A stretch of DNA of 48,645 bases, taken from IMG/VR virus record IMGVR_UViG_3300006793_000054, positions 1 through 48,645 of that record. The stretch is one strand, 5' to 3'. This DNA comes from a virus. Numbering within the stretch: position 1 is the stretch's first letter; every line of letters begins with the position of its first letter. Both the position numbers and the translations under genes were made by a program. Below are positions 1-48,645 of this stretch, one piece after another. The notes beneath the pieces were generated by a model. It saw only the letters and a program-made list of their open reading frames with translations, was not told the origin of the DNA and did no database searches.

Positions 1-2577
1 ACCAAAGGCTATTGCACCCTCGTTAGACGTACCACTTATTATTGAAAGTCCAGTGTCACCTGAAGTTGCAACAACAAGGTCATCAGCTTTTGAGTTGTAA
101 GAAGTGGGACTGCTAGTACCAATTCCCAAAGACTCCGCAGACGCATCCCAGAACAACTTAGGCGTTGTACCTGTGTCCTCGTAGAAGCTGATGTCTCCGT
201 TGGAGGCTATATTTAGGCGTTGGTATAAGCCAGTTGTATTACCAGTAAACAAGCGTAAAGCTCCGTTACCTACGCCACCTTCGCTATATGAGTCGATTTT
301 GCCTTTTACACCTGCACTGCTTGAGTCGTTAGTTTTAAACTCAATCTCACCAAAGATATCACCTGTGGTTGCCCCAGCTGTAGTTGACTCTAGCAGTATA
401 TTTGCACCCGAAGACTGTTGAACAGTCAACCCATCCATCGTGGCTGTGCCAGTAACGTCTATGCCTGTGGAGGTTGTGGCTAGTTTGGCGGCGTTGTTAT
501 CGTGATAAAGAGTTACTGCGCCATCAGCAATGGCATCAATCATGGTTTCGCCAGTGTACTTTTGCAAAGTTACACGACTACCACGAATATAAAGCCTTCC
601 TGTTCCTGCATCATCAATATAACTAGCGCCTGCCGTGCTGTCATGATAAATCTGTAGGTCATCACCTGCACCGAACGTAGCCTTGTCAGAATCACCTAGC
701 GCAATGCCACCGTTAGCTGTGATTTCTCCTGTGACCGTAAGGGTACTCGCCATATCCACAGCACCATCAATGTCCACGACATCAAGGTTAGTCGTGCCGT
801 CTACGTCTATGTCGCCACTAATATCTAAAGAAGCTACTGTAGCAGTACCTGTAAGCGTAGGAGCAGTAAGTGATTTGTTTGTAAGAGTTTGTGAGCCTGT
901 AAGAGTTGCTACTGTGCTATCTATTGCTAGAGTAACTGCATTACCTGTTGCAGAACTATTAAGACCTGTACCGCCTGATACAGTCAATGTTTCAGAATCT
1001 AAATCAATAGCAATCGTTCCGCTATCTGTTGTAATGTCTAAGTCTTCTGCGGTTATTTGAGTATCTACATAGGCTTTAATGGACTGCTGAGAAGCAATAC
1101 CTGTAGCACTATTAGAAGACATATCATCTTCATCAAGGAAAGCTTTACCGTCTAAAAGGTTTAACTCTGCGGCTGTACTTGTAACTACTGTACCATTTAT
1201 AGATAGTGCATCTGTTTCAAGAGTACCATCAACATCTACGTTGCCTGATACGTCTAAAGAACCTGCATCGAGTTCTCCAGTAAGTGTAATGTTTCTAAAG
1301 CCTGTAATATCTTTGTTAGCATCAACTGCTACGCCTTTAGAGGCTACGATAGTACCTGCTGTAGTTCCGTCAAGTAAATTAAGTTCTGCGGCTGTTGATG
1401 TAGTTGCTAGTGTAACTGCACCATTAGATACGTTAAAGTCATCTGAGTTAAATGATGCAATACCTTTGTTAGATGTTGTAGCATCTTCACCAGTAATTGT
1501 TAAAGTATTACTAGATGCTGAAGTATCAATACCTTCACCACCTGTAACTGTTAATGTTTCGCCGTCTAAGTCAATTGCAATAGTACCACTATCTGATACT
1601 AGGTCTAAGTCTTGTGCTGTGTCTTGTGCGTCTACGTAAGCTTTTACGGACTGCTGTGTTGGGATAAGTGTTGCTGAGTTAGAAGCCATGTTGTCTTCAT
1701 CAACAAAAGCTGTCACTGTAATAGTACCGTCTGTGATACTACCATATGTTAAAGTGTTAATAGTAGTAGCGTTAATTGTACCGCCTTCTACTTTATCACC
1801 AGAAATTTGATTGTCTGCTAGTGTTAGTGTACCTGCTGAAACATCTAAAGTTTTACCAGAGCCTACAGTAATATTAGCGGCATCTATCGTACCACCGTTA
1901 ATGTCTGCTGTATCAGCTACAAGACTATCAATATTTGCAGTGCCATCAATATATAAGTTTCTCCACTCTTGTGTAGAGCTACCGAGGTCATAACTGTCAT
2001 CATCATCAGGAATAATATTAGAGTCTACATCAGCACCAAACACAACATTGTCAGTAGCCGCATCACCCATAGTGATTGTGCCACCGTTAAATGTAGTTGT
2101 ACCTGTTACTGTTAAGTTACCACCAACTCCTAAGTTACCAGAGATATCTGCGTTGCCGTTCATATCAATAGTTGTAGCGGCTATCTGGACTTCGGTATCG
2201 GCTACTATATCGAGTTGTCCATCAGTGCTAGAATTAATATAAATTGCTGTGTCTCTAAACTGTACCTTTTCTGTTGTTGTGAGTAGTAGGTCATCTGAGA
2301 ATTGGAAGTAATCCTCATCTTCCATCCAAGTTAAAACACCATCGTTGCTTGTGGCGTTAAAAGTAATTACAACATCGTTGTTTGTATTAGTACCAAATAC
2401 TAGAGCATTGCTAAACAGATTTGAAATTGGTCCACCATCACCTGCGGTAGAACCATCATGAGTATGTCCTGTTGCTACATTAAAAGCATTTACTAGTTGG
2501 TTAAATTCGTTATTAAATAGTGCCGCAGTAATTGTATCGCCATCACTAAACGAACTCTGTCTTACATAAGTAGCCAT
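1..2577 (-). CDS. Tail fibre protein, partial (C-terminus beyond left edge)
   Basis: The reading frame is open from the ATG at 2577 to position 1, giving 859 residues with no stop. The N-terminus (MATYVRQSSFSDGDTITAAL, then a GHTHDG motif near residue 40) is the kind of virion-attachment start I know from marine phage fibres. The body is a long Ser/Thr/Gly/Asp-rich chain of short beta-type repeats such as GTLTVTG, TAAELNLLDG and SGTIAIDLD, fitting a trimeric beta-structured fibre. A block of about 190 residues occurs twice in tandem, with DEDNMASNSAT/DEDDMSSNSAT and SGTIAIDLDGETLTV/SGTIAIDLDSETLTV as anchors. A good Shine-Dalgarno (AGGAGA) precedes the start, just after the tail-tube B-like gene. 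Its job would be host receptor binding. The product of 48513-48644 may be the end of this protein or of a neighbouring gene. Confidence 0.85.
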   Translation of the reverse strand, partial: MATYVRQSSFSDGDTITAALFNNEFNQLVNAFNVATGHTHDGSTAGDGGPISNLFSNALVFGTNTNNDVVITFNATSNDGVLTWMEDEDYFQFSDDLLLTTTEKVQFRDTAIYINSSTDGQLDIVADTEVQIAATTIDMNGNADISGNLGVGGNLTVTGTTTFNGGTITMGDAATDNVVFGADVDSNIIPDDDDSYDLGSSTQEWRNLYIDGTANIDSLVADTADINGGTIDAANITVGSGKTLDVSAGTLTLADNQISGDKVEGGTINATTINTLTYGSITDGTITVTAFVDEDNMASNSATLIPTQQSVKAYVDAQDTAQDLDLVSDSGTIAIDLDGETLTVTGGEGIDTSASSNTLTITGEDATTSNKGIASFNSDDFNVSNGAVTLATTSTAAELNLLDGTTAGTIVASKGVAVDANKDITGFRNITLTGELDAGSLDVSGNVDVDGTLETDALSINGTVVTSTAAELNLLDGKAFLDEDDMSSNSATGIASQQSIKAYVDTQITAEDLDITTDSGTIAIDLDSETLTVSGGTGLNSSATGNAVTLAIDSTVATLTGSQTLTNKSLTAPTLTGTATVASLDISGDIDVDGTTNLDVVDIDGAVDMASTLTVTGEITANGGIALGDSDKATFGAGDDLQIYHDSTAGASYIDDAGTGRLYIRGSRVTLQKYTGETMIDAIADGAVTLYHDNNAAKLATTSTGIDVTGTATMDGLTVQQSSGANILLESTTAGATTGDIFGEIEFKTNDSSSAGVKGKIDSYSEGGVGNGALRLFTGNTTGLYQRLNIASNGDISFYEDTGTTPKLFWDASAESLGIGTSSPTSYNSKADDLVVATSGDTGLSIISGTSNEGAIAFG

Positions 2578-2589
2578 TGATTATTTCTC

Positions 2590-4191
2590 CTATTGTCTTC
2601 CTGATGGTCTATAATTTACATACAAACCGTTAATTGCATATGGTGCATTTGTATCTGCACTGAATATTTTAAAAAAGTTACTGTGTCCACTACCTGTTAA
2701 AGCTTGCCTTACAAGAGGCTGTTCTGTTGCACCAAACCTTTGAGCACCAAACAAAGCCTTACCAAAAATAGCAGGTTCAGGTATCTCTGTTAGAATTACG
2801 TCAGCAGGTTGTGGAGTATCTAAACTGTCGTAATCAAATCTAACTCTTAGTGTTGGTTGTGCATCTCCTTCTGGAGTAAATGCAATCTTAGCATAATCTA
2901 AAGTCTTAAGAGTTCCTAAGTCACCATAGTCATAATCTGGAGACTGATACTCTGCTTCAATGTTTGAACCGTTAAAACTATTTCCTAAGTTATGGTTATA
3001 AATTTTACCATCTCTATCACCATGATATACTTTTTCTAATCCTGTACTATCGAATCCAGATGTAATAGCAGGGGCTTGTATACCCAGTGTTTCTGACCAT
3101 TCAAATCCTTGTGGTCTAAGTGTTCCTATAATACCTCTTGAAGTTGCCGCAGTATCTGTTGAAGTACTATAAAACATTCTGTACTGTGACTTATCTCTAA
3201 GCACAACACTACTAAATTGTAGTGTATTAGCGGCGGCGGCAATGTCATTAACTAAAGGCTGTATAGCCTGACTAATAGTTCCTAACTCAACGTCACCAAT
3301 TCTTGATGTACCAGCAACTGTTCTGAATCCATCAGGTGCTAAGAATATCAAGTCACCAGCAATCTCTTGGATTGTCTGACCATCTAAGCAACCTACGTTT
3401 TTAGTTACAGGAACTACAGCAGTCGTAGCCGCATTATTTATATTTTGTAATTTAAATATTGAGTTTTGACAGAATATAAATAATTCGTTACGGAAACTTT
3501 TAAGACCTACTACCTTATCTTCTAATGTTACACTACCAGAACCTGTGCCTGTAAAGTGGTCTATGTCTCCTGTAGAGCTATAGTAAATAGTGTTAGGTGT
3601 TGCAGGGTCTCCAGCAACTACTAAATGCTGGTCATGAATTGTACAAAACTTTGCAGTAGTAGAACCACTGATAGTTATTTGACTTGCAAAATATGTTCGT
3701 GCATTTAAGTTTGCAGACGAACCTGTCATTTTAAATAAGAAAGGTTTGTTGTTACCACTCTTATCTGTAATAACTACTTCACCGTATTGTGACGTACCTT
3801 CATAAACAGCAAACTCACACTGGTCTACACTGCTAAGTGCTAATTCACTTCTACCTGTAAATGTAGAATAATCATCACCACTACCAGCAACACTTGCTTT
3901 GTTTACTTGTAGCCAAGCATTCTCTCCATCTTGACTAAAAAATATATCATCACCTACAACAGCTAGTACGCCATCTGCATATACTAACAAACCTTCAACA
4001 TCATTAGTTGTATTAGGCAATGTATCGCCAAATAAACTAAATCCGTTTATTCTACGATATCCACCCTCTGGTGATACTTCAAAGTTTCTTAACTTAGTAG
4101 CAACTCCTGGGGTCTGTAGTAACGCTAAAGAGTTAGTAGACTTATTAAGTCCACCAGCTAAAGGTACTGAAAATGGTTGAGAACCTGCCAT
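2590..4191 (-). CDS. Tail hub / tail tubular protein B-like
   Basis: This 533-aa protein lies between the tail-tube A-like gene and the fibre, the place of T7 gp12 or P22 gp10-type tail hub proteins. It is rich in beta segments and has blade-like repeats (LLVYADGVLAVVGDDIFFS, LVVAGDPATPNTIYYS, DLIFLAPDGFRTVAG). The segment RIGDVELGTISQAIQPLV resembles the conserved region of packaged-DNA stabilisation or hub proteins. It is shorter than T7 gp12 (about 790 aa) and nearer the P22 gp10 size. It starts directly at the stop of the upstream gene, so translation is probably coupled. The role, part of the short tail tube or nozzle, is inferred from position and pattern, not a certain homology. Confidence 0.72.
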   Translation of the reverse strand: MAGSQPFSVPLAGGLNKSTNSLALLQTPGVATKLRNFEVSPEGGYRRINGFSLFGDTLPNTTNDVEGLLVYADGVLAVVGDDIFFSQDGENAWLQVNKASVAGSGDDYSTFTGRSELALSSVDQCEFAVYEGTSQYGEVVITDKSGNNKPFLFKMTGSSANLNARTYFASQITISGSTTAKFCTIHDQHLVVAGDPATPNTIYYSSTGDIDHFTGTGSGSVTLEDKVVGLKSFRNELFIFCQNSIFKLQNINNAATTAVVPVTKNVGCLDGQTIQEIAGDLIFLAPDGFRTVAGTSRIGDVELGTISQAIQPLVNDIAAAANTLQFSSVVLRDKSQYRMFYSTSTDTAATSRGIIGTLRPQGFEWSETLGIQAPAITSGFDSTGLEKVYHGDRDGKIYNHNLGNSFNGSNIEAEYQSPDYDYGDLGTLKTLDYAKIAFTPEGDAQPTLRVRFDYDSLDTPQPADVILTEIPEPAIFGKALFGAQRFGATEQPLVRQALTGSGHSNFFKIFSADTNAPYAINGLYVNYRPSGRQ

Positions 4192-4965
4192 TTAGAAATA
4201 AGTCCTGTCGTCTGACATATAAGTAGGTGTAGGATTAATTAAATTAGATTTCATAGTCCTCATGTTCTTTTTATATTCGTCAAGTGCAAAAGAAGCTTGT
4301 TGTAAGTTTTCTTTAAATTGATGAACATAATATCTTGTACGTGCTGTTACTACGTTGCTATATTGCTCTGGCATCGTAATCGCATCGTTGTATGCTGATA
4401 AAGCTGTAGGCTTGTCAAAAGCATAGAAGTGTACATTATACACTTTATCAGGTATTGGACTTAATCCAAACTTCCTGTGGTCAGGACTTTTAATTACAAA
4501 CCTTGGCTCACCATGAGAAGCATCTGAACCGTTTGCATCATCTGCATTTTCACTATCTCTATAATATTGTTTCCAATCTGATAGTGTTAAAAATCTTAAT
4601 CCTTTAGAAACGTAAGGAGTTGTTTCTCCACTTACGTTTATTGTTGTTAAATAAAAATCATCCCAGTCTACTGAAGAGTAGTCTGTAGAAATGTTTGAGC
4701 TTCCGCTTTTAAGCGTGTACCAACGTACACCTTCTGATGTGGCTACAGTTACATTGCCATAAAAGGGGTCTGTACCTCCACTAGCTCCTGCGGAAAAGAA
4801 AGGCAACTGTGGTTCTTCGTTAGCTATATCAAATATAGATTTATTAATAGCATCTTTTACAAATGCTTGAATACCTGTCGCACTTTCAAAAGTACCAGAA
4901 GTTAAGACAACTTCATTAAGCTCTCTTAGTACTTCATTACTTAAATCTAAATATGTACTAGCCAT
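4192..4965 (-). CDS. Tail tubular protein A-like (head-tail adaptor)
   Basis: The 257-aa product begins MASTYLDLSNEVLRELNEV, a helical start typical of podovirus tail-tube A/gp4-like adaptor proteins that sit under the portal. The middle (FYGNVTVATSEGVRWYTLKS) and end (ITMPEQYSNVVTARTRYYVHQF, then a helix to the end) fit that family's pattern. Its start codon overlaps the stop of the 57-aa basic gene (TAATG), and its stop abuts the tail hub gene. Its position between capsid and tail hub supports the assignment. Confidence 0.72.
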   Translation of the reverse strand: MASTYLDLSNEVLRELNEVVLTSGTFESATGIQAFVKDAINKSIFDIANEEPQLPFFSAGASGGTDPFYGNVTVATSEGVRWYTLKSGSSNISTDYSSVDWDDFYLTTINVSGETTPYVSKGLRFLTLSDWKQYYRDSENADDANGSDASHGEPRFVIKSPDHRKFGLSPIPDKVYNVHFYAFDKPTALSAYNDAITMPEQYSNVVTARTRYYVHQFKENLQQASFALDEYKKNMRTMKSNLINPTPTYMSDDRTYF

Positions 4966-5138
4966 TATTTTTTACCTTTAGCTTTTATTTTTGCCTTTTT
5001 ACTTAAATCTTTAAAATGAAAAAGTTTTACACTGGTTTTACCGTGTGTTTTACCAGAATGTAAATCTCCATTAGGCATTTTATGTGAACCGCCTTTGTGT
5101 TCAGTTCCATCTTTTTTATAGTGTTTTACGCCTTTCAT
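4965..5138 (-). CDS. Small basic protein, 57 aa
   Basis: I found this frame by eye between the capsid and tail-tube A-like genes. It starts MKGVKHYKKDGTEHKGGSHK and ends in a lysine-rich tail. It is strongly basic, with many Lys, His and Gly and no hydrophobic segment. Its TAA overlaps the ATG of the tail-tube A-like gene by one base, which fits a real, translationally coupled gene. Similar tiny basic proteins lie upstream of terL here, so it may be a DNA- or RNA-binding virion or packaging accessory; that is a guess. Confidence 0.6.
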   Translation of the reverse strand: MKGVKHYKKDGTEHKGGSHKMPNGDLHSGKTHGKTSVKLFHFKDLSKKAKIKAKGKK

Positions 5139-5140
5139 AA

Positions 5141-5281
5141 TTATTTAGGCATACACTTTGGCATTTCGCCAGATTTATATGCAGGTTGGCTTCCATTCTT
5201 TTTAGTTGAACCACCATATTTATAAGGAGTTCTACCACCACCCATTTTCTTTACTCTTTTTTTATCTTTACCATACATCAT
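5141..5281 (-). CDS. Small basic protein, 46 aa
   Basis: A short frame starts with two ATGs (MMYGKDKKRVKKMGGGRTPY) behind a good Shine-Dalgarno (AGGAA, about 7 bases upstream). It ends two bases before the next small gene. It is Lys/Gly/Tyr-rich and basic, with one Cys near the C-terminus (MPKCMPK). It is the first gene after the probable terminator behind the capsid gene. I do not recognise a family. Residues such as GGGRTPYKYGGS echo short Gly/Tyr-rich phage structural peptides, but the function is unknown. Confidence 0.55.
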   Translation of the reverse strand: MMYGKDKKRVKKMGGGRTPYKYGGSTKKNGSQPAYKSGEMPKCMPK

Positions 5282-5294
5282 AATTATTTCCTAT

Positions 5295-5326
5295 AAAAAA
5301 GTGGAGGAGTCCGTGAAGACTCCCCC
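5295..5326 (-). terminator. Rho-independent terminator after the capsid gene
   Basis: On the minus strand a GC-rich stem (5326-5318 with 5311-5303, eight pairs and one mismatch, loop of six bases) is followed by a run of six T. It sits 11 bases behind the capsid stop. It probably reduces transcription from the highly expressed capsid gene into the tail genes. Confidence 0.75.
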
Positions 5327-5336
5327 GATTTTGACA

Positions 5337-6311
5337 TTAGTCAATTGTGTAGAATGCACTACATAGGGCATCATCTCTAAGTACTTTCGCACCATAGACA
5401 TGAAGACCACGCACAATGTCACCAAACGATGTTGGGTCTCTCAACACTTCAGTTGAAAGAATTGTGTTAGCAGTAGCAGTAGAACTCATGTGACCAGCCA
5501 TAACTTTACCAGTAGCATTTGATGTGCTAGCAATGTTATTAGACTTGTACATGTCGAATCCACGTAATTTTCCACTTGAAACTAAACCGTTTCTGATTGA
5601 GCCTTGACCTGCGTTAAAGTCAACAGAAAGCATTTTAGAACCAGATTGTGACAACTCTTCATAGAATGAAGGAGGTGCAACAAACCAACGACCTTCTTCA
5701 GGTACGTTCTGGTCATCTAAAAGCCTAGCCATCCTAGCCATTAGGTCAATAGCATCTACACCAGTACCGTCAGAACCAAGTAGGTCTACAGAGTTAGTTG
5801 CGTGAGTCATAGTAGAATCAGCAGTAGCACTGTCAGAACCAATGATATGGTCAGGTGATGATGCAGAACAACCAGCAAACATAGTTGCTAAAACAGCCGC
5901 ATCGTATGCATCTTTAAGAGCATAAGCCGCAGAGCTTGAAGCAACTTCTTTGAAGTTAACATGTGACATGTTGCTTTCAATATCATCTACGATGAATTTA
6001 AAAGCTTTAGCACTGTCAACAACCAAAGAGATTTCTTGGTCGGTTAGTTTTGTGTCAGTAGTGTCAGAACCACGTGTGTAGTCTGATACTGAAATGACAG
6101 GTTCTTTAATAATCTTTACAGAGTCTCCGAAAGAGGAAATTTCACCAGCGTAATCTGTGTTGGTGATAGCTTCTACAACCGAGGCTTTCCTAAAAAAGTT
6201 TAGAACCTTTTTAGAGTAAACCGAAGGTAGGAAGAAACTATTAGTTTGCCCACTTACGGAGTTTGCAAAGTTAGCATTTGTATCTGTTGAGGGTTCAAAA
6301 AATTGAGCCAT
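5337..6311 (-). CDS. Major capsid protein
   Basis: This 324-aa protein follows the scaffold gene and precedes the tail genes. It starts MAQFFEPSTDTNANFANSVS and has the features I associate with HK97-fold coat proteins of marine podoviruses. An N-terminal arm is followed by VYSKKVLNFFRKASVVEAI, a helix-rich P-domain-like part (VDDIESNMSHVNFKEVASSS), and a C-terminal RGLHVYGAKVLRDDALCSAF. The Shine-Dalgarno is strong (AAAGGAGA). A TATAAT-like hexamer lies at 6332-6337 on this strand without a clear -35, so an internal promoter is only a possibility. The terminator at 5295-5326 follows. Assignment rests on order, size and pattern. Confidence 0.85.
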   Translation of the reverse strand: MAQFFEPSTDTNANFANSVSGQTNSFFLPSVYSKKVLNFFRKASVVEAITNTDYAGEISSFGDSVKIIKEPVISVSDYTRGSDTTDTKLTDQEISLVVDSAKAFKFIVDDIESNMSHVNFKEVASSSAAYALKDAYDAAVLATMFAGCSASSPDHIIGSDSATADSTMTHATNSVDLLGSDGTGVDAIDLMARMARLLDDQNVPEEGRWFVAPPSFYEELSQSGSKMLSVDFNAGQGSIRNGLVSSGKLRGFDMYKSNNIASTSNATGKVMAGHMSSTATANTILSTEVLRDPTSFGDIVRGLHVYGAKVLRDDALCSAFYTID

Positions 6312-6339
6312 GATACTTCTCCTTTAAGTTAATTATAGT

Positions 6340-7218
6340 TTATTTCGAGATTCTGCCTTCTTGCATAGCATCTGATATTTCCTGTTCGTATTTATCAAAT
6401 TCTGCCATACTCATAGACGCAATCTCCCTTTCTGACCAAACCTTCTCGGAGTTAGGTTCTACACTAGTTGTTTTAGTGGAAACCATATCTGCCGCAGATT
6501 GTTTAGTCGGTTTTTTGGAAGATGACTTAGCTTTAGGAACATCAATTCCTAAATCCTTCTTAAACAAATCAAGAGCACGTGATGCTAAATCGGCATCGTC
6601 ATTGTTATCATAAATCCATGCTTGGATAGATGAGTGCTGTTCCTTTGCCCATTCATGAAAGTCATCACTGTTTCTGATATCTTCAAAATCAGGATGCCTA
6701 TCCATTAACCTTTTTTCTGCATCTTGTCGTACTAAATCGTTTTCACGTTCTTGGAGTTTACTAAGGCGTTCTTCTAGAACTTTTGCTTTAGATTCGCTTT
6801 GCATGTGAGCAACGGTTTCTACAACTTCATACACATCAGGATAGTCTGTCTTAAACTTCTCAAGTTCTTCTGGGGATTTAGGTGCTCTATACTCAGGTTG
6901 TTTAACTTGTGTTAGTAACTCTTCTTCCCTAGACTTAAATTCATTAAGCTTGCTATCGTAATGCTTTTTTAAATCATCATAGCGTTTTTTGTAGTCTGGC
7001 TTCTTGTAAGGGGTTTCCTTCTTTGATTCCAGTTCCTCTCTATTAACACTTCCTTCTTCACCGACTTCAGTTATGTCATCAGTTTTAAAAAGTTTATTTT
7101 GAGGCTCTTCAAAATACATACTATTAGATGATACAAAAGGTTTATCATCACTGTTGTGCCAATCTTTTTTTGCATTATAAGGATTTGGCGTTTGTTCTTT
7201 TTGGACTGTATTAGTCAT
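6340..7218 (-). CDS. Capsid assembly scaffold protein
   Basis: The product is 292 aa and highly charged, with predicted coiled coil around residues 65-180 (YDDLKKHYDSKLNEFKSREE, then VLEERLSKLQERENDLVRQD). This composition, immediately upstream of the capsid gene, is typical of podovirus scaffold proteins that fill the procapsid and leave before packaging. I place the start at 7218 because AGGAGA lies six bases upstream of that ATG; the in-frame start at 7248 has no such site. The end (MQEGRISK) is basic, as expected for the coat-binding helix-turn-helix of scaffolds. Confidence 0.8.
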   Translation of the reverse strand: MTNTVQKEQTPNPYNAKKDWHNSDDKPFVSSNSMYFEEPQNKLFKTDDITEVGEEGSVNREELESKKETPYKKPDYKKRYDDLKKHYDSKLNEFKSREEELLTQVKQPEYRAPKSPEELEKFKTDYPDVYEVVETVAHMQSESKAKVLEERLSKLQERENDLVRQDAEKRLMDRHPDFEDIRNSDDFHEWAKEQHSSIQAWIYDNNDDADLASRALDLFKKDLGIDVPKAKSSSKKPTKQSAADMVSTKTTSVEPNSEKVWSEREIASMSMAEFDKYEQEISDAMQEGRISK

Positions 7219-7310
7219 CTTCTTTCTCCTAATCAGGGCTTCGTTCACAAGGTAGCTCTATGTCGACTAGAGGGCTTGTATGTAAAGGTCGCCTTTCGGG
7301 TTTTTAAAAT

Positions 7311-7342
7311 GATAGAGTGCCTATAAATAGGGTGGCTCTATC
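7311..7342 (-). terminator. Strong hairpin over the end of the 185-aa gene
   Basis: GATAGAG (7311-7317) pairs with CTCTATC (7336-7342), and an inner CCTA/TAGG stem closes a short loop. The stop codon of the upstream gene lies inside it. On the minus strand it is followed by ATTTTAAAAA, a poor T-run, so it may be a weak terminator or an RNA processing/stability element that sets the level of scaffold and capsid mRNA. Confidence 0.45.
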
Positions 7343-7895
7343 GCTGTCTTAATCTTGGATTTGCAGATAACATTCCTTTACGGATTTCATCTTCTACTAC
7401 ATCACCTTTCACTGGTTGCCCTTTTGGGTCAACATCTAGTTCTGGGTCACTTAGTAGTCCTCCAATATTAAGTCCTTGTCTTTCATCTGCACTTGCTTCA
7501 GCATCTTTCATCATAGACATTAAAGTGTCTTCTCCGATTTCTTCTACAGCTTTTGCAGTAAAGACAAATTCACCGTCAGATAACCTTGCAGGTATACTGT
7601 CGGAGACTCCTGTCCCTGGTCCTTCTACAGAACCAGAGCCAGCAAATTCTTGTGCTACACCCACTACTTTATCAAAGAGTGTTTGTAGTTCGTTATCTTG
7701 TTCTAGTTTTGACATAAGCATATCTTGTTCTTCTTCAGATAGTGCTTCGTCTAATATAAAATCTGTGTGGTCTTCTTCCATTTTATCGTCATCAACCATT
7801 GCAGGTTCGATAGGCATTACAGCAATTCCTACTTCGCCACCCATATCGTAAGCATCTCTGTCGTCTGTAAGCATTCCTTTCTTTTTATTATACAT
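7338..7895 (-). CDS. Conserved acidic phage protein between portal and scaffold, 185 aa
   Basis: This very acidic protein contains a short conserved block at residues 92-121 (GPGTGVSDSIPARLSDGEFV, then FTAKAVEEIG). I have seen this Gly-Ser-Asp/GEFV pattern in head-gene proteins of many podoviruses, where its role is unknown. The N-terminus is MYNKKKGMLTDDRDAYDMGG behind a good GGAGA site. It overlaps the small overprinted gene upstream by eight bases and ends in a hairpin just before the scaffold gene. A head-assembly or internal-head role is likely from position only. Confidence 0.65.
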   Translation of the reverse strand: MYNKKKGMLTDDRDAYDMGGEVGIAVMPIEPAMVDDDKMEEDHTDFILDEALSEEEQDMLMSKLEQDNELQTLFDKVVGVAQEFAGSGSVEGPGTGVSDSIPARLSDGEFVFTAKAVEEIGEDTLMSMMKDAEASADERQGLNIGGLLSDPELDVDPKGQPVKGDVVEDEIRKGMLSANPRLRQR

Positions 7896-8121
7896 TTTCT
7901 TCTCTCCGAGTTAGTGCTTCTTTAACCTGTAGGTCCAACTGCTCTAGGCGTACCAGAGAATTCATCTTCCCCTGCAAGCGGAACATTTCCTGTTCCGATG
8001 TTGCCACCACCAGTGCCTGTAGGTCCAAGGTCTTGAGGTTGTTGAGGTGCTCCTTGAAGTCCTCCCATTGGGGACTGTTGACTATTGGGTTGAGCTTCTT
8101 CGCCATTTGTTTGTCCAGCAT
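7888..8121 (-). CDS. Small helical protein overprinted on the portal 3' end, 77 aa
   Basis: The first 200 bases of this gene lie inside the last part of the portal gene in another frame. The product (MLDKQMAKKLNPIVNSPQWE, then EMFRLQGKMNSLVRLEQLDL) is amphipathic and helical. Its pattern of a Trp in the first helix and Arg-x-Gln-Gly-Lys followed by Leu repeats is one I know from small phage proteins encoded next to portals. It has a Shine-Dalgarno-like TAGGA seven bases before the ATG, and a second ATG at 8106. Its end overlaps the start of the 185-aa gene by eight bases. In the same bases the portal is a Pro/Gly/Gln-rich tail, consistent with a relaxed region that permits overprinting. Confidence 0.62.
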   Translation of the reverse strand: MLDKQMAKKLNPIVNSPQWEDFKEHLNNLKTLDLQALVVATSEQEMFRLQGKMNSLVRLEQLDLQVKEALTRREENV

Positions 8122-10132
8122 TTTGCATTCCTATAATTTGTGCCATCACAGCCGCTTCTTCAGGGTCGTTGAGTATCTCATCAGGGTCTAAGTCTAAGCT
8201 GTAGGCTAATTCACTAATCAATTTAGAAATCTTAACAAACGGTGCAACAGCAGGATTCTGAGCAGTCTGTAAGAACATTGTCAATCTTTGACTTCTTACT
8301 TCTTTCTGCATCAAGCTGTTAGTACCTGTAGCCTTAACTTCTAAATCACCTTTGACATCCAACTCGTCCTCTAGAAATTGCATGTTCCACTGGAAGTAGG
8401 CTTCCCCTAGTGGTTTCAATAAAAAGTCATCAAGGTTCTTGATAACTGTTTTAATGTTTAAACTAGATGCTCCAAGTAACATAGACATACCAGAGGCAGT
8501 CCTTGTCATACTTTGAACACCTGTCTGTCCGTGAGAGTAACTAGGTATACCAGTTTGCTCATCTGCAAGTTGCCTAAACTTGTCGAACATCATTAAGTTT
8601 TCTTGTGATGTATTAGGAAACTTTAAGCCGTGTATAGCTTGCCCAGGCATTCCTGCTTGTCTGCGGAATATCTTTCCTGGATATATCTCCATTGATTGCC
8701 CACCAACTAAAGCAGACTCATCTACATCAAAGACTAACGACCCAGACATTGCTAGGTTGTCAATAGCCATTCTTGCATGACCATTCATAATCTGTTGAGA
8801 ATCATCCATGTTCTCTGCTACACCAATACCAAAGAAATTGTATGGGTTTCTTTCGTATGGGAAAGCGTGATAAGGTATTCTATAAGGAGTAAATGGATTT
8901 AGTACTGCTCTTAATAAGTAGTGTCCACATGTCCATATATTAACCTGTACTTCATCTAAGTCATCAACACTGTCGGGTAAGTCGATTCCTACTTCTCTGG
9001 CGTACTCTGCATCCATTATTCCCCAGTACTCTAAGATTTCAAAGTTAGAACCTACTTCTTCGTCATACCTTGAATCATCTTTTAACTGGCTTTCAAAATC
9101 TTTTTCCACATAGTTCGGACCCATTTGAATTGCTTTACGTATAGCATCATCATCAAAGTAAGGCATGTTACGTAGTTGTCTTACTTGACTACGATTCATT
9201 TTATGTCTGTGGATTACATACTCACATTCTTCCATATTGGTTGCATTAGGGTCTGGATAAAAATCCCAACAACTAACAAACTCAATACGTGGTACTCTAA
9301 CCTCTAAAGGATTGTAAGCTCTGTTACCTTCCTCATCTGTGTCCCACTTGTGTAATTTTTTATTAAAGTTAAATGGTCCTTTAACAATACCAGTACCTAG
9401 TAAAGCCGACTCTAGTAAAGCATTTCTCATTTCAGAATTGCCATTAGATTCTTCTATCTGGTCATGGATTAACTTCTCCATTCGTCTGGCGGCTCTTTGT
9501 GCAGGAGATAGTTCTAGAGCTTGTGGGTCAGGACTTGCTCCGTCTGTAAGTATTCCTGATTCTTCTGCTTGGTCTTCTAAGCTGTCCTCAAACATTCCGT
9601 TTAAGTAAGTAGCCCCAGGTTTTAGAACTTTACCGTCACCTTCATAACCTACATCGTATGGGTTGTCTTTGAGGTTTCCAAAGTTATCTGGTAGCTCTTC
9701 TTCTTCACCCACTGTAGTTTCTAAACTGGGTGTAGGATTAGAAGTATCTAGATGTGCGTAGTCTGTTTCACCTTCAGGTATCTTGGTTTCCGAAATTCCT
9801 ATCGGAAATTTCCCTGTACCAAATATAACATCTACTAGTTGACCAAAAGCCGCAAGGACTTTTGTTTTTGTAATCTTAACAAATACTCGTGACTTCTCAG
9901 ACTCTCTAAACTTTACGTTCTTTGAGTAAAGCCCTCTATAGTTCTCGTAAGCTTTAAGCCAACGAGTCTCGTCTGTTTGTCGTGCGTCCTCTGCAACTGC
10001 AAATCTATCTTTAATAGTTCCAATAAGATTTCTTTGCACATCCTCTTCAAGTGTTAGTTGGACACCAGATTCGCCTTCTACCTCTTCATAAATACTATTA
10101 GCGTTTAAAAATGTATTTTCGTTTTCTGCCAT
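7922..10132 (-). CDS. Portal (head-tail connector) protein
   Basis: At 736 aa this is the size of P22-like portals rather than the T7 connector (about 536 aa). Recognisable parts include an N-terminal helical region, LRNMPYFDDDAIRKAI, the membrane-like hydrophobic loop region VSCWDFYPDPNATNMEECEY, and the C-terminal helical crown (MTRTASGMSMLLGASSLNIK, VIKNLDDFLLKPLGEAYFQW). The last 55 residues are Gly/Pro/Gln-rich and overlap another gene in a different frame. It lies three bases behind terL. The portal forms the dodecameric ring through which DNA enters and leaves the capsid. Confidence 0.9.
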   Translation of the reverse strand: MAENENTFLNANSIYEEVEGESGVQLTLEEDVQRNLIGTIKDRFAVAEDARQTDETRWLKAYENYRGLYSKNVKFRESEKSRVFVKITKTKVLAAFGQLVDVIFGTGKFPIGISETKIPEGETDYAHLDTSNPTPSLETTVGEEEELPDNFGNLKDNPYDVGYEGDGKVLKPGATYLNGMFEDSLEDQAEESGILTDGASPDPQALELSPAQRAARRMEKLIHDQIEESNGNSEMRNALLESALLGTGIVKGPFNFNKKLHKWDTDEEGNRAYNPLEVRVPRIEFVSCWDFYPDPNATNMEECEYVIHRHKMNRSQVRQLRNMPYFDDDAIRKAIQMGPNYVEKDFESQLKDDSRYDEEVGSNFEILEYWGIMDAEYAREVGIDLPDSVDDLDEVQVNIWTCGHYLLRAVLNPFTPYRIPYHAFPYERNPYNFFGIGVAENMDDSQQIMNGHARMAIDNLAMSGSLVFDVDESALVGGQSMEIYPGKIFRRQAGMPGQAIHGLKFPNTSQENLMMFDKFRQLADEQTGIPSYSHGQTGVQSMTRTASGMSMLLGASSLNIKTVIKNLDDFLLKPLGEAYFQWNMQFLEDELDVKGDLEVKATGTNSLMQKEVRSQRLTMFLQTAQNPAVAPFVKISKLISELAYSLDLDPDEILNDPEEAAVMAQIIGMQNAGQTNGEEAQPNSQQSPMGGLQGAPQQPQDLGPTGTGGGNIGTGNVPLAGEDEFSGTPRAVGPTG

Positions 10133-10135
10133 ATC

Positions 10136-11773
10136 TTAATAACCAAAAGTTGAATCAGAAGGGCTAAACATATCTGATTTTATTCTTAACATCCTATCTT
10201 GAGGATGGTCCATTCTTGGTCGACTCATAACCAAGTACCTTAACGCATCATATGCGTGGTCAGCCGCATGAGTATCAACGTCTTCAGGGTTTGATTTAGA
10301 AAGTGGCAAAGCCTGTATTTCCTTTATAAGATTTACACATGTATTAAATATCTGCAATCTTGGTCTCCCTGTAACATTGTTTTTCCTCAAATGCTCATGT
10401 ATCTGAGTCTTACCTGCTAACCTATTCTTATCGGCTCGTCTTAGTTTATGTCCTTTATTAACTAATATCTCACCTATTGTTGGACCAGTATATCCTGTCC
10501 TTGACCATGCGGCTGTATCTAATACACCTGCTATGGACCTTATTTCTTCCTGTTCCATCTCTGTAATGGTATCTCCGAGTGCTTCTCCTGTTAGACCCTT
10601 TTTGTATAATTCTCTATATATTATGATGGTCTTATCTTCAGGGTCGATAACAGCCCAGAGACAACAACTTTCTGCGGCATAACCGTAGTCTACCGCTTTA
10701 ACTCTTTCCCACCAACTTGGTAATTCAAATGGTGGTATAACGTGTGTCTCTACTTCAAATTCTGCAAATGCCGCACCTTCTGAGATATCCCAGTTACCTT
10801 CCAACAACTGTTTACGTTGTATGGCTGGTAAGGATTGCAACATCCTTTCGTATTCACCGTCTTCAGCAAGGTGAGGATTATCCTGTAACAATGCTGGTAT
10901 AAACTTTCTTGTGAGTCCGTCATGACCTTCAAAACTTGTATTGTGTTCTGCTGGTTCTACGTATCTCTTTTTAACCCAATGAGCACCTACACCTCCTGGG
11001 TTAGCTGTACACCTGAGATATGTCTTAATCTCTGGGTTAGTTGTTCTTAGTCGTGATGCTAAGTAATTCCAACCAAACTCTGTAGGTAAATGAGTTATCT
11101 CATCAAAACCTATCCAACTGTACGCTTGTCCTTGATAACGATAAACATCTGCATCTCGTTCCAAGAACCCAAATTCAATCTTTGCTCCACTAGGGAACTG
11201 CCATAACTTTTCTACCTCTTTAAACTTAGCACCCTTGAATGCTATCGGATAAAGCTCACGAGACTTATCTATCAGTTCTCGCAGTTCTGGCATAGACCTT
11301 CTTAGTATCAAAGCTCTGTGCTCTGTAAAGTGACAGTATCGCAATGGGTCTATTAACATTGCAAAACTTTTACCACCACCTGCCGCACCACCGTAAAGAA
11401 CATCCTTCTCACCTGCGGCAAGAAAGTCTGTTTGTGGACCTTCGTTCGGCATGAAAGCCACATGAGAGTTAGTAGTATCTAAATGTTGTTGTATAGCATC
11501 AGGTAACTCTTTGGTATCTGATTCTGTTAAAACATTAGATGTTAAAACTTTCTCTTCTTTATCAAACTCTTTTTTAACTCTAGCTAAACTTCTTGTTAGC
11601 TTCTGAACTTTCTTATTCTTCTTCTTTAATTTATTCTTAGCCTGTAAAGCCAACTTCATATCAGAAAGTTCTGAGTTCTTAGGTCTTCCTGACTTAAGTC
11701 GTGGAGTACCATCTTTCTTTAGTATATAACTCCCATCTGGGTTTGTCAAGTACTTTTTTGAATTATCGTCCAT
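10136..11773 (-). CDS. terL: Terminase large subunit
   Basis: This is the DNA-packaging motor, an ATPase plus nuclease. In the 545-aa product the Walker A motif is GGAAGGGKS at residues 128-136, and the Walker B-type stretch WIGFDEITHLP follows. The C-terminal RNase H-like nuclease has its acidic residues in VKAVDYGYAAES, GVLDTAAW and DHAYDALRYL. The first 75 residues form a Lys-rich extension with coiled-coil character (KLALQAKNKLKKKNKKVQKL) that is not part of the core motor and may bind DNA or the small subunit. The start overlaps the end of the 81-aa upstream gene by 11 bases. Confidence 0.95.
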   Translation of the reverse strand: MDDNSKKYLTNPDGSYILKKDGTPRLKSGRPKNSELSDMKLALQAKNKLKKKNKKVQKLTRSLARVKKEFDKEEKVLTSNVLTESDTKELPDAIQQHLDTTNSHVAFMPNEGPQTDFLAAGEKDVLYGGAAGGGKSFAMLIDPLRYCHFTEHRALILRRSMPELRELIDKSRELYPIAFKGAKFKEVEKLWQFPSGAKIEFGFLERDADVYRYQGQAYSWIGFDEITHLPTEFGWNYLASRLRTTNPEIKTYLRCTANPGGVGAHWVKKRYVEPAEHNTSFEGHDGLTRKFIPALLQDNPHLAEDGEYERMLQSLPAIQRKQLLEGNWDISEGAAFAEFEVETHVIPPFELPSWWERVKAVDYGYAAESCCLWAVIDPEDKTIIIYRELYKKGLTGEALGDTITEMEQEEIRSIAGVLDTAAWSRTGYTGPTIGEILVNKGHKLRRADKNRLAGKTQIHEHLRKNNVTGRPRLQIFNTCVNLIKEIQALPLSKSNPEDVDTHAADHAYDALRYLVMSRPRMDHPQDRMLRIKSDMFSPSDSTFGY

Positions 11774-12008
11774 ATAATTTATCTACGTGCTTCTTTAATC
11801 CTGGTCTAGACATTTTTCTACCTGTCTCTGCTTCTAACCAGTCTACTCCAATGCCTAGACTAATTTCTCCATGAAAGACTGCTTCAGATACTTCTTTTAG
11901 TACCAGTAGCTCTTCATCTATGGGTTTTAGGAAAGAACCAGCATCATCTTCTAATTCATAACCAAACGGTATGGTTGAGGATGTTCTAGTAATGTAACCT
12001 TCTTTCAT
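11763..12008 (-). CDS. Small terminase-associated protein, 81 aa
   Basis: The sequence MKEGYITRTSSTIPFGYELE continues to a helix-turn-helix-like end (WLEAETGRKMSRPGLKKHVD). The pattern of a short beta part plus a Gly-Arg-Lys-x-Ser recognition-type helix recalls modules sometimes fused to phage terminases or found as DNA-binding adaptors. It overlaps terL by 11 bases and shares one base with the gene before it. I infer a DNA-recognition role in packaging; no firm family name. Confidence 0.6.
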   Translation of the reverse strand: MKEGYITRTSSTIPFGYELEDDAGSFLKPIDEELLVLKEVSEAVFHGEISLGIGVDWLEAETGRKMSRPGLKKHVDKLYGR

Positions 12009-12253
12009 TATCTTTTCTTACCCTTATGCAAGCCGTGTTTAGCGTGTTGCTTACCTTTACTTGTTGCTTGTCTTTTCTTCTTGTTGGCGGCGGCTAATTT
12101 CTTTTTACCTGCCGCAGTTGACTTTAATTTCTTTATAGTTTTCTTTGGGGCATATACTTCCCCAGTATCACCAGACTTCTTTCCGCTAGGAGTAGTCCAC
12201 TCCTGCTTTGTCCATCTCTTAAGACTTTTTTGTGGTTTTTTTAGTTTTGACAT
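12008..12253 (-). CDS. Lysine-rich histone-H1-like small protein, 81 aa
   Basis: About a third of the residues are Lys, with almost no hydrophobic core (KSTAAGKKKLAAANKKKRQA, then KGKQHAKHGLHKGKKR). A single more ordered stretch, KRWTKQEWTTPSGKKSGDTG, is near the N-terminus. Such a chain should bind nucleic acid. It lies in a tight string of similar genes between terS and terL and overlaps its neighbour by 35 bases at the start. Possible jobs are DNA condensation during packaging or an ejected DNA-binding protein; both are inference. Confidence 0.7.
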   Translation of the reverse strand: MSKLKKPQKSLKRWTKQEWTTPSGKKSGDTGEVYAPKKTIKKLKSTAAGKKKLAAANKKKRQATSKGKQHAKHGLHKGKKR

Positions 12254-12383
12254 TTTTCTTAGCCTTTGGTGTTTCTTGAACTAAACATTTTTTAAATAGT
12301 TTTGCATATCCTTTCTTAACGTCTTCTATCCATTTTGTTACACATTGTTTACATTTATTGTATATGTTTCTTATCTTATCCAT
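12219..12383 (-). CDS. Small basic Cys-containing protein, 54 aa
   Basis: I found this short frame by eye. It starts MDKIRNIYNKCKQCVTKWIE, has Cys at residues 11, 14 and 33, and ends in a Lys/Thr-rich tail. Its ATG overlaps the stop of the upstream 64-aa gene (TAATG) and its tail overlaps the next gene by 35 bases. The CxxC pair could bind zinc but there are only three Cys. The overlap pattern supports a real gene; the function is unknown. Confidence 0.5.
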   Translation of the reverse strand: MDKIRNIYNKCKQCVTKWIEDVKKGYAKLFKKCLVQETPKAKKNVKTKKTTKKS

Positions 12384-12577
12384 TATTTATAGCCACCTCC
12401 TGCGGCTTTGTATTCCTTTGCTAAAAGCTGGGCTTTTCGAGCAGACCATTGTCCAGCGTTACCACCTCTAGTGCCACGCTTAATCTTCTCGAAAAGTCTC
12501 TTACGCATACTTGGCTTGGTATAGTTCCCAGCTTTGTTGACCGTAGATTTACTTTTTGGTTTCTTTTTTGTCGCCAT
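12383..12577 (-). CDS. DUF5872-like small basic protein, 64 aa
   Basis: The protein starts MATKKKPKSKSTVNKAGNYT and has the conserved-looking core MRKRLFEKIKRGTRGGNAGQ followed by WSARKAQLLAKEYKAAGGGY. I know this Gly-x-x-Gly-Gln-Trp-Ser-Ala-Arg-Lys-Ala-Gln motif from a small phage/bacterial family that I recall as DUF5872; the name is from memory. I place the start at the ATG with GGGAGG four bases upstream, not at the TTG twelve bases earlier. The function is unknown. It is one of the basic genes upstream of terL. Confidence 0.68.
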   Translation of the reverse strand: MATKKKPKSKSTVNKAGNYTKPSMRKRLFEKIKRGTRGGNAGQWSARKAQLLAKEYKAAGGGYK

Positions 12578-12731
12578 TTTTCCTCCCAAATATTGCGTCC
12601 CAGTTATCAGAGTATTGTTTAGAGTGTATGTTTACTCTAGGCTTAGAGCCTTTACCACCATCACTCTTTTTATATATACTCCTACGTAGTGGCACACTGT
12701 TCTGTGCATTGTCTGAACCTATTTGTGCCAT
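12549..12731 (-). CDS. Small hydrophilic protein, 60 aa
   Basis: The sequence MAQIGSDNAQNSVPLRRSIY continues to RVNIHSKQYSDNWDAIFGRK and a Lys-rich end. It has no membrane segment and is strongly hydrophilic and basic. It overlaps the next gene by 29 bases and starts one base behind the previous stop. Its place in the string of basic genes is the main evidence. I do not recognise a family. Confidence 0.6.
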   Translation of the reverse strand: MAQIGSDNAQNSVPLRRSIYKKSDGGKGSKPRVNIHSKQYSDNWDAIFGRKNGDKKETKK

Positions 12732-12732
12732 A

Positions 12733-13023
12733 CTACCACTTTACTTTATCAGCCCAATAAGCGGCTGACATCTTACCTTTAGCGATGTTCTTTCCGTGTC
12801 TCGCTTTAAAAGATTTCCTTTTAGCTTTCATTCTAGCTGATTCCCCTGCTTTAGGAGCACCTGCTGTCTTTGCACCCTTTTGACCAAAACGTATTGTTTT
12901 AATCTTATCACCTTCTTTAGCCACTACAATGTGTGACTTCTTGGGGTGACTAGGTGTTCTCTTAGGTTTATTAAACCCAGAGACTCCTGCTCGTTTTAAT
13001 CTACTATCCTTTTCTTTTGGCAT
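12733..13023 (-). CDS. DUF6321-like basic protein, 96 aa
   Basis: The protein has two recognisable parts. The first is an N-terminal Lys/Pro segment with GVSGFNKPKRTPSHPKKSHI followed by VVAKEGDKIKTIRFGQKGAK. The second is a C-terminal AKRKSFKARHGKNIAKGKMS with AAYWADKVKW at the end. This arrangement (Arg-Phe-Gly-x-Gly, Arg-Lys-Ser-Phe-Lys-Ala-Arg-His, Ser-Ala-x-Tyr-Trp-Ala-Asp) is a widespread small phage protein; I recall the label DUF6321. The function is unknown. Its start overlaps the terS stop by one base. Confidence 0.72.
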   Translation of the reverse strand: MPKEKDSRLKRAGVSGFNKPKRTPSHPKKSHIVVAKEGDKIKTIRFGQKGAKTAGAPKAGESARMKAKRKSFKARHGKNIAKGKMSAAYWADKVKW

Positions 13024-13463
13024 TAATTATTTACCTCCTCGTATGAGACATCCTCTGCTTCGATTACTACTGGAGCTTTATCGGGCATTAGAAAGATACC
13101 TCCACTGTTCATATTATGATTAACATCTATTTTATCTACCTTACTGACTCCTACCCTATCTAGTAAAGTCTGTGCGGCAGTTAGCTTATTAGCCGCTTGC
13201 ACTACAGGCTTATTAGATTCCATTATTTCAACAACCTTAAACGCGGCTTTAGGAGCAGAGTTAGCCAATATCTCTTGAGTAAGTTCAAGTATCTCAGACT
13301 TCAAAGTCTTGACAACATGATGATAATGACTAGAGTAACCTGCAAGTTCTGCGGCTTTCTTTGCATCACCTTGAGTATCTACAAGATGGTTGAGGAAAGA
13401 CTGTTGCTTTTCCGTAAGTTCTCTTTTAGTTGATGTTTTGTTTACACTTGGTAATATAGCCAT
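13023..13463 (-). CDS. terS: Terminase small subunit
   Basis: This 146-aa protein begins the leftward late operon. Residues 14-55 (ELTEKQQSFLNHLVDTQGDA, then KKAAELAGYSSHYHHVVKTL) form the helix-turn-helix DNA-recognition region common in small terminases. The C-terminal half is helical and then acidic. It would bind the packaging signal and load TerL. Its ATG is only about seven bases downstream of the -10 of a strong promoter (13470-13498), so the mRNA may be leaderless or nearly so. Confidence 0.8.
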   Translation of the reverse strand: MAILPSVNKTSTKRELTEKQQSFLNHLVDTQGDAKKAAELAGYSSHYHHVVKTLKSEILELTQEILANSAPKAAFKVVEIMESNKPVVQAANKLTAAQTLLDRVGVSKVDKIDVNHNMNSGGIFLMPDKAPVVIEAEDVSYEEVNN

Positions 13464-13469
13464 GAATCT

Positions 13470-13498
13470 AGTATACAGTTCTATTTTAAGATTGTCAA
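13470..13498 (-). promoter_or_regulatory. Sigma-70-type promoter for the leftward late operon
   Basis: On the minus strand TTGACA (13498-13493) and TATACT (13475-13470) are separated by exactly 17 bases. This is close to the bacterial consensus and points into terS. It faces away from a second promoter only 15 bases away. Confidence 0.75.
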
Positions 13499-13512
13499 GT
13501 TAAAATTTAGAC

Positions 13513-13541
13513 TTGACAAAAGTGAATTTGAAGTGTACAAT
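13513..13541 (+). promoter_or_regulatory. Sigma-70-type promoter for the rightward early genes
   Basis: TTGACA (13513-13518), a 17-base spacer and TACAAT (13536-13541) match the host consensus. It starts a leader of more than 800 bases before the first gene at 14387. A small hairpin (GACC/GGTC) forms directly at the expected 5' end. Confidence 0.72.
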
Positions 13542-13726
13542 AACATTGTGACCCTCCGAGGTCAATACATACATTCCCCTGTCATCATTCTGATAAAACA
13601 ACCACCTCAAATAAATACTTCCTAGGCTCTAAAACTTTATAGGTTTTAGTGTCGGGGCGTTAACTAGTTCTGGTTAATGGTCAATATCTGATATTTTGTG
13701 TAACCATGCTATAGATATATAGGGTA

Positions 13727-13751
13727 GGGGGAGTGGTCTCCTGCCACCCCC
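13727..13751 (+). other. GC-rich hairpin in the leader
   Basis: GGGG plus GTGG pair with CCAC plus CCCC around a seven-base loop, with one bulged A. There is no T-run on either side, so it is not a typical terminator. It stands out in an AT-rich region. Confidence 0.55.
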
Positions 13752-13806
13752 TGAGTAACCTGAGAGAGGTGGTCACAATAGACCATCAGTGTCATCCAAA
13801 CTCTGA

Positions 13807-13827
13807 AGCTTGGAAGACTTCAAAGCT
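13807..13827. repeat. AGCTTGGAAG motif: near-palindromic copy and dispersed copies
   Basis: The 21 bases are a palindrome with one mismatched pair. The left half, AGCTTGGAAG, recurs at 13927-13936, as its complement with 9 of 10 bases at 14109-14117, and fully in the terminator stem at 14866-14875. It may be a protein-binding site or remnants of copied terminator stems. Confidence 0.5.
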
Positions 13828-14245
13828 ATCCTGTCTAAAGTAAATCTATACCAGTACCTTCCGAACTTTCTTAGTGAAAAGCTCTTGAAGTCTACCCAAG
13901 CAAACCTCTGTTCTTCAGCTAGTCCTAGCTTGGAAGCCTTCACGAATGCAGTATTCTAACATAGACCGAGAGTCTTTGTCAAACTTATAGCCTAATTAAT
14001 TATCGTGCGTGAAGCAGTGAAGTCTTTCTTTCTCGAAAGCTCTCAACATGTATTCCCCATGCTTAACTAGAAAGCTTTATGAATCGTTGAACACACAGCA
14101 CTGTACGCCTTCCAAGCAGTCAAAGACACATCCCCAATGGCTCGACACCACAATCAGGATTTGTGTGGCTCAACTATGTGTGTGAAGTCCGTAAGTTACG
14201 TTGTTTGAATATTAGAATCACACTTTCCCCCTAACAATTTCTAGT

Positions 14246-14366
14246 TTACAGGAATATAAAGATTTTAAAGTGTCAACGTGTTAAACTTTTTTATGCTAAA
14301 AAACTTGAACATCTGCAAGCAGACAAGCTTATGACACTTTAAAATCTTTATATTTTAATCCTGTAA
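14246..14366. repeat. Long nested inverted repeat, candidate replication origin
   Basis: The left arm (14246-14275) and right arm (14332-14366) match perfectly over 22 and 8 bases, separated by a five-base insertion in the right arm; partial complementarity continues outward. Inside the loop is a second imperfect inverted repeat (14279-14309, GTT.AA.TTTTTTA type) and a third hairpin, TCTGC-AA-GCAGA. The whole is AT-rich and ends just before the first early gene. Such nested palindromes are common at phage origins, but a transcriptional or translational control element is also possible. Confidence 0.7.
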
Positions 14367-14386
14367 GAAATTATAAGGAGAAAAGC

Positions 14387-14578
14387 ATGATTCTAATAAC
14401 TTATTCAAACAACGAAACTTTCGAGTTTCCCTCAGTTTCAATAGCCGAGATATCCACACAAATCCTAAACGATTGTGATATCAAGCCATTGGGAATTAAG
14501 TGCGAAGACGCACTTGACTTTAACCGCTTGCAAGACTACATTGCTGGCATTCAACAATCCATAAATCTTAGGAGATAA
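14387..14578 (+). CDS. Small early protein of unknown function, 63 aa
   Basis: The protein starts MILITYSNNETFEFPSVSIA and ends LDFNRLQDYIAGIQQSINLR. It looks like a compact alpha/beta protein without membrane segments or known motifs. It is the first gene of the rightward early region and has an ideal Shine-Dalgarno (AAGGAG). It directly follows the large inverted repeat and is two bases upstream of the next gene, so the two are co-translated. Phage genes in this place often take over host functions, but nothing in the sequence says which. Confidence 0.65.
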   Translation: MILITYSNNETFEFPSVSIAEISTQILNDCDIKPLGIKCEDALDFNRLQDYIAGIQQSINLRR

Positions 14579-14580
14579 TC

Positions 14581-14856
14581 ATGGAAAATACATTCGATAT
14601 AAACGCTTTCGACAAAGAAAGACTTCAAAGCCCTGCTTCATTCAAGCAATGTCAGGGGTTAGGCTATAAGTTCGCCAAAGACCCAAAGACTGGCTCTATG
14701 AACTGGAGACTGCAAAAGCAGATTCAGGGTTGCTTATACGGACTAGCTAAAGAACAGAGGCTTACTTTCAAGAAAGCAAACGAGCTTTTCACTAAGAAAG
14801 TTCTCCCTAAAGCGTACTTCGATAAGATAGATTTATATCTTAAAGAGAATAGCTAA
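14581..14856 (+). CDS. Small early protein of unknown function, 91 aa
   Basis: The sequence contains FKQCQGLGYKFAKDPKTGSM, then NWRLQKQIQGCLYGLAKEQR and LTFKKANELFTKKVLPKAYF. It is basic, rich in Lys, Gln and aromatic residues, and mostly helical in the second half. The pattern of Gly-Leu-Gly-Tyr and paired helices suggests a nucleic-acid-binding role, without a known family. It ends four bases before the A-run and stem of a clear terminator, so it and the previous gene form a two-gene early unit. Confidence 0.65.
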   Translation: MENTFDINAFDKERLQSPASFKQCQGLGYKFAKDPKTGSMNWRLQKQIQGCLYGLAKEQRLTFKKANELFTKKVLPKAYFDKIDLYLKENS

Positions 14857-14860
14857 CCTA

Positions 14861-14897
14861 AAAGCCTTCCAAGCTACAGAGTTTGGAAGGTTTTTTT
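14861..14897 (+). terminator. Rho-independent terminator of the first early unit
   Basis: CCTTCCAA (14865-14872) pairs perfectly with TTGGAAGG (14883-14890) over a ten-base loop and is followed by seven T. An A-run lies before it, so it could act weakly on both strands. Confidence 0.88.
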
Positions 14898-15023
14898 ATG
14901 TCTATTGTTCCCTTAGAAGACAGGTTACTTGATAATGAGGAAGGCTTTTTATGGGGGTTCTAGTCGACCACTCCAAAGAAATTAATTAAACTTAATTAAG
15001 TAATTTAAAACTCGAGCTTACGG

Positions 15024-15072
15024 TTGGTCGGTTGGTTGAGGGAGCTTTTTAAATTGGTCGGTTGGTTGAGGG
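15024..15072. repeat. Direct repeat pair, 19 bases, period 30
   Basis: The identical 19-mer TTGGTCGGTTGGTTGAGGG occurs at 15024-15042 and 15054-15072. It is G/T-rich in an A/T-rich setting and itself contains TTGGT and GGTTGG subrepeats. Confidence 0.85.
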
Positions 15073-15106
15073 CGTATTTAAGTTAAAATGTAAGCTATTT
15101 ATACAC

Positions 15107-15153
15107 TTTATTGCACCAAATTAAAGTAATTATTTACAATTTATTGCACCAAA
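15107..15153. repeat. Direct repeat pair, 14 bases, period 33
   Basis: TTTATTGCACCAAA occurs at 15107-15120 and 15140-15153. A second word, GTAATT(T)ATTTACAA, also occurs twice and is interleaved with it. The arrangement looks like iterons or operator pairs. Confidence 0.8.
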
Positions 15154-15231
15154 AATGTAATTTATTTACAAAAAAGTTTGTATTTATTTTAATATTATGT
15201 TAAATTATTAAGTTTTTTTAGTTTTAATATT

Positions 15232-15267
15232 ATAAATATATCTTAAATTAGGTAAATGCTTGACAGC
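15232..15267 (+). repeat. Repeated promoter cassette, copy 1 (copy 2 at 15766-15802)
   Basis: A 36-base segment beginning ATAAATATATCTTAA and ending AAATGCTTGACAGC recurs with few changes at 15766-15802. Each copy ends in a TTGACA -35 element and has an A/T-rich upstream part. The duplication puts the same control in front of two sets of small early genes. Confidence 0.85.
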
Positions 15268-15288
15268 TTTGTCGGCTTGGGGCATGAT
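15260..15288 (+). promoter_or_regulatory. Early promoter, copy 1
   Basis: TTGACA (15260-15265), a 17-base spacer and CATGAT (15283-15288). The -10 is weaker than consensus, but the -35 and the A/T-rich upstream sequence are strong. The next gene starts at 15341. Confidence 0.6.
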
Positions 15289-15340
15289 GGTCGGGTCAGC
15301 AAGGGATGTTCCTTGTAAAACAAAGCAAAGGAGATAGAAA

Positions 15341-15547
15341 ATGATAGTTTTTAACTACAAAAGCAAGAAAGAACTTAAAGAAAATATTGGCAACCGTTTA
15401 AATTACATTGAAACCAGTTTATTTGGAGATGAATATGTATCAAATGGTGTATTAACTGGAGCAAATAGACCTCATATTACTGGAAAAGGTAGAGAGTTTT
15501 TTGCAAATGTTACTATGAAAGATAATTTAATTATGGCGGTCAAGTAA
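15341..15547 (+). CDS. Small early protein of unknown function, 68 aa
   Basis: The protein (MIVFNYKSKKELKENIGNRL, then GVLTGANRPHITGKGREFFA) has a good AAGGAG site and lies behind the first copy of the repeated promoter. The second half, NRPHITGKGREFFANVTMKD, resembles a short conserved phage peptide that I have seen in marine phage genomes without a function. It ends one base before the next gene, and the pair repeats the promoter-gene layout of the region. Confidence 0.6.
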   Translation: MIVFNYKSKKELKENIGNRLNYIETSLFGDEYVSNGVLTGANRPHITGKGREFFANVTMKDNLIMAVK

Positions 15548-15548
15548 T

Positions 15549-15761
15549 ATGAAACAGTTCACAAACTTACAAAAAGCACAACGGTATATCAATGACTTAG
15601 GGTACTTTGTTAATGAGAGACATTCACTTAAAGAGGACAAGTCTTTTATATATCAACACAAGTATTCTAAAAGCAAACATTTGTTTCTAAAGTCTGACTA
15701 TACTTTTTTGAGTGCAGGTTCTATGGAAATGGGGACTGTGTGGACTATTCAAACTTTCTAA
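15549..15761 (+). CDS. Small early protein of unknown function, 70 aa
   Basis: The sequence MKQFTNLQKAQRYINDLGYF continues to SKSKHLFLKSDYTFLSAGSM and a C-terminal MGTVWTIQTF. The protein is basic and aromatic with a mixed alpha/beta pattern. It starts one base after the previous stop and probably depends on coupled translation. It ends just upstream of the second promoter repeat. No family recognised. Confidence 0.58.
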   Translation: MKQFTNLQKAQRYINDLGYFVNERHSLKEDKSFIYQHKYSKSKHLFLKSDYTFLSAGSMEMGTVWTIQTF

Positions 15762-15794
15762 GATAATAAATATATCTTAAGATTAGAGAAATGC

Positions 15795-15823
15795 TTGACA
15801 GCCAGACAGGGTTGCGGTACACT
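15795..15823 (+). promoter_or_regulatory. Early promoter, copy 2
   Basis: TTGACA (15795-15800), a 17-base spacer and TACACT (15818-15823) lie at the end of the repeated 37-base cassette. This -10 is closer to consensus than in copy 1. It precedes the 34-aa gene at 15867. Confidence 0.65.
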
Positions 15824-15866
15824 TCTCAGCGACAACAACGAACAATTAATCATAAAGGAGATAATT

Positions 15867-15971
15867 ATGGATGAGAATGAACATAATGATTTGATGAATT
15901 ATCTTGAGTCTTTAGAGGCTTTAGATGAGGCAGACAAAGAACTTGAAGAACTTATTAACCCAGCAACTTAG
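15867..15971 (+). CDS. Very small acidic protein, 34 aa
   Basis: I found this short frame by eye: MDENEHNDLMNYLESLEALD, then EADKELEELINPAT. About 40 percent of residues are Asp or Glu and the body should be one helix. It has an ideal ribosome site (AAGGAG six bases before the ATG) right behind the second repeated promoter, and its end carries the GGAG site of the next gene. Small acidic early proteins of phages sometimes mimic DNA to block host DNA-binding proteins; that is only a possibility here. Confidence 0.6.
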   Translation: MDENEHNDLMNYLESLEALDEADKELEELINPAT

Positions 15972-15980
15972 GAGATAAAC

Positions 15981-16175
15981 ATGGAAATTAATATACACAG
16001 AGTCAGTAAGATTGAAGTTAAAAAGCGTGTTGATTTGAAAAGCTTTTCTGCAAGAGATATTGTAATTCATAGTAAAGAATATGATTACAATGCAGGTGAT
16101 TATGTTGATAGACAGATATCATTGAATTGTTTTTTTGAGGATAAATCAATCGGTAAGCTTGTTTATACAGACTAG
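15981..16175 (+). CDS. Small early protein of unknown function, 64 aa
   Basis: The protein (MEINIHRVSKIEVKKRVDLK, then DRQISLNCFFEDKSIGKLVY) has alternating hydrophobic residues that suggest a small beta-sheet fold. GGAG lies seven bases before the start. It follows the 34-aa acidic gene by nine bases and precedes a short intergenic hairpin (AAGCG/CGCTT, 16181-16197). No known motif. Confidence 0.58.
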   Translation: MEINIHRVSKIEVKKRVDLKSFSARDIVIHSKEYDYNAGDYVDRQISLNCFFEDKSIGKLVYTD

Positions 16176-16242
16176 AATTTAAGCGTGGGTATCGCTTCAA
16201 AACTACCTAAACTTTATTAACTTATATCATTGGAGATAGATT

Positions 16243-16662
16243 ATGAAAATTACATATTCAAAAAAAGGCAGTAAGACAACCACACCAATTAGTCAAGCAC
16301 CATATTCAGTCAAGGCTGTATGGCATAGAGCAAATGACTTAGGTATCAACATTGTAAGGGTTCGTAGTGCTAAAGAACGCTATGAAGTCACAAAGGGAGA
16401 TACGTTTGTAGGTTGGCATGGTGGTAAAACATCACTGTACAAGCAACGACAGAACCCTTCTAAGCCATTATTTTTCAAGAGAAAGATTGCTTTAGGTAAA
16501 GAGAACAAGGGTATGCAAGTGCTTGAGATTTCTACTGACATGGATGCACAACAAACATTTGATGTGATTGATGACTTTGAGTATAATACTTCTATGAGTT
16601 TCTTTCAGAAAATAGTTATGAACTTTAACAGGTTGATTACTGGTAGGCATTTGATATCTTAA
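16243..16662 (+). CDS. Early protein of unknown function, 139 aa
   Basis: The first half (ISQAPYSVKAVWHRANDLGI, then NIVRVRSAKERYEVTKGDTF) is basic with alternating beta and helix. The second half has ISTDMDAQQTFDVIDDFEYN and a hydrophobic amphipathic end (MSFFQKIVMNFNRLITGRHL). The C-terminal helix could touch a membrane. It has a GGAG site and is followed by a terminator-like hairpin at 16675-16698. I do not recognise a family. Confidence 0.58.
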   Translation: MKITYSKKGSKTTTPISQAPYSVKAVWHRANDLGINIVRVRSAKERYEVTKGDTFVGWHGGKTSLYKQRQNPSKPLFFKRKIALGKENKGMQVLEISTDMDAQQTFDVIDDFEYNTSMSFFQKIVMNFNRLITGRHLIS

Positions 16663-16674
16663 TTGTTAGTGCTA

Positions 16675-16698
16675 GGTATCACTTTAAAGTGCCTTTTT
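16675..16698 (+). terminator. Terminator-like hairpin
   Basis: CACT/AGTG flanked by GG/CC (with a three-base bulge) is followed by TTTTT. The first 14 bases (GGTATCACTTTAAA) resemble GGTATCGCTTCAAA at 16188-16201, behind the previous gene, so the two gaps share a related element. Confidence 0.5.
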
Positions 16699-16721
16699 AA
16701 TTTTAGTAGAGGATGAGTATA

Positions 16722-16964
16722 ATGGAAAAGAAAACACATGGTAGAATCTTAGTAGAGCTATCAGACATTTGGATTATGGAAGGTCGTGATGATTTGTTTG
16801 ATGATTGTCTTGAAGAGATTTGTTCAGAGTATGATTTTTATGATGGTAAAATTGATGTAAAAGATTTGGCACTTGAGTGGTTGCAGAAAACTTTGTTTAA
16901 AGCTAACCCTTTGTCAAGTTCAGACATCAAGAAGATGGCAAAAGATTATGGAGAAACAGAATGA
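16722..16964 (+). CDS. Small acidic early protein, 80 aa
   Basis: The protein is acidic and mostly helical (GRILVELSDIWIMEGRDDLF, then DDCLEEICSEYDFYDGKIDV). I prefer the ATG at 16722 because AGAGG lies nine bases upstream; the ATG at 16713, three codons earlier, touches that site directly. It overlaps the next gene by four bases (ATGA), a standard sign of coupled translation. The function is unknown. Confidence 0.58.
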   Translation: MEKKTHGRILVELSDIWIMEGRDDLFDDCLEEICSEYDFYDGKIDVKDLALEWLQKTLFKANPLSSSDIKKMAKDYGETE

Positions 16965-17269
16965 AAGATAAGGTAGAGGAAATGTATCTTGATTATTTTA
17001 ATAATTTTATTACTATAAGTTATTTTGCTGAATATTATGGAATAAGCACAGAAAAAGCAGAGAGAATTATTAATATTGGAAGGAGAATAAATCATTCAAG
17101 ATGCAAGGATGCAGAACCTGTAATGCATATGCTCCATAATAGATTTTGTTTATCTTACAATCTTACTAATGACGAGTGGTGGGTTCAAGATAGATTTGAA
17201 CATTTGGGAAGATACACACAATATTCAGATGCTTTAATTGCTATAGATAAAAGAATGAACAATGCATAA
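16961..17269 (+). CDS. Small early protein with helix-turn-helix-like start, 102 aa
   Basis: Residues 12-40 (NNFITISYFAEYYGISTEKA, then ERIINIGRRI) have the spacing of a helix-turn-helix: one helix, a Gly turn and a second helix. It could therefore be a small DNA-binding regulator. The second half (LSYNLTNDEWWVQDRFEHLG) is aromatic and mixed. It overlaps the previous gene by four bases. The assignment is by pattern only. Confidence 0.55.
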   Translation: MKDKVEEMYLDYFNNFITISYFAEYYGISTEKAERIINIGRRINHSRCKDAEPVMHMLHNRFCLSYNLTNDEWWVQDRFEHLGRYTQYSDALIAIDKRMNNA

Positions 17270-17285
17270 ATTTTAGGAGATAGTT

Positions 17286-18074
17286 ATGAGTTATAGATTA
17301 TTGAGTTTTAGCAACCCAAAGATTTTAAAAGGTAAGGATGTGTATTCAGAATACTTGAGTGCTATACTGCACTTGAGTCCTATCAATACAAAGATATGTC
17401 CTTATCAAGATATTGCAGGGTGCAAGGAGGCTTGTCTTAATACAGCAGGGCGTGGTGGTATTATAAAGAAGGGTGAAACCACTAATACCATACAACTAGC
17501 TAGAGAACGTAAGACTAGGTTGTTTTTAGAAGCTAGAGATATCTTCATGACCGACCTGATTACAGACATTATGAAGTTTGTAAGATACTGTGAAAAGAAA
17601 GGCAAGCTTCCTTGCTTGAGACTCAATGGTACTAGTGATATACAATGGGAGAATATTTATATTGGAAACATGGAGCAGTATTCTTTAGATACAACTGAGA
17701 TGAGTAATGTTGAAATGTTTAGTAAAAAACAATTAGGTTTAGAGTGTAAGAATATCTTTGAGTTATTCCCAGATGTACAATTCTATGACTACACAAAGAT
17801 ACCTACAAGAAAGGTTGAGCAATACAAGAACTACCATTTAACATGGAGTTATTCAGAAGCTAACAGCAAGTATGCACAATACTTTGATGCTATCAAATAC
17901 AATATTGCTGTAGTCTTTCATGGTACAATGCCTATCTACTACAAAGGTAGAGAAGTTATTGATGGGGACAAGAGTGATATTAGATTTAAAGACAAGCCGA
18001 ATGTAGTAGTAGGCTTGAAAGCAAAGGGCAAAGCACGACATGATAGTTCAGGCTTTGTAATTCATACAGCATAG
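17286..18074 (+). CDS. GP88-like phage protein of unknown function, 262 aa
   Basis: The N-terminal part has a Cys-rich motif, TKICPYQDIAGCKEACLNTA, near residues 35-54, followed by a Gly-rich turn and a Thr/Gln/Arg region. It then has LFLEARDIFMTDLITDIMKF and CLRLNGTSDIQWENI. This order matches a family first noted as gene product 88 of mycobacteriophages, which I recall as GP88, common in marine phages and without a known activity. The four closely spaced Cys could bind a metal. It is the largest of the unknown early genes and has a GGAG site. Confidence 0.65.
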   Translation: MSYRLLSFSNPKILKGKDVYSEYLSAILHLSPINTKICPYQDIAGCKEACLNTAGRGGIIKKGETTNTIQLARERKTRLFLEARDIFMTDLITDIMKFVRYCEKKGKLPCLRLNGTSDIQWENIYIGNMEQYSLDTTEMSNVEMFSKKQLGLECKNIFELFPDVQFYDYTKIPTRKVEQYKNYHLTWSYSEANSKYAQYFDAIKYNIAVVFHGTMPIYYKGREVIDGDKSDIRFKDKPNVVVGLKAKGKARHDSSGFVIHTA

Positions 18075-18084
18075 GAGTAAACAA

Positions 18085-18297
18085 ATGATTGAGATTATTT
18101 TTAATATAGTATTGGGTACATTTTTTATAGTTATATGTTCAGGTGCTTTCCTCATGATACAAGACTCTGAAAAACGATACCAATATAGAAAAGATTTAAA
18201 AAATAGATACCCTGATTTAAATAGAGACCAGATTAGAGTGATAGCTAACATGTTATTACAAGATGAAAAAGATTCAAAGAGGGATTCAAATGAGTAA
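18085..18297 (+). CDS. Small membrane-anchored early protein, 70 aa
   Basis: The first 25 residues (IIFNIVLGTFFIVICSGAFL) form one clear membrane segment. A basic cytosolic tail follows (KRYQYRKDLKNRYPDLNRDQ). The topology should be N-out/C-in or a simple anchor. Such proteins in early regions may block superinfection or alter the inner membrane; nothing in the sequence decides. Its end overlaps the next gene by eight bases. Confidence 0.62.
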   Translation: MIEIIFNIVLGTFFIVICSGAFLMIQDSEKRYQYRKDLKNRYPDLNRDQIRVIANMLLQDEKDSKRDSNE

Positions 18298-18730
18298 AAT
18301 GTTATGTAGTATTAGTGATGACCCATACAATGATTACAGTGATTATGTTGAAGGCAAAGGAGTCTACTCAAAACAAACAGAACTATTTGATTTACCTGTA
18401 GAGAACGAAGCCCATTTGTTTTTAACAGACACCATGCTTAACAAATCTATTATAGATGTAAACAAAAGTGTCTTGTTATTGTTAGAACATATAGGCTTAG
18501 ACTATGATGATATAGAAGTTGGAGAGAGACACAGCTTCCCTGCTGTATTTGTACGTAGTAGTTCAGGCTACAGAGACAAAGAATCACAGGTAAACTTTTA
18601 TAAGACTAAGCGTGGTGATAAACGAATGTCAATTAAACATTTGAAAGCACAGGCTGAAGGGGGCATGGTACTACGAATGACTTATAACTTTTACAAAACA
18701 GAAGAACACTTAACCTTGGAGGTAATATGA
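18290..18730 (+). CDS. Early protein of unknown function, 146 aa
   Basis: The start MSKMLCSISDDPYNDYSDYV at 18290 is preferred because GAGG lies upstream and the overlap with the previous gene is short; the earlier in-frame start at 18263 would extend it by nine residues. The middle (LLLLEHIGLDYDDIEVGERH) and end (MVLRMTYNFYKTEEHLTLEV) alternate helix and strand. It overlaps the next gene by four bases. I recognise no motif. Confidence 0.58.
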   Translation: MSKMLCSISDDPYNDYSDYVEGKGVYSKQTELFDLPVENEAHLFLTDTMLNKSIIDVNKSVLLLLEHIGLDYDDIEVGERHSFPAVFVRSSSGYRDKESQVNFYKTKRGDKRMSIKHLKAQAEGGMVLRMTYNFYKTEEHLTLEVI

Positions 18731-19071
18731 AAGGCATACTAATAAACCCACTCGACCAAACAATTAAGAAGGTTGTTTACTCTGGTAACTTCAAAGAGAT
18801 ATACGACTTAATTGATTGTAGAACTTTTGATGTAGTCAGATTAAACAACAGAGATGATATGTTTATTGATGATGAAGGACTACTTGTAGACAATAGATAC
18901 TTTACTATCGGCAATAGAAATTATGCAGGTCGTGCTTTGATACTGTCTCATGATGAGGTAGGAGATACTATTGGAACAGAACTAACTGTACAAGACATGG
19001 AAAGTGTGGTACAATGGTTGCCTGAAGGACATCAAGAGACTCCTTACATGGAATTTACAGCATGGAATTAA
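18727..19071 (+). CDS. Early protein of unknown function, 114 aa
   Basis: The protein (MKGILINPLDQTIKKVVYSG, then DDMFIDDEGLLVDNRYFTIG) matches a small family I have often seen in phage genomes of plants' and marine bacteria, in which a start like GILIxPxxxxI is followed by a Asp/Asn-rich loop and GRALILG-type strand (here GRALILSHDEVGDT). The function is unknown. It overlaps the previous gene by four bases, and its stop codon lies in the first unit of a 22-base tandem repeat. Confidence 0.6.
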   Translation: MKGILINPLDQTIKKVVYSGNFKEIYDLIDCRTFDVVRLNNRDDMFIDDEGLLVDNRYFTIGNRNYAGRALILSHDEVGDTIGTELTVQDMESVVQWLPEGHQETPYMEFTAWN

Positions 19072-19118
19072 CAACCGTTTAATATGGAATTAATACTCGT
19101 GTAATATGGAATTAATAT
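19062..19118 (+). repeat. Tandem repeat, 22-base period, 2.6 copies
   Basis: Units begin at 19062, 19084 and 19106 with ATGGAATTAA and end in TTTAAT or TGTAAT. The array starts in the last codons of the 114-aa gene and ends at the start codon of the next gene, so it forms the whole intergenic region. Confidence 0.85.
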
Positions 19119-19382
19119 ATGAACTCAAAACAAATCAAGAAACTTAGAAAGAAAGTCAGACCAATACAGGTTGAGTGGCTTCGTACCCTATTGCCTGAAG
19201 ACCAAGCAGAGTCTATTACTGTAGATACAGTTGAGGGATTACTTCCTGAACAGACACATGCTTTTGGTCAAGGGCAATTACATATGTCATACATGACAGA
19301 CAAATGGATAATGAAATACTTAAAACAGAATCCAGACATTGAAACTTTTGAACAACTACTGAAGGTATCTAAACATGGATGA
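19119..19382 (+). CDS. Small early protein of unknown function, 87 aa
   Basis: The sequence SKQIKKLRKKVRPIQVEWLR continues to TVDTVEGLLPEQTHAFGQGQ and MTDKWIMKYLKQNPDIETFE. It is basic at the start and helical, with a repeated helix-loop pattern. I have seen similar short proteins in marine phages but know no function. The ribosome site is poor and consists of the end of the 22-base tandem repeat, which may affect its translation. It overlaps the next gene by eight bases. Confidence 0.6.
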   Translation: MNSKQIKKLRKKVRPIQVEWLRTLLPEDQAESITVDTVEGLLPEQTHAFGQGQLHMSYMTDKWIMKYLKQNPDIETFEQLLKVSKHG

Positions 19383-19641
19383 GTACATAGCTGATGTATT
19401 GATAGACAATCACAGACAAAAAATTAAAACTTATGCTAATTCAATTTACTCTGCTATAGATATTCTTATTAGTATGCCAGTTGTCAATGCTGTATTCACA
19501 GTATCATGCACTGAAGATGGTAGGTCTTGGGATGTTGAGGGTATGGACATGATGGCAATGAGGCAGATGAGAGCAGACATTACAGAGGAGGCTTTGCGAG
19601 AAGCCTTTGCAGATGATGAGAGAAATAGAACAATACATTAG
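19375..19641 (+). CDS. Small early protein of unknown function, 88 aa
   Basis: The protein (MDEYIADVLIDNHRQKIKTY, then ANSIYSAIDILISMPVVNAV) alternates strand and helix and may be a small alpha/beta fold. The C-terminus is a charged helix (TEEALREAFADDERNRTIH). It overlaps the previous gene by eight bases and sits 15 bases before the next. No known motif. Confidence 0.57.
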   Translation: MDEYIADVLIDNHRQKIKTYANSIYSAIDILISMPVVNAVFTVSCTEDGRSWDVEGMDMMAMRQMRADITEEALREAFADDERNRTIH

Positions 19642-19656
19642 GATAAGGAGACTAAC

Positions 19657-19935
19657 ATGGAAAATGAAAATTGGACAGACAATACTGAAGCAAATGAAGA
19701 CGGTACTTTTCTTACACAAAGAGAGTATGATGAAAGATTTGTAAGACTAACAGAAGATGAGTACAGATATTTCTGTGATTGGATTAGTAAACACACACAA
19801 GAAATGTATGAACATAAGGTAGGCTATGAGGCAAGATGGACTCTTGACCCTAAAGTTTTTTATGTAAAATTGTTAGATGAAAGTCTTTATTCCATGGATG
19901 AAATAATGCTTGACATCCGCAACAAGATGGTGTAA
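19657..19935 (+). CDS. Acidic early protein of unknown function, 92 aa
   Basis: The protein (EDGTFLTQREYDERFVRLTE, then DEYRYFCDWISKHTQEMYEH) is acidic and aromatic, with a helix-rich first half and a strand-rich end. AAGGAG lies eight bases before the start. A short non-coding stretch of about 145 bases with a weak hairpin (near 20010-20035) separates it from the SSB gene. Function unknown. Confidence 0.58.
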   Translation: MENENWTDNTEANEDGTFLTQREYDERFVRLTEDEYRYFCDWISKHTQEMYEHKVGYEARWTLDPKVFYVKLLDESLYSMDEIMLDIRNKMV

Positions 19936-20081
19936 CATGTGCAACATGACACTGAGCAACCAAAGAACTTTAAGCCCTCTATCTCCAGATAATAAATTAT
20001 TTGGTTTGGCTTCAGTCCACAACTTCGGGAGTAGTTGGCTCACAAACTCCTTTAATTTAACTAACATCATAGGAGAATAAT

Positions 20082-20495
20082 ATGATAATTGACGGCACGG
20101 CTTATTGGGCAAGTATCAAAACACCCAATACAACATTTGAACCCATGTACACAGTCAACCTTGTAGTTGATGAAGCAACAGCTAATGACTTTGCTACTCG
20201 TGGACATACCATCAAACAGATGGACGAAGGTTCTGCAATAGTAGTTAAGCGTAAGGTAAATGGTCCTAATGGAATGGTTAGGTCTGCACCGAGATTGCTT
20301 GACCAAAACAAACAGGAAGTAAATCTTGCTGTGGGTAATGGCTCTAAGGTTAGAGTCCAATGTAACGAATACGCTTGGGAATATGCAGGTAAGGCAGGGA
20401 AAGGTCTTGACTTACAGGCTGTCCAAATCGTAGACCTCATTGAATACAAAGCCGAAGACGGCTCTGAGTTCTTTGACGAAGGGGAGGAATTTTAA
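20082..20495 (+). CDS. Single-stranded DNA-binding protein (T7 gp2.5-like)
   Basis: The 137-aa product has the features of phage OB-fold SSBs: an N-terminal strand set (GTAYWASIKTPNTTFEPMYT), a basic core (IVVKRKVNGPNGMVRSAPRL), a strand GSKVRVQCNEYAWEYAGKAG, and a strongly acidic tail ending in Phe (DGSEFFDEGEEF). An acidic tail with terminal Phe is the hallmark by which T7 gp2.5 contacts the polymerase and helicase. It is shorter than T7 gp2.5 (232 aa). It precedes the primase-helicase and polymerase genes with a good GGAG site. Confidence 0.85.
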   Translation: MIIDGTAYWASIKTPNTTFEPMYTVNLVVDEATANDFATRGHTIKQMDEGSAIVVKRKVNGPNGMVRSAPRLLDQNKQEVNLAVGNGSKVRVQCNEYAWEYAGKAGKGLDLQAVQIVDLIEYKAEDGSEFFDEGEEF

Positions 20496-20496
20496 T

Positions 20497-20748
20497 ATGA
20501 TTGTTAGTATTAAAAATGATGATGGTGTTACATCTTATGATGTGACTAAGATTGAAGACGAGAATGTTAGGGCAAACGCTAATGTAATTATTAGTAAGGT
20601 GTCCCAACTAGAAGTCTTACTAGAAGCACTGAACTTTACTAGTGCTACGCACCGAGGTAATCTGGAAAGCTTGCTGAAAGAAAACCCTGATGCGATTGTT
20701 GAGACAGGAGAAGAAGAGGTACAAGATACTGAAACTGATTCTGAATAA
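20497..20748 (+). CDS. Small acidic protein behind the SSB, 83 aa
   Basis: The start MIVSIKNDDGVTSYDVTKIE at 20497 follows the SSB stop by one base and has GGAGG upstream; I reject the longer frame that begins inside the SSB gene. The middle is helical (SKVSQLEVLLEALNFTSATH) and the end is very acidic (VETGEEEVQDTETDSE). Its place suggests a replication accessory, perhaps binding the SSB or primase-helicase; this is inference. Confidence 0.6.
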   Translation: MIVSIKNDDGVTSYDVTKIEDENVRANANVIISKVSQLEVLLEALNFTSATHRGNLESLLKENPDAIVETGEEEVQDTETDSE

Positions 20749-20754
20749 CTAACC

Positions 20755-20817
20755 GTGAGGTGTCCTACTAATTGGATGGGACTTAAAGGCACAATCCAAA
20801 TACAACGCCTCACTTTT
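20755..20817 (+). other. Structured intercistronic RNA, possible attenuator
   Basis: GTGAGG (20755-20760) pairs with CCTCAC (20808-20813), which is followed by TTTT. Inside it, ATTGGAT (20771-20777) pairs with ATCCAAAT (20794-20801, one bulge). A competing GTCC/GGAC pair is present. It fills the gap before the primase-helicase gene and could modulate read-through into the replication genes. Confidence 0.38.
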
Positions 20818-20831
20818 CTACTGGAGATAGA

Positions 20832-22496
20832 ATGATACAAGAACGAACCCAATTCATTAAACATAAATTACCCTGCCCTAAATGCTCAAGCAGTGACGCT
20901 GTATCTCTCAATGAGAATGGCTCTGCAAAGTGCTTTAGTTGTGATACTTTCTTTACAGACTATGACAACGAATCAACAGGTAAGGTAATTGAAATGACAA
21001 CAAAACCCAAGTCCGACAACACATTCCTAACATCCTATACTGGTGCTTACGGTTCACTAACCGACAGAGGTATCTCTGAAAAGACAGCAACTAAGTATGG
21101 TGTAAAGATTGTCAAGGACAGAAACAATAATGTAGTGCAACACATCTATCCATTCTTCAATGGTAATGAGGTGGTTGGTACTAAGACACGATATGTAGAG
21201 AACAAAAACTTTGCTTGCAATGGAACATTTGAAGGCACTGGTTTGTTCGGAGAACAACTACATGGTAATACAGGTGGCAAGTATCTAACCATTACTGAAG
21301 GTGAGTGTGATGCTATGGCAGTGGACGAACTGTTCCAAGGCAAGTGGGCAGTGGTATCTGTCAAGCGTGGTGCATCATCAGCAGTCAAAGATGTTAGGGA
21401 AAGCATAGAGTTTGTCGAATCCTTTGACAATGTAGTACTATGCTTTGATAATGATAAGGCAGGTAAGGAAGCGGCAAAAGCTGTAGCTAAGATACTCAAG
21501 CCTAACAAGACTAGAATCATGTCGTTCCCTAACGGATTCAAAGATGCCAACGAAATGCTCAAGCAGAAGAAGTTCACAGAGTTTACCCAAGCATGGTGGA
21601 ACTCTAAGACATACACACCTTCTGGTATCATGGAGTTATCATCTCAGAAAGGTGACTGGCTACATAGAGAAGAGAAAGAAAGCATTGCATATCCTTGGGA
21701 CGGACTTAACAAGAAGCTCTATGGTATGCGTAAAGGAGAACTGGTCACACTTACAGGTGGCACAGGTCTTGGTAAGTCTAGTGTTACTAGAGAGTTAGAA
21801 CACTGGCTCATCAAAAACACAGATGACAATGTAGGTATTGTAGCCCTTGAAGAGAACTGGTTACGTACTGCTGATGGTATCTTATCCATCGAGGCTAACG
21901 ATAGAATCTATCTATCAGAGAAGCGTAAGAATTATTCAGATGATGACCTCATGGGTTTGTTTGATAAGGCTATCCCTTCTGGTAGAGTATTCATTCACTC
22001 ACACTTAGGTGCTACCGACATTGATGATATCTTTGCCAAGCTTAGATACATTATTGTAGGCTGTGAATGTAAATGGGTAATCGTTGACCACTTACATATG
22101 TTAGTCAATGTGTTACATGAAGGTGATGAGAGGCGTGGTATTGACATGCTTATGAATCGCTTGAGGTCTCTAGTAGAAGAGACAGGTGTAGGTATGATAT
22201 TGGTATCACACTTACGAAGAGCCGCAGGAGATAAAGGACATGAGCAGGGTATCGAAGTATCTCTATCTCATCTCAAAGGTTCACAGGGTATTGCACAGTT
22301 ATCTGATTGTGTGATTGCACTAGAGAGAAATCAACAGGCAAGCAACCCTGAAGAAGCTAACCTCACTAAGGTTCGTGTACTGAAATCTAGGTACACTGGA
22401 GACACAGGATTGGCTTGTGGTCTCCGATATAATTCAGATACTGGTAGGTTGTTTGAAGTATCTGAGGAGGAAACATTCGACAATGAACAGTTCTAA
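20832..22496 (+). CDS. DNA primase-helicase (T7 gp4-like)
   Basis: This 554-aa enzyme both makes primers and unwinds DNA at the fork. The N-terminal zinc ribbon has Cys at 15, 18, 34 and 37 (CPKC...CFSC). The TOPRIM primase core follows, with ITEGECDAMAV (Glu156, Glu158) and VVLCFDNDKAG (Asp206, Asp208). The RecA-like helicase has Walker A GGTGLGKS at 309-316 and the Walker B-type stretch KWVIVDHLHMLV, then ILVSHLRRAAG. The length is close to T7 gp4 (566 aa). It overlaps the polymerase gene by 14 bases, so synthesis of fork proteins is coupled. Confidence 0.95.
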   Translation: MIQERTQFIKHKLPCPKCSSSDAVSLNENGSAKCFSCDTFFTDYDNESTGKVIEMTTKPKSDNTFLTSYTGAYGSLTDRGISEKTATKYGVKIVKDRNNNVVQHIYPFFNGNEVVGTKTRYVENKNFACNGTFEGTGLFGEQLHGNTGGKYLTITEGECDAMAVDELFQGKWAVVSVKRGASSAVKDVRESIEFVESFDNVVLCFDNDKAGKEAAKAVAKILKPNKTRIMSFPNGFKDANEMLKQKKFTEFTQAWWNSKTYTPSGIMELSSQKGDWLHREEKESIAYPWDGLNKKLYGMRKGELVTLTGGTGLGKSSVTRELEHWLIKNTDDNVGIVALEENWLRTADGILSIEANDRIYLSEKRKNYSDDDLMGLFDKAIPSGRVFIHSHLGATDIDDIFAKLRYIIVGCECKWVIVDHLHMLVNVLHEGDERRGIDMLMNRLRSLVEETGVGMILVSHLRRAAGDKGHEQGIEVSLSHLKGSQGIAQLSDCVIALERNQQASNPEEANLTKVRVLKSRYTGDTGLACGLRYNSDTGRLFEVSEEETFDNEQF

Positions 22497-24216
22497 AATA
22501 ATATTTGACATTGAAGCTGATGGCTTAGACCCTACTGTTATACATTGTATAGTAGCTAAAGAATGGGGTGGAGCAGTACACACTTTTGACAACACGCAAA
22601 TCGAAGAAGGTATTAAATTCTTAGAGAATGCAGAAGTACTTATAGGTCATAACATTATAGGTTATGATATACCAGTAATAGAAAAACTACATGGTGCTAC
22701 AGTAACACAGCAGTTAGAAGATACATTAGTTATGTCAAGATTATTTAACCCTGTTCGTGAGAATGGACATAGCTTGAAGACTTGGGGGTGGCGTGTTGGC
22801 ATGGCTAAACAAGAACAACCTGAAACCTTTGATGAGTATACACCTGCTATGTTGGACTACTGTGTTCAAGACGTAAGGCTAAACGAAGTTGTATACAATT
22901 ACTTACTCAAAGAAGGTAAGATGTTTAGCGAAGACTCAATCAGTCTTGAGCACAAGGTCGCTAAGATTATGCGACAGCAAGAGAAGAATGGTTTCTTCTT
23001 TGATACTAAGAAAGCTATGGAGTTGCTTGCAGAACTCAAGGACAAACAGTTTGAAGTAGAAGAAGAAGTACACAACACATTCAAACCTAAGATGATGGAT
23101 GAAAAAATAGTAACACCTTACATCAGGAAAGATGGACAGCTATCAAAGCGTGGACTCACAGATGCAGAGTATGACAACTGTATCAAGACTCAGAATGTAG
23201 AACCATTCATGAGACAGAAGTTAGTTGAGTTTAACTTAGGTAGCCGTAAGCAAATAGGAGAATACCTCATTGACTTTGGGTGGAAGCCTGAAAGATTTAC
23301 TCCGACAGGTCAGCCCATTGTTGATGAGGGTACACTTAAAAAGATTGAACACATACGAGAAGCTAAACTTATTGCAGACTATCTGCTTTATCAGAAGCGT
23401 ATAGCACAGGTTACATCTTGGATAGATGAACTCAAAGGTGATAGAGTACATGGGTATGTAAATCCAAACGGTACGATTACATCTAGAATGACACACCGTA
23501 GTCCTAACATGGCACAGATTCCAAACTCTGGTAGCCCTTATGGTAAGGAATGTCGTTCATGTTGGACAGTACCAGATGGCTACAAGTTGGTAGGTATAGA
23601 TGCAAGTGGATTAGAACTAAGAGTGTTAGCTCATTACATGAATGACCAAGACTATATTGACGAGGTTATACATGGAGATATACACAGTAGGAATCAAGAG
23701 TTAGCAGGACTTAAGACTCGTAATGAATCCAAGACATTTATCTATGCATTTTTGTATGGGGCAGGTGATGCCAAGATAGGTTCGATATCTGGTGGTGGTG
23801 CAAAGCAAGGTAAGAAACTAAAAGCTACCTTCCTTAAAAACTTACCATCACTCAAGATACTTAAAGACAGAGTACAGAAAGCATCTGAACGTGGTTTCTT
23901 GAAAGGTCTTGATGGCAGAAAGATATATGTACGTAGTCAACATGCCGCATTGAATACCTTACTGCAAGGTGGTGGTGCAATCGTGATGAAGAAAGCTATG
24001 ACAATCCTACAGGAGAAGATGAGCTTCAATGCTTTGGATGCTAGGTTTGTAGCTAACATACATGATGAGTGGCAGATAGAAGTAAAAGAATCACAAGCCG
24101 AATGCGTTGGTGTGTTTGGTGTTGAAGCAATAGAAGAAGCAAGTAAATATTATAACATGCGTTGTCCTTTGACAGGAGAATACAATATAGGAGAGAATTG
24201 GTATGAAACCCACTAA
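22483..24216 (+). CDS. Family A DNA polymerase
   Basis: The replicative polymerase has 577 aa from the ATG at 22483, which overlaps the end of the primase-helicase gene; a longer frame starting at 22417 lies wholly inside that gene. The proofreading exonuclease has Asp9 and Glu11 in IIFDIEADGL, then LIGHNIIGYD and DYCVQDVRLN. The polymerase motifs are A (VGIDASGLELRVLAHYM), B (RNESKTFIYAFLYGAGD) and C (NIHDEWQIEV). It is shorter than T7 polymerase (704 aa), mainly in the thumb region, so whether it binds host thioredoxin in the same way is uncertain. Confidence 0.95.
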   Translation: MNSSKIIFDIEADGLDPTVIHCIVAKEWGGAVHTFDNTQIEEGIKFLENAEVLIGHNIIGYDIPVIEKLHGATVTQQLEDTLVMSRLFNPVRENGHSLKTWGWRVGMAKQEQPETFDEYTPAMLDYCVQDVRLNEVVYNYLLKEGKMFSEDSISLEHKVAKIMRQQEKNGFFFDTKKAMELLAELKDKQFEVEEEVHNTFKPKMMDEKIVTPYIRKDGQLSKRGLTDAEYDNCIKTQNVEPFMRQKLVEFNLGSRKQIGEYLIDFGWKPERFTPTGQPIVDEGTLKKIEHIREAKLIADYLLYQKRIAQVTSWIDELKGDRVHGYVNPNGTITSRMTHRSPNMAQIPNSGSPYGKECRSCWTVPDGYKLVGIDASGLELRVLAHYMNDQDYIDEVIHGDIHSRNQELAGLKTRNESKTFIYAFLYGAGDAKIGSISGGGAKQGKKLKATFLKNLPSLKILKDRVQKASERGFLKGLDGRKIYVRSQHAALNTLLQGGGAIVMKKAMTILQEKMSFNALDARFVANIHDEWQIEVKESQAECVGVFGVEAIEEASKYYNMRCPLTGEYNIGENWYETH

Positions 24217-24625
24217 AGAAAACAGAAAGAAGTTTGATATAGATTTGGCTTATGGCACAGTCAGAGAAGAGAAGATAGCAGAGATGCTAACTGATAAGAA
24301 GATAGAAGTAAAGTCTGAGAAAGACATGTGGCAAAAGACAGGTAACATTTGTATTGAATATGAATCTTGGGGTAAGCCGTCAGGTATCAAGGCTACCGAA
24401 GCAGACTACTGGTTTCATAATCTATGTGTAGGAGACAACGAGTTCTGTACTCTAGTGTTCAAGACAGATGTTCTTAAAACAATTGTAGATAAGTTAGACA
24501 CATTCAAGACTGTAGCAGGTGGAGACCATAAGGCAAGCAAGATGTTCTTAGTAAACCTCCAAAAATTATTTTCATCGGATGTAATTAAAGCATTCAAGGA
24601 AGCAGAAAATGACAAAGAAAAATAA
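24203..24625 (+). CDS. PD-(D/E)XK-type nuclease-like protein, 140 aa
   Basis: The core is GTVREEKIAEMLTDKKIEVK, where Glu and IEVK have the spacing of PD-(D/E)XK nucleases. It is followed by NICIEYESWGKPSGIKATEA and DYWFHNL, a pattern of resolvase-like enzymes in which Gly-x-x-Ser-Gly-Ile precedes an acid and Trp. It overlaps both neighbours (14 and 17 bases) inside the replication operon. It may process branched or host DNA. The fold assignment is by motif only. Confidence 0.6.
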   Translation: MKPTKENRKKFDIDLAYGTVREEKIAEMLTDKKIEVKSEKDMWQKTGNICIEYESWGKPSGIKATEADYWFHNLCVGDNEFCTLVFKTDVLKTIVDKLDTFKTVAGGDHKASKMFLVNLQKLFSSDVIKAFKEAENDKEK

Positions 24626-25421
24626 AGAAACTATTGACAAAACTAAAATAGACAACTATAATAAATTCACCTCTGAGTCTGGACATTGGTATGCACAGGA
24701 CGGAGAGCCGATGTATACCATCATAGGTGCTAACGGTAAAGAAAGGAACACTACACTTAGAGATGCTAAGAAACTAAACTTAGTTCCTTCTGTTACTACT
24801 ATCCTTGGTATGATTGCTAAACCCTCTCTTGAGAACTGGAAGATTAATCAGGCTTTAAACTCTGCACTTACTTTAGAACGTAACGAAGACGAATCGTTCG
24901 AGGCTTTTGTTTATCGTTGTAAAGAAGACTCTAAGAAGATTGGTAAGCAAGCCGCCGAAAGGGGTACGCAAATCCATAACTTAATTGAGAATGGTTTCTT
25001 AGGTACGTTTGCCAGTGAGCCATATGAAGTTATCAAGAAATATCTTGATGAGCATTTTCCTGATGAAGAGTGGATAGCAGAGGATTCTTTCTGTGCTGAC
25101 ACAGGGTATGGTGGTAAGATAGATTTATATTCTAAGTCTGGTATCTTTGTTGACTTTAAAACAAAGGATAACTTAGAAGGTAAAGACCCTGCTAAATTAG
25201 TATATGATGAACACGGTATGCAGTTGTCTGCTTATGCCCAAGGTTGTGGGTTTGATAATCCACAGAGAGTTTCTATCTTTGTAGATAGGAAAGACACAGG
25301 TTTGATTGCTTGTTATAAGTGGGATGATGAGACACACTCTCGACACCTTAACATGTTCAACTCTATCCTTCAGTACTGGAAGCTAGTTAAGAACTACGAC
25401 TCCTCTATTACTGATGTCTAG
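24609..25421 (+). CDS. RecB/Cas4-like exonuclease
   Basis: The 270-aa protein carries the complete PD-(D/E)XK set of the RecB family: His123 in GTQIHNLIE, Asp172 in GGKIDLYS, Asp182 and Lys184 in VDFKTK, then Gln205 and Tyr209 in QLSAYAQG. In phages such enzymes degrade host DNA or make single strands for recombination, the role of T7 gp6. It is 8 bases overlapped with the endonuclease gene. No Fe-S Cys cluster like that of true Cas4 is visible. Confidence 0.82.
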   Translation: MTKKNKETIDKTKIDNYNKFTSESGHWYAQDGEPMYTIIGANGKERNTTLRDAKKLNLVPSVTTILGMIAKPSLENWKINQALNSALTLERNEDESFEAFVYRCKEDSKKIGKQAAERGTQIHNLIENGFLGTFASEPYEVIKKYLDEHFPDEEWIAEDSFCADTGYGGKIDLYSKSGIFVDFKTKDNLEGKDPAKLVYDEHGMQLSAYAQGCGFDNPQRVSIFVDRKDTGLIACYKWDDETHSRHLNMFNSILQYWKLVKNYDSSITDV

Positions 25422-25851
25422 ACGAGTACCGAGAAAGCCTCGCCCTAAAAAAGTTAATGTCCCAAAAGGATATGATAGTATCTGGGAAGCCACACTGCAC
25501 GACACTATATTAAAAAAGTGGAAGCATCACTGGGATAACATTGACTATATAATTAAGCATAAGTATGAACCTGACTTTGTTAAGAAAATAAAAGGTAAGA
25601 CAATCTTACTTGAAGCAAAGGGTAGGTTCTGGGATTTTGCAGAGTACAGTAAGTACATCCATATAAGGGAGGCTTTGCCAAAAGGTTATGAGTTAGTATT
25701 CTTATTTCAAAAACCTTTTGCTCCAATGCCAGCCGCAAAGAAAAGAAAGGATGGTACTAAACGTACTCATGCTGAATGGGCTGATACTAATAATTTTAAA
25801 TGGTATAACGAAGAAAGTTTACCGCATGAATGGAAAAACAATGAACTATAA
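25414..25851 (+). CDS. Endonuclease I, Holliday-junction resolvase (T7 gp3-like)
   Basis: The 145-aa length equals that of T7 endonuclease I (149 aa), and the catalytic residues line up: Glu25 (SIWEATL), Asp54 (YEPDFV), Glu67 and Lys69 (LLEAKG). The following KYIHIREALPKGYELVFLFQ corresponds to the IREQHP...IVF stretch of T7, and the end (SLPHEWKN) to its IPAEWIK. It resolves branched DNA before packaging and may help break down host DNA. It overlaps both neighbours. Confidence 0.9.
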   Translation: MSRRVPRKPRPKKVNVPKGYDSIWEATLHDTILKKWKHHWDNIDYIIKHKYEPDFVKKIKGKTILLEAKGRFWDFAEYSKYIHIREALPKGYELVFLFQKPFAPMPAAKKRKDGTKRTHAEWADTNNFKWYNEESLPHEWKNNEL

Positions 25852-26128
25852 ATTTAAAGAAGATGATATTATAAAGGATATAATACTGTATGTAAATCAA
25901 ACATATGACCAACACTATGCTAACGGTAAGTACCAAGCGACTGATATGATACTAGATGCAGGACACGGAGAAGGCTTTTGCATGGGTAACATTATGAAGT
26001 ATGCAATGAGGTATGGAAAAAAGAATGGTAAGTCTGAAATGGACTTGCATAAGATTATACACTATGCTATAATAGCTTTGTATGTACAACGGAATTCAAC
26101 TGATAAGGACACAGACAATGGTAGATGA
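25841..26128 (+). CDS. DUF3310-like protein, 95 aa
   Basis: From the ATG at 25841 (overlap of 11 bases with endonuclease I) the protein has HYANGKYQATDMILDAGHGE followed by FCMGNIMKYAMRYGKKNGKS and DLHKIIHYAIIALY. The order (His-Tyr, a Gly-Phe-Cys-x-Gly-Asn block, Lys-Tyr-x-x-Arg, and Asp-Leu-x-Lys-x-x-x-Tyr) is that of the phage DUF3310/nucleotide-kinase-like family, whose function is not established. It lies just before the ribonucleotide reductase genes, which fits a nucleotide-related role. Confidence 0.75.
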   Translation: MNYKFKEDDIIKDIILYVNQTYDQHYANGKYQATDMILDAGHGEGFCMGNIMKYAMRYGKKNGKSEMDLHKIIHYAIIALYVQRNSTDKDTDNGR

Positions 26129-28013
26129 TAAGTTAGGTAAGAAACCTTATCTAGGAATTGAAATAGATTATGATAAAGAAAATACATTTGACAAGTTTAG
26201 TCTTGACACATTAAAGGATAGATACTTTTGGGAGAAAGAAACACATGCACAAGAAGCATTCGCAAGAGCCTCCGTCTACGGAGCAACCTACAAAGGGGAC
26301 ACAGATTTTGAATTGGCTCAAAGGCTTTATAACTACGCTTCCTCTCGTTGGTTCATGTTCAGCACTCCTATACTTAGCAACGGAGGTACGAGCCGTGGGC
26401 TTCCTATCAGTTGTTTTCTCAATTATGTTCCTGACAGCAGGGGTGGTTTATCTGCTCACTATGATGAGAACGTATGGCTCGCAAGTAGTGGTGGAGGCAT
26501 CGGTGGATATTGGGGCGATATTAGGAGCAACGGTATTTCAACTTCTCATGGCTCTCGTTCTACTGGAAGCATTCCTTTCCTCCACGTTGTAGACTCACAG
26601 ATGTTAGCCTTTAACCAAGGCACTACAAGACGAGGAAGTTATGCGGCATATATGGACATCTCTCACCCAGAGATTGAAGAATTTATTAACATGCGAAAAG
26701 AATCGGGTGGTGATATCAATAGGAAAAATCTTAATCTACATAATGGTATTAACATTACTAATGCATTCTTAAAAGCTGTTGAGAATGATGAAGACTGGAG
26801 ATTGATTGACCCTAAATCTAACACGGCTGTTAAGATAGTAAACGCTAGAGATTTGTGGTGGCAGATTATACATGCCAGAGCAGAGACAGGCGAACCTTAC
26901 ATGATAAACATTGATACTTGTAATGAATACCTGCCTAAAATGCAAAAAGATTTAGGACTAAAAATACAACAGAGCAACCTGTGTTCTGAAATTACCTTAC
27001 CTACAAACGAAGAACGAACAGCAGTGTGTTGTCTTTCATCTGTAAACCTTGAACATTTTGATGCTTGGTCTAAAGATGATAACTTTATACAAGATTTAGT
27101 AACCATGCTTGACAATATACTACAACATTATATTGACAATGCAGTAGACACGGAACAATTAGGAGACTACAGTGCAAACTTTAAACGCTTTCAAAAATAT
27201 ATTAGAACAGGCAAGGAAGGATTTACTAAGTCTGCGTATTCGGCATATCGTGAACGTAGCATCGGACTGGGTGCAATGGGTTTTCATGCATATCTCCAAG
27301 GTAGGAACATACCTTTTGAAGGTATCTATGCAACTGGTTTCAATCATAAAGCATTCACCTTTATCAAATCTAGGGCCACGCAAGCTACTAAAGAACTTGC
27401 TCAAGATAGGGGAGAAGCTCCTGACATACACGGTACAGGTAAGCGAAACACTAACCTACTTGCTATTGCTCCTAATGCTAGTAGTGGGATTATATGCAGT
27501 GGTACTTCCCCTTCTATTGAGCCTTACAGGGCTAACTGTTATACTCATAAAACTTTATCAGGAAGCTATCAAGTTAAAAACAAATATCTTGAAAGGATTT
27601 TCAAAGATAAAAGGCTTGAAGCCTCAGAGCTAGAAAAGATATGGAAGGATATCTCAGCCCATGAAGGTTCAGTACAACACTTAGATATCTTATCGGATGA
27701 ACAAAAAGAAATATTTAAAACTGCCAATGAGATAAATCAAATCTGGATTGTTGAACATGCTTATCAAAGACAACAGTTTGTTTGTCAAGCACAGTCAGTC
27801 AATCTATTCTTTACTCTACCTAAGAGTACTGAGCCACAAGAAGTGCATGATGAATATATGCAATATGTAAATGATGTACACTGGTATGGAATGAACAAAC
27901 TAAAATCGCTGTATTACTTTAGAACTAATGCGGCACGAAACGTAGAAAACGTAAACACTAAAATCCCACGCATTCGTTTAGATGATGTGGAATGTATTGC
28001 CTGTGAAGGTTAA
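26118..28013 (+). CDS. nrdA: Ribonucleotide reductase class I, large (alpha) subunit
   Basis: The enzyme makes deoxynucleotides for phage DNA. From the ATG at 26118 (AAGGA eight bases upstream) it has 631 aa. The substrate-site Cys99 is in PISCFLNY. Asn287, Cys289 and Glu291 are in SNLCSEITLP. The second redox Cys is in TAVCCLSSVN. The radical-relay Tyr pair is in LYYFRTN, and the redox Cys pair is at the tail (ECIACEG). E. coli NrdA has about 761 aa; what is missing here is the N-terminal ATP-cone, so dATP feedback inhibition at that site should be absent. nrdB follows after nine bases. Confidence 0.95.
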   Translation: MVDDKLGKKPYLGIEIDYDKENTFDKFSLDTLKDRYFWEKETHAQEAFARASVYGATYKGDTDFELAQRLYNYASSRWFMFSTPILSNGGTSRGLPISCFLNYVPDSRGGLSAHYDENVWLASSGGGIGGYWGDIRSNGISTSHGSRSTGSIPFLHVVDSQMLAFNQGTTRRGSYAAYMDISHPEIEEFINMRKESGGDINRKNLNLHNGINITNAFLKAVENDEDWRLIDPKSNTAVKIVNARDLWWQIIHARAETGEPYMINIDTCNEYLPKMQKDLGLKIQQSNLCSEITLPTNEERTAVCCLSSVNLEHFDAWSKDDNFIQDLVTMLDNILQHYIDNAVDTEQLGDYSANFKRFQKYIRTGKEGFTKSAYSAYRERSIGLGAMGFHAYLQGRNIPFEGIYATGFNHKAFTFIKSRATQATKELAQDRGEAPDIHGTGKRNTNLLAIAPNASSGIICSGTSPSIEPYRANCYTHKTLSGSYQVKNKYLERIFKDKRLEASELEKIWKDISAHEGSVQHLDILSDEQKEIFKTANEINQIWIVEHAYQRQQFVCQAQSVNLFFTLPKSTEPQEVHDEYMQYVNDVHWYGMNKLKSLYYFRTNAARNVENVNTKIPRIRLDDVECIACEG

Positions 28014-28022
28014 GGAGAAACC

Positions 28023-28994
28023 ATGAGCTTAATAACAACTAGAGACTATTATAAACCGTTTGAATACCCTTGGATGTATGAGTATTACAAACTACAAAAT
28101 CAAATGCATTGGATGCCTGAATCAGTTCCGTTGCATACAGATGTAAAAGATTGGCAGGATGTAAGTCCTGAAGAAAAACATTTACTGACACAGATATTTA
28201 GATTGTTTACACAGTCTGATGTAGATGTTGGTGCAGGATATGTCGACAAGTACATGCCTATCTTTAAGAAACCTGAAGCAAGAATGATGATGTCATCGTT
28301 TGCTAACATGGAATCTATACACCAAGATGCATACAGCCTACTACTTGATACAGTAGGTATGCCTGAAATAGAATACAAAGCTTTCTCTGAGTATGAAGAG
28401 ATGGCAGACAAACATGATTATGTTGGTAACTTTAAACCGATTAAGTCTGACAAGAAAACTATTGCTAAAACACTAGCCGTATACTCAGCGTTTACAGAAG
28501 GGCTACAATTATTTAGTAGCTTTGCTATCTTGCTTAACTTCCCACGCTTTGGTAAGATGAAAGGTATGGGACAGATTGTTACTTACTCTATCCGTGATGA
28601 GTCTATGCACGTTGAAGCTATGACTAAATTGTTCCGTGAATTTATTCAAGAGAACATTGAGATTTGGACAGACGATTTCAAAGCAGAGCTATATCAAATC
28701 TGTAGGGACATGGTAGAACTTGAAGACAAATTCTTAGACTTAGTGTTTGAGATGGGAGACTTACAAGGACTAACTAAGAAAGACATGTATGCTTATAACA
28801 GATACATTGCTGACCGTAGGTTACTACAGTTAGGATTGAAGACTAACTATGACCAGAAAGAAAACCCACTTACTTGGCTTGATGAAGTCATGGGTGTTGA
28901 GCATCAGAACTTCTTTGAAGGACGAGCAACCACTTACATGAAAGCAGGATTAAGAGGGAGGCAAGACTCTGTAACTTTTACAGGGATTGAATAA
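28023..28994 (+). CDS. nrdB: Ribonucleotide reductase class I, small (beta) subunit
   Basis: The 323-aa subunit carries the di-iron tyrosyl-radical centre. Ligands and the radical residue are visible: an Asp in TQSDVDVG, Glu and His in MESIHQDAY with the Tyr at the radical position, Glu in EGLQLFSSFA, and Glu and His in RDESMHVEAM. This is the usual class Ia pattern. The start follows nrdA with AAGGAG, and its stop overlaps the next gene by one base (TAATG). No thioredoxin or glutaredoxin gene is seen here, so host reductants must serve it. Confidence 0.95.
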   Translation: MSLITTRDYYKPFEYPWMYEYYKLQNQMHWMPESVPLHTDVKDWQDVSPEEKHLLTQIFRLFTQSDVDVGAGYVDKYMPIFKKPEARMMMSSFANMESIHQDAYSLLLDTVGMPEIEYKAFSEYEEMADKHDYVGNFKPIKSDKKTIAKTLAVYSAFTEGLQLFSSFAILLNFPRFGKMKGMGQIVTYSIRDESMHVEAMTKLFREFIQENIEIWTDDFKAELYQICRDMVELEDKFLDLVFEMGDLQGLTKKDMYAYNRYIADRRLLQLGLKTNYDQKENPLTWLDEVMGVEHQNFFEGRATTYMKAGLRGRQDSVTFTGIE

Positions 28995-29224
28995 TGAAAA
29001 AGAAAAGAGAAGAAGCTGAGTTGCTTGGATATAAACTATTGTATAATAGGACAGGCAACTTAGTCACTGAAAGATTAAGTACGGACATCACACAACTTAA
29101 GAAGTATTTTAGTGTAGAAGAGTACGCAACACTTAATACAATAGTCAGAGAAGCTACAAAGAAATTAGATGAGGTGCATAGTTATATTGAATCTAATTTA
29201 AATGCTAGGAAGATGGATGATTAG
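28994..29224 (+). CDS. Small charged protein at the end of the early region, 76 aa
   Basis: The protein (MKKKREEAELLGYKLLYNRT, then GNLVTERLSTDITQLKKYFS) is charged and helical, with a possible coiled coil at the C-terminus (TIVREATKKLDEVHSYIESN). It is coupled to nrdB through TAATG. Its stop overlaps that of the convergent adenylate cyclase gene by three bases (29222-29224 with 29221-29223), so there is no room for a terminator between them. No known family. Confidence 0.6.
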   Translation: MKKKREEAELLGYKLLYNRTGNLVTERLSTDITQLKKYFSVEEYATLNTIVREATKKLDEVHSYIESNLNARKMDD

Positions 29225-30951
29225 ATTGTGTATATGATAATAGGTTCTGCTTTACCCTTGACATAAATAGGGTCTAACAATTTAGCTTGGGTAGTAGAAC
29301 CTGCTATCGTATTCACACCAACAACTATATCCTCGCCTACTTCTTTAGTAGAGCTTTCAAGTCTTGCCGCAAGATTAACAGCATCACCTATCGCAGAGTA
29401 ATCAAACCTTGAGTCACTACCCATATTACCTATTACCGCTTCTCCTGTATTTATGCCGATACCTATCTCTATTCCTAGCTTGGCTTCTGCCATATCTCGG
29501 TGTATCTCTAACGCTGTTTGGATGGCTTTGTTCTCATGTTCGTCTAGGCTTACTGGAGCATTGAAGATTGCCATCATTGCATCCCCTATATATTTATCTA
29601 CCATCCCACCATTTCTTTTAACTGCATCAGCCTGAATAGTCAAAGCTTTATTCATAATTTCAGTCACCTTTTCTGGCTCTAACCTCTCTGATAAACTAGT
29701 AAAACCTCTTACATCTGTAAAGAGGAAGGTACATCTTCGTCTATCTCCTCCTAACTTCAGCGAACTGGGGTCATCTTGCAACTGCTTAACCTGCCGTGGG
29801 TCGAGGTAATGTTCAAACTGTTTCTTGATTTGCTGTCTAAGTTTATATTGAGTTCTAAAGTTTAAATAGAATTGCAGTGTAGCAATAAGTGTCATACTTA
29901 TTAAAGACCAAGTGACATCTATGAGTATATTATTCTGTATGACACTATATCCAAAATAGCCTGTTCCTGCCATCAAAGTACCAACTGATACTACCCCCTT
30001 AGTGATACCTAGATAATTGATTAGAGAGGCTGTGAGTAAGCCTGAGAGGATTAATATGAATAGTTCTGCAAGTAATCTGTACTCTGGAATTTTAGGACTA
30101 TCAAGCAACATACTTTCTGAAAGTGCCGCCTGTATTTTGTGAGGTTCTATTAACCCAACAGGCGTTGCAAGTTGAGGCGAGATTCCTTTAGCAGTAAAAC
30201 CGACAAAGACAAATGTGCTTTCTACATTCATCTCTTCTAATGTTGTTTGTGGTGTGTCAACCCAACTAATCCACTTACGCCCAAAACTATCTGTATCTAC
30301 TGGGGGTATGCCCTTGACTCTTATCATGTCAATACCATTTTGATTAGTAACAATCTGATAAGTATTACCACCCCCAAGTATCTTTAAAACTTCTGTACCA
30401 AAAGAAGCTACCCATCCTGTTGGTGTTTGTTGTAGTAATGGTATCTGTCTTACAAGATTATCTACATCTACTGGAGCAGAGACTGCACCTTGAGAGGCTG
30501 ACTGTTTTAGTATATCGACATTCGATAAGAAACCAGAAGCTTGTGGTAAGGAAACATTTGGTCCTTTTATAACTGTCCCATGAGTAGCAGGATATAGACC
30601 GTTGTCTACTTCTGGCATAGCTATGACACTTGCAGACTTGGAAAGCTCTAAAGCAAACTCATCATCCCCACCCATTCTATCTGCATGTGGAAACAACATG
30701 ACCCAACCAACACCGTAAGCTCCTGCATCCATAATCTCTTTATGAATCTTAGCTAAGTCTTGACGAGGTAGAGGGTAGCCTCCTAGATTATCAAGGTCTT
30801 GTTCCGTAATATTCAGTACAGTAAAATGCCCAGTAGCGTTTGGTGTTGCCACTAGAGCATCAAATGTTTTAAGCCTGAGTACTTCTAAAGGTTCTGAGTT
30901 AAATAATAAAGGTAATGTTAATATACCTAGTAAAGTTAATGCCCACTTCAT
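29221..30951 (-). CDS. CHASE2-domain membrane adenylate cyclase (class III)
   Basis: The 576-aa protein should make cAMP from ATP under control of an extracytoplasmic sensor. TM1 lies at residues 3-17. A CHASE2-like periplasmic domain follows (about 20-290, with FDALVATPNATGHFTVLNIT and the typical GYPLPRQDLAKI). Three TM segments follow at about 293-314, 319-338 and 343-363. The cytosolic class III catalytic domain has every key residue: metal-binding Asp413 (FTDVRGFT) and Asp457 (DKYIGDAM), substrate Lys453 and Asp523, and transition-state Asn526 and Arg530 (GDAVNLAARLE). CHASE2 cyclases are common in free-living bacteria, often beside FecR-domain genes, but a phage copy is unusual. It starts four bases inside the end of a 26-aa frame and has no ribosome site of its own, so translation is probably coupled. 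It closes the late operon. Confidence 0.93.
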   Translation of the reverse strand: MKWALTLLGILTLPLLFNSEPLEVLRLKTFDALVATPNATGHFTVLNITEQDLDNLGGYPLPRQDLAKIHKEIMDAGAYGVGWVMLFPHADRMGGDDEFALELSKSASVIAMPEVDNGLYPATHGTVIKGPNVSLPQASGFLSNVDILKQSASQGAVSAPVDVDNLVRQIPLLQQTPTGWVASFGTEVLKILGGGNTYQIVTNQNGIDMIRVKGIPPVDTDSFGRKWISWVDTPQTTLEEMNVESTFVFVGFTAKGISPQLATPVGLIEPHKIQAALSESMLLDSPKIPEYRLLAELFILILSGLLTASLINYLGITKGVVSVGTLMAGTGYFGYSVIQNNILIDVTWSLISMTLIATLQFYLNFRTQYKLRQQIKKQFEHYLDPRQVKQLQDDPSSLKLGGDRRRCTFLFTDVRGFTSLSERLEPEKVTEIMNKALTIQADAVKRNGGMVDKYIGDAMMAIFNAPVSLDEHENKAIQTALEIHRDMAEAKLGIEIGIGINTGEAVIGNMGSDSRFDYSAIGDAVNLAARLESSTKEVGEDIVVGVNTIAGSTTQAKLLDPIYVKGKAEPIIIYTI

Positions 30952-31028
30952 ACTGTTATATCTAGTAAAGTACCTACCCTAGACAGAGGATAGCCATACT
31001 TATATCTTATAAATCTTTTATAGCCCAT
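30948..31028 (-). CDS. 26-aa mini-ORF between fecR and the cyclase
   Basis: The frame MGYKRFIRYKYGYPLSRVGT plus LLDITV starts at the base right after the FecR stop, with AAGGAG five bases upstream, and its TGA overlaps the cyclase ATG (ATGA). It fills the whole gap. It is basic and Tyr-rich. It may serve as a leader that delivers ribosomes to the cyclase start, or be a functional peptide. Confidence 0.5.
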   Translation of the reverse strand: MGYKRFIRYKYGYPLSRVGTLLDITV

Positions 31029-32135
31029 TTAATCTCCTTGGTTTATAGTGATACTAGAATTTCCTCCTCCATTAATGACAAGCTGTGTCCCCTTCCCATT
31101 CTGGACTAAGAGTACCGTGTACCCTCCGTCTCTATCTAAATCTAAACGGACAGTATCTTCTAAAACTTTATAGAAAGTTAGCACATTGTCTGTTAAGAAA
31201 GTATTTATTTGTGTGTTAGAATCAAAGCCCAACTGAGTACCTTTTAAATTTATATCTGTTCGTAGTAAAGATTCTGTTTGGTCTAGCTCATTTACATCTT
31301 CTATAATATCTAGTAAGTCTTCAAGAAAATTAACATCAAGATAATTGACATCTAATTCTGTAAACTCTAAATCGTCTTCAGCTAAATAGTCTACTTCTAA
31401 ATCATCAAACTCAAGGAAGTCAACATCCAAAACATTAGTATTACTAGTTCCATCTTGTCTTTCATTTTGTTTTACTTCTCTTGGTGCATTTACTATTAGC
31501 ATGTTATCAATTAACTCAAGTGTTAAGTCAAGGATAACAGGGTTGGTTGGTTTGGCTTCATACATAGAAACCGTAGTAGCTTGGTAAGGTTTGTTAAGAA
31601 CCACTTGTCCCATAGCTGTTACAACAACAATCTCTCCACTTGGAAGACCGTTATCGTCTGGTAATAATATAACTAAACTCCTACCGATTTCATCTACAGT
31701 TACAGTAAAATCAGTACCACGAATACCTATCGTAGCACTAGGAGTTTTTATAAATATATTTTGTTTGTCTACAGTTGCTAGTTTTCCTGTGATAAATCTT
31801 GCAGTACCACTAGCAAACTCTAGAGCCATCTTCGATTTGGAAGGGTCAGGGTCGTATATAAACTCATCTATGATAAGTTCAGAGTGTTCAGTCAATCTAA
31901 CCTGACTGTCATCTAAAAAAGTAATGCCTATTCTTCCATTAGAAGTTTGAACATTATCATAACTATTTATATCAAGAGCTAAAGAAGCTATATAATCTTT
32001 ATCTCTTACTACCCTGCCCGACCCTTTAAGTTCTGTTATGTTGCCTATATTAGCAACCGACTGAACTGCCGCCATCGTTTTGAATGACACAGACAGTACC
32101 ACCAGAACCAGTACTAAGTATTTTAAGCCAGTCAT
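31029..32135 (-). CDS. Secreted FecR-domain protein with acidic repeat and curlin-like end
   Basis: The 368-aa product has a signal peptide (residues 1-23, hydrophobic core YLVLVLVVLSVSF, cleavage after MAA). A FecR domain follows at about 40-165 (VQTSNGRIGITFLDDSQVRL, then ATIGIRGTDFTV). Residues of about 225-285 form an acidic Leu/Asp repeat (VDFLEFDDLEVDYLAEDDLE). The last residues, GGGNSSITINQGD, match the Gly-x-x-Asn-(5)-Gln pattern of curlin repeats. FecR domains usually bind partners in the periplasm or at the surface and often occur beside CHASE2 cyclases. The tail suggests contact with the curlin-like protein. The start overlaps that gene by 86 bases; the signal peptide supports this start rather than the Met at residue 21. 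Confidence 0.82.
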   Translation of the reverse strand: MTGLKYLVLVLVVLSVSFKTMAAVQSVANIGNITELKGSGRVVRDKDYIASLALDINSYDNVQTSNGRIGITFLDDSQVRLTEHSELIIDEFIYDPDPSKSKMALEFASGTARFITGKLATVDKQNIFIKTPSATIGIRGTDFTVTVDEIGRSLVILLPDDNGLPSGEIVVVTAMGQVVLNKPYQATTVSMYEAKPTNPVILDLTLELIDNMLIVNAPREVKQNERQDGTSNTNVLDVDFLEFDDLEVDYLAEDDLEFTELDVNYLDVNFLEDLLDIIEDVNELDQTESLLRTDINLKGTQLGFDSNTQINTFLTDNVLTFYKVLEDTVRLDLDRDGGYTVLLVQNGKGTQLVINGGGNSSITINQGD

Positions 32136-32760
32136 TATCTTTTGTACTCATTTGATTGATGTTAAAAGTTCTACTACTACCTGTTTGGTCAAGGTAGAAA
32201 TATCCTCCTGCATAACCTTGCCCATCAAAGTTTACAGTGTTGGAATCTCCATCAATATCCATGTAGTTTGTTGCTCCATCATAATCTATATCAGCATTAA
32301 TAGTGTTACTATCACCATTAATAATCCAATCTAAATCAGTATTACTTGACATAGAAGCTGTTGCTAAGTCTAGTGTAAATGTATTACTACTACCTGTAGC
32401 TTGCACATTTACATTTGAACCATCTGCTCCATATGTATTAGAAGGGTCTACTTGAATAGTAAACGCATTACTGCTACCATCAAAATTAAAATACCCTGTA
32501 AAGTTATCAGCCCATATATCACCTAGAAATTTATTAGTATCTCCTATTTGATTTACGTCAAGCGTCATTGTACCACCGTCTAAATCGAAAGGAGTCATTG
32601 AACCTGCGGAAGATAGTAATCCCCCTATTAAGTTAGCTGAACCTAACTGTTCTAAATCTAGATTAGCAGTAGCTCCACTCTGCTCTACAAAAATCTCGTT
32701 GTCTGCGGCAAAAGTAAGTGATGACAGTATGCCTAATATTATTATTATTATTTTATTCAT
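32050..32760 (-). CDS. Curlin-like secreted repeat protein (putative amyloid subunit)
   Basis: The 236-aa protein has a signal peptide (MNKIIIIILGILSSLTFAAD). About seven degenerate repeats of 20-30 residues follow, built on Gly-[SD]-[ST]-Asn-x-hydrophobic-x-[Asn/Asp/Gln], such as GSSNAFTIQVD, GSSNTFTLDLA, GDSNTINADID, GDSNTVNFDGQG and GSSRTFNINQM. This is the logic of CsgA/CsgB strand-turn-strand repeats, where Asn and Gln ladders hold the amyloid together, though here Asp is more frequent. Two Cys (224 and 236) lie at the end and could form a disulfide. It lies directly behind csgG, overlapping by eight bases, as expected for a substrate of that pore. The family is likely but divergent. Confidence 0.75.
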   Translation of the reverse strand: MNKIIIIILGILSSLTFAADNEIFVEQSGATANLDLEQLGSANLIGGLLSSAGSMTPFDLDGGTMTLDVNQIGDTNKFLGDIWADNFTGYFNFDGSSNAFTIQVDPSNTYGADGSNVNVQATGSSNTFTLDLATASMSSNTDLDWIINGDSNTINADIDYDGATNYMDIDGDSNTVNFDGQGYAGGYFYLDQTGSSRTFNINQMSTKDNDWLKILSTGSGGTVCVIQNDGGSSVGC

Positions 32761-33550
32761 ATTCCCAATAGCCTCTATCTATTCCTATATGTATTATATT
32801 TAAAACCCCAGTCTCTATTGCCTTTTGTAAAGCTATAGAAACACTCTCATTCTCAGCAACACCACCTTCTATTTCTACTAGTTCAGTGCCAGTTTCAATA
32901 AAACGAAATATATCCTGAGAAATGCTTGTGGATAAAATACTTTTAGATACTAAAGTTTCTGTAAGTACTTCACCAGTTGATACCGATACTAATCTTAATG
33001 ATATGGTTACAGTATCTTCTCTATAAGATTTACTATTTCCAATCCCTAAGTACCTAGCTCCGATACCTCCAGATTGCAGATTAGCCTCGTAACTAATCAC
33101 GCCTCCTTGAACTAAAAGCCCTGCAAAAAGTAAGGGCTTTAACTTATTATCTTCTTCAAATTCTTTACGAGTGCTTCTAATAAGCTGTCGTTCTTTTGTA
33201 AGGTCATCAAGACCTACACGTTCTACGACCCTAAAGAAATTACCATTAGCTGTGTGCTTAAAAGCCCTAATTAAAAATGCTTCAGGTGCTTGCGTAACTG
33301 CTGTACTAAACAAAGCAAACGTACTGTTGCTTCTTCGTTGCCCTGTCAAGTCTTTAAAACTATTGGGGTATACAGCTATGGTAGGTTTATTCTTAGCGGC
33401 AGGTAGATTCTTTAATACTGTGGATTGTAAATCTAGGGTTGAGGTGGGTTGTATTTTCTTGGTTAAAAATAAATCGTCATTAGCCTCAAAGACTGCACAA
33501 CTAGAAAGTAAAAGTACCGATAGGCAAAGTAATAGTCGTAGTTTCTCCAT
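32753..33550 (-). CDS. csgG: CsgG outer-membrane curli secretion pore
   Basis: CsgG is a lipoprotein that forms a nonameric beta-barrel channel exporting curli subunits. This 265-aa copy (E. coli 277 aa) has a lipobox with Cys18 (LLLSSCAVF). It has the family core FSTAVTQAPEAFLIRAFKHT, then ERQLIRSTRKEF, SGGIGARYLGIG at 160-171, LVSVSTGEVL, SQDIFRFIE and the conserved end AIETGVLNIIHIGIDRGYW. Aligning on FSTAV, the constriction residues Tyr51, Asn55 and Phe56 of mature E. coli CsgG correspond to Ser76, Leu80 and Phe81 here. It overlaps csgF by 50 bases. The assignment is strong; the pore change is by-eye alignment. Confidence 0.95.
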   Translation of the reverse strand: MEKLRLLLCLSVLLLSSCAVFEANDDLFLTKKIQPTSTLDLQSTVLKNLPAAKNKPTIAVYPNSFKDLTGQRRSNSTFALFSTAVTQAPEAFLIRAFKHTANGNFFRVVERVGLDDLTKERQLIRSTRKEFEEDNKLKPLLFAGLLVQGGVISYEANLQSGGIGARYLGIGNSKSYREDTVTISLRLVSVSTGEVLTETLVSKSILSTSISQDIFRFIETGTELVEIEGGVAENESVSIALQKAIETGVLNIIHIGIDRGYWEYE

Positions 33551-34001
33551 TTGAATCCGTTATCGTTAATGTTATATATACACCGTCACTTGAATAAGTA
33601 ATAGTATTACCTTCTAATTCTATAGTCCCTTCTGTACTAGGATTTTCTCCGAATAAATTTTCAACCAACTGTCGTGATAACTGTGCATAAATCCTAGACT
33701 CTAAGTTACGTACAAACCTAGCAAGTGTAGTGTTCTCTTTGTCCCTAGCAATTTCATCTTGCAAAGCTTTTATCTCTGCTTTAAGACTAAGCTTTCTTGA
33801 ATGCTCTTGGTTCTCTATTGTTAAATAATGTGAGCTAGTATTGTTCCCATTAAAGCTAGGGCTTTTAAATTTAAATACTACCTCATCAGCCAGTGTATAA
33901 CCTGACCAAAAAACCACCGACATACCCCAAAAGAAAATACAGAACATACAATTACGTTCTGCCTTATGGCTTCTGAATGTGGGCTTTAACTTCAATTTCA
34001 T
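33501..34001 (-). CDS. csgF: CsgF curli assembly factor
   Basis: CsgF plugs into the outer face of CsgG and anchors the nucleator at the surface. The 166-aa protein (E. coli 138 aa) has a long basic start and a hydrophobic signal core (MFCIFFWGMSVVFWSGYTLA, likely cleavage before Asp39). The family signature follows at 43-53 (FKFKSPSFNGN), equivalent to FRNPNFGGNP in E. coli. This is the segment that enters the CsgG pore. A helical middle and a C-terminal beta part (ITYSSDGVYITLTITDSNGE) resemble E. coli [28 protein letters not shown] lies seven bases before the start. It begins the accessory block, two bases behind the lysis gene. Confidence 0.9.
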   Translation of the reverse strand: MKLKLKPTFRSHKAERNCMFCIFFWGMSVVFWSGYTLADEVVFKFKSPSFNGNNTSSHYLTIENQEHSRKLSLKAEIKALQDEIARDKENTTLARFVRNLESRIYAQLSRQLVENLFGENPSTEGTIELEGNTITYSSDGVYITLTITDSNGETTTITLPIGTFTF

Positions 34002-34003
34002 TT

Positions 34004-34354
34004 CTAATCTTTCCTCTGGTCTTCTCTATCAGCTTTCGCTATTTCTTCTGGGTTAATTAAGTTGGGTACTCCTAGTAATGTTTTAAGTAGTACATCTTGG
34101 CGTATGGATTGATTATCTAAAGCCCTTATCCTATCAATTAATGATACGATAATACCATATTGGCTGTCGAGTTTTGTAGATACTCTTTCTTCCATAGTAT
34201 CTAAACTTGTTTGAACTTTGTCATCTAGCGTGTCTAACTTAGTTTCCATGCCGTCAATAATTCTGTTAATTAACTTTGACACAAACCAGCCTAAACCCAT
34301 TGCGGCGGCAATAGGGAATCCGACTTCTGTTATAAAGGTTACTGCTTCAGACAT
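34004..34354 (-). CDS. Membrane/coiled-coil protein, possible holin partner, 116 aa
   Basis: One N-terminal membrane segment (FPIAAAMGLGWFVSKLINRI) is followed by a long charged coiled coil (MDGMETKLD-type heptads through about residue 75). This resembles BhlA/UviB-type small holin or antiholin proteins. It starts at the last base of the 3TM holin gene and precedes csgF by two bases. An alternative is a spanin-like or scaffold role in the inner membrane; no Rz/Rz1 pair is otherwise seen. Confidence 0.6.
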   Translation of the reverse strand: MSEAVTFITEVGFPIAAAMGLGWFVSKLINRIIDGMETKLDTLDDKVQTSLDTMEERVSTKLDSQYGIIVSLIDRIRALDNQSIRQDVLLKTLLGVPNLINPEEIAKADREDQRKD

Positions 34355-34827
34355 TATTCTTTAGGGGTATGTGATGCTCCAAAATAAAAACTAATGACGG
34401 CACTAGCTAATCCACCAAGATAACCTAGTACTAAGTTAATAAGAGCTTCGGAGTTTTGTTCTGGGGGTTGTAAAGTAACAAGGAATATATATCCCATAAA
34501 TCCTCCTACAACTGTAATGCCCATTATCCTAGCTGTCCAATCCTTTGAGAACTTTCCACGAGCATCCTGCTTGTCTTCAGTTTCTAATTTAAATACATCT
34601 ACGTCCAGCTCTTTCATCTGGATTTCAAAAGCATTCTCAGCTTTCTTAAGTTCTAGCATTTGTTCAGGTGTTGCTTCTGCTACAGCCTTCTCAATTGCTT
34701 TAGGGGTGTTGGGACAACCAAGTACATCAGCTATCATGTTTGCCGCCATACCACCCATAGGACCGCCTAACGCAGTCCCTAATGTAGGAGCTACTGCTCC
34801 CACTATGTTCTTCAATAAGTTCTTCAT
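34354..34827 (-). CDS. Holin, 3TM family (GTA-holin-like)
   Basis: The 157-aa protein has a Gly-rich, weakly hydrophobic start (IVGAVAPTLGTALGGPMGGM), a charged helical middle and two clear membrane segments near the end (IMGITVVGGFMGYIFLVTL and LINLVLGYLGGLASAVISFY). This layout matches the family known as holin of 3TMs for gene-transfer-agent release. It overlaps the lysozyme gene by four bases, which fits a lysis pair: the holin lets the signal-less lysozyme reach the cell wall. Confidence 0.8.
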   Translation of the reverse strand: MKNLLKNIVGAVAPTLGTALGGPMGGMAANMIADVLGCPNTPKAIEKAVAEATPEQMLELKKAENAFEIQMKELDVDVFKLETEDKQDARGKFSKDWTARIMGITVVGGFMGYIFLVTLQPPEQNSEALINLVLGYLGGLASAVISFYFGASHTPKE

Positions 34828-35279
34828 TCGGCTACCCCTAGTACCATTAATTGTAATTCTCTACTACGTCCACCGACCTGATTAAACCAACGACTGTCTT
34901 CCATTTCAACAGCCATCTGTTTCCAGTCTCCTTCCTTACAAGCTTTAAACATATTCTTAAACTTTGCAAGTCTTGTGCCACCTAAGTTAAAACACATGTT
35001 GACTAAGACATGTTGTATTGGCTCTGGTAATCTATTAAAAGAAGGTACAGTACCATAGATATGTATTGTTTCTCTATAATGTTTATCAAAGTCATCTGCG
35101 AAATATAAGTCTACTACTTCTTGTGTTACAGGCTTTCCTACTTCCCAAGTATATTCAGGGTCTTCTGGTTGACACAGGTGTCCTATGCCTAGAGTTTTAT
35201 ACCCTAAACTATCTTCATAGATTTTTAATACCTCACCTTCGTGCCTTGTTATTTGTTGTTTACATTCTTCTATATTCAT
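34824..35279 (-). CDS. Endolysin, T4-lysozyme family (GH24)
   Basis: This 151-aa enzyme cleaves the glycan chains of peptidoglycan. The catalytic triad of T4 lysozyme (Glu11, Asp20, Thr26) is matched exactly in spacing by Glu14, Asp23 and Thr29 (HEGEVLKIYEDSLGYKTLGI), followed by GHL. The C-terminal helical lobe holds VLVNMCFNLGG and SRWFNQVGGRSRELQLM, as in the family. It has no signal peptide or anchor, so export needs the adjacent holin. It shares four bases with the 1253-aa gene upstream. Confidence 0.95.
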   Translation of the reverse strand: MNIEECKQQITRHEGEVLKIYEDSLGYKTLGIGHLCQPEDPEYTWEVGKPVTQEVVDLYFADDFDKHYRETIHIYGTVPSFNRLPEPIQHVLVNMCFNLGGTRLAKFKNMFKACKEGDWKQMAVEMEDSRWFNQVGGRSRELQLMVLGVAE

Positions 35280-38200
35280 AATCCTAGTCCTTTCATTTGA
35301 GATTTTAACTCTCTATCTTCCAAATCTTGTACTGCTTCTGAGGATGCGTTAAACGGTAATCCTGTCTGTCTGTTAATCATTTCGTCTGGTTCGTCTTTTA
35401 CATTAGGTACATTAGTAACGATACCGCCTCTTGCATAACCATAAGATGATTTAAACTCTTCTACTTTATCAGTAGAATCTTTATCCATTTCTCTAGCTTT
35501 TTTACGTAATGCTTTTTTAGTTCCTTTACCTGCTATTAAATCATACGCAGAATATCCTGGTGCATTAGTAGCGACTAATTCCCACCAACCTTTTCTATAT
35601 AATACACTATCAATTAAATCTTGAGGAACAGGTCCTGCAAAAGTTTTAAATAATGCAGTTATATCTCCTGCATTTCTACGTTGTTCACCACCATATTTTT
35701 GTGCATATTCAAAAGGACCAAGACCACCCCATCTACGAACAGCTTCTACTCCTAATTCATTCCACTCTCTTTTTTTTCCAGTTTCTCTATCTACTAAGTT
35801 TTCACCACCGCTTCTTAAAACATTCATATGATGGGCTACAGTAGTCATTAAAACACCAGTTGCTAAAGCTTTAGGAGTTGCTTGAAATGAACTAAGTTTT
35901 CCTGTTTTACCAAACTGTTTAAAGTCAGTAGCTACTTCGTTTGAAAATCTTTTAAGTACTGTATTTGTAAACACTGTAGGATATCCTGCAAACTGCACTA
36001 ATAACTGTGCTGTAGGTGTTGACATCCATAAAGGTCTATTAGCTTCTGCAGAACTTGGATTTAAAATAATTTCTTTTACAAATCTATTAGCTCCTGATGT
36101 ATAGCTTTCATTATAAAAAGGTAAGTCTCTAGCTAATTTGTCATCAAAGACACCATCCTTTAAAGAATTTCTATACCAAGAAACAGCTTCATCTGCATTA
36201 ATACCTAAGTCTCCTAGCTGTTCAGTAAGGTATTTTTGTTTACCTTTACTTAATCCACCGTTAGAAAGTGTTTCAGCATTTTGTCTTATTAATCTTTTAC
36301 CTGATGTAAATGATGCAAGTTGCACAGCCTTAGTCCACTGTGTAAGTAAATTAACTTTAAAGAATCCGTTTTGAATTTTTTTAGCAAGTGCAGAATGTAA
36401 TCCTTCACCTGCTAAACCTTCAAGTCTTTCTTGTACTGCTTGCTCTAAAGCCAATCCAGTTTGATATAACTCTGACCATTCATCATCTTTTAAACTACTT
36501 TTAAATGTCATACCTAAAAACTTTTCATCAGATATATCAGAGACTTCTTTACCTCTATTTCTACGTATACCTTTAATAACTCTAAACATTATATCATTAG
36601 TTTCTTTACGTATAGAGTTACCAATATCATATGCTACATTTAAAGTATCTCCTTTACGTGCTCTAGCTAATAACAACATAGGTTCGGTAACACTAGAAAC
36701 TGTAGCCAAAGGTAAGTGGGCTAACTGCTGTGAAATTTTAAGAATGTCTGATGTAGTTCTTGCAAATGCAGTTTTTTTAAGTGGGTCTTCTCTAAAAGTT
36801 TCAATGCCTGTAATTCTTTGATACATAGTACGTAGTTTTTCTTGTACTAGTTGTGCCTCATTTTCATCAATACCATTAGCTTTTAATTCTTCTCTAATAG
36901 GTTTAAGATATTCATCATAAAATTCAGTTTCATTCCTACCAAAAAACTTAGCTCTTTCTATTGAACGAGCAGAGTTGCTGAAATAACCTTCTAAAATTGT
37001 TTGTAAATTATTTTCTAAAACAAAATCAATTTCATTATCTTTTAAATTTGTAAATCTTCTAGCTTGTAATTGACCATTAGAAGCACCTGTGAATTTATCT
37101 TTCTTCATCATTTTAATATCAAAAGGTGTCCATCTTTCTTCTAACATATCATCAACAATTTTTTCAGCCTTTGCTTGTTGTGCGGCTAATGCTTGTTCAG
37201 GTGTAGCATCTTCTAGCCATCTAGTTCCATCTGCTCTAGCTTTTACTCCTTGTTCCTCTAAAAAGTCTCTGCCAAAAACATTCATATCTATACCCAAGGC
37301 ATCTTGTTTTTTACCTTTAATTAAATCGCCATCTTCTGTTCTAATTGTAATTTCATCTACATTATTCATAGGGTCAGCGTGTTTAGCGGCAATTATTTTT
37401 TCTTCAAAAGCTTTTCGATTTTCTTTTAATTTACTATAATTAAACAAACGAGGCATATAACCTCCTAAGTTTTGTGTACCTATTTTAAATAATTTAGCTT
37501 CATTTAAATCATTAAATGTATCATCTAATAAATTTCTAACACCACCTGTACCATCATAAATAATTTCTCCTTTCTTTAGTGTACCACCATAAGATAAAGC
37601 AAGTTCATCAGTTACTTCAACACCATTATGTTTTAATCCAACTAAATCACCAATAAATTTTTTGTTTGGGTCGGAAGATGGTATAGCTACTACATCTTTA
37701 TCACGCAATAAAGTTATTAAAGATACATTATCTTTGTTACTTAATAAAGCATCCTTACCTGTTTTATTTAAAACACCTAATGATTTAGCTAAACCAAAAT
37801 TATATAGTCCAGTTCTTTCTCCTAAAGCTAATCCATAAGATTTTGCTTTAACTAAAAATTCTCCTTTACTAGTTAATGTAGTATCAAAGTCATAACGAAC
37901 TTTAGCTAATAACTCTTTTAATTTAGGGGAGCTATCTACATATTGTAAGAAACGTGTAGTGGGTTTACCAACAGTATTAGCAATAGCTTTATCTTTTGCT
38001 TTTTTTGTAGAATTAATAAACCTATCAAGATTATAATTTTCAAATACTTTGTTTCTTAAATCTTGAAACTTACTAGTTTTAATAATGTCATCTTCATTAC
38101 TAAATTTAAATTCCATTTCTTTATGTGTTTCTGGCATTTCTGTTACTGATACATCATCTACATCTTTATTACCAGAAGGAGCACTAGATTTTTTAGGACC

Positions 38201-39037
38201 TTTATAAGTAGCATATTTCATACCACCACCTATAACTCCACCTGCAACACCTCCTAATAAAGCACTTGCACCTACGCTACCTAAATCAAAATCCTCGGCT
38301 AATCCTAAATCTATATCTATATCTTGTAAAAAATAATTATGTAGCCCTCCCCATGCCATGCCTTCAGCACCAGTAAACAACGCAACATTTCTTGTTGCTT
38401 GACCCCTCGTAAGTTGTTTAGCTGTTTCTTTAGCGGCTTTTTCTCCAACTTCACTTGCAAGCTTACGTTTTACTCCTTGCTGTGCGGCTACTCCTAAACT
38501 ACCCCTAACTCCTAAAGTAGTACCACCACTAGGAATTGCAAACAAAGCAGTTACTATATTTAAAGGGTCAAGAATTATGTCTCCAGTAATATTTGTAATA
38601 GCTTGGAATCTTTCTTTAAAACTATTTATTTCTGCATTATCAAATTGTTCTCTTAAATAAACATAATCTTTTTTTTGTTCTTCTGTCCAGTTACCTGTTT
38701 GAGCAGAACGAACCATAGCAGAACTTAAACTATAATCAGAGTCCCTAAGATATTCAAAAATATCTTCATTAGCTTCTATGCCCTGTAAAAAACGTGAAGC
38801 TCTATTATCAAATTCAGGGTCATTACGTAAGTCTTGTAAGCTTCTTTTTTTAGATGTTGTTAAAGAAGGTAGTTCATAATCTTCTTCTTGTTCTAAAGGG
38901 TCAACTATAATTTCATCATAGCCTTCAATTTTACCATACGACATTGATTCAGGAGTATATAAAAAATCATCTTCTTCTTTAGAAGAGTTTTGTTCAGGAC
39001 TCATTTGTTGTAAATATAATTCAAATTCTGTTGGCAT
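35276..39037 (-). CDS. Large internal virion protein, 1253 aa
   Basis: The protein starts MPTEFELYLQQMSPEQNSSK and has an acidic N-terminus, a possible hydrophobic Gly/Ala segment around 250-275 (LGSVGASALLGGVAGGVIGG), and a long helical body. The C-terminal part (PLWMSTPTAQLLVQFAGYPT, then VFTNTVLKRFSNEVATDFKQ) resembles the ends of giant podovirus virion proteins thought to be ejected with the DNA. Its position before the lysis genes and after other internal-protein genes is like T7 gp16. No transglycosylase Glu motif is obvious to me. The role, forming the DNA ejection conduit or pilot, is inferred. Confidence 0.72.
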   Translation of the reverse strand: MPTEFELYLQQMSPEQNSSKEEDDFLYTPESMSYGKIEGYDEIIVDPLEQEEDYELPSLTTSKKRSLQDLRNDPEFDNRASRFLQGIEANEDIFEYLRDSDYSLSSAMVRSAQTGNWTEEQKKDYVYLREQFDNAEINSFKERFQAITNITGDIILDPLNIVTALFAIPSGGTTLGVRGSLGVAAQQGVKRKLASEVGEKAAKETAKQLTRGQATRNVALFTGAEGMAWGGLHNYFLQDIDIDLGLAEDFDLGSVGASALLGGVAGGVIGGGMKYATYKGPKKSSAPSGNKDVDDVSVTEMPETHKEMEFKFSNEDDIIKTSKFQDLRNKVFENYNLDRFINSTKKAKDKAIANTVGKPTTRFLQYVDSSPKLKELLAKVRYDFDTTLTSKGEFLVKAKSYGLALGERTGLYNFGLAKSLGVLNKTGKDALLSNKDNVSLITLLRDKDVVAIPSSDPNKKFIGDLVGLKHNGVEVTDELALSYGGTLKKGEIIYDGTGGVRNLLDDTFNDLNEAKLFKIGTQNLGGYMPRLFNYSKLKENRKAFEEKIIAAKHADPMNNVDEITIRTEDGDLIKGKKQDALGIDMNVFGRDFLEEQGVKARADGTRWLEDATPEQALAAQQAKAEKIVDDMLEERWTPFDIKMMKKDKFTGASNGQLQARRFTNLKDNEIDFVLENNLQTILEGYFSNSARSIERAKFFGRNETEFYDEYLKPIREELKANGIDENEAQLVQEKLRTMYQRITGIETFREDPLKKTAFARTTSDILKISQQLAHLPLATVSSVTEPMLLLARARKGDTLNVAYDIGNSIRKETNDIMFRVIKGIRRNRGKEVSDISDEKFLGMTFKSSLKDDEWSELYQTGLALEQAVQERLEGLAGEGLHSALAKKIQNGFFKVNLLTQWTKAVQLASFTSGKRLIRQNAETLSNGGLSKGKQKYLTEQLGDLGINADEAVSWYRNSLKDGVFDDKLARDLPFYNESYTSGANRFVKEIILNPSSAEANRPLWMSTPTAQLLVQFAGYPTVFTNTVLKRFSNEVATDFKQFGKTGKLSSFQATPKALATGVLMTTVAHHMNVLRSGGENLVDRETGKKREWNELGVEAVRRWGGLGPFEYAQKYGGEQRRNAGDITALFKTFAGPVPQDLIDSVLYRKGWWELVATNAPGYSAYDLIAGKGTKKALRKKAREMDKDSTDKVEEFKSSYGYARGGIVTNVPNVKDEPDEMINRQTGLPFNASSEAVQDLEDRELKSQMKGLGL

Positions 39038-39216
39038 TAAATTTTCCTATTTTTTTCTTTTATCCATAGATAAAAAAATAATAATATTAATAAAGGTTCT
39101 ATAATAACAAAGATAACTATATTGGCTAGTTTGTAACCCATGCCTGTAACAGCACCTATTACTTCTAATACATAAACGCACCAATAAAAAAAATCAGTTG
39201 TTAAAGTTTCTAACAC
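39037..39216 (-). CDS. Small membrane protein with GTG start, 59 aa
   Basis: This hidden frame shares one base with the stop of the 777-aa gene (TAGTG) and one base with the start of the 1253-aa gene (TAATG), so it exactly fills the gap. The product (LETLTTDFFYWCVYVLEVIG, then NIVIFVIIEPLLILLFFYLW) has one or two membrane segments and a basic end (IKEKNRKI). It might be an extra holin-like or membrane-targeting partner of the internal virion proteins. The perfect fit supports a real gene despite the GTG start. Confidence 0.62.
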   Translation of the reverse strand: MLETLTTDFFYWCVYVLEVIGAVTGMGYKLANIVIFVIIEPLLILLFFYLWIKEKNRKI

Positions 39217-41549
39217 TATACAAAAGTACCTAAGTCTAATTTACCTAAATTAATCATAATTTTACTTCCTTCACCTTCTTTACTACCAAAGTACTTAGCA
39301 GTTTTTCTAGGTAAGAAATATTTCCAATCAGATTTAATAGCTCTTAAATCATCTAAGAATGAATCAAAAGTTACTTGGTCATCTGCATCATTAAAATTAT
39401 ACCTATCTTCTATTATAACATTTCCATTCTTATCTGTAAAGACTCTAGCTTGACCTAATGTAGTTTTTAATGCGTATGCTGGGTCCTTAAAAGATTTTTC
39501 TATAGGATTACTTCCTTGATGTCCTTCACCGCCTACATCACTGTATGTATCTCCAGCTTTTGTTGTACCATAATCTGCATATTCAAGTTTACCTTTTCGT
39601 AAAACTTCTGGAGTTATAATACTTCTCAAGGCTGTTAATTCATTACCACTTAAATCTTTTTCAGTAACATCTCCATCACCTCCAAAAATATCATACATCA
39701 TTTGCCTAATATTAATTGGTATTAAACGATTATCTTTTATTTCTTCTGGTTTATCTTCGTCAGCTTCTGTAAGAACAGCGTTTACCATAGTAGCTTTAGC
39801 TTTTATTTCTTCTGGTTTTTCAGTAACTACACTAACCTGTTTTATATTTTCTGCTGGAGTTCCTAATAGTTCTTCTGTTTTAGTAGGAGTTTGTGTTACT
39901 TCTTGATTTTTATTTTTTTTATCCATAAAAGATTGTTCAAAATCTTTTAAGTCTTGTCCAAACACTACATTAATTTCATCTTCTAATGCATTAATAAGTA
40001 CTCTTTTCTTTTGAGGACTAAAAGAACTTTCAGCAATACGAGTAACTTCTTGTTCTATAGCTTCTTGTTTTTGAGCACCTGTCATTTTTTTATAGTTATT
40101 ACTATATTGTAGTTTACCTTTATCACCTACTTTAATACCTGTACCAATAGCAGACTCAAGAGCCATAGAATCATAGATACCTATCAAAGTTCCATAGCTA
40201 TCATATCTTTCTGTTGTGTTCTCAACTAGAGGATTCCATTGACCTTTAGCTTCTTTATAACCATAGTCTATTGCCATCATTGCCGCAAATTGTACCCTGC
40301 TATTTTCATCACTTAAAATATCTTGGAACTCTCCAAAACTTTTTCTACCTTCACCTTTTTGACCTTCAGTATTTTGATATACTGCTTTTAAAAATTGTTT
40401 ATCTTTTTGAAGTCTAAGAGATAATGCAAGTGTATCATAAACAAAATCTTCTTTTTGACCTGCATTTGCAGGTAAATTTAAATGGTCAAACACTTCATCA
40501 ATATTTGCTTTTTGTATATTAGTTACTGTTCCTTGTAGTTCACTAGGATAAGTTCCTTCTTCTATCATAGTTGCAACTTGACTAAGAGGACCTTGTTCAA
40601 AGTTTCCAATTCTTGTAAACAAAGGAGCATTAGATTTACTTTCAGCCCTTTCTCTCCATGCAGTAGGAGATTTTTTAGCTTCAGAAATAGCTATGCCTAA
40701 TGCATTTGTCATACCTTTTAAATTTAAAGCTTGACTTAAATCTGTTGCTAAAGGTCCTGCTAGGTCTGCTTCTGTCATACTCGAAAATAAATCAACTCCA
40801 CCTTTTTTAATTTGTTTATCATTAAATAAACCTAATACTCTTTTAAAACCACCGACAAGATTATTTTGCGACCTATACTCGTTTAAAACTCTTTGATAAT
40901 TTTTTCTATCATAAGCTGTTAAGGTTGCAGTTTTTAAACCTGCTCCTAAATTAAACAAGTCTAACCTATCCATATCCTTACCTTCACTATCATCTAAGAT
41001 ATCTCTAAGTAATTGTTCTTGTTTTTTATAATAAGCAACACCGTCTTTATCAGTCTTTAAATATGTTTTTGCAAATTCTCTAGTTCCTAATCGCATTATA
41101 TTTTCATAAGTACTTTTACCATAAAGTCTTTCGTACTCTACTGGGTCTAACGCTTTTACTTTTTGGTCAACATAAGTTCGAGCTTCTTGAGCAAAAGCAT
41201 CATAATCATCACTAGCTTCAAATGCATCAAGTCGTTCTTCTAAAGAGCCGCCTGTATCTTTCCATGTATTTCCTATTTTACCAGTCATAGCAGAATGCAT
41301 AGCAATTTCTTTAGCTTGACTTTCGTTATCCATAATTTCAAACTTATGCATATCTTCTAGTTCTTTTACACGTTTTGTATATTGGTTCTTCATAAGACCT
41401 TGACCCATTAACAATACGCCTAATGCTTTTTGAACTCTTTCATTCTTCCTAGATTTTTTAGCGGCTCTACGTTCATCGTCTGCTTTTTTCTGCAATAAAG
41501 ATGAGCCAAGTTCATCAATGCTCATGTTGGAATAATCATCTAATACCAT
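39216..41549 (-). CDS. Large internal virion protein, 777 aa
   Basis: The protein (MVLDDYSNMSIDELGSSLLQ start) is hydrophilic and mostly helical, with charged stretches (KKADDERRAAKKSRKNERVQ near residue 20) and an extended Glu/Thr/Lys linker at about 555-620. It ends in a more ordered part (PAYALKTTLGQARVFTDKNG, then VTFDSFLDDLRAIKSDWKYF). It has no membrane segment or enzymatic motif that I can name. The position between other giant late genes suggests an internal core or ejection protein, like T7 gp15; this is inference. Confidence 0.65.
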   Translation of the reverse strand: MVLDDYSNMSIDELGSSLLQKKADDERRAAKKSRKNERVQKALGVLLMGQGLMKNQYTKRVKELEDMHKFEIMDNESQAKEIAMHSAMTGKIGNTWKDTGGSLEERLDAFEASDDYDAFAQEARTYVDQKVKALDPVEYERLYGKSTYENIMRLGTREFAKTYLKTDKDGVAYYKKQEQLLRDILDDSEGKDMDRLDLFNLGAGLKTATLTAYDRKNYQRVLNEYRSQNNLVGGFKRVLGLFNDKQIKKGGVDLFSSMTEADLAGPLATDLSQALNLKGMTNALGIAISEAKKSPTAWRERAESKSNAPLFTRIGNFEQGPLSQVATMIEEGTYPSELQGTVTNIQKANIDEVFDHLNLPANAGQKEDFVYDTLALSLRLQKDKQFLKAVYQNTEGQKGEGRKSFGEFQDILSDENSRVQFAAMMAIDYGYKEAKGQWNPLVENTTERYDSYGTLIGIYDSMALESAIGTGIKVGDKGKLQYSNNYKKMTGAQKQEAIEQEVTRIAESSFSPQKKRVLINALEDEINVVFGQDLKDFEQSFMDKKNKNQEVTQTPTKTEELLGTPAENIKQVSVVTEKPEEIKAKATMVNAVLTEADEDKPEEIKDNRLIPINIRQMMYDIFGGDGDVTEKDLSGNELTALRSIITPEVLRKGKLEYADYGTTKAGDTYSDVGGEGHQGSNPIEKSFKDPAYALKTTLGQARVFTDKNGNVIIEDRYNFNDADDQVTFDSFLDDLRAIKSDWKYFLPRKTAKYFGSKEGEGSKIMINLGKLDLGTFV

Positions 41550-41551
41550 TT

Positions 41552-42184
41552 TTAAACTCCTGTTTTACCTAATAAACTTGGTTGTTCTTGTAAGGCAGGT
41601 TTTTGTTTTTGTAAAATACTTTCTTTTAGTTTTGCACTATCTAAAGTTTTTAGTTGTTCTTTAATATCACCACCAACTGATGCAGGATTTATTTTTTGCA
41701 CTACTGCATCTCTAAACCCACCACCTTCTGGTATTCGGTTACGTTGTGTCTTAACTCTTTCTAAATCTATATCTGCATCTATCTCATCGTCTTCTTCAAT
41801 TTCTACATCAACATCATCACGATTAAGAATAGGGTCAATCCCTGCTTTCTCTGCAATAGCTAACAACATATACATGGTAGGCTCTAAAAGACTTAACATC
41901 ATATCAGGATTCCACTTACCTTTTTGGAAACCTGCTGTAAGTAATAAGTTAGCTATGTCAGCAACTGGAGTCTTCTGAGACATTAGTGTTGCAACAGTAG
42001 TAAGGTTGTCTTCTTTTAAAAGGTCAAAGAATATTTTTTCTGTGGCTACTTTAACAGATGTTATTTCTGGTGCTCCTTCCCAAGGGTAGGGAGTATCAGG
42101 ACTGTTAGTTAATGATTGACCTGCTGTTGGTCCTTCAAATAAATGTTCTTCAGCTTCTTTAGCTATTGCGTTTGGATTAACCAT
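41552..42184 (-). CDS. Late protein of unknown function, 210 aa
   Basis: The sequence has an acidic helical body (TEKIFFDLLKEDNLTTVATL, then SLLEPTMYMLLAIAEKAGID) and an Asp/Glu block (DVDVEIEEDDEIDADIDLER). The tail is Lys/Gln-rich. It starts eight bases inside the end of the 394-aa gene and ends two bases before the 777-aa gene. I see no membrane segment or motif. It is likely a virion or chaperone component by position. Confidence 0.58.
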   Translation of the reverse strand: MVNPNAIAKEAEEHLFEGPTAGQSLTNSPDTPYPWEGAPEITSVKVATEKIFFDLLKEDNLTTVATLMSQKTPVADIANLLLTAGFQKGKWNPDMMLSLLEPTMYMLLAIAEKAGIDPILNRDDVDVEIEEDDEIDADIDLERVKTQRNRIPEGGGFRDAVVQKINPASVGGDIKEQLKTLDSAKLKESILQKQKPALQEQPSLLGKTGV

Positions 42185-43361
42185 ATGCTCTGTCTCCTAA
42201 TTGTGCTCTAAGAAATGCTTCATAATCAAATCCATATCCACCGACATCATAAGGATTAACATTACCTTGAATACCTCTATAAGCTAAGTATTGTGTTGCA
42301 GGGTCTTGTTGTGGATTAAAGTCTGCAAAGTTTACAAACTGTGGGGTTTCTCCACTTCTAGAATAATTATCTTGAGCCGCAGTAGCTTGTTGTTGTTGAG
42401 CCTCATATGCAAAGTACTCACTTTTTCTTGCACTTTGTTGTGCATTATATTGCTCTATTGCTTCTTCTTCAGCTTGCATTGAAGACCCTAACTGCTGTAC
42501 AGGAGCTAGTTTAGCATAAGCCGCACCTTCTCTACTGTCTTTAAAGGATTGTGTAAACCCTTTATCTTTTTGTCTTCCTTCAAGTATACTAGGCTTTGGT
42601 GTTGCAGTTACTATATCATCAGGAGTTAAACCCCCAACAGCACTGTCGTATTTACCAGATGCATAAGTATTATAAGCTTCTTGGTTTTTCCATATTTGAT
42701 GTTGACCTGTAGCCTCATTAAATTGATAAACTTCGCCTTTAGCTAGTTCAATAGGCTTGCCTTTAGCATCTACCATAGACTCTACGTTTCTAACATTCTC
42801 ACCTACAAAGGCACTTTGACTTCGACCTAAATCTGCTGAAGCTTTTATTGTATCTAATTCACCACTAGCTTTTAATGCATCTAATTCTTCACCAGATAAT
42901 TCACTAAGTAGTTTACCATCTTTAGTTGTTAATGCAAGGTCTTTATCAAAAATATTTCCTTGTTTTGAAGGCTCAATATATCCATTAGTTACATCACTTA
43001 CAAAATCTCTAAATGCACTACCTGCTCCTCGTGCACCTTCTTTCATAAAAGGTTTACTAACTTTGTTCATTGCCCATTCAATACCATCACTTACTTTATT
43101 AAACACAGTACCTACACCGTCTTTTACAAAGTTACCTACTTTACCAATCGCTTTAAATACATTGCCTAAATAAGGTATATCTTTAAGCCAAGTAAATATT
43201 GCCCCTCCAACCCCTGGCAGTATAAAAGATAAAGCAAGAGAACCTAATGGTCCTAACTTACCGAAAACTTTAGCTATTTTACCTAAACCTTTCTTTAGTT
43301 TCTTTCCTATCTTTTTAAATACATTACCGATTTGTTTTGCTTTTTTTCTTAACCATCCCAT
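42177..43361 (-). CDS. Internal virion protein with membrane-active start, 394 aa
   Basis: From the ATG at 43361 (TAATG overlap with the 1322-aa gene; a GTG four codons earlier is the alternative) the first 30 residues are strongly basic and amphipathic (KKAKQIGNVFKKIGKKLKKG). They are followed by a hydrophobic Gly-rich segment (LGPLGSLALSFILPGVGGAI) and further amphipathic repeats (LGNVFKAIGKVGNFVKDGVG). This looks like a peptide that inserts in membranes. The second half is hydrophilic and Gln/Tyr-rich. A role in forming the ejection pore in the host envelope is plausible, like T7 gp14 (196 aa), but no close homology is seen. Confidence 0.65.
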   Translation of the reverse strand: MGWLRKKAKQIGNVFKKIGKKLKKGLGKIAKVFGKLGPLGSLALSFILPGVGGAIFTWLKDIPYLGNVFKAIGKVGNFVKDGVGTVFNKVSDGIEWAMNKVSKPFMKEGARGAGSAFRDFVSDVTNGYIEPSKQGNIFDKDLALTTKDGKLLSELSGEELDALKASGELDTIKASADLGRSQSAFVGENVRNVESMVDAKGKPIELAKGEVYQFNEATGQHQIWKNQEAYNTYASGKYDSAVGGLTPDDIVTATPKPSILEGRQKDKGFTQSFKDSREGAAYAKLAPVQQLGSSMQAEEEAIEQYNAQQSARKSEYFAYEAQQQQATAAQDNYSRSGETPQFVNFADFNPQQDPATQYLAYRGIQGNVNPYDVGGYGFDYEAFLRAQLGDRAYG

Positions 43362-46300
43362 TAGCTTAACCACCCATTTATTAAATTACCAATTGCTGTC
43401 AAATTACTGCTCCAGTTACTTTCCTTAGAAGCACCTGTGTCATTACCTAAAGCCGCAGTGTATATTGAAGTCTTCCTAGACTGTTCATTATCCCAACGCC
43501 TAAAGTTAAAGTCTGCTTCGTCACGTAACTCTTGCCATAAGAAGTTTTGAGCAGAGGCTGTAAGTCCAAATGCATTTTGTGCATTCTGCCTATTAACTTC
43601 ATTCTGTGCCGCAGTGTCTGCCGTGTTCGCCTGTCTACGCCATGCTACGTTTGATTGTGCTATGGCTGTTTCGTTCTTTGTATTAAACTCTTCTCGTGCA
43701 AAGTCTTGCTGTGCATTGAATTTACTTACGTCTGTTTTAAGTTGTGCTTCAAGTTTGTTAGCGTCTGCTTCGTTACCAACTCTTCGAGCTTCTGCAACAT
43801 TCAAAGCTTGTGCATTAAACTGTTCCATTGCATTAGTTTGTTGTGCATTAAACTGTTCATTAGCTTGTGCTAAGTTAGCCATGTACTGGTCAGTTTGTGT
43901 TTGAGTCTGTGCATTAAATTGACGAGCCACATTTTCAGCAGATTGATTTGATAACAACCTTTGTTGTTCTTGTTGTGCCTTCATCATATTAGCTTGTTGC
44001 TCGTTGCTAAGATTAGCCATATCCCTAGTCAAAAAGTTCTTAGCATTTTCTACTTGAAGTCTTTCTTGTGTACTAAGGTTTGCTAAGTCCATCTGTGCTA
44101 GTGCTGTAGCATTCTGCATAATAGATTGTTGTTCTGCATTCATGTTCTCAAGAGATACAGTTTGCATAAACTTACTATTAGCTAAAGCTGTTTGCTGTTC
44201 AGTACTAAAGTTAGCCATGTCCATACCAGCAGTAACTTGAGCATTAGTCATTGCGGCTTGTTGTGCATTACTTAACTCAGCAAGACCAAGCTCTTGAGCT
44301 AATCTAGCATTGTTCTGTGCCGCAGTCATCTTCTTGTTTAAGTTAGCTAACTCAATCTGATTCTGTGCAGTCATTGTCTCACTATCAGCCCTGTTCTTTT
44401 CTGTCAGGTTAGCTAGTGATACTTTCTCGCTTGTACTTAGTTTAGCTAAGTCAGCCCTTTGTAGAAGCTCTTGTTCTTGAGACATTACCTGAACTGTTGT
44501 GTTCAGTTCTTGTAGTCTCATTCTGTTGTCTTCAGTAAAGTTAGCCGCATCAGCCGCACTTCTTTCTGTTAACTCTGCTATTTCTATTTGCTGTTCATTA
44601 TTAAGATTAGCCAAATCCATCTGTTGAGCCATAGCCGCATTAGTTTTTCTAAAGTCTACTAAGTTTTGTAGATTAGTTAAACGTGCTTGTTGCTCACTAG
44701 ACATGTTAGCTCTAGACGTAGTGTTACGTTCAGAGAGTTCAGCTAGTTCTACTTTAAGACTTGCATCAAGATTAACTTCTTCCATACGAGAGTTAAGCTC
44801 TGCTTGTCTTGTACTTCTTTGTACTATAGCAGTTAGCTCAGATAATCTAAATTGATTATCGGCTGTAAAGTTTGCAGTATCTGTAGCGGCTCTATCTGAT
44901 AGTTCGGCTAGTTCAATCTGTTGCTCATTGGACATGTTAGCCAAGTCCATCTGCTGTGCAAACTGTGCATCAGTCTTACGGAAGTCTATAAGAGTTTGTA
45001 GATTTGTAAGACGTTCTGTTTGCTCTGCGGTCATTGTATCTTTTGCCGCCGCATTCATTTCTGATACACGTTGCATCTCAACTTGTAAGGCAGGAGAAAG
45101 GTTAGCCTTTTCCATATCCTGATTCAAGTCTGCTTGACGCATTACTTTATTTACTTGAGCATTATAAGACTGTAGTTTTGCTTGTTGCTCTGCGGACATG
45201 TTCTGTCCTTCTGCCGCATTAAGAGCTTGTAAGTTTGCTAAGTCCATCTGGGCATTAGCATTTAGTGTAGCTATTGCCGCTTGTTGTCTTTGTGCAGATT
45301 CTTGAGAAGCCATAGCTTGCTGGTTCTGAATGTTCTGCATTCTAACTTGCTGTCTATTCTGGGCAGTTTGTTGTACAGCACTTTCATTAAAAGTACCTTG
45401 TTGTACTGCAATCTGCTGTGCCATCTGTGCAGTCTGAGAAGCGGCAGTTTGTCTATTAGATAGATTCTGCATTCTTAGTTGCATACTAGACTGTGCTTGT
45501 TGCAAGTTAGCTTGTTGTTCGTTTGATAAGTTTTGTTGTGCTCTAGCTTGGAGAGCCTGTGCGTTGCTCTGAGCCATTGGAAGAGCACTCTGGATGATTG
45601 CATTAAACAATGCATCTCTGCCCACTGTGGACACTGACATGCCCCTAGAAGCCATCTGTTGGTTAATAGCATCGACAGCAGGTTTAGCCCATAGTGGGGT
45701 CTTACCTTCTTCCATTCCTGCAAGTAAGCCTTCCATCTGTGTAGACACTAAAGCTTCTTGTGGTAATGCGGCAACTGCGGCAATAACCTCAACAGGCTCT
45801 GAATCTATCTTAGCTTCTACACTTGCAGGGTCTTCAGCTACTGCGGCTGTAATAGGCTCTGGTACGTTACCAACAACTGCCATCATGTCTGCGGCGGCTA
45901 CTGTACGTTCTTTACCTGTAACTGCTTGCATACTAGATGCTTGCATTGTAGGAATACCACCAATCTGTGCGGCATCTCCTTGAGGTGCTGTACCTGTAAT
46001 AGCTTGTCGACCTTCTAAGTCTACTGAAGGTGCGTTACCTAGTTCATTAGCTATTCGTGTTGCGGCTTCGCCTACTTGTGCTTGACGTTGTGCCGCTTTT
46101 CTAAATGCAGGAACATCATCAATGTCTACATTATTTGCTTGAGGTGTATAGTCAGCCGCATAATACTCAGCTACTGCGGCTTTAACTTCTTCTGTTTCGT
46201 CAATAGGTTGTACTACACCTGCTTCACGTGTAGCGGCTGTGCCTGTCTGTGCTTGACGTTCTCCTATTCTTTTATATTCTGGTAAGTCTTCAACTTGAAC

Positions 46301-47329
46301 ACCACGTTCTTTTGCTAAGTCTTGTAAGCCTTGAAGTTCTTGTGGAGAAATAGTCGATAACTTTCTTTCTGTAGCTTTAGCATCTGCAACTTTGTCTTGT
46401 CGTATTACTTTACCTGTTTCAGGGTCAAAGGTTGCACCGTCAGATAATTTACCTTGAATAAGTTTAGTTATTGAACCTTCTTCAACTTTTACTGTAGCAG
46501 GGTCTTTACCTTCTGTAATTGTACCTTCAGTTACTTGTGCTGTGGTAACAGGCTTATCCATCTTTGCGGCTGTTACTTCTGGAGCATCATCTTTAGAAAT
46601 TCTAGATATATCTTTTTCAGCTATTGTAGTAGCTGTTACGTCTTCAGTATCTCCTGCTTCTGTAACATCGCCTTCAGTTACTTGTTCTTTACTTGTATCA
46701 GCAACACCAGAAGCTCTAGCATATCCAGTCTTTTGCATTTTAAAAGATTGTGAACCTGCATCAAGTTCTGTGCCTGTTCTATCTATTTTACCTGCATCAG
46801 GAATAGTAGGAATACCTTCAGGCATTTCACCTTGAGCAATAGCTTCAGCAGTTACACCAGTACGTTGAACACGGTCTGTTCGATTAGGGTCTACTTGACC
46901 TTGACTTGTACCATCTTGTGTGTTATTATTATTACCACCGCTTTGAGTCCAACCTACACCAGCAACATATCTCCACCCATCTGCAATAGCTTCTGCATAA
47001 GAATTATATCCCTTTTGTCTCCACCAAGGACCACCACCTTGTCCTGGTCCACCTTGATTACCAGCTACCCCAGTATTACCACCATTTTGTTCTTCACCAT
47101 CTTCTACATTCTGTACAGGTTCAACATAATAGTTATTATTAGGATTTTCACCAACATCAATATCTGTATAATCATTTCTAGTATCATTATTTTCTACTGG
47201 TACTGAATCACCTCTAGGTCTTGAACCATTAGTATAGCCACCATAACCACCACGATAAAAGTTAGCACGTTTAGCCTTTAAATGCTTTAAAACACTTTTG
47301 TTATTTCTTTTGTTTCTTTTTTTACTCAT
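43361..47329 (-). CDS. Giant helical internal virion protein with 11-residue repeats, 1322 aa
   Basis: The N-terminal 150 residues are Gly/Asn/Asp-rich (NNNNTQDGTSQGQVDPNRTD). The next 300 carry degenerate repeats such as RQAQTGTAATRE and RQAQVGEAATRI plus Thr/Glu/Asp motifs. From about residue 560 to 1120 the chain is a long Gln/Asn/Ala-rich helix with the recurring motif ANLSNEQQ. Successive copies lie 22 or 33 residues apart, so the unit is 11, and one pair of blocks repeats with a 110-residue period (LTNLQTLIDFRKT and LTNLQNLVDFRKT). Such hendecads form straight or right-handed coiled coils, or membrane-lying amphipathic helices. It starts eight bases inside the glycosyltransferase gene. 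It is probably an ejected or tail-internal protein; the function is inferred. Confidence 0.7.
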   Translation of the reverse strand: MSKKRNKRNNKSVLKHLKAKRANFYRGGYGGYTNGSRPRGDSVPVENNDTRNDYTDIDVGENPNNNYYVEPVQNVEDGEEQNGGNTGVAGNQGGPGQGGGPWWRQKGYNSYAEAIADGWRYVAGVGWTQSGGNNNNTQDGTSQGQVDPNRTDRVQRTGVTAEAIAQGEMPEGIPTIPDAGKIDRTGTELDAGSQSFKMQKTGYARASGVADTSKEQVTEGDVTEAGDTEDVTATTIAEKDISRISKDDAPEVTAAKMDKPVTTAQVTEGTITEGKDPATVKVEEGSITKLIQGKLSDGATFDPETGKVIRQDKVADAKATERKLSTISPQELQGLQDLAKERGVQVEDLPEYKRIGERQAQTGTAATREAGVVQPIDETEEVKAAVAEYYAADYTPQANNVDIDDVPAFRKAAQRQAQVGEAATRIANELGNAPSVDLEGRQAITGTAPQGDAAQIGGIPTMQASSMQAVTGKERTVAAADMMAVVGNVPEPITAAVAEDPASVEAKIDSEPVEVIAAVAALPQEALVSTQMEGLLAGMEEGKTPLWAKPAVDAINQQMASRGMSVSTVGRDALFNAIIQSALPMAQSNAQALQARAQQNLSNEQQANLQQAQSSMQLRMQNLSNRQTAASQTAQMAQQIAVQQGTFNESAVQQTAQNRQQVRMQNIQNQQAMASQESAQRQQAAIATLNANAQMDLANLQALNAAEGQNMSAEQQAKLQSYNAQVNKVMRQADLNQDMEKANLSPALQVEMQRVSEMNAAAKDTMTAEQTERLTNLQTLIDFRKTDAQFAQQMDLANMSNEQQIELAELSDRAATDTANFTADNQFRLSELTAIVQRSTRQAELNSRMEEVNLDASLKVELAELSERNTTSRANMSSEQQARLTNLQNLVDFRKTNAAMAQQMDLANLNNEQQIEIAELTERSAADAANFTEDNRMRLQELNTTVQVMSQEQELLQRADLAKLSTSEKVSLANLTEKNRADSETMTAQNQIELANLNKKMTAAQNNARLAQELGLAELSNAQQAAMTNAQVTAGMDMANFSTEQQTALANSKFMQTVSLENMNAEQQSIMQNATALAQMDLANLSTQERLQVENAKNFLTRDMANLSNEQQANMMKAQQEQQRLLSNQSAENVARQFNAQTQTQTDQYMANLAQANEQFNAQQTNAMEQFNAQALNVAEARRVGNEADANKLEAQLKTDVSKFNAQQDFAREEFNTKNETAIAQSNVAWRRQANTADTAAQNEVNRQNAQNAFGLTASAQNFLWQELRDEADFNFRRWDNEQSRKTSIYTAALGNDTGASKESNWSSNLTAIGNLINGWLS

Positions 47330-48224
47330 CTATATATTCCTTTCTGTAATTTTCAGGATAATCTATTTTAAGTTTAGGCAACTGTGTAAATTCGTGTAGT
47401 TGTCCTAACTTTTCCATTTGTTCTAATTTAGTTAAATAGTTATCCATCCACTCATAATTTGTTCCAAACTCTGATTCTTTCATCACAATCCCACCAATCG
47501 TTTCATCATAAATGTAGGTCATTGGATTTTCATCAGTTGAATAAAAATTTAATCTACCTTCTAAAGCTTCGTGTTTTAAACGTAACATTTGTAAAGTATC
47601 TTCTCCGATGACTACATCTTCATCGAATTTAAACTTTGCGGCTTTCTTACTAAACCAAGTAACACGACAATTAATCTCATTCCACTCACTATACTTTCGT
47701 TGCTTTGTATAATATTTTTTATGTAAGCTTTCAAAGTATATTGATTTTTCGTGACTTAATCCGTCTTCTCTAAAATCTTTATAGTAGTCTAAACTTAAAA
47801 GTTCAGCATAGTCTACACTAAAAGGATAAAGAGCTAACAGTTCATCATCTATATAACGTAACGATGTTTGGTTCATGAGACATACTGCATCTGGTGGTTC
47901 TTTTAAAGTCTCTAGATGTTTGTAAAACCAAACACCATGAGCAGTTAGAAAGTCATCACCGTCAATAAGAACACAGTAATCATTATCGGAGGCAAGAAAG
48001 ATATCAAATACTGAGTTCTTACCTTTTGATGGAGTACCATTACTTTCTGTAATGTAATACTCTAAGTTATTAGATTCGCAATACTCTTTAGCTTCTTTAA
48101 CGTATTCTTCGTTTAAGCTATTGATTACTATTACTGTATCTTTTTTATATATGCCACTAAACTTTTTATCGTTGTGACGCTTTAATGATTCTAAATTACT
48201 TGAGGTTAGAATATAAAATTTCAT
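47322..48224 (-). CDS. GT-A-type glycosyltransferase
   Basis: This 300-aa protein has a Rossmann-like start (MKFYILTSSNLESLKRHNDK), the nucleotide-binding strand-helix order of family 2 enzymes, and a metal-binding DxD motif at 88-91 (VLIDGDDF). It later has a conserved-looking WFSKKAAKFKFDEDVVIGED. It transfers a sugar from a nucleotide-sugar to an acceptor, perhaps a virion protein or host surface glycan. It sits in the late operon between a small membrane protein and the giant internal protein, so modification of virions or of the receptor is possible. No ribosome site of good quality is seen. Confidence 0.72.
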   Translation of the reverse strand: MKFYILTSSNLESLKRHNDKKFSGIYKKDTVIVINSLNEEYVKEAKEYCESNNLEYYITESNGTPSKGKNSVFDIFLASDNDYCVLIDGDDFLTAHGVWFYKHLETLKEPPDAVCLMNQTSLRYIDDELLALYPFSVDYAELLSLDYYKDFREDGLSHEKSIYFESLHKKYYTKQRKYSEWNEINCRVTWFSKKAAKFKFDEDVVIGEDTLQMLRLKHEALEGRLNFYSTDENPMTYIYDETIGGIVMKESEFGTNYEWMDNYLTKLEQMEKLGQLHEFTQLPKLKIDYPENYRKEYIDE

Positions 48225-48265
48225 GAAAATTATCTTTAACTATTTGTTGTTTCTCTATAGTTATT

Positions 48266-48508
48266 CTACTTGACTTCAAACAGTTTGTCAAGCTTTTCTC
48301 CAATTTTATCCATTCTATCCATTAAAATTTGCATATCATCTCTAACTTCACTCTTAGTTACATAGTCTTTTGCTATTTCTTCACGAGTTTTGTTTAAGAG
48401 TATATCAATTCTTTTGGCTTCCGAGCTATTAGCACGAATGCCATAAAGCACTGGAGCTAACACCAAAGTTATAAATATGTTCCAAAATAAATAAGGTGTT
48501 AACTCCAT
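48266..48508 (-). CDS. Small membrane protein with coiled coil, holin-like, 80 aa
   Basis: One membrane segment at the start (YLFWNIFITLVLAPVLYGIR) is followed by a charged heptad-like helix to the end (DDMQILMDRMDKIGEKLDKL). Proteins of this size and shape are common just behind the tail fibre gene of podoviruses; T7 gp17.5, a class II holin, is in the equivalent place. It could be a second holin, antiholin or an envelope anchor. Its ATG lies four bases beyond the stop of the preceding fragment. Confidence 0.62.
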   Translation of the reverse strand: MELTPYLFWNIFITLVLAPVLYGIRANSSEAKRIDILLNKTREEIAKDYVTKSEVRDDMQILMDRMDKIGEKLDKLFEVK

Positions 48509-48512
48509 GAGA

Positions 48513-48644
48513 TTACCAAGGTACTCCAGTGCTAATCGCAGGAGCCTTAGACTCTGCTATCTGTGAAGCTATAGAGGATTCAAGAGCCGTTACAGCGTCT
48601 TCGCCCATGCTGTCTTTTACCCATCCAATAGCCTGAGATTCGGT
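48513..48644 (-). CDS. C-terminal fragment of a late protein (enters from right edge)
   Basis: The 43 visible codons (TESQAIGWVKDSMGEDAVTA, then SIASQIAESKAPAISTGVPW and stop) end four bases before the holin-like gene. The start lies beyond the window. By gene order it should be the end of the tail fibre or of a small gene following it. Joined end to end with position 1 the frame would be off by one base, so some sequence may be missing or a second gene may begin between. Confidence 0.6.
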   Translation of the reverse strand, partial: TESQAIGWVKDSMGEDAVTALESSIASQIAESKAPAISTGVPW

Positions 48645-48645
48645 A

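Follow-up and report, generated by a model that had tools for sequence, protein, structure and literature searches.

A marine bacteriophage genome (the window: 48,645 bases, an IMG/VR virus record) encodes a membrane-bound class III adenylate cyclase that, judged by its sequence, is very likely to be enzymatically active and under selection. Probably it senses the periplasm and provides the signalling function of a curli (type VIII) export module carried by the phage. Catalysis is well supported by predicted domains and conserved residues, while the signal perceived and the target of the cAMP are proposed from gene neighbourhoods and comparison with cellular systems. The genes of the module and its neighbours are collected in Table 1.

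Table 1. Predicted genes of the minus-strand cluster, listed from the cyclase towards the lysozyme (window positions).
Feature	Position	Strand	Evidence
CHASE2 - three membrane segments - class III adenylate cyclase, 576 aa	29221-30951	-	Pfam, catalytic residues, AlphaFold2 model, PDB matches
Secreted FecR-domain protein, 368 aa, directly upstream of the cyclase	31029-32135	-	PF04773 (2.8e-11), no other domain; PHROG 37870 (2.7e-80)
Curlin-like repeat protein (putative CsgA/B equivalent), signal peptide and all-beta repeats	32050-32760	-	Weak repeat similarity and position
CsgG, outer-membrane curli export pore	32753-33550	-	PF03783 (7.9e-50); 47% identical to HTVC008M CsgG
CsgF, curli pore accessory protein	33501-34001	-	PF10614 (5.6e-20)
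116-aa protein, one hydrophobic N-terminal segment and a coiled coil	34004-34354	-	Weak holin-family PHROG match (2e-4)
157-aa membrane protein, probable lysis-cassette member	34354-34827	-	PHROG 1544, unknown function (8e-25)
Phage lysozyme (endolysin)	34824-35279	-	PF00959 (1e-10); overlaps next gene, same strand

The cyclase gene is a single long open frame with an ATG start; a sequence-only reading of this DNA had listed it with no strand, and the plus strand across the same positions contains many stops. Residues 13-304 match CHASE2 (PF05226, E = 1.2e-23, 84.5 bits against a cut-off of 26.3) and residues 406-569 match Guanylate_cyc (PF00211, E = 1.2e-18, far above the cut-off). The AlphaFold2 model (mean pLDDT 89) places these in the order N-terminal helix, periplasmic alpha/beta CHASE2 domain, long helical membrane part and catalytic domain, so that the CHASE2 sensor named in the earlier reading is borne out by profile and model alike. 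Where the earlier reading had three membrane segments, the model and a hydropathy plot are read here as indicating four: a hydrophobic helix at 2-16 precedes CHASE2 and helices at 292-339 and 347-379 follow it. One N-terminal and three C-terminal segments flanking the domain is the usual CHASE2 arrangement, which the modelled layout fits. The best PDB matches were all class III cyclases, with a phytochrome-cyclase fusion, Cya2, CyaB and OaPAC at the head.

All six catalytic residues that had been picked out from the sequence are present at the positions given. D413 and D457 are the two metal-binding aspartates of class III cyclases, N526 and R530 the transition-state Asn/Arg, and K453 and D523 the adenine-selecting Lys/Asp pair. 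In the cyanobacterial guanylyl cyclase Cya2 (2w01) the residue corresponding to K453 is Glu, and ATP is therefore the expected substrate; the alignment proposed earlier as a check on ATP against GTP thus points to an ATP-type enzyme, and guanylate cyclase activity is disfavoured by the K453/D523 pair. As every catalytic residue lies in one chain, a homodimer would hold two full sites. The earlier description of a phage-encoded, catalytically complete cyclase therefore holds as a prediction from domains and residues.

Treating the enzyme as a stand-alone cAMP weapon is not supported. The cyclase is the last gene of a minus-strand cluster running lysozyme, two small membrane proteins, CsgF, CsgG, curlin-like repeat protein, FecR, cyclase; neighbouring genes overlap or sit a few bases apart, with 77 nt before the cyclase, and an nrdAB region on the opposite strand converges on it. 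The published phage T8SS/curli module consists of CsgF, CsgG, CsgA/B, FecR and a cyclase in a set order, which the window reproduces; the domains, the shared order in Pelagibacter phage HTVC008M and Methylophilales phage Melnitz, and locus linkage together rule out an isolated gene. The assignment of the curlin-like protein is weak: Curlin_rpt was matched by four of 39 homologues (best 5.9e-5) and not by the window copy, the CsgB match was poor (0.014), and the AlphaFold2 model, although all-beta (pLDDT 87), had no significant PDB fold match in Foldseek. The FecR-domain protein is 80-89% kept in relatives, and the 116-aa protein lies directly upstream of CsgF in most related loci as well as in HTVC008M and Melnitz.

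Linkage was measured in viral sequences. With the cyclase as bait, a relative turned up in at least 598 viral stretches; as the peptide used there covered K453 and D457, scans baited with FecR and CsgG were run to remove this bias. They gave 150 loci, of which seven ended before a cyclase could show and 12 had no FecR, nearly all of the latter being contigs that stop shortly past the CsgG or curlin gene. In all 131 assessable loci the cyclase stood beside FecR, in 130 on the same strand; these loci are not all independent, and they supplied 82 further distinct cyclase sequences. Since the baits reach close relatives only, there is no conflict with the cyclase-less curli regions reported in some phages (PMC9599517).

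This linkage to FecR and CsgG counts against an active cyclase that works independently of curli. Such an enzyme would raise host cAMP, in line with the change proposed by the sequence-only reading, and reprogramme transcription by way of a CRP/FNR-type receptor. The complete active site is compatible with that proposal, as is the precedent of Sinorhizobium CHASE2 cyclases acting through the CRP-family regulator Clr (PMC13001267). It also draws on six related viral contigs (L034, positions 3032-4777, L035, L039, L040, L045 and L273) whose cyclase gene is flipped with respect to FecR and lies on the strand of nrdAB. The inversion should change the timing of cyclase expression, and co-transcription with FecR is thus not required. 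With the scarcity of CRP-size receptors described below, the proposal is unlikely.

Selection appears to act on cyclase activity and not merely on the presence of the gene, as shown by near-invariant catalytic residues and a dN/dS of about 0.12. In the 82 baited cyclases, D413, K453, D457, N526 and R530 were kept wherever the site was covered and D523 was kept in 62 of 63, the exception being Ser; among 80 viral relatives the other catalytic residues, D413 and D457 included, were invariant wherever covered and Ser replaced D523 in four. Median pairwise dN/dS over 132 genes was 0.118 in the cyclase domain, 0.159 in CHASE2 and 0.231 in the membrane part. An intact gene under purifying selection in 132 full-length phage relatives is not a chance presence. 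It is accordingly very improbable that the cyclase is a passenger that came in with the curli genes and has stayed with them while doing little or nothing: its absence from some phage curli regions (PMC9599517) would suit such a history, but the gene is intact in nearly every relative, the catalytic residues are essentially invariant and dN/dS is 0.12-0.16. The only clearly broken copy seen (L043, positions 8001-9710) has frame changes in the CHASE2 region, either real or an assembly error.

The module has precedents. A T8SS/curli module including a cyclase was described in 2022 in HTVC023P-type podoviruses and pelagimyophages (Wittmers et al. 2022, PMC9599517), its csgF/csgG part had been described earlier (PMC7029224) and is also present in Melnitz (PMC9004378), and the HTVC008M cyclase had been annotated before that report (GenBank). 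A phage cyclase is therefore not unprecedented, as had been supposed. The published pelagiphage module has CsgF, CsgG, CsgA/B, FecR and adenylate cyclase in the same order as the window. It differs in its carriers, which are HTVC023P-type, whereas the window carrier is related to HTVC103P, HTVC104P and HTVC115P; in the number of curlin genes, since the window has only one between CsgG and the cyclase; and in the histidine kinase placed before CsgF, where the 116-aa protein of the window, which may or may not be the gene the authors meant, has no kinase domain in Pfam. The cyclases of HTVC008M (AGE60353.1) and Melnitz are CHASE2-cyclases 32% identical to that of the window over 96-97% of the length and lie in the same module with the same gene order. 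Both phages, however, are myophages with two curlin-like genes, and the window cyclase belongs to a separate, well-supported clade on the podovirus side.

Alphaproteobacterial CHASE2 class III cyclases have the domain order and catalytic residues of the window cyclase, but they are 26-35% identical, about 740-790 aa long and mostly beside HlyD-type secretion genes, not curli; this neighbour likewise ties CHASE2 cyclases to export. Among 60 cyclases placed in a tree, those of phages grouped with three curli-bearing MAG-binned contigs and one 'Rickettsiales' MAG in a single clade (100/100), and the nearest cellular group was alphaproteobacterial with moderate support (90/80), an affinity in line with the origin already published. 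Four contigs binned into MAGs of Neomarinimicrobiota, Flavobacteriaceae and Saprospirales (L082, L083, L086 and L088) also contain the curli-FecR-cyclase module, whole or in part, and look like phage contigs inside the bins.

FecR is the candidate partner of the sensor. The phage FecR consists of a signal-peptide-like start and a FecR domain only, a build shown by 16 of 16 homologues. A FecI-FecR iron anti-sigma function is not supported, as the protein has no cytosolic anti-sigma N-terminal domain and no sigma factor occurs among the scanned neighbours. Around 40 alphaproteobacterial CHASE2 genes (256 kb) nine FecR-like ORFs were found, seven of them less than 500 bp from CHASE2, whereas 400 kb of control DNA taken from those genomes had none; a first-round FecR profile built without these cellular sequences gave the same result. 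FecR is adjacent to only seven of the 40 cellular CHASE2 genes sampled, so the pairing in cells is recurrent but not obligatory. In Burkholderia a secreted FecR-domain protein stands beside a CHASE2 histidine kinase in a biofilm operon (BiofilmReg, PMC5192318), and in Campylobacterota one stands beside CHASE2 cyclases in a cAMP cluster (PMC9239204), as in the window; the Burkholderia pair differs in its kinase output, and no curli genes are described there. From this recurrent adjacency and two independent papers with different outputs, we infer that FecR is a periplasmic partner of CHASE2 rather than an iron regulator, and the FecR of the module may be re-read accordingly. A precedent for envelope sensing is given by CyaD1, CyaD2 and CyaK of Sinorhizobium meliloti, CHASE2 cyclases that answer an envelope signal through the outer-membrane protein NsrA (PMC13001267), although these are chromosomal and their output runs through Clr. 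The last 80 residues of the window FecR have a curlin-looking end (YTV..IQ.G....VNGGG.S.ITI.Q); a curlin repeat there was suggested by eye and then rejected, since profile comparison with the curlin protein gave a probability of 0.6%.

What advantage cAMP synthesis brings to a phage whose host largely lacks the usual cAMP receptor is a puzzle. The presumed host order was surveyed in 120 genomes of an alphaproteobacterial order with more than 120 species, genomes of 1.1-1.6 Mb and rhodopsin in one member, three features by which the order is presumed, almost certainly rightly, to be Pelagibacterales; the SAM-V riboswitch as an order marker led to a different, small order of 18 genomes. A cyclic-nucleotide-binding (cNMP) domain was found in 47 of the 120 genomes and a PF00027 match was absent from the other 73. 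Strong matches were mostly in a mechanosensitive (MscS-type) channel protein of about 556 aa beside a class III cyclase, and weak ones in an 871-aa protein. Proteins of CRP/FNR size with this domain occurred in only one genome of the 120, and one such protein that was read looks FNR-like. The near absence of a CRP-size receptor makes the classical cAMP-CRP route doubtful. Cyclases of the host order's own were present in 38 of the 120 genomes, and those read lack CHASE2-type architecture. Two loci of the presumed SAR11 order (L399, positions 57-3024; L411, positions 697-6263) cluster a class III cyclase and the MscS-type cNMP-binding channel with an ion-channel-like protein and a second cyclase that has a long C-terminal region.

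The channel invites another explanation, in which phage cAMP gates the host MscS-type cNMP channel and so sets turgor or the timing of lysis, the curli pore being an envelope device and not a fibre exporter; the pinholin/secretin proposal for CsgGF of Melnitz (PMC9004378) is comparable. Host-order genomes with the 556-aa channel beside a class III cyclase are in its favour, as is the position of the phage module next to the lysozyme gene and that of a weakly holin-like protein. Yet no more than about a third of the 120 genomes have the channel, the module is not always beside lysis genes in other phages, and the conserved secreted curlin-like protein favours export. On balance we consider this explanation improbable, slightly more so than curli-independent signalling.

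In the favoured reading of the cyclase as the signalling arm of curli export, FecR would present a signal to CHASE2, such as the condition of the envelope or of curlin export. The four-helix membrane part and a transducing element would relay it to the catalytic dimer, and the infected cell would then accumulate cAMP, probably at a late stage. Late expression is suggested by gene order, as the position of the cyclase at the end of the strand bearing the lysozyme and structural genes fits it; promoter and terminator predictions over 28-36 kb were no more numerous than in shuffled sequence. The target of the cAMP is the least certain step: it could be the envelope, by way of the cNMP-binding MscS-type channel, or transcription, and an envelope effect seems at least as likely as a transcriptional one. 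A bolder version, to which we give only a small chance, is a self-monitoring export device in which FecR and CHASE2 sense periplasmic curlin or the envelope and the target of cAMP is the envelope, not CRP; fibre export would thereby be coupled to the timing of lysis in hosts without curli and almost without CRP.

The carrier is, on sequence similarity, an HTVC103P/115P-like podovirus; for such an uncultured virus the lytic life assumed in the earlier reading is a presumption. Its nearest isolates are the Pelagibacter phages HTVC115P, HTVC103P and HTVC104P (terminase 64-65% and DNA polymerase 49-51% identical), which infect Pelagibacter HTCC7211; from these isolates, at 64% terminase identity, a SAR11 host is probable. 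Between nrdB and the structural genes of HTVC115P there is no such module, and tblastn with the cyclase and CsgG gave no match in any of the three isolates. The open-licence papers searched hold no report of the module in HTVC103P-like or HMO-2011-type groups, and the HTVC103P/115P-like lineage is on that footing a new, further carrier: the cyclase-bearing curli module of phages extends to another group of probable SAR11 podoviruses. No direct terminal repeat was found at the window ends. Elsewhere in the window, a 300-aa glycosyltransferase-like protein (47322-48224) heads the late strand, and a 1322-aa protein with long Gln/Asn/Ala-rich repeats (43361-47329) is probably structural.
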